A stretch of DNA of 42,391 nucleotides from Clostridium sp. (GTDB lineage Bacteria; Bacillota; Clostridia; Clostridiales; Clostridiaceae), in assembly GCF_016650035.1 (NCBI RefSeq), contig NZ_JAENWM010000027.1, positions 1 to 42,391 of the forward strand. The letters run 5' to 3'. The notes under the pieces are model-generated. The model ran no database searches, was not told the DNA's origin, and saw only the letters and a list, made by a program, of their open reading frames with translations. This document shows positions 1 to 42,391 of the stretch, in pieces. Made by a program: the position numbers and the translations under genes. Position 1 is the stretch's first letter. Every line of letters begins with the position of its first letter.

Positions 1-160
1 ACATGTCTCTAGGAGGGATTTTTCAAATTTTTACAGACTTGTCAAGCGTTTTATGCAGAAAAAATGGGGGAATCAACAAAAATTAATGATACTAGAAATG
101 AGTAATCATAGGAGCTAATGAGTTTCCGTGAAAGCTCAAATTAATTAAGGGGGAACAAAC

Positions 161-1021
161 ATGGATAATATACTAGAAGTTAAAAACTTAAGAAAGTCCT
201 ATAAAGATTTTACTTTAGATGATCTAACTTTTAATGTTGAGAGAGGCTCTGTAATGGGATTTATAGGTCCAAATGGTTCAGGCAAGAGTACCACCATAAA
301 ACTTATAATGAATCTTATAAAAAAGAATAGTGGAAACATAAATATTTTCGGAATGGACAATTCCAAACATGATAAAGAAATCAAGCAAAAAATCGGGTTT
401 GTTTATGACGAAAATTATTTCTATGAAGAATTAAATATCATAGAAATGAAAAATATTATTCGACCTTTCTATAAAAACTGGAACGACACCTTGTTTGAAA
501 AATATATAAAAGAATTTGAGTTACCTAAAAAGAATAAAATTAAAACCCTATCAAAAGGAATGAAAATGAAACTTTCACTAGCTTTAGCCCTTTGTCATAA
601 TGCAGAGCTAATTATAATGGATGAGCCAACATCGGGACTCGACCCCGTGTTCAGAAGTGAACTATTAGAAATTTTATATAGCATAATTCAAGATGAAAAT
701 GTAAGTATTTTCTTTTCAACTCATATAACTACGGACCTTGAAAAAATAGCTGATTATATTACTTTTATCAATAAAGGCAAATTAGTTTTTACGCAAACTA
801 AAGATGAAATTGTTGAAAATTACGGTTTAGTAAAAGGTGGTAAAGACCTTTTAGATAATGATACTAGACGCGAATTTGTAAGCATAAAAGAAACTGATTT
901 TGGATTCGAGGCTCTAACAAGGGATATTAACAAAGCCAGAAAAATATTTAAAGGTAACGGCATTATTGAGAAAGCCTCACTTGAAGATATTATGGTGTAT
1001 ACAGTTAGGGGGAATGTTTAG
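161..1021 (+). CDS. ABC transporter ATP-binding protein (YtrB/EcsA-like)
   Basis: A 286-residue ATPase subunit of an ABC-2 type exporter, expected on the inner face of the membrane. Visible motifs are Walker A GPNGSGKST (36-44), signature LSKGM (130-134), Walker B LIIMDEP (150-156), D-loop SGLD and the H-loop STH (186-188). The Q-loop glutamine position reads IGFVYDEN, as in other YtrB-like subunits. About 90 residues follow the H-loop, a C-terminal extension common in this exporter group. AGGGGG lies 8 bases before ATG. The stop codon shares one base with the GTG of the permease (TAGTG), so the two are translationally coupled. The exported substrate cannot be read from the sequence. The GntR-type regulator that often precedes such pairs is not recognisable in the 160 bases upstream. 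Confidence 0.93.
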   Translation: MDNILEVKNLRKSYKDFTLDDLTFNVERGSVMGFIGPNGSGKSTTIKLIMNLIKKNSGNINIFGMDNSKHDKEIKQKIGFVYDENYFYEELNIIEMKNIIRPFYKNWNDTLFEKYIKEFELPKKNKIKTLSKGMKMKLSLALALCHNAELIIMDEPTSGLDPVFRSELLEILYSIIQDENVSIFFSTHITTDLEKIADYITFINKGKLVFTQTKDEIVENYGLVKGGKDLLDNDTRREFVSIKETDFGFEALTRDINKARKIFKGNGIIEKASLEDIMVYTVRGNV

Positions 1022-1689
1022 TGTTTAATTTAGTAGTAAAGGACATAGCAATACAGAAAAAGACCTTGCTATACACTTTTCTTTATGCTGTTTTTGCACC
1101 AATTGCTTTTTTTTCAATGAATCTGAATGGATTCGCTTTATATGTGTTGCCACCCATGGCTACAACCTATATGTTCATAAGCTTTGCTGCAAAATACGAT
1201 GAAAAGAATAAAAGTGAAATTATAATAAATAGTTTACCAGTTAAAAGAGATGATATTGTTATATCAAAATATATTTCAATATTCGTATTTGCAACTCTAG
1301 GCCTTGTTTATTCTATATTGGTTGGATTCTTAGGAAAACTTACTGGTCTTTCAATGTTCGATAGTTCAATTTCATTATTGCATATTGTTTTAGTTTTAGC
1401 GTCTGTATGTATATTTAGCTCCATATTTTTCCCTTTTTATTTTAGATTTGGGTTTATTAAAATGAATTTCTTTAATGTTTTACTAGTTATGTTAATTGTT
1501 TTTCTACCAGCGACAGCTATTGAATATGCTAGTTCAAATCCAAATAATATTTTCGTGCAAAAAATTCATTATTTTATAAATACCACATCTAGTTTTACAC
1601 AAAATTCATTAGCACTAGTAATAGGATTAATTATATTCTTAATTTCACTAATGATCTCTATACACATTTATAATAATAAGGAGTTTTAA
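1021..1689 (+). CDS. ABC-2 type transporter permease
   Basis: A 222-residue integral membrane protein with about six hydrophobic segments (roughly residues 15-50, 75-100, 118-140, 148-168 and 195-216). It is the membrane partner of the ATPase it overlaps by one base, starting at GTG. The cytosolic stretch after the second segment (KYDEKNKSEIIINSLPVKRDDIV) has the NSLP-x-KR-x-DIV pattern of the ABC2_membrane_5 type permeases found with YtrB-like ATPases. The transported compound is unknown; relatives act in export linked to cell-envelope stress or antimicrobial peptides, which is only a family-level guess here. Confidence 0.88.
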   Translation: MFNLVVKDIAIQKKTLLYTFLYAVFAPIAFFSMNLNGFALYVLPPMATTYMFISFAAKYDEKNKSEIIINSLPVKRDDIVISKYISIFVFATLGLVYSILVGFLGKLTGLSMFDSSISLLHIVLVLASVCIFSSIFFPFYFRFGFIKMNFFNVLLVMLIVFLPATAIEYASSNPNNIFVQKIHYFINTTSSFTQNSLALVIGLIIFLISLMISIHIYNNKEF

Positions 1690-1767
1690 ACTCTTACTAT
1701 TTAATACTATTAGCAAATTTTATATTATAAAAAATTTATTAAATAAATTAGATTGGAGGTGTTTTAA

Positions 1768-1971
1768 ATAAGAAAAAATAAATTCTTAAACAATATAAAC
1801 AGCAATTTCCATAGCTACAAAATGAGTTATACTATGTTCCTTTGGGGTTTATCAGCAGCACTTAGTATACTCGGAAATATATATGGTATGGTATTTTTAG
1901 TTCTTGCGATTTCACCAATTCTTGTATGGGTAATACTATCTTCCATTAACAGAGAAGACACTGAGTTATAA
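1768..1971 (+). CDS. small membrane protein with probable ATA start
   Basis: An open frame of 67 codons ends at TAA 1969-1971. No ATG, GTG or TTG stands at its beginning. A perfect GGAGGT (1755-1760) is followed after 7 bases by ATA-AGA-AAA-AAT, and a TAA stop lies just before the ATA, so ATA 1768 is the only codon well placed for initiation. The first internal ATG (1822) would give 49 residues but has no ribosome binding site. The product has a basic, Asn-rich N-terminus of about 20 residues and two short hydrophobic stretches (about 22-40 and 41-57), then a charged tail ending NREDTEL. It lies 78 bases after the ABC permease and is followed by a good terminator, so it probably belongs to that operon. 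I recognise no family. Confidence 0.6.
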   Translation: MRKNKFLNNINSNFHSYKMSYTMFLWGLSAALSILGNIYGMVFLVLAISPILVWVILSSINREDTEL

Positions 1972-1987
1972 CAAAATGAGAACTTTT

Positions 1988-2027
1988 ATTGGCTTGTCAT
2001 AATTGATAAGCCAATTTTATTTTTATT
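1988..2027 (+). terminator. intrinsic terminator
   Basis: An 11-bp stem (ATTGGCTTGTC with GATAAGCCAAT, one G-U pair) with a 6-base loop is followed by a T-rich tract. It closes the ABC transporter and small-protein unit. Confidence 0.85.
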
Positions 2028-2138
2028 AATCCTCAGTACTGTTTTATTATACCTAACTATTTATTTAGGCAGGATTAATAATTAAATTTATAATAACTGT
2101 TATAATAGATTTATTATTAATAAGGGGGGATTTTATTT

Positions 2139-2801
2139 ATGAAACAATTTTGTATCCGTATGCTGCGATTAATATGTGGACTTTTCTTATATGCACTTGG
2201 AATTGTTGTTACAATGAATGCCAATATAGGCTACGCTCCGTGGGATGTTTTCCATGTTGGGTTTTCAAAAATGGTAGGTATGAGTATCGGAACCGCTTCA
2301 ATTGTAACTGGAGTAGTTATTGGCGTAATATCAGTATTGCTTGGCGAAAAATTGGGACTTGGCACCATTTTAAATATGATTCTTATTGGGGTATTTTTGG
2401 ATATGATTCTTGCATTAAATATAATACCGCTGGCCAGCAACCTCTCTTTAGGAATCGTAATGATGATTATAGGATTGTTTATAATTGCTTTAGCTACATA
2501 CTTTTACATTGGTTCTTCCTTTGGTGCAGGTCCTAGAGACAGTTTAATGGTGGCACTTATTCGAAAAACAGGTCTGTCAGTAGGAATATGTCGTGGTTCG
2601 ATTGAACTTATAGCGGTGTTTATAGGATGGAAACTTGGCGGTATGATTGGTATTGGAACAATTATATCTGCATTTATAATAGGCTTTTGTGTCCAAGTTA
2701 CTTTCAAATTATTAAAGTTTGATCCAACAAAAATTAATCATGAAACATTGCATGAAACATATACAACACATTTTAGAAATAAAACTAGCACCCCACTTTA
2801 A
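2139..2801 (+). CDS. YczE/YitT-like integral membrane protein
   Basis: A 220-residue polytopic membrane protein with five or six hydrophobic segments. The N-terminal R-x-x-x-L-x-x-GLFLYALGI segment, the following NANIGYAPWDVFHVG motif and the mid-protein GSSFGAGPRDSLMVAL motif form an internal repeat typical of the YczE/YyaS branch of the YitT-type family. The biochemical role of this family is not established; in Bacillus YczE affects polyketide/lipopeptide production. AAGGGGGGA precedes the ATG by 9 bases. It appears monocistronic. An AT-rich dyad around a TATAAT (2088-2110) lies just upstream and could be part of its promoter. Confidence 0.85.
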   Translation: MKQFCIRMLRLICGLFLYALGIVVTMNANIGYAPWDVFHVGFSKMVGMSIGTASIVTGVVIGVISVLLGEKLGLGTILNMILIGVFLDMILALNIIPLASNLSLGIVMMIIGLFIIALATYFYIGSSFGAGPRDSLMVALIRKTGLSVGICRGSIELIAVFIGWKLGGMIGIGTIISAFIIGFCVQVTFKLLKFDPTKINHETLHETYTTHFRNKTSTPL

Positions 2802-2920
2802 TTGCGGACAGATAATTTACTAGTGCATTAATTTATTTTGTGTTTTATCTTTACATATATTTTTTTAAATATTATGATAGTCTTAGCACTAAAGAGTAAA
2901 TACTGGAGGGGATCCTTAAG

Positions 2921-3976
2921 ATGGAATTACTAGAAATTATAAACAAGGCTAAAACAGATCATATACTAAGCAAAGATGAAATCGTTTTGCTTTTAAGTAC
3001 CAATAATGTAAACCAAGAAATATTTAATGCAGCTAATGAAGTTAGAAAAAAATATTTAGGTGATGATGTTCATCTTAGAGGTCTTATCGAATTCACCAAC
3101 ATATGTAAAAGAAATTGTCTTTACTGCGGACTCAGATATGAAAATAAAAATATAATTAGATACAGACTTACAGAAGAACAAATTTTAGACTTTGCAACTA
3201 AAGCTAAGTCCTTTGGATATAAAACCATAGTACTTCAAGGCGGAGAAGATGATTATTACACCACTGATAAAGTTATTAGAATAATAAAGGGAATTAAAGC
3301 TTTAGATTTAGCTCTAACTTTAAGCATAGGCGAAAAAACTTATGAAGAATATAAAGCTTATAGAGAAGCTGGCGCTGATAGATATCTTCTCCGAATTGAA
3401 ACAACGGATAAAACCCTTTATGAGAAGCTAGATCCAGGTATGAGCCACGATAACAGATTAAATTGCTTAAAGAATTTGAAGGAATTAGGTTTTGAAGTTG
3501 GGACAGGTGTTATGGTTGGTCTTCCCACCCAAACTATTGAATCCTATGCGGATGACATCTTATTTTTTAAAGAAATAAATGCTGACATGTTAGGCATAGG
3601 ACCTTTTATTCCAAATGAGGACACCCCACTTGCTAATGCAAATGGTAAGGAGTTGACAATGGCCCTTAAAGTTATGGCCATAACACGTTTACTGTTACCT
3701 GACATTAACATACCTGCTACAACGGCTATGGAGTCCTTAAATAAAAACGGAAGGCTCATGGCCCTTCAAAGTGGTGCCAATGTAGTTATGCCAAATGTTA
3801 CCGAAGGTGAATATAGGAAACAATATGCTCTATATCCTGGTAAAATATGTACTGGAGATACTCCCGCTCATTGTCGTGGTTGTATAACTGGAAAAATTAC
3901 TAGTATAGGAAGAACAGTTTCAACTAATTATGGTTTTAGAGGAGATAGATCATCTAATATCAATTCTAATAAATGA
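2921..3976 (+). CDS. hydE: [FeFe] hydrogenase H-cluster maturase HydE
   Basis: A 351-residue radical SAM enzyme that takes part in building the diiron subcluster of [FeFe]-hydrogenase together with HydF and HydG. The SAM-binding [4Fe-4S] motif is C62-x3-C66-x2-C69 (CKRNCLYC), followed by the QGGED segment. A second cysteine set C310-x7-C318-x2-C321 near the C-terminus matches the accessory cluster site seen in HydE and helps to separate it from biotin synthase and PylB. Length is normal for HydE (about 350). GGAGGGG lies upstream of ATG. hydF, hydG and hydrogenase genes are not adjacent, which is common in clostridia. A bidirectional terminator follows. Confidence 0.93.
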   Translation: MELLEIINKAKTDHILSKDEIVLLLSTNNVNQEIFNAANEVRKKYLGDDVHLRGLIEFTNICKRNCLYCGLRYENKNIIRYRLTEEQILDFATKAKSFGYKTIVLQGGEDDYYTTDKVIRIIKGIKALDLALTLSIGEKTYEEYKAYREAGADRYLLRIETTDKTLYEKLDPGMSHDNRLNCLKNLKELGFEVGTGVMVGLPTQTIESYADDILFFKEINADMLGIGPFIPNEDTPLANANGKELTMALKVMAITRLLLPDINIPATTAMESLNKNGRLMALQSGANVVMPNVTEGEYRKQYALYPGKICTGDTPAHCRGCITGKITSIGRTVSTNYGFRGDRSSNINSNK

Positions 3977-3982
3977 TTTAAC

Positions 3983-4013
3983 AATAAAAAAAAGAGCCTA
4001 AGGCTCTTTTTTT
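3983..4013. terminator. bidirectional terminator between hydE and the 44-aa gene
   Basis: An A-run, AAAGAGCC, TAA loop, GGCTCTTT and T-run form a compact stem usable in both directions. It lies between convergent hydE and the small minus-strand gene, whose last codons abut it. Confidence 0.85.
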
Positions 4014-4146
4014 ACCGGAATGTTTTTTTAGCTTCTTTTATTGGTTTATTATTAACGGGCTCATTTTCAGCATCAACAATTCCAGGCTTATTATGTCTCT
4101 TATTTAAATCATGCTGTATATTCATCTTTGTAGCTTTATTAGGCAT
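4012..4146 (-). CDS. 44-aa hydrophilic small protein
   Basis: A 44-codon frame starting ATG (4144-4146) behind GGGGAG, ending TAA at 4012 against the shared terminator. The product is rich in Lys, Asn and Pro, has no hydrophobic segment and no cysteine, and ends KEAKKTFR. It looks like the short, highly soluble proteins found in spore formers, but I cannot name a family. A perfect 8-bp inverted repeat (4161-4182) sits between the likely promoter and the ribosome binding site. Support comes from the ribosome binding site, clean boundaries and position between a terminator and a separate gene. Confidence 0.6.
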   Translation of the reverse strand: MPNKATKMNIQHDLNKRHNKPGIVDAENEPVNNKPIKEAKKTFR

Positions 4147-4160
4147 TAAAAACTCCCCTT

Positions 4161-4182
4161 TCTAGGATTATATTATCCTAGA
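4161..4182 (-). promoter_or_regulatory. 8-bp perfect inverted repeat upstream of the 44-aa gene
   Basis: TCTAGGAT and ATCCTAGA are separated by TATATT. The hairpin lies directly upstream of the ribosome binding site of the small minus-strand gene and has no U-tract on that strand, so an operator or 5'-leader hairpin is more likely than a terminator. Confidence 0.45.
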
Positions 4183-4217
4183 AGACTAGTTTTTATTCTA
4201 TACTTGTATTTAATATA

Positions 4218-4853
4218 TTAACGAATAAAATTCATCATTATTTTGCTTTCGTTTTCTGGTTCTTCTACCTTTCCTTTTCCGTTTTCTACTAGTTTCATAA
4301 GCCATACCATATTATTTCCTAGCACTCTCATTATTTGTACGCCCTCTTTATCTAGAAGCGCCTCTCCTGGTGTTGTACCATTAATAACACTCCAGTAATT
4401 AGAAGTTGGCATTAACATTTCAGCATAATTAATATAATTGTTTAGCTGATTAAATGTTGGAATTCCACCAGCACGTCTAACAGCGACAACAGATGTACCA
4501 ACCTTATGTCTTAAGATTCCACCATTAACACCTACAACATAAAATGCCCTATCTAAAAATGATTTCATAGTCCCTCCCATTGCTGAGAAATGCACAGGTG
4601 ATCCTAAAATAATTCCATCTGCCTCTTTCATTTTTTGTATCCATCCATTAACCTCATCACCTGGGAGCACACATTGTTCATTTTGGTTTTTTACACACTG
4701 GTTACAGGCAATACATCCTCTAATAGACTTATTCCCTACGTGAATAATTTCCGTTTCTATTCCCTCTTTTTCAAGCTCATTTGCAACTAGTTTTATCGCC
4801 TGATAAGTGTTTCCTTCTTTATTTGGACTTCCGTTAAAAGCTACAACTTTCAT
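4218..4853 (-). CDS. iron-sulfur flavoprotein / NADPH-dependent FMN reductase family
   Basis: A 211-residue flavodoxin-fold protein. The FMN phosphate loop is GSPNKEGNT (8-16) and a flavin-contact segment reads LGSPVHFSAMGG. A compact cysteine motif C47-x2-C50-x2-C53-x7-C61 matches the CX2CX2CX4-7C arrangement that binds a [4Fe-4S] cluster in archaeal and clostridial Isf proteins, so this is best read as an Isf-type electron-transfer flavoprotein rather than a simple reductase. It follows the monooxygenase-fold gene by 65 bases on the same strand and is probably cotranscribed. An HxlR regulator is divergent, suggesting control by redox or electrophile stress. Confidence 0.85.
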   Translation of the reverse strand: MKVVAFNGSPNKEGNTYQAIKLVANELEKEGIETEIIHVGNKSIRGCIACNQCVKNQNEQCVLPGDEVNGWIQKMKEADGIILGSPVHFSAMGGTMKSFLDRAFYVVGVNGGILRHKVGTSVVAVRRAGGIPTFNQLNNYINYAEMLMPTSNYWSVINGTTPGEALLDKEGVQIMRVLGNNMVWLMKLVENGKGKVEEPENESKIMMNFIR

Positions 4854-4918
4854 TTTCTTACCTACCTTTTAATTTATTTAGAGCAATCATATCTATGTAC
4901 AAAATTACATGTAGTTTG

Positions 4919-5203
4919 TTATATCTTTTTATATAGATTAATCTGTGACTGGCTTTCTTTAAGTTCAACAAATTGAGGAACAATACTGGTAAAATGTTCC
5001 GAGTTATTATGAAGTTTAATGGCCTCTTCACTTTTCCATTCTTCTATGAAGGTTAATATATTACAATTATTAGAATCCTCATATAAGTTATAAGATAAGC
5101 ATCCTATTTCTTTTCTGCTTTCATTTATAAGTTTTCCAGCTAATTTCTTAAACTCTACAATTTTTGATTGCTTTATTGTGTTTTTTGCAACTATAGTAAT
5201 CAT
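4919..5203 (-). CDS. antibiotic biosynthesis monooxygenase (ABM/YgiN-like) domain protein
   Basis: A 94-residue ferredoxin-like alpha/beta-barrel protein of the ABM family. The pattern of an ITIVAKNTIK first strand, a helix with Lys/Glu, CLSYNLYED and FIEEWKSEEAIKLHNNSEHF is typical; the W and H residues of the last part are the usual conserved ones. Members act as quinol or aromatic monooxygenases, or as quinone-handling proteins. AAAGGAG precedes the ATG. It is first in an operon with the Fe-S flavoprotein and is divergent from the HxlR regulator. Confidence 0.85.
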   Translation of the reverse strand: MITIVAKNTIKQSKIVEFKKLAGKLINESRKEIGCLSYNLYEDSNNCNILTFIEEWKSEEAIKLHNNSEHFTSIVPQFVELKESQSQINLYKKI

Positions 5204-5250
5204 TTAAATTCAACTCCTTTATACTTGTTAAGTTCAACATTTCTACTTGA

Positions 5251-5279
5251 AGTATACGCCTTAAAAAAGTATAGAACAA
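5251..5279 (-). promoter_or_regulatory. promoter of the ABM / flavoprotein operon
   Basis: On the minus strand TTGTTC (5274-5279) and TATACT (5251-5256) are separated by 17 bases, about 48 bases upstream of the ABM gene start. Confidence 0.6.
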
Positions 5280-5304
5280 GTACGCACTTTTATGTAAGAT
5301 AACC

Positions 5305-5316
5305 TACCAAAAGGTA
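5305..5316. promoter_or_regulatory. TACC-AAAA-GGTA inverted repeat, candidate HxlR operator
   Basis: A short perfect dyad in the divergent intergenic space between the ABM promoter and the hxlR promoter. The location fits an operator for the neighbouring HxlR-type regulator. The link is inferred from position only. Confidence 0.35.
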
Positions 5317-5365
5317 TGAATTGTTGAATTTACTATGTTCTAGAACAGATTGTTTTCTAAGACAA

Positions 5366-5394
5366 TTGATTCTATAACTTGAGTAGTATATAAT
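5366..5394 (+). promoter_or_regulatory. promoter of the HxlR-family gene
   Basis: TTGATT (5366-5371) and a perfect TATAAT (5389-5394) with a 17-base spacer, about 50 bases upstream of the start codon. Confidence 0.75.
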
Positions 5395-5445
5395 TAAACA
5401 TAGTAAGATGTTTAATTTATATTTTTTTAATAGGTGGGTGTACAA

Positions 5446-5775
5446 ATGATTAGCTATAATGGTAAAAAATATGTGTGTAATATAGATCTCGGTATGGAAT
5501 TAATTCGCGGCAAATGGAAAGCAGTTATCTTATGTCATCTAAATGATGGCCCAAAGAGATTTCTAGAACTTCAGAGAATAACCTGTGGTGTTAGCCAAAA
5601 AGTTCTTAATGAAAAATTACGAGAATTAGAACGAGATGGTTTAATTAGAAAAATAGTCTATGCTGAAGTTCCACCTAAAGTGGAGTTTCTACTAACCGAA
5701 ATAGGAAAAGACCTTTTCCCAGCATTAGAAATGATACAAAATTGGTCAATTGCATATTTTCCTAATGAAAATTAA
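5446..5775 (+). CDS. HxlR-family winged-helix transcriptional regulator
   Basis: A 109-residue MarR-like winged-helix repressor or activator. The family pattern GKWKAVILCHLNDGPKRF, then QKVLNEKLRELERDGLI (recognition helix and wing) and a C-terminal dimerisation helix are all present. The N-terminal cysteine C11 precedes the first helix, where thiol-sensing HxlR proteins such as YodB keep their redox cysteine. I start at ATG 5446, not at GTG 5434, because that GTG is inside the ribosome binding site AGGTGGG. It is divergent from a flavoprotein/monooxygenase operon, the usual target arrangement. Confidence 0.9.
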   Translation: MISYNGKKYVCNIDLGMELIRGKWKAVILCHLNDGPKRFLELQRITCGVSQKVLNEKLRELERDGLIRKIVYAEVPPKVEFLLTEIGKDLFPALEMIQNWSIAYFPNEN

Positions 5776-5793
5776 TTACCAATAGACACAGTT

Positions 5794-5841
5794 TAAAAAA
5801 TATAGCCTCTCCTATTTAATTTAGAAAGGCTATATTTTTTA
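5794..5841. terminator. bidirectional terminator
   Basis: A 14-bp perfect stem (arms 5794-5807 and 5828-5841; core ATATAGCC with GGCTATAT) whose A-rich and T-rich outer ends let it work for hxlR on the plus strand and for the hemerythrin-GGDEF-HAD operon on the minus strand. Confidence 0.85.
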
Positions 5842-5933
5842 AATATTTTCTTCATCTAATTCCACCAAGCCTTAACTTAAACATTGTTTATTAACTGTGC
5901 AAATTTATTAATATTTTCTTGTAAATCCTATCT

Positions 5934-6716
5934 TTATAACGCAGCTATTATATTATAGACTCCATCATCATTATTGCTTTCAGCAACAAAATTAGCATGA
6001 GTTTTCACATCTTCTGGAGCATTCATCATTGCGTAACTATGGTGAGCTGCTTTAAACATAGTCAAATCATTATAATAATCCCCAAAGACCATGGTTTCAT
6101 TTTGATTTATATTGAATTTTTCTTGAAGTATTTTTATAGCATTTCCCTTGCTTATGCCTTTATTCATTATATCTATCCACTTGTCTCCAGATACAACAAA
6201 TTCAAGTTCATCATTTAAATTTTTATTCAAATATTCAACAATAGCTGGATTTATGCCATCAGCCATGAAATAAGTAATCTTATATATGGGTTTTTTTATT
6301 TCATTTAAAGATTTTACCATTACTACTGGAACCTGAGAAAATGTAAATTGCCTGCGCATATCCTCTGATGGATTTATTGCATATGCATCATTTTCTGCGG
6401 CTAAAAATAATTCTTCTCCTAGCTTTGGATTTAAGTTTATTACCTCATCTATTTGTTTTTTATCAATACTGTTTGAATACAGTGTCTCACGATTGTTGTT
6501 ATACTTAACAAGAGCCCCATTATGAGCAATGAATATCATATCCGTATTTACCTTTTCGAAGTTTTTGTTAAGTTGAGAGTAAAATCTACCACTAGCCGCC
6601 GCAAATTTTATATCTTTCTCATTAAAATCATGTATCAAATCAAATGTTTTTTCATTTATTTTGCCATTATCATTTAATAGCGTACCATCCATGTCAGTAG
6701 CAATAAGTTTAATCAT
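5934..6716 (-). CDS. Cof-type HAD-IIB phosphatase
   Basis: A 260-residue haloacid dehalogenase superfamily phosphatase with a C2B cap. Motif I is TDMDGTLL (nucleophile D8, acid D10), motif II is AASGR (S42), and motif IV is GDYYNDLTMF near residue 213. Relatives dephosphorylate sugar phosphates, phosphorylated cofactor intermediates such as PLP, or nucleotides; the substrate cannot be told from sequence. It follows the GGDEF gene by 22 bases and seems to be the last gene of a three-gene operon. GGAGG precedes the ATG. Confidence 0.9.
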   Translation of the reverse strand: MIKLIATDMDGTLLNDNGKINEKTFDLIHDFNEKDIKFAAASGRFYSQLNKNFEKVNTDMIFIAHNGALVKYNNNRETLYSNSIDKKQIDEVINLNPKLGEELFLAAENDAYAINPSEDMRRQFTFSQVPVVMVKSLNEIKKPIYKITYFMADGINPAIVEYLNKNLNDELEFVVSGDKWIDIMNKGISKGNAIKILQEKFNINQNETMVFGDYYNDLTMFKAAHHSYAMMNAPEDVKTHANFVAESNNDDGVYNIIAAL

Positions 6717-6738
6717 TTACATCCTCCTTTTGTAAAAT

Positions 6739-7488
6739 TCATATTTTTTTACTTTTTTTATCATCATACATTTTTTTATCTGCTACTTTTATTAATTCTT
6801 CAAATGTAACTCCATCATCAGGAAATGATGAGTAACCAGAACTTACTCCACTATTTTTTTCAGGTAAAATTTCATAGACAGCTTGTTTTATTTTTGAAAT
6901 GATTTGTTGTAACTTTAAAACATCTATATATTCTATAATAATTATAAATTCATCTCCACCAATTCTAGCAATGTGACCTTTTAACCCTATTATATCTGTC
7001 ATTATTTTAGTAGTACTAGTAATATAATCGTCTCCAACTAAATGACCCAGGCCATCATTAATTATCTTTGTTCCATCAAGGTCACAAACAATAACATAAA
7101 AAGAATTCTTTGCTTTAATATGCATGTTGTAAATCTTTTCTATTCCATTTCTATTTAATACACCCGTCATAAAGTCAGTCAATAAAAATCCCTCTAACTG
7201 CTTAATTATTTCTTGGGTGTAATTACTCCATAATATCACACCTAATATATAGATACCTGCGCCTAGAGTAAAGCAGATTTTTATTAATATATATATAATT
7301 TCATAACTCATCATATAGACAATCATATCTAAAAAAGTGCCAATAGCAATTAAGCTAATTCCTCCAATTAATACAGCAAATGTATATGTTTTAGATTTCT
7401 GACTTCGTTTTGTGAAAATTGATAATCTTATCGTATAAAAAAGGAGTACTAAAACAAATAAAAGAACAATTATTTTCCGTAATTCCAC
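6739..7488 (-). CDS. membrane diguanylate cyclase (GGDEF domain)
   Basis: About 249 residues: three N-terminal membrane segments (about 5-23, 37-60 and 65-88), then a GGDEF domain. The catalytic region is intact, with DLDGTKIINDGLGH for Mg2+ and GTP binding and a canonical GGDEF (about 177-181), so c-di-GMP synthesis is expected. The product-inhibition I-site RxxD, normally 5 residues before GGDEF, is replaced by GLKG. I use GTG 7488, six bases after a GGGGGG ribosome binding site; a TTG one codon earlier is only three bases away from it. It lies 27 bases after the hemerythrin gene, suggesting that a diiron sensor is coexpressed with the cyclase. Confidence 0.88.
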   Translation of the reverse strand: MELRKIIVLLFVLVLLFYTIRLSIFTKRSQKSKTYTFAVLIGGISLIAIGTFLDMIVYMMSYEIIYILIKICFTLGAGIYILGVILWSNYTQEIIKQLEGFLLTDFMTGVLNRNGIEKIYNMHIKAKNSFYVIVCDLDGTKIINDGLGHLVGDDYITSTTKIMTDIIGLKGHIARIGGDEFIIIIEYIDVLKLQQIISKIKQAVYEILPEKNSGVSSGYSSFPDDGVTFEELIKVADKKMYDDKKSKKI

Positions 7489-7515
7489 CAAAAGCCCCCC
7501 ATTTTAATTCATTTG

Positions 7516-7908
7516 TTATTTTACTGGTATAAGTAGGTCTTTTTTTAATATATGATTAATCAACCAATCATTTAAAAAAGTTAATATTCCCATTATAGCC
7601 TCATCTTGGTTTTCATCAACTTTATTCAAGTTTACTTCATCTAGTCTTTTAATAAAATATATATGGTCCATTTTTTGAGTAAATAATCTTTTGTAATTTA
7701 TACTCTCCATATAATCTTCTTCATCCTTAAAATGATAACTTGTATACTCTTTTAATTCTTCAATTACATCTACTATTTTATCATATTTATCAATATTATA
7801 TGAATTTTTAAGTAATTGATAAGCTCTTTCACCTATTTCAAAAAGCTTTGCATGCTCTGCATCAATATGTACAATACCTGTTTTATATTTATCTATCATC
7901 TCAAACAT
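7516..7908 (-). CDS. bacteriohemerythrin (diiron protein), one ligand changed
   Basis: A 130-residue four-helix hemerythrin. Visible iron ligands are H19 (in IDAEH), H59 and E63 (HFKDE), H82, H119 and D124 (HILKKD). The remaining position, normally the first His of HxxxH, is Gln (Q78, in QKMDH), so the second iron may lack one imidazole ligand. Such proteins bind O2 or NO in a diiron site and serve as sensors, stores or scavengers in anaerobes. Being first in an operon with a GGDEF protein and a HAD phosphatase points to a sensing role. GAGGGAGA precedes the start at 7908. Confidence 0.88.
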   Translation of the reverse strand: MFEMIDKYKTGIVHIDAEHAKLFEIGERAYQLLKNSYNIDKYDKIVDVIEELKEYTSYHFKDEEDYMESINYKRLFTQKMDHIYFIKRLDEVNLNKVDENQDEAIMGILTFLNDWLINHILKKDLLIPVK

Positions 7909-8062
7909 TTATTAATCTCTCCCTCGTTAAATCATATCATTTCACAATATCACTAAGTTTTAATTATAGATACTGCTTCTTTAAGTGTATAAGTGATTCC
8001 TCTTCACAGATTTACTCATATCTTAAATTTATGATAATTAATATTAAATAATCATAACGAAA

Positions 8063-8094
8063 ATGAGCTGTAAATGAATCCATTCACAGCTCAT
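8063..8094 (-). terminator. terminator after htpG
   Basis: Nearly perfect 14-bp stem (ATGAGCTGTAAATG with CATTCACAGCTCAT, one G-U type pair), loop AATC. On the minus strand it is followed by a short TTTT tract. Confidence 0.7.
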
Positions 8095-8129
8095 AAAAAT
8101 AATTTAATTTTAATTAAAATGTATTTTAC

Positions 8130-10010
8130 TTAAATCATTATCTTACATACATTGTTTGTAAACTCTACTGGGTCAGCAACAGGTAACCCTTCGATAAGTA
8201 ATGCCTGACTATATAATATATTAGTATATAAATCAAACTTAACCTTATCTTTTTCAAACGAATCTTTTAGTGCTGTAAACATTTCATGATTTATATTAAT
8301 TTCTAAAACCTTGTCAGCTTTTACATTCTCATTGTTAGGCATAGAATTTAATATTTTTTCCATTTCTATTGTAAGGTCACCCTCATTTGAAAGACATACA
8401 GGGTAGTTTTTAAGTCTTTTGGATGCTCTAACATCCTTAACCTTACCTGATAAAACCTTATTCATATGCTCAAATAATTCTTTACTTTCTTTTTCATCTT
8501 TGATTTCAGTGTCGTCTTTTTTCTCTTCTTCTATACCTAAGTCACCGCTTGATACAGATTTAAACTCTTTCTCTTTATATGCCATTAACATTCTTATAGC
8601 AAATTCATCTACATCATCTGTAAAGTATAGAATTTCAAATCCACTATCTGATACCATTTCAATTTGTGGTAATTTTTCAATTCTCTCGTTAGATTCTCCA
8701 GCGGCATAATAAATATATTTTTGGCTTTCTGGCATTCTAGAAACATATTCATCTAAAGTTACCATTTTTTTCTCTTTTGATGAATAAAACATAAGTAGGT
8801 CTTGAAGGACTTCTTTATTGCTGCCGTAATCACTATAAATTCCGAATTTTAATTGTCTACCGAAAGATTTATAGAAATCGTCATACACTTCTCTTTCATT
8901 TTTAAGTAAACTTTCTAATTCATTCTTAATTTTAGTTTTTATGTTTTTAGCTATTAGTTTAAGCTGTCTATCATGTTGCAATACTTCTCTAGATATGTTA
9001 AGTGATAAATCTTCTGAATCCACTATCCCTTTTACAAAACTAAAATAGTCAGGCAATAAATCTGCACACTTATTCATTATTAAAACGCTACTCGAATATA
9101 GCTCTAAGCCTTTTTCATATTCTTTTGTATAAAAATCATAAGGCATTTTTCCCGGAATAAATAATATTGCATTATAACTTAAAGCTCCATCCACACTAAT
9201 GTGAATATGTTTTGCTGGTTTATCATATCCATAGTGCTTTTCAGCATAAAAGTTATCATAATCTTCCTTAGTTAATTCACTTTTATTTTTTTTCCATATA
9301 GGAACCATGCTATTTACAGTTTTTTCAGTACTATAATCCTCGTACTCTGTTTCACTACCCTCTTTTAATTTTGATTCACTTACATCCATTTTAATTGGGT
9401 ATCTAATAAAATCAGAGTATTTTTTTATTATAGTTGTTAGTCCGTTTTCATCAAGGTACTTATCAAAGTCTTCATCTTCTATGTTTTCTTTTATTTTAAG
9501 TATAATATCTGTACCAATTGAACTTTTTTCACAAGGTTCTATAGTATAACCCTCTGCACCATCAGATTCCCACTTATAAGCCTCGTCACTACCAAACACT
9601 CTACTTATAACTGTGATATTATCTGCTACCATAAACGCAGAATAAAATCCAACTCCAAACTGGCCAATTATGTCATATCCATCTTTTATATCATTTTCTT
9701 TTTTAAATGCTAAAGATCCACTTTTAGCTATAACTCCAAGGTTATCACTAAGCTCATCTTTAGTCATACCAATACCTGTATCAGATATTGTTAACGTTCT
9801 AGTTTCTTTATCATTAGCTATTGTAATAAAGTAGTTATCCTTATCAAAAGTTAATGTTTCATCTGTTAATGTTTTATAATAAATTTTATCAATAGCATCA
9901 CTAGCATTAGAGACAAGTTCTCTTAAAAAAATATCTCTATGAGTATATATTGAATTTACCATCATATCCAGAAGCCTCTTTGATTCTGTTTTAAACTGTT
10001 TCTTTTCCAA
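8130..10010 (-). CDS. htpG: molecular chaperone HtpG (Hsp90)
   Basis: A 626-residue cytosolic Hsp90 homodimer of normal bacterial length. The GHKL ATPase domain shows [12 protein letters not shown] (catalytic E31, Mg-binding N35), DTGIGM (D77) and [11 protein letters not shown] (116-126). The middle domain holds LNISREVLQ with the ATP-contacting Arg, and the C-terminal dimerisation domain follows a charged linker ([15 protein letters not shown]). AAGGGG precedes ATG 10010. Expression is probably controlled by HrcA: a perfect CIRCE element lies 45 bases upstream and directly after a TTGACA promoter. Confidence 0.97.
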
Positions 10011-10054
10011 TTAAAATTTCCCCTTTCGTGCTTATAACTTTATATTTATTTTTG

Positions 10055-10081
10055 TTAGCACTCTATGTGTATGAGTGCTAA
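10055..10081 (-). promoter_or_regulatory. CIRCE element (HrcA operator) of htpG
   Basis: A perfect TTAGCACTC-N9-GAGTGCTAA, the exact consensus for the heat-shock repressor HrcA. It overlaps the expected transcription start of htpG, 11 bases downstream of the -10 box. Confidence 0.95.
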
Positions 10082-10091
10082 ATATACTATT

Positions 10092-10120
10092 AAAATACAC
10101 CATTTTTTATAATTTGTCAA
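10092..10120 (-). promoter_or_regulatory. htpG promoter
   Basis: On the minus strand TTGACA (10115-10120), 17-base spacer, TATTTT (10092-10097), immediately upstream of CIRCE. Confidence 0.75.
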
Positions 10121-10146
10121 CCCAATATTTATTCTTCCTTTGTTTT

Positions 10147-10186
10147 TATAATAATAAAAGACTGACATTTATATGTCAGTCTAATT
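10147..10186 (-). terminator. his operon terminator
   Basis: A perfect 9-bp stem AGACTGACA / TGTCAGTCT with a 6-base loop, followed on the minus strand by TTTTATTATT. It lies just after the hisE stop and separates the his operon from htpG. Confidence 0.9.
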
Positions 10187-10192
10187 TTTACC

Positions 10193-10528
10193 TTAGTGTA
10201 TTCCTGCAATATCTTCTCTGCTTTGTTTTTTATTACCTATCTTTTTTCTCCTTGTTTCAAGCTCTTCCACAATATCTTCTACTTTAACGCCCTTTAGTGC
10301 CATAAGTACTAAGGTGTGGTAGAATAAATCAGATATTTCTAAAACAATTTCTTTCTGATCATCGTTCTTAGAACTAATTATAACTTCTGCACTTTCCTCG
10401 CCTATTTTTTTTAAGATTTTATCCAAGCCCTCTTCAAAAAGATAACTTGTGTAAGATCCTTGTATAGGATTTTCTTTTCTTTCTTCAATAATTTTATAAA
10501 GTTCCTTTACTACATTATTTTCACTCAT
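10193..10528 (-). CDS. hisE: phosphoribosyl-ATP pyrophosphatase HisE
   Basis: A 111-residue all-alpha MazG-like pyrophosphatase that hydrolyses PR-ATP to PR-AMP, the second step of histidine synthesis. The metal-binding EESAEVIIS helix and EISDLFYHTLVLM are present. It is the last gene of the operon, 21 bases after hisI, behind AAAGGGG. Here hisI and hisE are separate genes rather than the fused hisIE of enterobacteria. Confidence 0.95.
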   Translation of the reverse strand: MSENNVVKELYKIIEERKENPIQGSYTSYLFEEGLDKILKKIGEESAEVIISSKNDDQKEIVLEISDLFYHTLVLMALKGVKVEDIVEELETRRKKIGNKKQSREDIAGIH

Positions 10529-10549
10529 TTTATTAACCCCTTTTCTAAT

Positions 10550-10900
10550 TTATTTTCCTGTTTTACCATTCCAAATTTCTCTGTAAAAACAACTTTCATT
10601 TCCTGTATGGCAAGCTACACCCTTTTGTTCTGCCTTAATAAGAATTGTATCTGCATCACAATCAATACTTATACTCTTAACAAATTGAAAATGTCCTGAG
10701 GATTCACCTTTGTTCCAGAACCTATTTCTAGATCTGCTCCAAAACCAAGTTGTTCCCGTAGCCATAGTCCTTTTAAGCGATTCTTCGTTCATATACGCAA
10801 GCATTAAAACCTTTCCACTTTTATAATCCTGCACTATTGCAGGTAATAATCCATTGTTAAATTGAATCTCATTTATATCCACAAACCCACCACATTTCAT
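10550..10900 (-). CDS. hisI: phosphoribosyl-AMP cyclohydrolase HisI
   Basis: A 116-residue cyclohydrolase that opens the purine ring of PR-AMP (third step). Zinc and magnesium ligands are visible: D80-C81-D82-x-D84, C97 and C104 ([10 protein letters not shown]). The start is uncertain. ATG 10900 has no clear ribosome binding site but lies 10 bases after hisF and may be coupled to it. The in-frame GTG at 10882 would give the (M)DINEIQF beginning usual for HisI and is preceded closely by GGTGGG. Catalytic content is the same either way. Confidence 0.94.
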
Positions 10901-10910
10901 TCGTTTTTTA

Positions 10911-11672
10911 TTAAATTCTAATCTCTACACCACTATTTTTAAGATACTGTTTTACTTCTCTTATAGATAATTCTTTGTAATGAAATAGTGAAGCTGCTAG
11001 AGCCGCATCTGCTCCACTTTTCGCAAAAACCTCATAAAAGTCCTCAAGTTTACCACAACCACCTGACGCAATCACAGGAATATTTATACTTCCCGTAATT
11101 GCATTTAGGAATTCTATATCATATCCTTTTTTTGTTCCATCGTAATCCATACTAGTTAAGAGTATTTCCCCTGCCCCTAGTTTTTCTACAGTTTTAGCCC
11201 ATTCTACAGCATCTAAACCTGTATCTATTCTTCCACCATTTATAACAACATTCCATCCGAGTCCATCCTTATTCTTCTTACCATCTATAGCAACTACTAC
11301 GCATTGGCTTCCAAATTTTGCTGCCGCCTCTGATATAAGCTGAGGATTTCTAATTGCTGCTGAGTTTACAGATATTTTATCTGCTCCAGCCCGAAGGGTT
11401 TCTTTAAAATCTTCTATAGTTTTAATTCCTCCACCTACCGTGAGAGGGATAAATACTTTTTCAGCAGTCCTTTTCACCACATCAAGCATGGTTTTTCTTC
11501 CTTCATGAGTAGCTGTTATATCTAAAAAAACTATTTCATCTGCACCTTCACTGTTATAAAACTCAGCAATTTCTACAGGGTCACCTACATCTGTTAAATT
11601 TATAAAGTTGATTCCTTTCATTACCCTGCCCATAGTTACATCCAGACAAGGAATGATTCTTTTAGTAAGCAT
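10911..11672 (-). CDS. hisF: imidazole glycerol phosphate synthase cyclase subunit HisF
   Basis: A 253-residue (beta/alpha)8 barrel that uses ammonia from HisH to turn PRFAR into imidazole glycerol phosphate and AICAR. Catalytic D11 (PCLDVTMG) and D130 (AIDGKK) are present, as are the phosphate-binding GGGIK and SGGCG loops. It starts two bases after hisA. Confidence 0.97.
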
Positions 11673-11674
11673 CT

Positions 11675-12391
11675 TTATCGACTCCCCTCATAGATTGCAT
11701 CTTCTAGTGACATATTTCCACTATAAAGTGCTTTCCCAATAATGGCTCCATACATATTCATCTTCACAAGTCTTTTTATATCCTCAATACATTTCATACC
11801 ACCTGAGGCAATAATATTACATGACACCATATCATTCATTTTAGCTGTGGCGAAAAAATTAGGTCCCGTCAAAGTTCCATCCCTACTTATATCTGTAAAT
11901 ATAATAGTTTTTACTCCTAGAGATTCCATTTGTTTTGCAAAATCTATATATTCTATTTTGCTACTGGTCTTCCAACCTTCCACCGCTACATATCCATCCC
12001 TTGCGTCGATACCAACTGCAATTTTATCTCCATATTTTTTAAGAGCCTCTTTTACAAGAGATGGATTATTCAAAGCTGCAGTACCAAGTATTACTCTACT
12101 AAGCCCTTTTTCAATTAGCATATCAATGGTATCCAAACTCCTTATTCCTCCACCTAGCTGAATAGGAATCTTTGCGTCCCTTATAATTTTGTTTATACTA
12201 TTTAGATTTTCAATAGTTCCAGTTAATGCTCCATCCAAATCTACCATATGTAGATATTCCGCGCCCTGGCTTGCAAATTTCAGTGCTGTTTGCAAAGGGT
12301 CTTCTGCTACAACCTTAGCAGAATTAAATTCACCCTGATATAGTCTAACACATTTCCCGTTTTTTAAGTCTATAGCTGGAAATATCTTCAT
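11675..12391 (-). CDS. hisA: ProFAR isomerase HisA
   Basis: A 238-residue (beta/alpha)8 barrel catalysing the Amadori rearrangement of ProFAR to PRFAR. Catalytic D8 (PAIDLKNG) and D129 (GIDARDG) are both present, with GGGIR and SGGMK phosphate loops. Its ATG overlaps the hisH stop by one base (TAATG). Confidence 0.97.
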
Positions 12392-12993
12392 TATACTAGC
12401 CTCCCAAAGTTTTCGAGCAGTTTCATCCCAGCTTCCCCGCTTTTCTCTGGATGGAACTGCATACCAAATATATTACCCTTGCTTACAATTGCAGGTATTT
12501 TCTTTTCATAGGTACTATATGCATTTACTATACCTTCCTCATGGACCTTCGCATAATAAGAATGAACAAAATATACATAATTATTTTCCACTACACCGTT
12601 TAGTAATGGAGTATTTTTTTCAAAAGATAGACTATTCCATCCCATATGTGGAATTTTTATAGAACCTTCTAACTTCACAATATTCCCCTTAAAAAAACCA
12701 AACCCCTGGCATATTTCAAGTTCGTAACTTTTCTCGAAAAAGAGCTGCATGCCAAGACATATACCAAGTATCGGCTTGCCCTGCTTTGCTGCGGATATTA
12801 TTACCTTATCAAGACCTCTAGCCTTCATATTTTTCATTGCATCTGGAAAAGCACCCACACCTGGAACAATAATGCTTCTACTATTTGCTATTTCTTCATT
12901 ATCTGAAGATATTATAGAAGGAATATTAAGCGTTTTGAGCGCATTTTGAACACTTTTTAAATTTCCCACACCATAATCCACTATAGCTATCAT
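12391..12993 (-). CDS. hisH: imidazole glycerol phosphate synthase amidotransferase subunit HisH
   Basis: A 200-residue class I glutamine amidotransferase delivering ammonia to HisF. The nucleophile is C79 (GICLGMQLF), with H181 and E183 (QFHPEKSG) completing the triad; the oxyanion region is PGVGAF. AAGGAGGGG precedes the ATG. Confidence 0.97.
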
Positions 12994-13006
12994 AATATTC
13001 CCCTCC

Positions 13007-13597
13007 TTATAAAAATCCTTTTGTAGATAATGCTCCTTTTATCCGAGCATCATAGGTAAGAGCTTCACTTAAAGCTTTTCCAAAAGCTTTGAACAGCGCC
13101 TCCACCATATGATGATTATTTTTCCCATAAATAACTCTTGCATGAAGCGTAATTCCTGCATTAGCTGCAACAGCTCTGAAAAATTCTTCTACCATTTCTG
13201 TATCAAAGCTTCCAAGTCTATCTACAGTAAAGTTTCCTTCAAATACAAGGAACGCTCTACCACTAAGATCTAAGGAAACTGTAGCAAGTGTTTCATCCAT
13301 GGGTACAAAACTAGTTCCATATCTCTTAATACCCTCTTTCCCCTTCATAGCTTCTTTAATAGCATTTCCTAGTACTATTCCTACATCTTCAATCGTATGA
13401 TGAGAATCTACATTTATATCCCCTTGTACCTTTACATATAAATCCAAAAGTCCTTGTTTTGCAAAAAGACATAACATATGATCAAAAAAACCTATACCTG
13501 TATCTCCTTCATATTTTCCAGATCCATCTAAATTTAGACTTAAATCTATTTTTGTTTCTTTACTTTCTCTCAAAATTTTCGATTCTCTTATAATCAC
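13007..13597 (-). CDS. hisB: imidazoleglycerol-phosphate dehydratase HisB (monofunctional)
   Basis: A dehydratase of about 196 residues that makes imidazole acetol phosphate. The two manganese-binding motifs are DSHHTIED and [11 protein letters not shown]. There is no N-terminal HAD phosphatase domain, unlike the bifunctional E. coli HisB, so histidinol phosphatase must come from another gene. I start at GTG 13597, eight bases after AAGGGAG; another GTG nine bases upstream is inside that ribosome binding site. Confidence 0.95.
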
Positions 13598-13651
13598 GTA
13601 TCTCACTCCCTTAATTTACAAAATATAAATATATTTAACCATATATATTCA

Positions 13652-14701
13652 TTACTTTTCCTGGGAAATATTGTCTAATAATTTTCGGTTTTCTTCTCTG
13701 CTACCAACTGTTATTCTTAAACAATTTTCCAATCTACCAGACCCATAACTTCTCACATTTATACTGAGATCTAAAAGTTTTTCTTTAATTTTTTGTGCAT
13801 CTTCAACCTGGATCAATATAAAATTAGCTTCCGATTTGTATATTTTTATTCCAAGAATATTATTTAATCCTTGTAATAAATATTTTTTCTCTATAAGTAT
13901 ACGTTCTATATTTTTATATATTATATCCGAATCTTTTAAAATAACAGAAGTAATACTCTGAGAAATTGCATTCACATTATAAGGAGGTTTCACTTTTTTA
14001 ACTTCTTCCATTAGAACCCTACCAGTAATTAAAAATCCTATCCTAACTGCTGCAAGTCCAAATTTAGAACAAGTTCTAAGTACAATTAAATTTTCATACT
14101 CAGAAGTTAAATCCGTCACACTTTTTCCGTAAAATTCATAATAAGCTTCATCAATAACTACAATACATTTACATTCCTCAATTATTTTAATAATATTCTC
14201 TCTTGAAATAACTCCTCCAGTAGGATTATTAGGATTGGATAAAAATAAAATTTTAACCTTTTCTTCATTAGCCATAGAAATAAAACCCTCTACATCCAAT
14301 TTCAACTCATCGTCCAGCGGAAACTCAATTGGTATTCCACCTGCAACTTTAGTATATAGTGCATACATTGAAAAATCCGGACTTGGCATTGCTACCTTAT
14401 CACCAGTATTTAAGAAAGTATTTGTAATGATTTGTATGCATTCATCTGAGCCATTCCCTGCCATTACATTTATACCATTTACATTTGCATACTGTGCATA
14501 GTGATCACATACCTCCAAGGCAGCTGGATCAGGGTATCTATTAAAAATAGATTCCTCTATTGCCCCCCCTATCTTAGCCCTTATATCTGGAGAAAAGTTA
14601 CTGAAATTTTCATTGGCATCTAACCTTACTTTATAATTAGTTTTACCTGGTTCATAAGCTTTAAAATCATTTAAATCACTTCTAAATAAATCCTGTATCA
14701 T
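13652..14701 (-). CDS. hisC: histidinol-phosphate aminotransferase HisC
   Basis: A 349-residue fold-type I PLP aminotransferase. The PLP lysine is K213 in RTCSKFGLAAVRIG; NPNNPTGG (156-163), DEAYYEF (184-190) and the N-terminal LDANE motif are typical of HisC. Its ATG overlaps the hisD stop by four bases (ATGA), so the two are translationally coupled. Confidence 0.96.
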   Translation of the reverse strand: MIQDLFRSDLNDFKAYEPGKTNYKVRLDANENFSNFSPDIRAKIGGAIEESIFNRYPDPAALEVCDHYAQYANVNGINVMAGNGSDECIQIITNTFLNTGDKVAMPSPDFSMYALYTKVAGGIPIEFPLDDELKLDVEGFISMANEEKVKILFLSNPNNPTGGVISRENIIKIIEECKCIVVIDEAYYEFYGKSVTDLTSEYENLIVLRTCSKFGLAAVRIGFLITGRVLMEEVKKVKPPYNVNAISQSITSVILKDSDIIYKNIERILIEKKYLLQGLNNILGIKIYKSEANFILIQVEDAQKIKEKLLDLSINVRSYGSGRLENCLRITVGSREENRKLLDNISQEK

Positions 14702-15993
14702 TTTTCAAACCTCACTTTTATAGAATTTCCATGAGCTGTTAGCCCTTCAACCTCTGTAAGTTTTATTACCTTATCCTTGACCTCACCTAAAGCTTCCTTT
14801 GTATAGTATATATAACTTGATTTTTTTATGAAATCATCTACAGATAATGGAGAAAAGAATCTTGCAGTGCCTCCAGTTGGAAGAACATGATTGGGTCCTG
14901 CAACATAATCTCCTAGTGGTTCTGGGGAATACTCACCTAAAAATATAGAACCTGCATTTTTTATATTCCCTAATAAATCAAAAGGACTTTCAACTAAAAC
15001 TTCAAGATGTTCTGGTGCAATTTTATTAGCTAGTACTATAGCCTCATTTATATTATCAACAATTAATATTATTCCATATTTTGATAGAGACTCTTTAATA
15101 ATGTTTTTTCGACTCATAGTTTGTATCTGTATTTCAAGTTCACTTACTACCTTGTCTGCAAGATCTTTAGATGTTGTTATTAGCATTGCTGATGCAAGTA
15201 CATCATGTTCTGCTTGAGACATTAAATCTGCAGCAATAAATTTTTCATTTGCAGTATCATCTGCAATAATTAGTATTTCACTAGGGCCTGCTATCATATC
15301 TATATCTACATATCCAAATACGCTTCTTTTGGCCATAGCTACATATATGTTTCCTGGCCCTACTATTTTATCTACCTTAGAAATAATTTCTGTTCCAAAA
15401 GCAAGACCAGCTATTGCTTGTGCACCACCTACTTTATAAATCTTGTCTACCCCTGCTATGTCTGCTGCTACTAAAATATGTGGGTTAATACTTCCATCTG
15501 ATAGTGGCGGTGTCACCATTACTAGATTTTCAACCCCTGCCACCTTTGCTGGAATTGCATTCATAATAACCGAGGACGGATATACCGCTGTACCACCTGG
15601 TACATATATACCTGCACTTTCTACGCCTCTCACTGTTTGTCCTAAAATAACTCCTTTTTCTTTTGTCATCATAAAGGGGTTTCTTATTTGTTTTTCATGG
15701 AACAGTGTCACATTTTTCTTTGCCAGGTTAATTGCATCTATAAAATCTTTATCTACCATTTTATAAGCATTTTTAATTTCTTCCGTTGAAACAATGAGGT
15801 TTTCCGCTTTAATGAATTTACTATCAAATTTTTGTGTGTATTCTATTATGGCATCATCGCCTCTACTTTTTACATCCTCTATAATTTTATCCACTATAAT
15901 ATTTACATCCTTTTGTACATCTTCAGTTCGTTTTTTTATGGTTTCCATGTGTTCTTTTCCCACGCTGCTATTTGCTCTTATAATTTTTATCAT
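14698..15993 (-). CDS. hisD: histidinol dehydrogenase HisD
   Basis: A 431-residue zinc enzyme carrying out the last two oxidations from histidinol to histidine with NAD+. Zinc ligands Q260 and H263 lie in [11 protein letters not shown], the Asp ligand in [15 protein letters not shown] and the last His in LTAHGNSI near the C-terminus. The GPGNIYV motif is also present. Its start overlaps the hisG stop by four bases. Confidence 0.97.
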
Positions 15994-16640
15994 AATACTG
16001 ACACCTCATTTTTATCTACATATTCTTGAACCTTCAATATTAATTTACTTATTTTTTCTTTTTTCATTTTCATACTTGCTCTATTTACAATCATTCTTGC
16101 ACTAATATCACAGATTTTTTCTATTATAATAAGTCCATTTTCCTTTAGTGTATCTCCAGTTTCAACCAAATCTACAATTGCATCTGATAATTTTAATATA
16201 GGAGCAAGTTCTACCGATCCATCAAGTTTTATAATTTCTACATCTTCATTATTTTTCTTGAAATATTCTTTTGCCACAGTAGGATATTTAGTAGCAATCT
16301 TTTTGCGATTGTACCCATCATAGCTTGTAAAACTTGGTAGAGCCGCCACGGCGAACATACATTTCCCAACTTTTAAATCTACAACTTCATAATAATCTTT
16401 ATTTTGCTCCATTAAAGTATCTTTGCCAACAATTCCTATATCGGCAGCCCCGTGTTCTACGTAGGTCAAAACATCTGTAGATTTCACTAGCACAAATTCT
16501 ATATTATTTTTCTCATCCTTTAGGATTAATTTTCTTCCCTTGTTTCGTAATTCCGTACAATCTACTCCAATATCTTCAAACATTTTAATAGCGTACTTTT
16601 CCAGTCTTCCTTTTGTTAATGCTATACGAATTGCTTTCAT
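15990..16640 (-). CDS. hisG: ATP phosphoribosyltransferase, short form HisG
   Basis: A 216-residue short-form HisG, the committed step joining ATP and PRPP. The PRPP-binding loop is DAIVDLVETGDTL (153-165). The C-terminal ACT-like feedback domain of long HisG (about 290 residues) is absent, so activity and histidine inhibition should depend on HisZ, encoded two bases upstream. Confidence 0.96.
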   Translation of the reverse strand: MKAIRIALTKGRLEKYAIKMFEDIGVDCTELRNKGRKLILKDEKNNIEFVLVKSTDVLTYVEHGAADIGIVGKDTLMEQNKDYYEVVDLKVGKCMFAVAALPSFTSYDGYNRKKIATKYPTVAKEYFKKNNEDVEIIKLDGSVELAPILKLSDAIVDLVETGDTLKENGLIIIEKICDISARMIVNRASMKMKKEKISKLILKVQEYVDKNEVSVL

Positions 16641-16642
16641 CT

Positions 16643-17911
16643 TTATTCCTCCAAACTCACAATAAATTTCTCTAAATCCTCGCTTACGCTTTTCTTGCTT
16701 TTAATATCTATTATTTGGACTTTTTCATTTTCATACATACATATCATTTTATCTATATTCTTTTGCTGCCCATAATTTAAAGCCTTTTCTTTTTCTTCAA
16801 ATAGGCCAAGCTCTGCAACAAATCCTTTTGATCTAATCAGTGATGCAAGAGTGCAAGCACTTCCTACTTGTGAATTAACATAATGAATAAGAAAATTCTG
16901 CTTTAATCCCTCATTATTATTCCCCTGTTTTTCAAGAACAGATAGGATGTTGTCCACATCTATGGCAAACCCAACTGCTGGCATCGACACACCAAACTTT
17001 GAGGTTAAGTTGTCATATCTTCCTCCACTAATGATAGTAGTTCCAACTTTACTACTATATCCTCTAAAAATAATACCTGTATAATAATTAATCTGCTGTA
17101 CCATTCCTAAATCAATTGAAATATATTCACCCAGGCCTACACTTTCTATTCTTTCATAAATTTTCTCTATAGTATCTATTGCTGCCACAGCTCTTTTATT
17201 TTTTGTTAAACCTCTGGCCTTCGCGAGGATTTCAATGCCTCCGAATAGCTCTGGTAATTTTTTTAGAGCTTCTAAGTTATCCGTGCCAAGTCTTGATTCT
17301 TTTTCTTCTATAAACTCTCGTAGCGCTCCAAAATTCTTACTTTCAACTAGTTCTCTTAACCTTTCCATTTCATCACTATCTAGTTCTATATCCTCGATTA
17401 AACCTTTAAAAAACTCAGCTTGCCCAATTTCAAGTTCGAATTTTTTTACACCTATAGCAAGAAGGGCCTGAATGGCTGTTATAATTACTTCTGCGTCTGA
17501 CTTTTGGCTTTCACTTCCTAATATTTCTATTCCTGATTGGGTGACTTCGCTTATTTTTCCATCCCAATTTTCATTCACCCTAAATATATTTCCGCTGTAA
17601 CATATTCGCAGTGGATATAATGAATCTTTAAGCTTTGTTGCCGCAATTCTTGCTATTGGCGTTGTCATATCTGGTCTTAACACCAATATTCTTCCTACAT
17701 TATCAAAAAGCTTATACATTTTTTCCTGTTCAATAGATGTGGTATCTCCTTGAAAAACATCATAAAATTCTAATGTAGGGGATAGTACTTCTAAATAACC
17801 ACTATTTATATATAATTTCCTAAGTTTATTTACAATCTCTATTTTATTACTACAATCCTCAAAAATGATATCTCTTGATCCTTCTGGTATATGGGTTTTC
17901 CAATTATTCAT
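16643..17911 (-). CDS. hisZ: ATP phosphoribosyltransferase regulatory subunit HisZ
   Basis: A 422-residue histidyl-tRNA synthetase-like protein without tRNA-charging function, forming the hetero-octameric HisG-HisZ complex and sensing histidine. It keeps the class II core (IPEGSRDI at the N-terminus; VLRPDMTTPIARI; GGRYDNL near residue 297). The pairing with short HisG in the same operon argues for HisZ rather than HisS. It is the first gene of the operon; AAGGAG lies seven bases before ATG. Confidence 0.95.
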   Translation of the reverse strand: MNNWKTHIPEGSRDIIFEDCSNKIEIVNKLRKLYINSGYLEVLSPTLEFYDVFQGDTTSIEQEKMYKLFDNVGRILVLRPDMTTPIARIAATKLKDSLYPLRICYSGNIFRVNENWDGKISEVTQSGIEILGSESQKSDAEVIITAIQALLAIGVKKFELEIGQAEFFKGLIEDIELDSDEMERLRELVESKNFGALREFIEEKESRLGTDNLEALKKLPELFGGIEILAKARGLTKNKRAVAAIDTIEKIYERIESVGLGEYISIDLGMVQQINYYTGIIFRGYSSKVGTTIISGGRYDNLTSKFGVSMPAVGFAIDVDNILSVLEKQGNNNEGLKQNFLIHYVNSQVGSACTLASLIRSKGFVAELGLFEEKEKALNYGQQKNIDKMICMYENEKVQIIDIKSKKSVSEDLEKFIVSLEE

Positions 17912-17932
17912 AATTTCACTCCTTAGACACTT

Positions 17933-17955
17933 ACTTTACCACGTTAACACTTTAC
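17933..17955. repeat. pair of ACTTTAC direct repeats in the his leader
   Basis: ACTTTAC occurs at 17933-17939 and 17949-17955 with a GTTAAC palindrome between them, in the short leader between the his promoter and hisZ. It could be a repressor site; no known motif was matched. Confidence 0.3.
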
Positions 17956-17972
17956 TACTGTGACTTTATAAG

Positions 17973-18001
17973 ATAATACCATTTTTTTTTATGGAAGTCA
18001 A
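17973..18001 (-). promoter_or_regulatory. his operon promoter
   Basis: On the minus strand TTGACT (17996-18001), 17-base spacer, TATTAT (17973-17978). The leader from here to the hisZ ATG is only about 55 bases, too short for a T-box or attenuator. Confidence 0.85.
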
Positions 18002-18026
18002 CAACTAATTTCCTTAATAATCGATC

Positions 18027-18176
18027 TTATGAAAATAAACCTAACCTACCTTTGGCCATTACCGCGCAAGCTCCGGCCCTTTCCGCAATTATTGCCTGTT
18101 CAACATTCACCACGTCCATAATTACTCCGCCTTTTAACATTTGAGCCAAATTATTATTAAGTTCATATCTTTCCAT
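18027..18176 (-). pseudogene. pdxS: N-terminal remnant of pdxS (PLP synthase subunit)
   Basis: A 49-codon frame with an intact ribosome binding site AGGGAGG and ATG (18174-18176). Its first 40 or so residues ([17 protein letters not shown]..., ...[20 protein letters not shown]) are the well-known beginning of PdxS, the (beta/alpha)8 lyase subunit of pyridoxal 5'-phosphate synthase. After AVMA the family sequence (LERVPADIR) is lost and replaced by KGRLGLFS and a stop. A full PdxS has about 290 residues, so less than one sixth remains and the catalytic lysines are missing. It ends 25 bases before the his promoter -35 box, so the deletion junction lies between the genes. No pdxT is nearby. Confidence 0.85.
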
Positions 18177-18280
18177 AAAAAACCTCCCTAAACATTATTT
18201 ATAGGACAAATCTTAACATATATTTATATCGAATAAAAATGTACCCATGCACTTCAAGTGAAATAATTAATTAAAAAAGC

Positions 18281-18309
18281 TTTACATAAAAGAATTTTAC
18301 AACTATACT
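18281..18309 (+). promoter_or_regulatory. thiC promoter
   Basis: TTTACA (18281-18286), 17-base spacer, TATACT (18304-18309), about 30 bases upstream of the TPP aptamer. Confidence 0.7.
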
Positions 18310-18341
18310 AAGGTCGAAATAATAATTAAATAAATTAAACA

Positions 18342-18477
18342 AGGGGAGCTCGTATTATGAGCTGAGAAAGAGACGTTATCTCTGACCCTCATAACCTGAT
18401 TTGGGTAATTCCAACGTAGGGAGTTTTTTTACAACGGTTTTTTTGTTGCAAGCTCTCTATGGGCTTGCATTTTTTTT
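18342..18477 (+). promoter_or_regulatory. TPP riboswitch with transcription terminator
   Basis: The aptamer (about 18342-18424) carries the conserved THI-box blocks GCTGAGA (18361-18367), TGACCCTCATAACCTGAT (18383-18400) and AACGTAGGGAG (18413-18423). Downstream, GCAAGCTC (18448-18455) pairs with GGGCTTGC (18461-18468), followed by a run of T: an intrinsic terminator. TAGGGAG at the aptamer 3' edge (18417-18423) can pair with CTCTCTA (18453-18459) inside the terminator, giving a clear antiterminator. Bound TPP should hold the aptamer together, free the terminator and switch thiC off. Confidence 0.95.
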
Positions 18478-18512
18478 ATTTGAAAATAATATAAATAAAA
18501 GGGGATTTTAAA

Positions 18513-19823
18513 ATGATGTATACAACTCAAATGGATGCTGCAAAAAAAGGTATTATAACAAAAGAGATGGAAATAGTAGCACAAAAGGAAAATATGCCTG
18601 CAGAAGTTCTAAGAGAAAAAATTTCAAGAGGTGTAGTAGCAATACCTGCTAATAAAAATCATAAAGTACTAAGCCCTGAAGGAGTTGGAGAAGGATTAAA
18701 AACAAAAATCAATGTAAATCTAGGTATTTCTAAGGATTGCTGTGATATTGATGAGGAAATGAAAAAAGTACAATTATCCATAGATATGAAAGCTGAAGCT
18801 GTAATGGATTTAAGTTCCTTTGGTAAAACTGAGGAATTCAGAAAAAGGCTTATATCTGACTCCACTGCTATGATAGGTACTGTTCCAATCTATGATGCCT
18901 TAGGTTTTTACGATAAAGAATTACAGGACATTACAGCTAAGGAATTTATAGATGTAGTAGAAAAACATGCGAAAGATGGAGTTGACTTTGTAACAATTCA
19001 TGCTGGTTTAAACATTGCTACTTCAAATGTGTTTAAAAGAAATGAGAGATTAACTCATATAGTATCAAGAGGAGGTTCTCTTTTATACGCTTGGATGGAA
19101 TTAAACCAAAAGGAAAATCCTTTTTATGAACATTTCGATGAAATATTAGATATATGTCAGAAATATGATTTAACTATAAGCCTTGGAGATGCCTGTAGAC
19201 CTGGCTCTATTAATGATGCTACTGACGCTTGTCAAATTCATGAATTAATGGTGCTTGGTGAATTAACCACAAGAGCTTGGAAAAAAAATGTACAAGTTAT
19301 AATAGAGGGTCCAGGTCACATGGCAATAAATGAAATTCATGCGAATGTGCTTCTTGCAAAGAAATTATGTCATGGTGCACCTTTTTATATTTTAGGACCC
19401 ATAGTTACAGATATTGCTCCAGGCTATGATCATATTACCAGTGCCATTGGTGGTGCCTTGGCTGCAAGCTATGGAGCTGATTTCCTTTGCTATGTAACGC
19501 CAGCAGAACATTTAAGACTTCCTAATGTTTCCGATGTACGTGAAGGTATTATTGCTGCAAAGATTGCAGCTCACGCTGGGGATATAGCTAAAAACGTGAC
19601 CGGTAGTCGCGACTGGGATAATGAAATGAGCACAGCAAGGCAAAATCTTAATTGGAAGAGAATGTTTGAACTTGCAATCGATCCAGAAAAAGCTAAAAGA
19701 TATAGAAAAGAATCCACGCCAGATAATGCGGATAGCTGTACTATGTGTGGTAAAATGTGTTCTATGAGAACTATGAATAAGATAATGCAAGGTAAAGATC
19801 TCAATATATTAAGAGAGGATTAA
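18513..19823 (+). CDS. thiC: phosphomethylpyrimidine synthase ThiC
   Basis: A 436-residue non-canonical radical SAM enzyme converting aminoimidazole ribotide to HMP phosphate for thiamine. The C-terminal cluster motif is C409-x2-C412-x3-C416 (CTMCGKMC), with one residue fewer in the last gap than the CX2CX4C of the long proteobacterial forms. GPGHM and the zinc/SAM-binding GDACRPGS region are present. Length fits the short clostridial and archaeal form lacking the N-terminal domain. GGGGAT precedes two consecutive ATG codons (18513 and 18516). Expression is under the TPP riboswitch. No other thi gene is adjacent. Confidence 0.96.
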
Positions 19824-19862
19824 TATTTATTTCTTAGTAGTATTTTTTATTTTTTCTCTATT

Positions 19863-19904
19863 AAAAAGGTAGTCCGAGTTTTCTTCAACTCTGACTACCC
19901 TTTT
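19863..19904. terminator. bidirectional terminator between thiC and argD
   Basis: Long imperfect stem AAAAGGTAGTC...GACTACCCTTTT with inner GAGTT/AACTC pairs and a short loop. It lies between convergent thiC and argD and has A/T runs on both sides. Confidence 0.85.
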
Positions 19905-19913
19905 GTTAAGATA

Positions 19914-21098
19914 CTAAATACAATTTATTGATTCTTCTAAAGTTTGCAGCGCTATATCTATTTCCTCATAGGTTATTATAAGTGGAGGTAGCATTCTTAC
20001 AACATAATCCCCTGCGCTTAAAAAAAGAACACCTTTTTGTATACATAAATTGAGTATTTCTTTTACCTTGCAGTTTAATTCTACACCAATCATAAGTCCT
20101 GACCCTCTGACTTCTTTAATCTTATCAGTGTTCATATTTTTAAGCTTTTCAGTTATATACGCCCCTTTTTTCGCAACCTCTTCTAAAAAACAATCTTTTG
20201 AAATCACTTTTAATACTTCAATTGCCGCCGCTGCTGCCATCGGACTACCACCAAAGGTGCTCCCGTGATCACCTTTGTTAAACACATTTCCCGTTTTAGA
20301 ATTACAAAGAACAGCCCCTACAGGAACTCCTGCGCCCAAGCCTTTTGCTATAGTTACAATGTCAGGTTTTACATCTAAAGATTCATAAGCAAAGAATTTA
20401 CCAGTTCTACCAATACCAGATTGGACCTCATCAAAAATAAGTAGGGTGTCTGTTTGCATACATAGTTTTTCCACTTGTTTTGCAAACTCTTTGTTCATAG
20501 GGCGAATCCCTCCTTCACCCTGAATAGCTTCTAACATTACAGCACACACGGTATCATCAAGTGCTTCCTTCATTTCATCTATATTGTTCATTTCTACATA
20601 TTTAAAACCCTCTGTAAAAGGATGAAAGTATTTATGATATTTATCTTGTCCAGTAGCTGTAAGTGTAGTGATTGTTCTACCGTGAAAAGATTCTTTTAAT
20701 GTAATAATTTTATTTTTCTTTCCATTATAGTTATCAAACCCATACTTTCTAGCTATTTTTATTGCACATTCATTTGCTTCTGCGCCAGAATTTGCAAAAA
20801 AAACTTTAGACATCTTTGTAAGTTGTGTTAGCTGTTTTGCAAGTTCTATAGTAGTCGGATTATAAAAAATATTTGATGTGTGAATTATCTTATCTATTTG
20901 TTCATGAAGTGCATTTTTTATCCCTTCATTGTTATATCCAAGGCAACTAACCCCTATACCTCCAGTCATATCAATATATTCTTTGCCATCTACATCATAT
21001 AATTTACAGCCATTGCCCCTCTCAATTACAACAGGAAATCTACCATAATTTTGCATTAAATATTTTTGTTCTTTTTCAATTTCTAAAGAAGTATTCAT
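19914..21098 (-). CDS. argD: acetylornithine aminotransferase ArgD
   Basis: A class III PLP aminotransferase of about 394 residues converting N-acetylglutamate semialdehyde to N-acetylornithine. It has FANSGAEANE (PLP phosphate contacts), LIFDEVQSGIGRTG and the Schiff-base lysine in VTIAKGLGAGVP. I use ATG 21098, eight bases after AAAGGG; a GTG three codons upstream overlaps that ribosome binding site. It is the last gene of argCJBD. Confidence 0.95.
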   Translation of the reverse strand: MNTSLEIEKEQKYLMQNYGRFPVVIERGNGCKLYDVDGKEYIDMTGGIGVSCLGYNNEGIKNALHEQIDKIIHTSNIFYNPTTIELAKQLTQLTKMSKVFFANSGAEANECAIKIARKYGFDNYNGKKNKIITLKESFHGRTITTLTATGQDKYHKYFHPFTEGFKYVEMNNIDEMKEALDDTVCAVMLEAIQGEGGIRPMNKEFAKQVEKLCMQTDTLLIFDEVQSGIGRTGKFFAYESLDVKPDIVTIAKGLGAGVPVGAVLCNSKTGNVFNKGDHGSTFGGSPMAAAAAIEVLKVISKDCFLEEVAKKGAYITEKLKNMNTDKIKEVRGSGLMIGVELNCKVKEILNLCIQKGVLFLSAGDYVVRMLPPLIITYEEIDIALQTLEESINCI

Positions 21099-21133
21099 TT
21101 TAATCACCCTTTCCTATATATTTTTTAGAATAT

Positions 21134-22000
21134 TTAATTTATCATTGTTCCAATTCCTTTGTCTAAAAACATTTCAAGTAGAATGGAATGAGGAACTCTT
21201 CCATCAATAATATGTGTTCTTTTCACACCATCTTCTATAGCTTGCTTGCAACATTCAATTTTAGGAATCATTCCGCCTTTTATAATTCCTTCTTTTTTTA
21301 GTACAGGGATATCTCTAATATCTATTTCAGATATTAGACTTGTTTCATCTTCGAAGTCTCTTAAAACTCCTGGTACATCTGTAAGAAGTATAAGCTTCTC
21401 AGCCTTTAACTTTCCAGCTATTTTAGAAGCAGCATAATCCGCATTTATATTATAAGGTTTATAATCATCCTCCCCAAGAGCCACTGTAGATACCACTGGT
21501 ATATAGCCCTCTTTCAAACAATTAATAAGTACCATTTCATCTACGGATGTTACTTCTCCTACAAAACCTAAGTCTACATCACCTTTGTACACTTTCTTTT
21601 TTGCTTTTAGAAGTCCAGCATCAACCCCGCTTATTCCAACAGCTTTCCCACCATTTTTATCAATAAGTGCAACAATTTCTTTGTTAATTTTACCATCAAG
21701 TACCATCTGGACAACTTCCATAGTCTCATCATCCGTTACCCTCAGCCCATTAACAAACTCACATTTCTTACCGAACTTACCTAAATATTTGTTTATCTGT
21801 GGTCCCCCACCATGAACTACTACTACTTTTATACCTATACAACTTAAAAGAATTAAATCATTTATTACCATTTCCTTTAAGGTTTCATTTATCATTGCAT
21901 TCCCACCATATTTAACTACAATAGTTTTCCCAAAGTGTGTCTGAATATATGGAAGAGCTTGAATTAATATGTCTGCCTTAACTTTGTCTCTAATAACCAT
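21134..22000 (-). CDS. argB: acetylglutamate kinase ArgB
   Basis: A 288-residue amino acid kinase phosphorylating N-acetylglutamate. VVKYGGNAM, VHGGGPQI and the later NADYAASKIAGKL and MIPKIECC motifs are present. I start at ATG 22000, eight bases after GAGGGGTG; a longer frame from 22042 would overlap argJ, lacks a ribosome binding site and adds a non-family N-terminus. The N-terminal extension of arginine-inhibited ArgB proteins is largely missing, so whether arginine controls it is open. Confidence 0.95.
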   Translation of the reverse strand: MVIRDKVKADILIQALPYIQTHFGKTIVVKYGGNAMINETLKEMVINDLILLSCIGIKVVVVHGGGPQINKYLGKFGKKCEFVNGLRVTDDETMEVVQMVLDGKINKEIVALIDKNGGKAVGISGVDAGLLKAKKKVYKGDVDLGFVGEVTSVDEMVLINCLKEGYIPVVSTVALGEDDYKPYNINADYAASKIAGKLKAEKLILLTDVPGVLRDFEDETSLISEIDIRDIPVLKKEGIIKGGMIPKIECCKQAIEDGVKRTHIIDGRVPHSILLEMFLDKGIGTMIN

Positions 22001-22022
22001 TTTGATTACACCCCTCTGCTCT

Positions 22023-23240
22023 TTAGCTTCGATAATCTCCATTGATTCTTACATATTCATAACTCAAATCGCAGCCCCATGCAACTGCTTCAAAACTACC
22101 CTTATTAAGTTCTACAATAATTTGTATTTCATTTTCTAAAAGTATTTCCTTGGCTTTTTCTTCTGAAAAATCTAATGGTTGACTATTTTCATATACCTTA
22201 ATATATCCTTTATCACTTTCGAAGCTTATTGAAACAATATCCGGATTTATATCTTCTCCACAATAACCTATTGCACATAAAATTCTACCCCAGTTTGCAT
22301 CTGCACCAAACATGGCAGTTTTAACAAGACTTGAAGCGATAATAGCCTTTGCTACCTTTGCGCCTTGTTCGTAAGTTGCGGCTCCCATAACAATTGTTTC
22401 TAAAAGCTTCGTAGCTCCTTCACCATCTTTAGCAATTTTTTTAGCAAGTTCTGTATTTAAAAATTGGAGTGCATCTAAAAATATTTTGTAATTAATATCT
22501 TTTTCAATTATCTTTGTATTCTCTGCCATTCCATTTGCAAGGATCACCGTCATATCATTTGTACTTGTATCCCCATCAACACTTATCATATTGTAAGTTT
22601 TACTTACACTCTCCTTTAGTGCCTCTGCTAGCAGGGTTTCATCAATATCTAAATCCGTAGTTATGAATGCTAACATGGTAGCCATATTAGGATGAATCAT
22701 GCCAGATCCTTTAGCCATTGCGCCTATAGTTACTTTTTTACCAGCTATATCAATCTCAATACCTATATCCTTTTTAACAGTATCTGTTGTCTTAATTGCT
22801 TCTCTTGCATCAATATACCCTTGCTTACTAATGCTCATGCAAACCTCAGGTATACCTTTTTCTAAGAATTCCATATTAAGGTGAGCACCTATAACTCCTG
22901 TGGATGCAACAATTACGTCCTCTGCCTTAATATTTAAACTGTCAGCAGTAAGTCGAGCCATTTTTCTTGCATTTTCATATCCTACTAAACCAGTACAAGT
23001 ATTTGCATTCCCGCTATTAACAATTACTGCTTGGGCCTTTAAATTTTCTAAATGCTCCATTGTTACTATTAACGGGGCTCCCTTAACCTTATTTGTAGTA
23101 TAGACTCCAGCGGCAGTACATATTTTTTGTGAATATATAACCGCTAAGTCTTTCTTTTTTATATTCTTTTTTAATCCACAATGTATACCAGCTGCAACAA
23201 ATCCAATTGGTGCAGTTATTCCACCATTAATAATTTTCAT
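22023..23240 (-). CDS. argJ: glutamate N-acetyltransferase / ornithine acetyltransferase ArgJ
   Basis: A 405-residue Ntn-type enzyme that recycles the acetyl group from acetylornithine to glutamate and may also acetylate glutamate from acetyl-CoA. The self-cleavage site is the conserved MATML, with T188 becoming the N-terminal nucleophile of the beta chain. The upstream KGSGMIHPN and STGVIG oxyanion motifs are intact. No argA is adjacent, which fits a bifunctional or cyclic route. Confidence 0.96.
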   Translation of the reverse strand: MKIINGGITAPIGFVAAGIHCGLKKNIKKKDLAVIYSQKICTAAGVYTTNKVKGAPLIVTMEHLENLKAQAVIVNSGNANTCTGLVGYENARKMARLTADSLNIKAEDVIVASTGVIGAHLNMEFLEKGIPEVCMSISKQGYIDAREAIKTTDTVKKDIGIEIDIAGKKVTIGAMAKGSGMIHPNMATMLAFITTDLDIDETLLAEALKESVSKTYNMISVDGDTSTNDMTVILANGMAENTKIIEKDINYKIFLDALQFLNTELAKKIAKDGEGATKLLETIVMGAATYEQGAKVAKAIIASSLVKTAMFGADANWGRILCAIGYCGEDINPDIVSISFESDKGYIKVYENSQPLDFSEEKAKEILLENEIQIIVELNKGSFEAVAWGCDLSYEYVRINGDYRS

Positions 23241-23267
23241 TTTAACCCATCTCCATTCAATTTTTTT

Positions 23268-24314
23268 CTAAAATACCATAGGGATATAACATAATCCCAA
23301 ATCTTCTGCGAAACCAAAAATCAAGTTCATATTTTGAATTGCTTGCCCTGCAGCACCTTTAACCATATTATCAATTGTAGAATTAATAATAAGTCTATTG
23401 GTTCTAGTATCTATATTAAGACTTATGTCACAATAATTTGATCCTCTAACATTTTTTATTTCTACACTCTTACCTATATCCAGTACTCTTACAAATTTCT
23501 CCTCAGCGTAAAAATCTCTATAAAGCTCTATTAATTCTTCTAAAGTAATCGGAACCTCTAAATCGCAATATATAGTGGACAATATCCCCCTATTTATAGG
23601 AAGTAAATGAGGCGTAAAATTTACTAATATTGCAGCTTTTGCAGCTTTTGATAGTTCCTGTTCTATTTCAGGTGTATGTCTATGGCATCCGATTTTATAA
23701 GCTTTCATGCTTTCATTACACTCTATATAATGACTAGCAGAGGAAAGTTCTCTTCCAGCTCCAGTAAGACCCGACTTTGCATCAATAATTATTGAACTTA
23801 AACTAATTAGTTTTTTTCTTAAAGCAGGAACCAGCGCTAAAATAATACTGGTTGGATAACAGCCAGGATTCGCAATAATTTTCGACTGCTTTATTTGTTC
23901 TCTATAGAGTTCAGGTAATCCATATTGAGCTTTATTATGTAATATTTTGTGTTTATAACTTAGGCCATACCATTTTTTGTAGGCTTCTTCATCCTCCAGC
24001 CTAAAATCTGCTCCTATGTCTATAAAAACAATTCCCTGTTTATCACATTCAAAAGCTATATCTTCACTTAATCCATGTGGTAAAGCAGCAAAAACCAAAT
24101 CACATTTTTTAATACCAGTTTTAATAAATTCTGTTAAACTACTACATATTAAATCACAATTTTCATTGAAATTCTCATATATTTCACTGATATTTTTATC
24201 TTCAAATGAGTGTGATACAATTTCTGTTACTTTAACTTCAGGATGCTGGAGTAGTAATCGTAAAAGTTCTACTCCTGCATATCCTGTTGCTCCCACAATT
24301 CCAACCTTTATCAT
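23268..24314 (-). CDS. argC: N-acetyl-gamma-glutamyl-phosphate reductase ArgC
   Basis: A 348-residue NADPH-dependent reductase. The dinucleotide-binding loop is GATGYAG (8-14) and the catalytic cysteine is C152 in NPGCYPT; HRHTPEI and the C-terminal GAAGQAIQNMNL are also typical. First gene of argCJBD, behind AAAGGGG. An ArgR site covers the promoter -35 box. Confidence 0.97.
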   Translation of the reverse strand: MIKVGIVGATGYAGVELLRLLLQHPEVKVTEIVSHSFEDKNISEIYENFNENCDLICSSLTEFIKTGIKKCDLVFAALPHGLSEDIAFECDKQGIVFIDIGADFRLEDEEAYKKWYGLSYKHKILHNKAQYGLPELYREQIKQSKIIANPGCYPTSIILALVPALRKKLISLSSIIIDAKSGLTGAGRELSSASHYIECNESMKAYKIGCHRHTPEIEQELSKAAKAAILVNFTPHLLPINRGILSTIYCDLEVPITLEELIELYRDFYAEEKFVRVLDIGKSVEIKNVRGSNYCDISLNIDTRTNRLIINSTIDNMVKGAAGQAIQNMNLIFGFAEDLGLCYIPMVF

Positions 24315-24344
24315 ATATTCATCCCCTTTGTTTCATTTTAATTA

Positions 24345-24373
24345 ATTATACATTAAATTGAATAAATATGCAA
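24345..24373 (-). promoter_or_regulatory. argC promoter with overlapping ARG box
   Basis: On the minus strand TTGCAT (24368-24373), 17-base spacer, TATAAT (24345-24350). The ARG box TTGAATAAATATGCAA (24358-24373) covers the -35 and half of the spacer and closely matches the Bacillus-type ArgR/AhrC consensus, so arginine should repress the operon by blocking RNA polymerase. Confidence 0.8.
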
Positions 24374-24549
24374 CATAAAATTCTAAAAATATATTTTTAT
24401 TGGTTGTTGTATTGTATCTATTTTATAGTTACCTTTGTTTTTATCACAAACTAAGTTTTTACCTATTTAACCGTTTGTGCTATATACCCCACTGATAATC
24501 AGGAAAACATCAGAATAAATCTCTTCTTAATTATAGGTGAGATTTCATA
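24374..24549. other. non-coding core of the arg/car divergent region
   Basis: About 175 bases between the argC and carA promoters. I see no gene. It contains one notable inverted repeat, CACAAAC (24445-24451) and GTTTGTG (24473-24479), outside both expected transcripts, with no T-run after it. Confidence 0.5.
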
Positions 24550-24610
24550 TTGACAAATCTTTGTTTATAAAGTATTATGTATAAATATACACATCATTGT
24601 ATAAATACAA
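24550..24610 (+). promoter_or_regulatory. carA promoter with two ARG boxes
   Basis: A consensus TTGACA (24550-24555), 17-base spacer, TATTAT (24573-24578). Two ARG-box-like palindromes follow at once: TGTATAAATATACA (24578-24591) and TTGTATAAATACAA (24597-24610), 19 bases centre to centre. Tandem boxes with about two-turn spacing are what an ArgR hexamer binds. Confidence 0.8.
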
Positions 24611-24694
24611 AATTATTATTTTGTTGTTTAATAAATTTGAATTATTTTACTAAATTGAACTTTATCATTTTATTTTTACTAAGGAGGCAGCAAG

Positions 24695-25744
24695 ATGCAA
24701 GCAAAACTAATATTAGAAAACGGAATTATTTTTGAAGGAATACCTTTTGGATACTTGGAAGAAAGCGTCGGAGAAGTAGTATTTAACACCGGAATGACAG
24801 GATATGAAGAAGTGTTAACTGATCCATCGTATTATGGCCAAATTGTAACTATGACTTACCCTCTTATAGGCAATTACGGAATAAATCTAGAGGATATGGA
24901 ATCAGAAGCACCAAAAGTGAGTGGATTTATTGTTAGAGAGAAATGTGATAGCCCTAGCAACTTCAGGTGCGAGATGGATTTACAAAGTTACTTAAAGCAA
25001 AATCATATTATAGGCCTTGAGGGAATTGATACAAGAGCTTTAACTAAAACACTTAGAAATAGCGGTACAATGAAGGGCATCATTGCTTTAAAAGAATTAA
25101 CTAAGGAAGAAATAAAAGAAAAATTTAAAACCTTTAATAATCGAGATGCTGTAAACTCAGTTACTGCAAAAAAAATACGTGTTATAGAGGGCACTGGCAA
25201 ACATGTAGCCATTATGGATTTTGGTGTAAAAGAAAATATACTTCGGTGCTTTAAAAAAAGAGGATGTAAAATAACTATATTTCCAGCTAATACAAATGCT
25301 GATAAAATATTAAAAGAAAATCCGGATTTAATATTTTTATCTAACGGACCTGGGGACCCAGAGGATTTAGAAAAAGTAATTGATACTATAAAAGAGTTAA
25401 TAGGAGTTAAGCCTCTTTCCGGTATTTGCCTGGGCCACCAGCTCTTAGCATTAAGTCTTGGCGGAACCACCGAAAAATTGAAGTTTGGTCACAGGGGTTC
25501 AAATCACCCTGTAAAGGATATAGAAGAAAACAAAGTATACATAACTCTACAAAATCACGGTTATGTAGTAAAAGATTTACCACTAAATACTATTAAAACT
25601 CATATTAGTGTAAATGATGGAACAATAGAAGGAATGAGGCATAAAACATTACCTATTTTTAGCGTTCAATTCCATCCAGAAGCCAGTCCCGGTCCAAATG
25701 ATGCTAATAATATTTTCAATAAATTTCTTGAGTTATGCGACTAA
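24695..25744 (+). CDS. carA: carbamoyl-phosphate synthase small subunit CarA
   Basis: A 349-residue glutaminase subunit that passes ammonia to CarB. Catalytic triad C245 (GICLGHQLL), H327 and E329 (QFHPEASPG). The N-terminal FNTGMTGYEE and TYPLIGNYG motifs are those of CarA. AAGGAGG lies upstream. It is cotranscribed with carB, 41 bases downstream. Confidence 0.97.
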   Translation: MQAKLILENGIIFEGIPFGYLEESVGEVVFNTGMTGYEEVLTDPSYYGQIVTMTYPLIGNYGINLEDMESEAPKVSGFIVREKCDSPSNFRCEMDLQSYLKQNHIIGLEGIDTRALTKTLRNSGTMKGIIALKELTKEEIKEKFKTFNNRDAVNSVTAKKIRVIEGTGKHVAIMDFGVKENILRCFKKRGCKITIFPANTNADKILKENPDLIFLSNGPGDPEDLEKVIDTIKELIGVKPLSGICLGHQLLALSLGGTTEKLKFGHRGSNHPVKDIEENKVYITLQNHGYVVKDLPLNTIKTHISVNDGTIEGMRHKTLPIFSVQFHPEASPGPNDANNIFNKFLELCD

Positions 25745-25785
25745 ATTGACACTTTTCACTTATTTAAAAATAAAGGAGGACTCAT

Positions 25786-28700
25786 ATGCCTATAGATAAA
25801 AGTATAAAAAAAGTATTGGTAATAGGTTCAGGTCCTATTATTATAGGTCAAGCAGCAGAATTCGATTATTCTGGAACACAAGCTTGCCAATCACTAAAAG
25901 AAGAAGGAATAAATGTAGTTCTCATAAATAGTAATCCTGCTACAATTATGACGGACAAAGAAATTGCGGACAAAATATATATAGAGCCACTAACCGTGGA
26001 GTTTATAGAAAAGATAATCGCAAAAGAAAGGCCAGATAGCTTGCTTTGTGGAATGGGAGGTCAAACAGGACTAAACTTAGCAGTAGAACTTTATGATAAG
26101 GGTATTCTGGATAAGTATGAGGTTAGAGTAATCGGAACTTCTATAGAATCTATAAAAAACGGAGAAGATAGAGACCGATTTAGAGCAGTCATGCAGAAAA
26201 TAAATCAACCAGTTATTGAAAGTGATATTATAGAAAAATTAGAACTAGGAATAAAATTCGCAGAGAAAGTAGGGTATCCTGTCGTTGTAAGACCCGCTTA
26301 TACTTTAGGTGGTACTGGTGGCGGTATTGCTGAAAATGAAGAGGAATTAATTGTAATATTAGAACAGGGGTTATACCTCAGTCCCGTTTCCCAAGTTCTT
26401 CTCGAAAAGTCGATTAAAGGTTGGAAAGAAATAGAATATGAAGTAATGAGGGACAGTAGAGGAAATTGTATTACAGTGTGTAATATGGAAAACATAGACC
26501 CTGTTGGAATCCATACTGGAGATAGTATTGTAGTAGCACCCAGCCAAACTCTTTCTGATAAAGAATATCAGATGCTCCGCACGGCCTCTATAGATATTAT
26601 TAATGAAATAAAAATAGAAGGAGGTTGCAATGTACAACTTGCACTAAATCCTCTAAGCTTTGAGTATGCAATAATAGAAATTAATCCCAGAGTAAGTCGC
26701 TCTTCAGCTCTAGCTTCTAAAGCGACCGGATACCCCATAGCAAAAGTTGCAGCAAAAATTGCACTGGGATACGGACTAGATGAAATCAAAAATGCAGTTA
26801 CCCAAAAGACTTATGCTTGTTTTGAACCTTCCTTGGATTATGTGGTTGTTAAATTCCCTAAATGGCCCTTTGACAAATTCTATGGAGCAAAAAGATCTTT
26901 AGGTACAAAAATGATGGCTACCGGAGAAATTATGGCTTTAGGCAGTAATTTTGAAGCAGCATTTTTAAAAGGAATTCGTTCTTTAGATTTAGGAAAATTC
27001 TCTTTAATTAATCCTTCTTACATGAATAAGAGTTTAAAGGAGTTAAGAAAAAGAGTTATGATTCCCGATGATGAAAGAATTTTTTACTTAGCTGAAATGC
27101 TTAGACGTGATTATCGTCCAGGTAAAGTATGTGAAATCACAGGAATAGATCCTTTCTTTGTGAACAAAATAAAATGGATTGTAGATCAAGAGGAAAAGTT
27201 AAAAGAGTTATCTATAGAGGATTTAACAAAGGAACATTTATATTTGCTAAAGAAAAAAGGATTTTCAGATAATGGAATTGCAGATTTATTAAAGGTTAAA
27301 TCAAAGGATATTTATGACTTAAAGAAGATATGGAATATTAAACCTTCCTATAAAATGGTAGACACATGTGCAGGAGAATTTGAAGCAATATCCCCTTACT
27401 ATTATTCTACTTACGAAATGTATGATGAAGTAGAAGTGAGTGATAATCGTAAGATTATGGTCATTGGCTCAGGTCCAATTCGAATTGGTCAAGGTATAGA
27501 ATTTGATTATGCCTCTGTTCATAGTGTAATGGCTCTTAGAAAATTAGGAATTGAAACTATAATAGTAAATAATAATCCTGAAACCGTTAGTACTGATTTT
27601 AATATCTCTGATAAATTATATTTTGAGCCTTTAACAGAAGAAGAAGTTCTGAACATAGTAGAAAAAGAAAAAGTTGAAGGTGTCATATTACAGTTCGGAG
27701 GTCAAACCGCAATAAAGCTAGCTAACTTTTTAAGTGAAAATAATGTCCCTATACTTGGAACGCAGCCTAAACAAATAGATGCTTCAGAAGATAGAGAAAA
27801 ATTCGATTTAATTTTAGAGAAATTAAATATTGACAGACCAAAGGGCAAAGCCGTTTGGAGCCTAGAAGAAGGAATACTTGAAGCAAAAAAATTAAAGTAT
27901 CCAGTACTAGTTAGACCTTCTTATGTTCTAGGAGGACAAGGGATGGAAATCACCTATGAAGAAAAGGAATTAATTCATTATTTAGGAAATGCATTTAAAA
28001 AAGATAAAGTGAATCCTATTTTAATAGATAAATATTTAATAGGTAGAGAAATTGAAGTAGATGTTATTTGTGATGGAAGCGAAATATTAATACCCGGTAT
28101 TATGGAGCATTTAGAGAGAGCAGGTGTACATTCCGGAGATAGCATTACAATGTATCCAAGTCAAAATATATCACATGCTATAAAAGAGAAAATATTAGAG
28201 TATTCTAAAAAGCTTGCAGCAGAACTTCAAATTATAGGCATGATGAACATCCAATTTATAGAATTCAAAGAAAGACTATATATAATAGAGGTAAATCCTA
28301 GAGCGAGCCGTACTGTACCTTATATAAGTAAAGTAAGCAATGTCCCTATTATTGAATTAGCAACCCGCGTTATGTTAGGAGAAAAGCTTATAAACTTAGG
28401 CTATGGCATCGGAGTTTATAAAGAGCCAAAACTTATCTCCGTAAAGGTACCTGTATTCTCAACTCAAAAATTACCAGAGGTAGAGGTGTGCCTTGGACCC
28501 GAAATGAGATCTACTGGAGAAGTGCTAGGCATAGGAAGAACTGTAGAGGAGGCACTATATAAAGGATTCGTAGCTGCTGGAATGGATTTTATAAAAGAAA
28601 GCGGACTAATATTTGCATCAATAAGTTCAAAGGATAAAAAGGAATTTTTACCTATAGCTAAATCGCTTATTGATTTAAACTATAAATTTATTGCAACTGC

Positions 28701-29007
28701 AGGAACAGCTAAATTAATGCAGGGGGAAGGTTTAGATGTGGTAGAGGTTGTGAAAAATAATCAAGGAACTATAGATATACCAGAAATTTTAAAAAGCAAA
28801 GAATTGTGCTTAGTTATTAACACCCCTACTAAAGGAAATGATTTAAAAAGAGAAGGGTTTAGAATACGAAGAACTGCACTAGAACGTTCTATTGGAGTAA
28901 TCACTACACTAGATACTGTACGCGCCATGGTGGACGTAATAAAGAAAAATATTTCAGCTAGCACGCTAGAAGTATTTAACCTTGAAGAATTAGACTCTAT
29001 TAAATAA
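25786..29007 (+). CDS. carB: carbamoyl-phosphate synthase large subunit CarB
   Basis: A 1073-residue synthetase with two homologous ATP-grasp halves (about 1-400 and 545-930), an oligomerisation domain between them and a C-terminal MGS-like allosteric domain (about 935-1073). Repeated motifs GSGPI.IGQ (residues 12 on and about 560 on), GGQT and EINPR.SR / EVNPRASR mark the two halves. It supplies carbamoyl phosphate to arginine and possibly pyrimidine synthesis; the ARG boxes upstream suggest this copy serves arginine. AAAGGAGGA precedes the ATG. Confidence 0.98.
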
Positions 29008-29052
29008 TGGCAAAACTATAAAAAATTCCTAATTAATAATAAAGTGCATGTA

Positions 29053-29076
29053 ATGGGGTGGTTTACCCCACCCCAT
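29053..29076. repeat. GC-rich stem-loop between carB and the MBL gene
   Basis: ATGGGGTGG and CCACCCCAT form a perfect 9-bp stem with a 6-base loop, between convergent genes. There is no T-run on either side, so it may be a factor-assisted terminator or an RNA 3'-end stabiliser. Confidence 0.6.
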
Positions 29077-29154
29077 ATATATTCAAAGATTTCGCATTGT
29101 AAAAGAATATGCTAATCATATATTTCTAAATTTTTATCTTATTAGACTTTAAAT

Positions 29155-30000
29155 TTAATATACAGTAGACTCTATTATGTTACCTGTATTATTGTATAAA
29201 AATCTTTCCCCGAATTGTCGTTTTATTTCTTCAGCTGCTTTTTCTCCTGTACAATGGGATACCCCTATGATTTTTATATCTTTTTCCTTCAAAAAATCAA
29301 TTGTTTTATTTAGTCTTTGCTCATCTGCTTCTACTAAATGAGTTCCCCCAATTATACCATAGATTGGAAGCCCAGTACGTTCTATAATGGTCTCTAAAAT
29401 ATTAACTATCCCTACATGAGAACATCCTACAACAACAAATAAACCACGCTTACCCTTTAATACTAATACTATTTCGTCATAAAAGTCATCTAAAATATAT
29501 TTTTCATCTTGTTTAATTTGAAATCTTTTATTAGGTAATTCAAAATCATTATTTCTTTTAAAATTAGCAAATACCATTATATTTTCGGTAATATAAAATA
29601 TATCTTGTTTAATATATTTTATTGCAATATTATTTTTATGTATATATCCCTTTTCAAAAGAATTGCCGAGATACTTGTAATTATCTCCTTCTATTGTTCC
29701 ATACTTTTCATTAAAAAAATCTTCCCCTACAATTAATTTATATGAGTTTGAAGTTTCCTCAACAAGTTTTCTAAATCCTCCGCTATGGTCATAATGTCCA
29801 TGACTCATCATAACGTAATCTAATTTATTCAAATCAATATTTAGTGTTTCAGCATTTTTAATAAAGTCCCCGCTCTTACCAGTATCAAATAAAATCTTCA
29901 TCCCATCAATTTCCATATAAAGAGACAATCCATGTTCATTGTATAATTTTATATCCGCACTTGAATTATCTTCAATAAGAGTTGTTATTTTTAAGTTCAT
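29155..30000 (-). CDS. MBL-fold metallohydrolase
   Basis: A 281-residue metallo-beta-lactamase fold protein with the dimetal motif H67-x-H69-x-D71-H72 (SHGHYDHSGG), FDTGKSGDF before it, GCSHVGI and a C-terminal SHCTGEKA. It resembles the branch annotated in anaerobes and methanogens as dihydropterin-ribofuranosylaminobenzene phosphate synthase-like, but the actual substrate is not known. I start at ATG 30000 behind GCGGGTG; a GTG three codons upstream overlaps that site. It follows the second DUF134 regulator by 69 bases and appears to be the last gene of the radical SAM operon. Confidence 0.85.
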   Translation of the reverse strand: MNLKITTLIEDNSSADIKLYNEHGLSLYMEIDGMKILFDTGKSGDFIKNAETLNIDLNKLDYVMMSHGHYDHSGGFRKLVEETSNSYKLIVGEDFFNEKYGTIEGDNYKYLGNSFEKGYIHKNNIAIKYIKQDIFYITENIMVFANFKRNNDFELPNKRFQIKQDEKYILDDFYDEIVLVLKGKRGLFVVVGCSHVGIVNILETIIERTGLPIYGIIGGTHLVEADEQRLNKTIDFLKEKDIKIIGVSHCTGEKAAEEIKRQFGERFLYNNTGNIIESTVY

Positions 30001-30069
30001 TTTAAGCACCCGCTTTCATATTATTAAATATTATTTTAAAGATGATTTAACAGCATCACAGATGATGAT

Positions 30070-30438
30070 TTAACCTTTGTTGTTTCTACCATGCCTATGT
30101 CTATGACAAATACAATCGTCACAATTTTCTCTGTCGTCAAAATCACTGCATAGCTTATAATCGCCACCTTCTATTTTTAATATTTTACCATTTACTAAAG
30201 TATCTGCTATTTTTTTGCGAGCATCATCATATGTTCTTTGTAATGTAGAACGGGCAACCCCCATTACATTTGCACTTTGCTCTTGATTTAAACCTTCTAA
30301 ATCTATTAGCCTTATAGTTTCATATTCTTCTACTGTCATAATTATTGATTCATTAACTGTTTCCACTAAATCAATAGGACCAAATTTAACAATTTCAGGC
30401 AACGTACAAACTCTTCTCCATTTTTTAGGTCTTGCCAT
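30070..30438 (-). CDS. DUF134-family DNA-binding protein (second copy)
   Basis: A 122-residue regulator of the DUF134/COG1342 type. It has the [14 protein letters not shown] start, a sigma-70 region 4-like helix-turn-helix ([22 protein letters not shown], then [19 protein letters not shown]; about residues 36-82) and an IEGGDYK segment. The C-terminus is short, with C-x2-C-x-C and a His-rich tail ([13 protein letters not shown]) that could bind metal. Partner genes of this family are typically NifX-like proteins, as here. It lies 29 bases after the first copy. Confidence 0.88.
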
Positions 30439-30467
30439 TATTTAATCTCCTCCGTTGCTTTAAATTC

Positions 30468-30908
30468 TTAAGTACAATCATTACACCACTTTTTACAAAT
30501 TTTTGATTTTTTAACACAAATAACTGTATCAGAACCACAATCAGGACAAATATGTTTGTCTTGTTCATAATTTAATTCATATATACTATTGCAATTGTTA
30601 CATTTAAATTCACAAAATTTTGTCCTGTAATTACCGCCACTTATCCTTATAGCTTTTCCTTCGGTTAAAGCAATAGCCACCTTTTTTCTTGCACTATCTA
30701 TAATATTTTGAAAAGTTTGCCTTGATACTTGCATTTTTTCACCACATTCTTCTTGATTCAATTCTTCAATATCCTTAAGCCTCATTGCCTCAAGTTCTTC
30801 TACTTTTAAAGCTATTTCTTCAATCTTACATTTAGGCTTACCCCAGGGGATAAAATAAGTATCCTCTGGAAAAAACTCTACTCTTCTAAATTTTATTGGT
30901 CTTGGCAT
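30468..30908 (-). CDS. DUF134-family DNA-binding protein with Cys-rich tail
   Basis: A 146-residue relative of the next gene: MPRPIKFRRVEFFP start, helix-turn-helix (EELEAMRLKDIEELNQEECG, then VSRQTFQNIIDSARKKVA; about 43-87) and ISGGNYR. The last 48 residues hold nine cysteines: a CxxC...CxxC zinc ribbon or Fe-S site (CNNC, CPDC) and an extra CVKKSKICKKWCNDC tail. This suggests sensing of a metal, cluster or redox state. GGAGG ribosome binding site; 28 bases after the radical SAM gene. It is a candidate autoregulator of this operon. Confidence 0.88.
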   Translation of the reverse strand: MPRPIKFRRVEFFPEDTYFIPWGKPKCKIEEIALKVEELEAMRLKDIEELNQEECGEKMQVSRQTFQNIIDSARKKVAIALTEGKAIRISGGNYRTKFCEFKCNNCNSIYELNYEQDKHICPDCGSDTVICVKKSKICKKWCNDCT

Positions 30909-30936
30909 TTTAATTCCTCCTGCATTTATATATTAT

Positions 30937-31863
30937 TTATTTTAATCTATAAGTAATAAATCCCTTATAATCTATATGGTTTATAGTATTATCCAAATTT
31001 AATCTTTTAATAATATTATCAATATATTCACATTTTCTAGAATTTAAAAAACTTTTGATTTCATACTGATTCATTGGATGTCTTTTAATAATACTTAAAA
31101 TAGCTTGATAATCATCTTTGATTCCGCTAGAAAATCCAACGGAAACTAAATTTTCTATAGATATACCACCCAGCATTTCTATAGCCATATTCATGTTTCC
31201 ATTACTAATAGTTTTCACATATTCCTCAGCTGGTGGTCTTGCAGGGGTATTAATATATAATCTGTGGTATTTTATTTCTTTAATTAATAGCTTTAATTTT
31301 TGAAGTGAATCACTGTCATCATTAATTCCATCTATAAGCATTATTTCAATCCATAATTGTCCCTTATAAATTTTTGAAAATTCAACAAGTCCATTATAAC
31401 ATTCCATAAAGTTTAACTTAGGATAAGGCCTATTTATTCTTTTAAAAGTATCTTCATCATAAGCATCTAATGACGGAAGCACAATATCTGCTTCACACAA
31501 TTCATCCCTAACTGTTTTATCATGGAGCAATGCTCCATTCGTAATAACAGCTACAGGTTTAGACGTAAGTTCCTTAATTTTGCCTATTAATTCACCAAGT
31601 TTTAGATAGAGAGTTGGTTCACCCTCACCCACTATTGTAACCACATCAAATTCAGATCCACTTTTTATATAAGTCTTAAATTCTTCTATAATGTCAGAAA
31701 CAGAGAAAAATTCTAAACGTTTATTAGACAATTTATCTGTTCTTCCAAGTTGACAATATATACATGAATAATTACACGTTTTTTTTGGTATTGGACTTAT
31801 TCCTAAAGATTCTCCCATTCTTCTTGAAGGTACTGGACCATATACAAACTTTGTTTCATTCAT
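30937..31863 (-). CDS. radical SAM protein (COG0731 type)
   Basis: A 308-residue radical SAM enzyme with the family beginning YGPVPSRRMGESLGISPIP and the cluster motif C30-x3-C34-x2-C37 (CNYSCIYC). GEGEPTL is the SAM-contacting GGE-like motif, followed by TNG and NTPARPPAEE. The C-terminal 60 residues look like a winged-helix (RHPMNQYEIKSFL). COG0731 includes wyosine synthase-like enzymes and many anaerobe proteins of unknown role; there is no flavodoxin domain here, and the gene context (DUF134, NifX) does not suggest tRNA modification. It lies 28 bases after the SPASM gene. Confidence 0.88.
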   Translation of the reverse strand: MNETKFVYGPVPSRRMGESLGISPIPKKTCNYSCIYCQLGRTDKLSNKRLEFFSVSDIIEEFKTYIKSGSEFDVVTIVGEGEPTLYLKLGELIGKIKELTSKPVAVITNGALLHDKTVRDELCEADIVLPSLDAYDEDTFKRINRPYPKLNFMECYNGLVEFSKIYKGQLWIEIMLIDGINDDSDSLQKLKLLIKEIKYHRLYINTPARPPAEEYVKTISNGNMNMAIEMLGGISIENLVSVGFSSGIKDDYQAILSIIKRHPMNQYEIKSFLNSRKCEYIDNIIKRLNLDNTINHIDYKGFITYRLK

Positions 31864-31891
31864 AATTACTCCTCCATTTGCTAAATTTATA

Positions 31892-33283
31892 TTACTTGAT
31901 CTTATTATTTTCTAATAATTTATTTTTCTTTTTATTATTTCTATAATATTGTAATGCAATAGCATATTCAACTCTTTTGCTTTGCATTTTACATCCAATT
32001 TCGTAAGGCGTTTTTATATTTCCAGTTGAATTAAAATTATTAGCTTGACAACCTCCACTACAATAAAATCTTGCCCAACATTTTTTGCAGTCTGGTTTGT
32101 TATATATATTAGCCTGTCTAAAAATGCTTGGCATTTCTTTGTTTTTAATTCCCTCAAACACATTTCCCATAAGGAACCTTGTATTTCCTATAAACTGATG
32201 GCAAGGATATATATCTCCTTCCGGTGTTACTGCTATGTATTCAAACCCAGCTCCGCAACCTGATATTCTTTTGTAAATACATGCTCCTCCATTAATATTA
32301 ATGTTAAAATGGTAAAATATTACATCATCATGAAATAGTAGTTCATCAAAAATTTTATCGTATTCATCGTATATTTGTTCTAAATGTTCTTCTTTAATAG
32401 AAAGCACATTATCAGCTGGAAGTACTACTGGTTCTATTGAAATTTCTTTGAATCCAAGATCTATAAAGTGTTTAATATCTTTAGAAAAATCCAAATTTTG
32501 AGCTGTAAATGTTCCTCTTATATAATATTGTTTTTTAGATTTATGCCTCATTTGGACCATAGTTTTAATTTTAGGAAGAATATCATCATAAGTCCCATCA
32601 CCATTAATTCTCGTTCTTATATTGTCTTGTACATCTTTTCTACCATCAATGCTCAATACAATATTAACCATATTTTCATCTAAATATTCCATAATATCAG
32701 GAGTTAGTAACGTTGCATTTGTTGTAATTGTAAATCTAAAATTTTTATTATGTTGTTTTTCTAGTCCTCTTGCATAATCAACAGTTTTTTTAACTACCTC
32801 CATATTTAAAAGAGGTTCTCCACCAAAAAAATCTACTTCAATATTCTTTCTTGAGCCTGAATTTTGCAATAAAAAATCAATGCTTTTTTTAGCAACATCA
32901 AAACTCATGAGTATCTTTTGCTTATCATAACCTTCGCCATCAGCAAAGCAATATTTACATCTCAAATTACAATCGTGCGCTATATTAAGACACACAGCTT
33001 TTATATAATCAGGTTCCTTTTCAAATTTTTTAGCAATAGGTTCATATGCATCCTCTGAATATAATTGCCCATTTTTTATAAGTTCCTCTATTTCATCATA
33101 ACATTCATTTAACACATCTTTATCATATTTTTCTCTGTATTTATTTATAACATCATTTCTACTTTCAACACCATCATCAGAAAGGATATCATAAATGATT
33201 TTATCCACCACATGAATAGCGCCCGAACTTACATCTAAAATAAAGTAATCACCTTTGCATATGAATTTATGTATATTCCTCAT
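31892..33283 (-). CDS. SPASM radical SAM peptide maturase (SCIFF-maturase-like)
   Basis: A 463-residue radical SAM/SPASM enzyme. The N-terminal 80 residues (IHKFICKGDYFILDVSSG, then a helical part) resemble the peptide-binding RRE domain of CteB-type SCIFF maturases. The SAM cluster is C105-x3-C109-x2-C112 (CNLRCKYC), with FFGGEPLL after it. The SPASM region carries GCGAGFEYIAVTPEGDIYPCHQF and CKKCWARFYCSGGC, for two auxiliary clusters. CteB makes Cys-to-alpha-carbon thioether links in a six-cysteine peptide. No such peptide is encoded just upstream; a Gly-rich 57-aa gene is there instead. I start at ATG 33283, nine bases after GAAGGT; the ATG 21 bases upstream has no ribosome binding site. 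Confidence 0.85.
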   Translation of the reverse strand: MRNIHKFICKGDYFILDVSSGAIHVVDKIIYDILSDDGVESRNDVINKYREKYDKDVLNECYDEIEELIKNGQLYSEDAYEPIAKKFEKEPDYIKAVCLNIAHDCNLRCKYCFADGEGYDKQKILMSFDVAKKSIDFLLQNSGSRKNIEVDFFGGEPLLNMEVVKKTVDYARGLEKQHNKNFRFTITTNATLLTPDIMEYLDENMVNIVLSIDGRKDVQDNIRTRINGDGTYDDILPKIKTMVQMRHKSKKQYYIRGTFTAQNLDFSKDIKHFIDLGFKEISIEPVVLPADNVLSIKEEHLEQIYDEYDKIFDELLFHDDVIFYHFNININGGACIYKRISGCGAGFEYIAVTPEGDIYPCHQFIGNTRFLMGNVFEGIKNKEMPSIFRQANIYNKPDCKKCWARFYCSGGCQANNFNSTGNIKTPYEIGCKMQSKRVEYAIALQYYRNNKKKNKLLENNKIK

Positions 33284-33380
33284 TGGATTAATACCTTCTT
33301 TCATTTTTTCTTTTATTTATTAAAAATCAATAACAAATAAGAGGTAGATTACCACCCCTTATTTATTACTTATCAAATTA

Positions 33381-33554
33381 TTATCTTTTATTTTTAGGAT
33401 TATTTGTATTACCTAGTCCTCTTTTAGTTCCACGTCCCATTTTAAGTCCTAAGCCTCCAACTACAGCTGCAACTTTGGCTACGTTGCATAATCCTAATCC
33501 TCTTCCTGTTTTTGGTCCCATTCCTGTTGGACCTGTACCGTCTCTTCTTGACAT
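33381..33554 (-). CDS. 57-aa Gly-rich DUF5320-like protein
   Basis: A short gene behind AAAGGAG with a start MSRRDGTGPTGMGPKTGRG followed by a single Cys in LGLCNV, then a small Ala/Val/Gly-rich segment and a basic tail (KMGRGTKRGLGN, ending KNKR). The DGTGPxGMG-x-x-TGRG-x-G motif is the signature of DUF5320-type proteins that accompany NifX-like and DUF134 genes in anaerobes; their function is unknown. It is the first gene of the radical SAM / DUF134 operon and has its own TTGACA promoter with palindromic sites. A paralogue at 39643-39909 shares both the N-terminal motif and the promoter. Confidence 0.82.
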   Translation of the reverse strand: MSRRDGTGPTGMGPKTGRGLGLCNVAKVAAVVGGLGLKMGRGTKRGLGNTNNPKNKR

Positions 33555-33576
33555 AACATCGTCTCCTTTTTATCTT

Positions 33577-33633
33577 GAGCATATACCCTTTATAATTACT
33601 ATTATACTCTATTTTGGGTATATGTCAATAACT
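33577..33633 (-). promoter_or_regulatory. promoter and paired operator of the DUF5320-1 / radical SAM operon
   Basis: On the minus strand TTGACA (33623-33628), 16-base spacer, TATAAT (33601-33606). Two related sites flank it: GGGTATATGTC (33616-33626) overlapping the -35, and GAGCATATACCC (33577-33588) after the -10, 39 bases centre to centre. Positions 33589-33633 match 39947-39991 at 41 of 45 bases. Confidence 0.8.
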
Positions 33634-33645
33634 AATGTGATAATG

Positions 33646-34137
33646 TTAAATAAGTTCAATTTTAGAATAATCAATATGACCTTTATCATCAACTACATTT
33701 CTGTCAGTATGCATATATTCAATTTTGCCTACAAACATTTCATGTGAACCCGTAAGTATAGAATCTACTACCTTGCATTCTATATTTATAGGACAATCTG
33801 ATAATAATGGTGCACGCCCCTTTACTCCTTCTTCAAACTTTATATTAAGTTTTGCAAATTTATCCTCGTCTCTACCACTAGTACTACCCAAATAGTCAAA
33901 CATTTCCTTCTGATCTTTAGTAGCTATATTTACTACAAATGAACCTGTTTCTTTCACGATTTTATGAGAATATCGTGATGGAACAATACCTACCATAATC
34001 ATTGGTGGATCATAACTACAATTACAACAATAAGCTACTACTAATGCATTATTTTTACCATCAAGGCCTCTACAAGAAACTATCACTTTAGGCATTGGTT
34101 GAAGACAAGATTTCATGTTTGCTTGAATTTTTTCCAT
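33646..34137 (-). CDS. flavin reductase-like domain protein
   Basis: A 163-residue FMN-binding split-barrel protein of the flavin reductase (flavoredoxin-like) family. It has PKVIVSCRG, then YDPPMIMVGIVPSRYSHKIVKETGSFVVNI, the usual FMN-phosphate segment, and later DCPINIECKVVDSI and HEMFVGKI. Such proteins transfer electrons or reduce flavins in anaerobes. Its stop codon lies just before the -35 box of the DUF5320-1 promoter; upstream, NifX-1 ends 90 bases away on the same strand, with no clear terminator between. GGAGG precedes the ATG. Confidence 0.87.
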   Translation of the reverse strand: MEKIQANMKSCLQPMPKVIVSCRGLDGKNNALVVAYCCNCSYDPPMIMVGIVPSRYSHKIVKETGSFVVNIATKDQKEMFDYLGSTSGRDEDKFAKLNIKFEEGVKGRAPLLSDCPINIECKVVDSILTGSHEMFVGKIEYMHTDRNVVDDKGHIDYSKIELI

Positions 34138-34227
34138 TTTAATTCCTCCATTTTATACAGTTTTATTTGTACAACTTATTTATATAATAACCATTCTAAA
34201 ATACAAAGCTTATAAAATTATGTGCGT

Positions 34228-34566
34228 TTATTGTATATGTTCATGGCAAACAGTACCTGTTGATTTTAATTCACCACTTATATATTTTTGTACTGCGTCA
34301 TCACTTAATCCTTGTGCACCAACTACTACCTCAATACCATTTTCATTGAATAAGTTTTGTGCTGTTTCTCCCATTCCACCTGCAATAATAATATTGACAT
34401 TTAATTCTTTCAAAAATATTGGAAGATATCCAGGCTTATGTCCTGGATTTGCAGTAAAACTCTTACTTACTGTTTTACCTTCCTCTACCTCATATATTGT
34501 AAAACCATCACAATACCCAAAATGTCCACTTACATTACTTTCCTCAGTTGCCACTGCTATTCTCAT
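34228..34566 (-). CDS. NifX/NifB-C-like (COG1433) protein 1
   Basis: A 112-residue protein of the dinitrogenase iron-molybdenum cofactor biosynthesis family. It has the fold's markers MRIAVATEE, VSGHFGYCDGFTIYEV, IIAGGMGETAQNLF and GIEVVVGAQG. In nitrogen fixers these domains carry FeMo-co precursors; stand-alone copies in non-fixing anaerobes are of unknown function. There is no nif structural gene here. It is the last gene of the NifX2-MinD2-MinD1-NifX1 operon, 49 bases after MinD1, behind GGGAGG. Confidence 0.9.
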   Translation of the reverse strand: MRIAVATEESNVSGHFGYCDGFTIYEVEEGKTVSKSFTANPGHKPGYLPIFLKELNVNIIIAGGMGETAQNLFNENGIEVVVGAQGLSDDAVQKYISGELKSTGTVCHEHIQ

Positions 34567-34615
34567 TTATAATTCCTCCCTATATTTAATTTAATAAATT
34601 ATTTTACACAGAACA

Positions 34616-35467
34616 TCAAAGTTTAAATAAGTCTTTAATATTGCTCCACATATCTTCAATAGCTATTTCGGCTATACTCTCTTTGTAACAAGTAATTGGT
34701 TTTAACTCATTTATAGATTTCATAACAACATCATCATATGGAATTTTACCAACTATTTTCAAACCTTTATCATGAGCGAAGTCTTCTATTTCTTTAGCTA
34801 CTTCTTCATTAATATCATATTTATTTATACAAACCATGGTAATAACTCCAAAATGTTCACATAACTCTACCACTCTCTTTAAATCTCCAAGACCTGATTT
34901 TGTAGGTTCAGTAACAGCGAGTACCGCATCGCTCCCTGTTACTGATGCTATAACAGGACATCCAATACCTGGCGAACCGTCTAATATAGTTAATTTATTA
35001 TTGTCACTAAATTTTTTGCCATTTTTCCGAAGAAGCGTTACTAGAAGTCCTGAACCATCACTACCTATATCCATTTCTGCTCTTGAAATTATACCTTTAT
35101 CTAACTTAGTAATAAATGTTTCTGCTGTTTTTTCTGATTTTAATTTTATAGCATTTTGTGGGCATATAAGTGTGCAAGCTCCACACCCTTCACAAGCAAA
35201 TGAATTTATTTTGCAATTTTCTATAGCTTCGAATTTACACACTGTCTCACATTTACCACACTTACTACAAAGAGGTTCATCTATTACAGCTTTTTTACCA
35301 CCTATAAAATCATTTTTGTAAGTATCCTGTCCTTTGTAAAACATATAAAGATTAGGTGCATCTACATCACAATCGATTCTTGTTACATCCTTAGCAAGTT
35401 CAGCTAGTGCTGTTGCAATTGTAGTTTTGCCCGTTCCACCTTTACCACTTAAAATTACAAGTTCCAA
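34616..35467 (-). CDS. MinD-like P-loop ATPase with inserted ferredoxin domain (1)
   Basis: A 283-residue COG1149-type ATPase. The deviant Walker A is GKGGTGKTT (8-16), Walker B is ILDGSPG, and VTEPTKSGL and INKYD follow. Between strands, residues 63-110 carry two [4Fe-4S] motifs: C67-x2-C70-x2-C73-x3-C77 and C92-x2-C95-x2-C98-x3-C102. The family resembles Mrp/NBP35 cluster carriers in its ATPase part, so ATP-dependent Fe-S or electron delivery is plausible but not shown. It begins with TTG at 35467 behind AAGGAGG, and overlaps the end of MinD2 by 13 bases. Confidence 0.92.
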   Translation of the reverse strand: MELVILSGKGGTGKTTIATALAELAKDVTRIDCDVDAPNLYMFYKGQDTYKNDFIGGKKAVIDEPLCSKCGKCETVCKFEAIENCKINSFACEGCGACTLICPQNAIKLKSEKTAETFITKLDKGIISRAEMDIGSDGSGLLVTLLRKNGKKFSDNNKLTILDGSPGIGCPVIASVTGSDAVLAVTEPTKSGLGDLKRVVELCEHFGVITMVCINKYDINEEVAKEIEDFAHDKGLKIVGKIPYDDVVMKSINELKPITCYKESIAEIAIEDMWSNIKDLFKL

Positions 35468-36294
35468 AACAACACCTCCTTTACTTCCTTTGAAATTTCG
35501 TTAAATAGAATTTTATGATATAAATCATCATATAATACTTCTCCCTTAGAATAAATTACTGCTGTGTTTTTACTATAAGGTATAGTACCTAGCAACTTTA
35601 TTTTTTCTTCCCTACAATATCTTTTTATTATATTATCTTTTTCGTCATCTTTATTTATAACTATACCAAAAGGTATATTATACATTTTTACAAGTTCTAC
35701 AGCCATTTTCAAATCATGAAGTCCAAATTCTGAAGGCTCTGTAACAAGTATTGCTCTATTAGCATATTTCAGTCCATTTACTACACTACAAGAAGTACCT
35801 GGAGGACAATCAATTAAATTAACTCCCCCCGATATACGTTTAAGCAATTGTCTAATAACAGGAACTGCCATAGGTTCATTCACATTTAAAATTCCTCTAC
35901 TGCATTCTATGTTTCTTGCTTTTCCGCTTTCAATTTTACCTGTTTGTCTTTTATTGTAGGTTATAGCATTATATTTACATGCAAGTTCACAAGCTCCACA
36001 TCCATGACATAATTTAGAAAAGAGTAAAATTTCATCTTTCACTTTTGCAAGAGCATTAAATTGGCATACATTTACACACGCTCCACAAGAAGTACAGTTA
36101 GCTTTATTTATAATTGGATACTCTACCATAACTTTTTCTGTTTTATCTACTTCAGGTTTTAGAAACAAGAACCCATTTGGTTCTTCAACATCACAGTCTA
36201 TATAATTGGCTTCTAATGCAAGAGCGAGATTAGTTGAAACTGTAGTTTTACCCGTTCCTCCTTTTCCACTAAGAACTGCTATATTTATTTTCAT
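35455..36294 (-). CDS. MinD-like P-loop ATPase with inserted ferredoxin domain (2)
   Basis: A 279-residue paralogue of the next gene: Walker A SGKGGTGKTT at the N-terminus, YIDCDVEEPN, two ferredoxin motifs (CTSCGACVNVC and CHGCGACELAC; about residues 61-106), NLIDCPPGTSC as Walker B, and VTEPSEFGL. The lysine of the deviant Walker A (GKGG) implies dimerisation across the ATP site; two adjacent paralogues suggest a heterodimer. I start at ATG 36294, eight bases after GGAGG and one base after the NifX-2 stop; a start further upstream would overlap NifX-2. Confidence 0.92.
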   Translation of the reverse strand: MKINIAVLSGKGGTGKTTVSTNLALALEANYIDCDVEEPNGFLFLKPEVDKTEKVMVEYPIINKANCTSCGACVNVCQFNALAKVKDEILLFSKLCHGCGACELACKYNAITYNKRQTGKIESGKARNIECSRGILNVNEPMAVPVIRQLLKRISGGVNLIDCPPGTSCSVVNGLKYANRAILVTEPSEFGLHDLKMAVELVKMYNIPFGIVINKDDEKDNIIKRYCREEKIKLLGTIPYSKNTAVIYSKGEVLYDDLYHKILFNEISKEVKEVLFWNL

Positions 36295-36295
36295 T

Positions 36296-36661
36296 TTATT
36301 TACCTCCACCATGATATGCAGGACCAGACATTTGTATTTCTTCTAGTTCTCCTTTATTATATTTCAAAAGTGCTGAGCTTATATCAATGCTTTCACACTT
36401 ATATGCTTTAATTTCTGCTTTTTCAATAAGTTCGAAAGCATTGGGACCAAGATTACCTGTAATAATAACATCTATATTTTCGTCGATTATTTGGTTAGAT
36501 GCAATAATTCCTGCCCCACCACCAGCATTTTGACCCTTGTTCTCTATAACTTTAACTTCTCCACTTTTAGTATCATGAATTTGAAAATATTCACACCTTC
36601 CAAACCTAGTATTTAATAAATCCTCTGTAGTTTTCCCTGTTGATGAAATCACTATTTTCAT
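36296..36661 (-). CDS. NifX/NifB-C-like (COG1433) protein 2
   Basis: A 121-residue NifX-type protein: MKIVISSTGK, NTRFGRCEYFQIHDTKSGEVKVIENKG, then GGGAGIIASNQIIDENIDVIITGNLGPNAF, and a short Gly/His tail YHGGGK. The SRFGR-type segment and GGGAG loop are typical. First gene of the four-gene operon, behind TGGAGG, under a promoter with TGGCATTTG-type sites. The tail could bind a metal, but it also encodes the ribosome binding site for the next gene. Confidence 0.9.
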   Translation of the reverse strand: MKIVISSTGKTTEDLLNTRFGRCEYFQIHDTKSGEVKVIENKGQNAGGGAGIIASNQIIDENIDVIITGNLGPNAFELIEKAEIKAYKCESIDISSALLKYNKGELEEIQMSGPAYHGGGK

Positions 36662-36784
36662 TGTTTACCTCCAATATTTTTATTATATTCGTTACTATAC
36701 AATTTTAAATCAGTTTCTTATATTTAAAATCTGTATCTACATCGACATGTAGTGTACTCAATCATAAAACTGATCTATGCATAT

Positions 36785-36843
36785 TGGCATTTGCCACTTT
36801 CACTTTTTATAATACTCCCAATATTAGTTATTGTCAAATGCCA
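36785..36843 (-). promoter_or_regulatory. promoter and paired operator of the NifX2/MinD operon
   Basis: On the minus strand TTGACA (36832-36837), 17-base spacer, TATTAT (36809-36814). TGTCAAATGCCA (36832-36843) covers the -35 and TGGCATTTGCCA (36785-36796) lies after the -10; read on the same strand they are versions of one 12-bp element (TGGCATTTGACA and TGGCAAATGCCA). Confidence 0.7.
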
Positions 36844-36854
36844 ATTGATTTCGT

Positions 36855-36904
36855 GTAAAAAAATAATAGTAAAGTTTAAAATCGATTATTAACTTTACTA
36901 TTAT
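36855..36904 (-). terminator. terminator of the metal ABC transporter operon
   Basis: A perfect 14-bp stem (36863-36876 with 36891-36904; core AGTAAAGTT / AACTTTACT), 14-base loop and a run of seven T on the minus strand. Confidence 0.88.
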
Positions 36905-36923
36905 ATATAATTATATTATTTTA

Positions 36924-37754
36924 TTATAATGTATGTGGCTTAACTTTCTTCCTTAGCAATTTAGATGATATAAAAAATATAATATAAGTACTTACCGCTA
37001 CAATTATTATAGAGGCTCCAGAAGCAATATGAAACTTATATGATATATAAAGTCCTAATAGTGAAAATATCACACCAAATAAAATAGAAAGAAGCATAAT
37101 TTTTCTTAAATCAAATGTAAATAATTTAGAAATAGCAGGTGGAACTGTTAAAAGTGCAATTATAAGTATTATTCCAACTACCCTTATAAGTACAACTACG
37201 CTAAATGCTATAAGTATAAATACCACATACTCCATCAATTTAACATTAATGCCAACTACCTTTGAAAATTCCTCATCAAATAGATAGGCTTTTATATTAT
37301 TAAAAAGTGCTATTACGATAAAAATAACAATAGCGTCCAATCCAACCATTATAGAAAGATCTAATTTTGAGACTGTAAGTATGTCCCCAAAAAGATAAGA
37401 TGATATATCTGGAGGATATCCAGGAGTAAGCGATATAAATATAATCCCAAGCGCCATACCTAATGACCAAAACATACCTATAATAGTATCAGTATTCACT
37501 TTTGATTTTCTATTTATCTCTACTATACCAAAAGATGATACTACAGCAAATATAAGAGCGCCTATTATTGGTTCTATGTTTAAAAAATAGCCCATACCCA
37601 CTCCACCAAATGCAGCATGAGCAATACCTCCACTCATCATCACAAGCTTTTTTTCTACAACTATCGTTCCGATAATACCACATATTATACTTGCAAGCAC
37701 TGCTCCAATTACTGCATTTTGTAAAAACGTATATTTGAAAATTGCATCTATCAT
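36924..37754 (-). CDS. metal ABC transporter permease (ABC-3, ZnuB/MntB-like)
   Basis: A 276-residue membrane protein with about eight hydrophobic segments. SGGIAHAAFGGVGMGYF and GINVKLMEYVVFILIA followed by RVVGIILIIALLTVPPAI are hallmark motifs of the zinc/manganese ABC-3 permeases. Its ATG follows the ATPase stop directly (TAAATG). Last gene of a three-gene importer operon. Confidence 0.94.
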   Translation of the reverse strand: MIDAIFKYTFLQNAVIGAVLASIICGIIGTIVVEKKLVMMSGGIAHAAFGGVGMGYFLNIEPIIGALIFAVVSSFGIVEINRKSKVNTDTIIGMFWSLGMALGIIFISLTPGYPPDISSYLFGDILTVSKLDLSIMVGLDAIVIFIVIALFNNIKAYLFDEEFSKVVGINVKLMEYVVFILIAFSVVVLIRVVGIILIIALLTVPPAISKLFTFDLRKIMLLSILFGVIFSLLGLYISYKFHIASGASIIIVAVSTYIIFFISSKLLRKKVKPHTL

Positions 37755-38519
37755 TTAATTCCCCTCCTGATGACTTCTAAGCACCCTATGAGGTATAGCA
37801 CCATGAGATATAGCATCTACTGGGCATCCATAAACGCTGTCCATTGTATCTTTATCAAGTTCAGGTTCTCCATGATAAAATAGCTTCTGATTAAAACAAG
37901 CTATTTTATCTACATAAGAAAAAACAAATCCTGTATCATGAGTCACTACAATTATAGTCATATCCTTATTAATATTTTTAAGCAATGAATAAATACTAGT
38001 TTTTGATTGTACATCAAGACTTGCAGTTGGCTCATCTAAAAGTAGAAGTTTAGGTTCTGTACAAAGTGCCCTTGCAATTAATACCTTTTGCATCTGTCCA
38101 CCAGAAAGTTGCCCTATTTGCCTGTTCCTAAGTTCATATATTTCTAACATGCTCATTATATTTTTAGCATATTCCATATCTTCTTTAGAATATTTCCGTA
38201 AAAAATTCATACCAAATTTCAGCCTTCCCATAAGTACTACATCTATTACATTTATAGGAAAGGTTTTTTCAAAACTAGAAAATTGAGGTACATACCCTAT
38301 AGAATTTCTTTTATTATGCGGATTTTCACCATACACTTTTACCTGCCCTGACGTAGGTTTGATTAAGCCTAATATCACTTTTAAAAGTGTTGACTTACCT
38401 CCTCCATTAGGACCTAAAATCGCAACAAATTCCTTATCTTTAATAGTTAAATCCACATCCTTTAGTGCATTTAAATTTTCATAATCCATACTTAAATTTT
38501 GTATTTCAACTGCATTCAT
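37755..38519 (-). CDS. metal ABC transporter ATPase (ZnuC/MntA-like)
   Basis: A 254-residue ATPase: Walker A GPNGGGKST, Q-loop GYVPQ, signature LSGGQMQKV, Walker B LLLDEPTASLD and H-loop VTHD. The C-terminal region has a YGCPVDAISHGAIPHRVLRSH stretch with Cys and three His, a possible metal-sensing tail often seen in zinc/manganese importers. It starts one base after the substrate-binding protein stop. Confidence 0.95.
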   Translation of the reverse strand: MNAVEIQNLSMDYENLNALKDVDLTIKDKEFVAILGPNGGGKSTLLKVILGLIKPTSGQVKVYGENPHNKRNSIGYVPQFSSFEKTFPINVIDVVLMGRLKFGMNFLRKYSKEDMEYAKNIMSMLEIYELRNRQIGQLSGGQMQKVLIARALCTEPKLLLLDEPTASLDVQSKTSIYSLLKNINKDMTIIVVTHDTGFVFSYVDKIACFNQKLFYHGEPELDKDTMDSVYGCPVDAISHGAIPHRVLRSHQEGN

Positions 38520-38520
38520 T

Positions 38521-39414
38521 TTAATTCATCTCCATTGCTTCTTTAAAAGTTTTCGCCATTTTTTCTATGTTGTTTATATAATCTGAGGAAAGTGGCTCTA
38601 CCATTTCAGCCTTTCCATCAATTTCTAAGGCAAAAGTTTCCGATTGTTTGCTATCTATTTCTGCTTGATAAAATATAACCACTATATCTTCTTTCTTAGC
38701 AAAATCTATTGTATTTTGTAAATCCTGAATCGTTGCTTCTTTTCCTTCCTGTTCAAGTGATACCATCTCAAGTCCATATTCATCTGCAAAATATCCAAAA
38801 GCTGGATGGTAACATATAAATGCCTTTTTCATAAGTGCCAACAATGAATCTTTTGTATCTATATCAAGTTGTTCAAGCTTATTTATATAATCTTTACCAT
38901 TTGTTTCATAAAAGCTCTTATTAGAAGGATCTTTTAAAGAAAGTTCACTTACTATTTCCTGTACCATAACCATTGCTCTTTTAGGTGAAAGCCATATATG
39001 AGGATCTCTCTCTCCAGATTCAAACTTTCTGTCAGGATAAACCTTTGAAACTACATCTGCCATATTAACTATCTTTATATCTTTATTAAAATCTTTTATT
39101 TTAGGCAATATACTTGCTTTTTCAGTAGGAACACCGATAGTAAAATATACAGAAGCGCTACTGAGTTTTTCCATTATATCTGGGCTAGGCGCAAAATTTT
39201 CCGGACTTTTTCCTGGTGGTATCATTGTAATGACATCCACCTTCTCCCCACCGACAGCTTTTACAAAAGTTTCCTGTGGCACTATAGACACAGCAACATT
39301 AATTTTCTGTTTTATATTTGTATAATTAGTTGTTTTGCTAGCCCCACAGGCAGAAAAAAATAAACTAGAAAAAACAACATAAAATACCAATGATTTTTTA
39401 CTTGTTTTCAACAT
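38521..39414 (-). CDS. metal ABC transporter substrate-binding lipoprotein (ZnuA/TroA-like)
   Basis: A 297-residue cluster A-I binding protein. The N-terminal signal peptide ends in the lipobox FFSAC, with lipid-anchored C23. H139 (DPHIWLSP) and H203 (CYHPAFGYFADEYGL) match metal ligands. The first usual His (in DPHxYxP) is replaced: the segment reads PPGKSPENFAPSPD, with E72 at that place. There is no long His-rich loop. Zinc or manganese is the likely cargo; the changed ligand leaves this open. GGAGG precedes the ATG, and a long palindrome overlaps the leader. Confidence 0.9.
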   Translation of the reverse strand: MLKTSKKSLVFYVVFSSLFFSACGASKTTNYTNIKQKINVAVSIVPQETFVKAVGGEKVDVITMIPPGKSPENFAPSPDIMEKLSSASVYFTIGVPTEKASILPKIKDFNKDIKIVNMADVVSKVYPDRKFESGERDPHIWLSPKRAMVMVQEIVSELSLKDPSNKSFYETNGKDYINKLEQLDIDTKDSLLALMKKAFICYHPAFGYFADEYGLEMVSLEQEGKEATIQDLQNTIDFAKKEDIVVIFYQAEIDSKQSETFALEIDGKAEMVEPLSSDYINNIEKMAKTFKEAMEMN

Positions 39415-39433
39415 TTATATAACCTCCTATACT

Positions 39434-39462
39434 ATGTAAATACAAACTATTTGCATTTACAT
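39434..39462 (-). promoter_or_regulatory. 29-bp near-perfect palindrome, candidate Zur/Fur-family operator
   Basis: ATGTAAATACAAA, then CTA, then TTTGCATTTACAT: 12 of 13 arm positions pair. It lies between the -10 box and the ribosome binding site of the metal importer operon. A metalloregulator of the Fur/Zur type is the natural candidate; DtxR/MntR is the alternative. Confidence 0.7.
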
Positions 39463-39470
39463 TTAACTAT

Positions 39471-39498
39471 ATTATAACATTTTGCTAAGATTAGTCAA
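39471..39498 (-). promoter_or_regulatory. metal importer promoter
   Basis: On the minus strand TTGACT (39493-39498), 16-base spacer, perfect TATAAT (39471-39476). Confidence 0.75.
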
Positions 39499-39568
39499 CA
39501 TTAAAAACTTCATCTTCCTAACAACTATTATATAAAATCTTACGTCTAAACTTCCATTACTCTAATAA

Positions 39569-39620
39569 AACAACAGACTGTACAATTATTTCATATGAAA
39601 TAATTGTACAGTCTGTTGTT
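39569..39620. terminator. 52-bp perfect palindrome, probable terminator
   Basis: Arms 39569-39594 and 39595-39620 are exact reverse complements with no spacer, beginning AACAACAGACTG and centred on CATATG. It follows the second DUF5320 gene and is followed on the minus strand by TTTTATTAG. The likely role is termination before the metal importer; the length and perfection are unusual. Confidence 0.6.
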
Positions 39621-39642
39621 AATAAATCATCTAAAATTATAC

Positions 39643-39909
39643 TTAATTGTCATCCTGCGTAGTATTCAATTGGTTATTTATTAAATTGAGTCTATTTTCA
39701 AGAATAGCTTTTTCTTCCGAAAGCAAATCACTTTGATTTACAGGACTCATTGTATTATTAAAACTATTCCATCCAAAACCTCCTCTGCAACCAATTCCCA
39801 TTCCTAAGCCTCTATTTACGCCTAAACCGTTAGTAACATTGCAAAATCCCATTCCTCTTCCTGTGTTTGATCCCATTCCCATTGGACCTGTTCCATCTCT
39901 TCTAGCCAT
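39643..39909 (-). CDS. 88-aa Gly-rich DUF5320-like protein with coiled-coil tail
   Basis: The paralogue of the 57-aa protein at 33381-33554. N-terminal MARRDGTGPMGMGSNTGRG and a Cys in GFCNV repeat the same motif; a Gly-rich part with one more Cys (GMGIGCRGGFGW) follows, then a helical C-terminus with heptads (LLSEEKAILENRLNLINNQL; about residues 62-81) typical of DUF5320. It has its own promoter nearly identical to that of the first copy and is probably monocistronic. GAGGAG lies before the ATG. Function unknown; co-occurrence with NifX-like genes is the main clue. Confidence 0.85.
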   Translation of the reverse strand: MARRDGTGPMGMGSNTGRGMGFCNVTNGLGVNRGLGMGIGCRGGFGWNSFNNTMSPVNQSDLLSEEKAILENRLNLINNQLNTTQDDN

Positions 39910-39934
39910 GAAAACATCTCCTCTTTTTTATTTT

Positions 39935-39991
39935 GGACATATGTCCTTTACGATTACTATTATACACTGTTTTGGGTATATGTCAATAACT
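39935..39991 (-). promoter_or_regulatory. promoter and paired operator of DUF5320-2
   Basis: On the minus strand TTGACA (39981-39986), 16-base spacer, TATAAT (39959-39964). GGGTATATGTC (39974-39984) overlaps the -35; a perfect 12-bp palindrome GGACATATGTCC (39935-39946) follows the -10. The spacing of the two sites, 39 bases, equals that in front of DUF5320-1. Confidence 0.8.
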
Positions 39992-40070
39992 TTATATTAT
40001 TATTTTATATATCATTTTAAACAAGACTATATCTTCATTAATTTACATATAAAGATTTTTTTTACAAAAT

Positions 40071-40114
40071 AATAGACCATACTATTATTTATGCCAATAA
40101 CAGTATGGTCTATT
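40071..40114 (-). terminator. terminator of the iscU-CoA-CGGC operon
   Basis: AATAGACCATACT and AGTATGGTCTATT form a perfect 13-bp stem; the loop can pair further (TATT/AATA). ATTTTG and more AT follow on the minus strand, just after the CGGC gene. Confidence 0.75.
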
Positions 40115-40128
40115 GTTAAAAATACATA

Positions 40129-40572
40129 TTAATCATAATTTTTCATTGTTTCTTCTGAGTCCTCAAATAATTCTGGAGCAATGTCACTCATGTGCATTTC
40201 CTTCCAGAAAGACATTTTTTCATGATTTGAAAAATACTTCATAGGAATTGGATGTGTTCCAATTACTACAGATACCTTATAATGAGTCTCAATAAACTCT
40301 TTAAATTTTAAAATATATGGACATGGTGGATATCCAACTACAAGGCCTGTAGCTAAATGAATTACTTCAGCTCCATTTTTAATCATTTCTTCTGGAACAT
40401 ATTCTATGTTTCCACCAGGGCATCCACCACAATACGAATATCCAACTACTTCGACTTGTTCTTCTGCAGGATATATTGAAAATCCTCCTAGACGTTCTCT
40501 TAAACCTCTAAAACATTTTCCACCGCCGCAGTTCTGATAACGTCCACAAATAATGATTCCTATTTTTTTTAT
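40129..40572 (-). CDS. CGGC-domain protein with probable ATA start
   Basis: A 147-residue protein of the CGGC family. The sequence reads KKIGIIICGRYQNCGGGKC at the start, then YCGGCPGG (the name-giving motif) and HLATG; these cysteines are thought to bind metal or a cluster. Relatives normally begin MKKIGI. Here the codon in place of that Met is ATA (40570-40572), six bases after GGGGGT (40579-40584), and no in-frame ATG, GTG or TTG lies nearby. The only upstream ATG (40659) is inside the CoA-binding gene, gives 29 extra non-family residues and ignores the ribosome binding site. I therefore call ATA as the start. Last gene of the iscU operon. Confidence 0.75.
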   Translation of the reverse strand: MKKIGIIICGRYQNCGGGKCFRGLRERLGGFSIYPAEEQVEVVGYSYCGGCPGGNIEYVPEEMIKNGAEVIHLATGLVVGYPPCPYILKFKEFIETHYKVSVVIGTHPIPMKYFSNHEKMSFWKEMHMSDIAPELFEDSEETMKNYD

Positions 40573-40628
40573 AATAGTACCCCCACAAATTATACTCTTA
40601 TATAAAAACTCTAATAACCAATATAATT

Positions 40629-41027
40629 TTAAATTTTGTTTAATTCTACATATAAACATTCATGAAAAACCATATTAAGCTCATTATTTTTAGCCTTATT
40701 TAAAACTTGTGGATCATAAGAGCCTGGTTGGAACCATACATTTTCTATTTTACATTCCACAATATCATCTATAGCCTTTAAAGAAAGTGTGGGATTCACT
40801 ATAACATTTACCGCATCTACCTTCTCTGGTAATTCCTTTAATGAATGATATATTTTAACTCCATTTATTTCGTCGTATTTAGGGTTTATACCGTATACTG
40901 TATACCCTTTTTCTTTAAGTTTCATTAATATTTTATATCCAAACTTACTTTCATTTGGTGACGCTCCAATTAACGCCCATTTCTTCATTTTAAACATTTC
41001 ATCCCTTAGTGTTTTCATATCTTTCAT
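40629..41027 (-). CDS. CoA-binding domain protein (YccU-like)
   Basis: A 132-residue Rossmann-fold protein of the CoA_binding_2 family: WALIGASPNESKFGYKI nucleotide loop, YGINPKYDEINGVKIYHSLKELP, and VWFQPGSYD. Members bind CoA or related nucleotides; no enzymatic role is known. It sits between an IscU-like scaffold and a CGGC protein (26 and 56 bases away), which is likely a single operon. GGAGG is eight bases before the ATG. Confidence 0.9.
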   Translation of the reverse strand: MKDMKTLRDEMFKMKKWALIGASPNESKFGYKILMKLKEKGYTVYGINPKYDEINGVKIYHSLKELPEKVDAVNVIVNPTLSLKAIDDIVECKIENVWFQPGSYDPQVLNKAKNNELNMVFHECLYVELNKI

Positions 41028-41053
41028 ATATAATTCCTCCTATATTTTGTGAT

Positions 41054-41437
41054 TTATACCCAGGGCTCCAGTCCCTGTTTCTCTCTATAATCATTTATGG
41101 CCACATGTATAACTTCTTGTGCTAAAACCGAGCAATGCATTTTAATTGATGGAAGTCCGTCTAATGAATCTGCAACGGTTTTATTTGTGATTTTCCAAGC
41201 TTCTTCAAGAGTTTTCCCCTTAATAATCTCCGTTGCCATGCTACTTGATGCTACAGCAGATCCACATCCAAAAATCATAAATTTTGTATCTACTATTAGA
41301 TTATTTTTAACCTTAATAAATATTCTCATTATATCACCGCATTCTGCATTCCCAACTTCACCTATGCCATCAGCATCTTTAATGACCCCAACATTTCTAG
41401 GATTCATAAAATGTTCCATTACCTTATCACTATACAT
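41054..41437 (-). CDS. IscU/NifU-N-like Fe-S scaffold protein
   Basis: A 127-residue scaffold with the three conserved cysteines C33 (NAECGD, with the release-promoting D35), C58 (FGCGSAVASSS) and C102 (KMHCSVLA). In place of the IscU LPPVK chaperone motif it has LPSIK before C102. It assembles [2Fe-2S]/[4Fe-4S] clusters from a cysteine desulfurase, which is not encoded next to it. I start at ATG 41437, seven bases after GGAGG; an upstream ATG adds ten residues and swallows the ribosome binding site. Promoter at 41515-41543. Confidence 0.92.
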   Translation of the reverse strand: MYSDKVMEHFMNPRNVGVIKDADGIGEVGNAECGDIMRIFIKVKNNLIVDTKFMIFGCGSAVASSSMATEIIKGKTLEEAWKITNKTVADSLDGLPSIKMHCSVLAQEVIHVAINDYREKQGLEPWV

Positions 41438-41514
41438 CTTGTAGCCTCCATAATATAAAAATTTCATATAATATTAGTTTATTTCCTTTATCTATATTAG
41501 CTTTCAACAATTTT

Positions 41515-41549
41515 ATATTACTACCATACACAATTATTGTCAAATGCTA
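41515..41549 (-). promoter_or_regulatory. iscU operon promoter with TGGCATTTGACA-like site
   Basis: On the minus strand TTGACA (41538-41543), 17-base spacer, TAATAT (41515-41520). The -35 is embedded in TAGCATTTGACAATAAT, which matches the NifX2/MinD promoter over TTxGCATTTGACAATAAxT (17 of 19 bases). Confidence 0.65.
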
Positions 41550-41649
41550 ATTTAAACGGTGTCTATATTTTCGTATCCTCTTTTCCACAAACTATAAAGC
41601 TACATACCTATATTACTTACTACAAAAATATTTTATTTGCAATTATAAA

Positions 41650-41679
41650 TGCATATATTTTGTTTTTATATCCATACTA
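41650..41679 (+). promoter_or_regulatory. sigma-G-like forespore promoter
   Basis: TGCATA (41650-41655), 17 bases, then a perfect CATACTA (41673-41679). This fits the sigma-G (and partly sigma-F) consensus of spore formers and lies about 40 bases before the start of the small Gln/Ala-rich gene. Confidence 0.6.
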
Positions 41680-41717
41680 GTATTGAAATGAAAACTAATA
41701 TTTAGGAGGTATTTTTT

Positions 41718-41891
41718 ATGGCAAAAGCTAAACAATATGTAGACCAAAGTATGTCAACTGTACAGAGCACAGTTACATCATTACAACAAGCACTTACTTC
41801 AGCAGAAAAAGCAGATAATAAAGCTAAAATTCAAGCAGCAATAGATTCTCTTAATTCTGCATCTCAACAATTATCTAACTTTAAAGATTAA
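41718..41891 (+). CDS. 57-aa helical small protein, probably forespore-expressed
   Basis: A short gene behind a strong AGGAGG with ATG 41718-41720 and TAA 41889-41891. The product is rich in Gln, Ala, Ser and Lys with no Cys, Trp or Pro; it can form two amphipathic helices (about 5-29 and 33-54) and is probably a small soluble helical-hairpin or coiled-coil protein. I do not recognise a family; it is similar in style to DUF1657-type or small acid-soluble spore proteins. A sigma-G-like promoter upstream and a terminator downstream show a stand-alone unit. Confidence 0.75.
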   Translation: MAKAKQYVDQSMSTVQSTVTSLQQALTSAEKADNKAKIQAAIDSLNSASQQLSNFKD

Positions 41892-41896
41892 AATCA

Positions 41897-41942
41897 AAAA
41901 AAGGAATCCTATAATTATTTAAATCATAGGATTTCTTTTTTT
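41897..41942 (+). terminator. terminator after the 57-aa gene
   Basis: ATCCTAT (41906-41912) and ATAGGAT (41926-41932) core extended by A-rich/T-rich flanks to about 16 bp with one G-U pair, followed by T. It could also act for the convergent ABC ATPase. Confidence 0.85.
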
Positions 41943-41980
41943 ACTATTTATGACTTTACGATCATCACAATGCATTAAAC

Positions 41981-42391
41981 CTACAAATATACTATATCTG
42001 CATTCAAATATTCTATTTCAGCTTTCACGTGTGTAACAATTACTATTAATTTATCCGACGAAAGCTTAATTACCTGATCCATTATCTGATTTTTAAGATC
42101 TTCCTCGAGCCCCTTAAATGGCTCATCCATCAAAATAATTCTTTTGTCATAAGCGAGCGCCCTTGCAATTGCTACTCTACGCTTCATCCCACCACTTAAT
42201 TCTTGTGGTCTTTTATTCTTAATGTCAGTTAATTGCATATCATTCATATATTCTTTGGCCATCTTAAGGCCTAGTTCTCTATCCTTCAAAACCAAACTAA
42301 TATTCTCAATTGCCGAAAGCCATGGAATCAACCTATCTTCCTGAAAAACCATTGAAATATCCTCTGTAATTTTAACTTCACCTTCATCTGG
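41981..42391 (-). CDS. ABC transporter ATPase, TauB/SsuB/NrtD type (5' part outside window)
   Basis: The 3' 136 codons of an ATPase, continuing past the window edge. MVFQEDRLIPWLSAIENI contains the Q-loop in the form typical of nitrate/sulfonate/taurine importers; signature LSGGMKRRVAIARALAY, Walker B IILMDEPFKGLE and H-loop THVKAE follow. Walker A is outside. The C-terminus is short, ending right after the H-loop region (NADIVYL). The cargo is not determinable here. Confidence 0.88.
   Translation of the reverse strand, partial: PDEGEVKITEDISMVFQEDRLIPWLSAIENISLVLKDRELGLKMAKEYMNDMQLTDIKNKRPQELSGGMKRRVAIARALAYDKRIILMDEPFKGLEEDLKNQIMDQVIKLSSDKLIVIVTHVKAEIEYLNADIVYL

Follow-up and report, generated by a model that had tools for sequence, protein, structure and literature searches.

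DeoR of Bacillus subtilis, a member of the SorC family, is among the described systems closest to the DUF134 proteins of this study. Its recognition helix places R34 and R39 on bases, as seen at low resolution. In the 3.7 Å structure R39 contacts G4 and T14 of ATTGAACAAAATTTCAAT, contacts of low confidence according to its authors, and in an earlier structure of the domain R39 of one chain touched the backbone only. A PDB sequence search was used to place the DUF134 helix-turn-helix. The DeoR motif was aligned without gaps with DUF134 residues 39-76, i.e., over 38 residues (7bhy, E 2.6e-4; 8r7y, E 0.0051), and DeoR R39 falls on DUF134 residue 68 if a tag offset of 5, which we infer, is assumed in the numbering. 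DeoR also has a sugar-phosphate effector domain, whereas DUF134 has a short Cys-rich tail instead; no C-terminal effector-binding domain of the SorC/DeoR type was detected in the 122- and 146-aa proteins of this locus, which match only DUF134 and weak helix-turn-helix or sigma profiles. The weak sigma matches are to sigma70-ECF (E 2.7e-4) and SigZ (E 5.6e-5), with Sigma70_r4 matched in a fusion relative (E 6.3e-5). Region 4 of sigma-70/ECF factors reads the -35 sequence, and the DUF134-type half-site contains that sequence. The scores stay below the family cut-offs (20.6 vs 42.9 bits for TIGR02937, 23 vs 168.65 for SigZ), and sigma region 2 has no match in DUF134.

A search of openly accessible papers turned up no description of a DUF134 regulon. 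Titles and abstract openings gave no account of such a regulon under the names COG1342, UPF0251, DUF5320 or PF02001, and nothing that ties the 10-mers GACATATGTC, GACATATGCC and GGCATATGCC to one. The paper PMC10434189 was set aside as a source on DUF134 regulators since the passage in question concerns DUF1349.

The window is the whole analysed stretch of 42,391 nucleotides from Clostridium sp. (contig NZ_JAENWM010000027.1), and its features are collected in Table 1. A preliminary description of this DNA had reported two DUF5320 genes with nearly identical promoters, a better preserved promoter than coding start, and a second site 39 bases from the first. The minus-strand comparison bears this out. 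P1 (33589-33633) and P2 (39947-39991) are identical at 41 of 45 bases and the first 25 codons at 62 of 75 (83%). At both promoters two 12-bp palindromes, 39 bp apart from centre to centre, are placed around a perfect TTGACA/TATAAT promoter; site 2 of P1 is an imperfect palindrome. With 12/12 matches to TTGACA-16-TATAAT, P1 and P2 are the top two among 94 promoter-like sites in 29000-42000. The description had overlooked a third paired promoter, which lies between these two at 36785-36844 and is here called class B. As in DeoR, the operator of P1 and P2 has two parts and overlaps the -35 region. The half-site is ATTGAC compared with ATTGAA in DeoR, the palindrome has 16 bases compared with 18, and the DUF134 sites, unlike those of DeoR, straddle the -10 element.

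Table 1. Promoter elements and genes of the locus (positions in the window).
Feature	Positions	Strand	Remarks
DUF5320 gene 1, 57 aa	33381..33554	-	PF17253, E 8.7e-12; first gene downstream of P1
DUF5320 gene 2, 88 aa	39643..39909	-	PF17253, E 3.2e-20; downstream of P2
Hairpin terminator	39571-39618		3' of DUF5320 gene 2
P1 site 1, TGACATATACCC	33616..33627	-	left half inside -35 TTGACA (33623-33628)
P1 -10 TATAAT	33601..33606	-	
P1 site 2, GGGTATATGCTC	33577..33588	-	about +7 to +18, with the start estimated by a rule of thumb
P2 site 1, TGACATATACCC	39974..39985	-	left half inside -35 (39981-39986)
P2 -10 TATAAT	39959..39964	-	
P2 site 2, GGACATATGTCC	39935..39946	-	perfect palindrome
Class B site 1, TTGGCATTTGACAA	36831..36844	-	-35 TTGACA (36832-36837) is the right half
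Class B -10 TATTAT	36809-36814	-	
Class B site 2, TGGCAAATGCCA	36785..36796	-	
Class B operon	34228..36661	-	NifX-like, two MinD/NUBPL-type ATPases with ferredoxin motifs, NifX-like
Flavin reductase-like protein	33646..34137	-	presumed last gene of class B operon
Radical SAM/SPASM protein	31892..33304	-	presumed P1 operon
Radical SAM protein	30937..31863	-	presumed P1 operon
DUF134 'b', 146 aa	30468..30908	-	PF02001, E 8.8e-22; helix SRQTFQNII, N at the residue-68 position
DUF134 'a', 122 aa	30070..30438	-	PF02001, E 1.2e-24; helix RSTLQRTY, residue 68 is R
Metallo-beta-lactamase-fold protein	29155..30009	-	presumed last gene of P1 operon

The DUF5320 proteins score 46.5 and 73.6 bits, and DUF134 'a' and 'b' 87.1 and 78 bits, against a gathering score of 27 in both families. 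Single sites are common in the AT-rich window, where 13 matches with up to 2 mismatches were counted and 6.5 were expected. The strict pair, searched for through the 4.0-Mb genome as the description had proposed, occurs only at P1 and P2. Inspection of five further TTGACATATRYYC places in the genome for additional class A regulon members revealed no second site nearby. The strict pair is absent from a further 16 genomes of the genus; in one of these (G008) two DUF5320 promoters are built in the same way, their sites falling slightly outside the strict pattern. An RNA element was also considered and rejected: Rfam gave no match in 33300-40200, and site 1, being upstream, is not part of the transcript.

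The two promoters could be a recent copy of a promoter with its DUF5320 gene that has not yet diverged and holds no operator, as the similarity of both promoter and coding start would allow. The likeness, however, ends sharply 5' of the promoters, where 20-base blocks share only 4 to 9 identities. Promoters of other species match P1 at 42, 39 and 38 of 45 bases, about as well as P2 does (41), and their flanking DNA does not match that of P1; recent duplication alone is therefore insufficient. A search for the pair that took no account of genes found it in 59 of 391 Clostridia genomes (0 with the reversed-pattern control) and in 51 of 398 genomes of a wider phylum sample (1 with the control). 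It spans 43 genera with bases that have changed and are still paired, which refutes recent duplication as the sole cause and leaves it extremely improbable. An old duplication maintained by selection is possible.

The pair is associated with particular genes. At 57 of 66 fetched places a DUF134, DUF5320 or NifX gene starts within 1.2 kb and reads away from the pair, and Pfam adds two (a NifX gene at L130 and a DUF134-NifX fusion at L138), giving 59. Four places (L092, L123, L142 and L147) have no adjoining regulon gene; L119 and L120 represent a single repeat, located where contigs end, and the available side shows no such gene; L140 also lies at a contig end. The proposal of a common operator under selection is supported by the recurrence of the pair before DUF5320 and DUF134 genes across the class. 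DUF134 itself is present in 167 of the 391 Clostridia genomes. Starting from the protein, 42 of 146 DUF134 genes have no pair within 5 kb upstream, as do 20 of 69 newly chosen ones. Among the remaining 104 genes some weak pairs may be due to chance.

The description had named a DUF134 protein as the obvious candidate for the binder, and covariation with the operator agrees with this. Residue 68 was the best of the well-filled DUF134 columns for three outer bases of the palindromes, with an AMI of 0.439, 0.442 and 0.212 (next-best columns: 0.245, 0.281 and 0.203). G was found at these bases in 34, 33 and 22 of 39 promoters when residue 68 was Arg and in 0 of 51 each when it was not. In replication loci, picked by DUF134 similarity and not by motif, the counts were 13, 12 and 5 of 15 with Arg and 3, 1 and 2 of 34 with other residues. 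Overall, Arg accompanies G in 47 of 54 cases and other residues in 2 of 84. The phi of 0.86 exceeds the maximum of 0.63 in 2000 simulations of evolution on the tree. For the right base of site 2 the lead of column 68 is narrow, a NifX control comes near DUF134 (0.283 vs 0.298), and just one third of the Arg68 replication promoters carry G. Well-supported branches hold just 2 independent contrasts, too few for a sign test to reach significance. Within this sequence set, residue 68 of the putative recognition helix predicts the outer palindrome base.

Another regulator, encoded elsewhere, might bind the sites while DUF134 is a mere passenger in the operons. DUF134 (E ≤ 0.001) does occur in 110 of 332 genomes that lack the strict pair, as against 57 of 59 pair genomes (two tables compared by eye). 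Yet the operator bases follow residue 68 more closely than other columns, DUF134 stayed ahead of control proteins encoded in these operons, even in their best column, in all nine comparisons, and two DUF134 types match two operator classes. We consider a passenger role quite unlikely. With DUF134 as the binder, the proposal can be refined: 'a' fits P1 and P2, for which it is the most likely candidate regulator, and 'b' fits the other class.

Class A and class B operators pair with DUF134 proteins that have Arg and Asn/Leu at residue 68, respectively. The class B rule was checked starting from class B loci and proceeding to their DUF134 types. Three loci that have class B-like sites and no N/L-type DUF134 in their stretch (L152, L156 and L209) were dismissed as exceptions, because their genomes (G008, G046 and G268) encode an N-type protein elsewhere. 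In the window, DUF134 'b' fits as a candidate regulator of the class B promoter. Two ferredoxin-motif ATPases and a NifX-like (orange-protein) gene give the operon behind it the gene content of an ORP system. Orp3 and Orp4 are MinD-type ATPases. The orp operons of Desulfovibrio vulgaris (PMC6345978) likewise hold two related ferredoxin-motif proteins and an orange-protein gene; their promoter is sigma-54-dependent, whereas the class B promoter, scanned with sigma-70-type and paired-site patterns, looks sigma-A-type with DUF134-type paired sites.

We propose that a helix-turn-helix DUF134 dimer would sit on each palindrome, where residue 68 would recognize the base pair at the outer edge of every half-site. 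Site 1 would cover the -35 element, the half-site being the -35 hexamer itself, and site 2 the region downstream of the start. A repressor bound at these positions would exclude or stall RNA polymerase. Judged from site position, repression is the probable outcome; activation by DUF134 is very unlikely, as the promoter elements match the consensus and the two sites fall on the -35 and past the start, which is a repression layout. The description had also suggested that repressor dimers close a loop or clamp over the promoter. Sites are paired repeatedly across genomes, and the SorC-family relatives DeoR and CggR are tetramers on two half-operators (PMC11229326), so two touching dimers might clamp the promoter or bend a tight loop. 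The centre spacing, though, runs from 28 to the mid-40s bp (33-41 in most cases, peaking at 34, 36, 38 and 39) without 10.5-bp phasing, which does not support a structure that requires dimer contact, and the tetramer-forming effector-binding domain of DeoR is absent from the 122-aa protein. This arrangement is unlikely, and plain promoter blocking is preferred as the simpler one. As a whole, we consider that P1 and P2 are best explained as sigma-A promoters repressed by DUF134 'a', with a probability of roughly 85%.

Since DUF134 'a' lies inside the presumed P1 operon, it would repress itself and DUF134 'b', which in turn would govern the ORP-like cluster-assembly operon through its class B promoter. 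One recognition-helix residue would set the code ('a', Arg68, GGRCATATGYCC; 'b', Asn, TTGGCAWWTGCCAA), so that paralogues in one cell could form a two-tier circuit, with 'a' over itself and 'b', and 'b' over cluster-assembly operons. Cysteines 97, 106 and 109 of the C-terminal tail are conserved in 79, 81 and 88 of 90 DUF134 proteins, which suggests an Fe-S cluster or metal as the signal that would switch DUF134 off. Together, the data point to DUF134 as a putative switch that binds paired palindromes and controls iron-sulfur or metal-cluster assembly genes. More tentatively, and at somewhat less than even odds, DUF134 proteins may be anaerobe-wide Fe-S- or metal-sensing repressors of ORP/Mrp cluster-assembly genes, with an operator half-site that is the -35 element, a one-residue code and a two-tier paralogue circuit. 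DUF134, for which we found no previously assigned target, thereby gains candidate operators and a candidate regulon, together with a rule that links residue to base and a physiological context. The tuning of orange-protein/Mrp cluster assembly in anaerobes also becomes more accessible to study. According to PMC5886521, an adapted rex mutant has a possible transposon in a UPF0251 gene.

The promoters P1 and P2 of DUF5320 genes 1 and 2 are identical at 41 of 45 bases, as the preliminary description had noted. The promoter is also better kept than the coding start, where 62 of the 75 bases in the first 25 codons agree; a direct comparison of the regions upstream of P1 and P2 gave no match. Each promoter has the form TTGACA-16-TATAAT (12/12 to consensus) and is flanked by two 12-bp palindromes, site 1 at the -35 and site 2 past the -10, with centres 39 bp apart, as had been described. 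A lone palindrome is nothing unusual in AT-rich DNA such as this (13 matches against 6.5 expected). A whole-genome search returned the strict pair at P1 and P2 only, and inspection of five further TTGACATATRYYC positions revealed no second site alongside. P2 may be limited to DUF5320 gene 2, given the long hairpin with a T-rich tail directly after this gene. The ZnuABC-like metal uptake genes between the two promoters may be served by a TTGACT-TATAAT promoter-like site.

Features of the window discussed in the text
Feature	Position	Strand
DUF134 protein a	30070-30438	
DUF134 protein b	30468-30908	
Radical SAM/SPASM protein	31892-33304	-
P1	33589-33633	-
Class B promoter	36785-36844	-
ZnuABC-like genes	36924-39414	-
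Promoter-like site	39471-39498	
Hairpin	39571-39618	-
P2	39947-39991	-

DUF5320 is patchily distributed (2/17 genomes of the genus, 15/116 of the family). Comparison of 13 DUF5320-bearing stretches (L152-L164) showed the pair in all of them, in 11 by the strict pattern and in two (L153, L161) by a looser scan. Site changes were matched by the palindromic partner (TGACATATGCCC/GGGCAAATGCCC, TGACATATGTCA twice, TGACATATGCCA/TGGCATATGTCA). L160 has identical paired promoters at 8704-8750 and 10877-10923; behind the first, the DUF5320 gene sequence switches after about 35 codons, and a DUF134 gene is broken into two frames.

The pair was also searched for without regard to genes, with the pattern TGACATATRYCN{24,32}GRYAWATG and its reverse as the control. 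It matched 59 of 391 Clostridia genomes (control 0) and 51 of 398 in a wider phylum sample (control 1). Among 66 distinct places, all outside the window, 57 had a DUF134, DUF5320 or NifX gene that starts no more than 1.2 kb from the pair, on either side, and points away from it. Pfam added L130 (NifX gene) and L138 (DUF134-NifX fusion), giving 59. L140 lies at the end of a contig, L119 and L120 are copies of one contig-end repeat, and L092, L123, L142 and L147 lacked the three genes within 1.2 kb or by Pfam. DUF134 (E ≤0.001) was found in 57 of the 59 pair genomes, weakly in G357, vs 110 of 332 others, the two tables being compared by eye. The exceptions are G383, an assembly 71% complete, and G240, where a stricter pattern did not pick up L147 as a pair. 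In L138 (8066-8791, plus strand), DUF134 is joined to a NifX-like domain immediately after the paired promoter, which ties the putative regulator to NifX genes.

A loose scan of the 146 DUF134 genes coding for 90 aa or more found a pair at 104; thresholds left 91, and one protein per promoter left 90. The outer bases were free in searches and scans, except the left end of site 1, within the -35. For all three free bases, residue 68 (numbering of a), in the recognition helix, ranked first among well-filled columns (AMI 0.439, 0.442 and 0.212; runner-up 0.245, 0.281 and 0.203). The outer base was G with R68 in 34/39, 33/39 and 22/39 cases, and with other residues in 0/51 at each position. For control proteins encoded in operons with DUF134 (NifX, 48 operons; ATPase, 55; DUF5320, 56) the best column was below DUF134 in 9/9 comparisons, closely for NifX at the third base (0.283 vs 0.298).

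Held-out loci, the best 80 of 545 in named genomes with DUF134 similarity as the sole criterion, gave 82 DUF134 genes. After 13 exact duplicates of the first set were dropped, a pair stood at 49 and none at 20. Outer G occurred in 13/15, 12/15 and 5/15 with R68 and in 3/34, 1/34 and 2/34 without it, the latter including L322, a second DUF134 copy at a promoter already scored with an R copy. With that row removed, the first outer base was G in 47/54 vs 2/84 over both sets; the held-out set is not independent in descent and retains near-duplicates. As for kinship, residue 68 was masked in 135 of the 139 proteins and a tree was built from them, leaving off the second copy at L322 and three proteins whose helix was unread by the pattern; this tree required at least 16 changes of Arg at that residue. 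The observed phi was 0.86 vs a maximum of 0.63 in 2000 traits simulated on it. Neither of two contrasts on well-supported branches ran in the wrong direction, too few for sign-test significance. A Lys clade (L126, L128) that sits among Arg proteins in a smaller tree has lost the outer G.

The DUF134 profile matched the Bacillus DeoR DNA-binding domain without gaps (E 2.6e-4), aligning residues 63 and 68 with DeoR chain residues 39 and 44. We infer these to be R34 and R39, provided that six extra residues are a tag. In the structure report, R39 contacts T14 and G4 of ATTGAACAAAATTTCAAT, and R34 contacts T12 (3.7 Å, with the authors' low confidence; PMC11229326). Extended to 16 bp, the DUF134 site is ATTGACATATGTCAAT.

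A third promoter, of a different class (class B, TTGGCATTTGACAA...TGGCAAATGCCA), precedes a NifX/ATPase/ATPase/NifX/flavin-reductase operon. Its pattern matched 9 of 382 genomes (control 0), seven of them with a DUF134 bearing N or L at position 68 within 5.2 kb, as counted in genomes with class B or class B-like sites only. In the window genome (G000) this protein is b, about 6 kb off; in G146 the contig stops 200 bases past the site, and an N-type DUF134 is on another contig. G008, G046 and G268 have class B-like sites and an N-type DUF134. A second class B promoter of the window genome (G000:C141:17747) precedes Mrp-type ATPase and NifX genes. By residue-68 type, therefore, P1 and P2 would go with a, and class B with b, as judged from sequence. 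A DUF134 protein of the first operon had been proposed as regulator; this holds for a as a candidate, while b fits class B instead.

Site 1 takes in the -35 hexamer as its left half in class A (P1, P2) and as its right half in class B, and site 2 lies just beyond the likely start point. Either site, occupied singly, should block RNA polymerase. Peaks in pair spacing fall at 34, 36, 38 and 39, and good examples also occur at 28 and 31. Since the spacing varies, dimers need not touch each other in a fixed helical phase, and the loop or clamp of touching dimers proposed before is not supported. Cysteines 97, 106 and 109 are kept in 79/90, 81/90 and 88/90 DUF134 proteins, which, with cluster-assembly genes under predicted DUF134 control, suggests Fe-S or a metal as the signal. 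A possible transposon inside the UPF0251 (DUF134) gene, described for adapted rex mutants of Thermoanaerobacterium saccharolyticum (PMC5886521), hints at a redox link.

The literature searched contained nothing tying DUF134 to an operator. A two-site repressor is of a known kind; the DUF134 family in this role, the operator code and the -35 overlap appear new within that literature. The related Desulfovibrio orp genes are described as using sigma-54 (PMC6345978).

The radical SAM/SPASM gene adjoins a 57-aa DUF5320 gene. Its product scored 819.7 bits against the ScfB-related orphan maturase model, just below the 855-bit cut-off, and the 57-aa protein could be its substrate.
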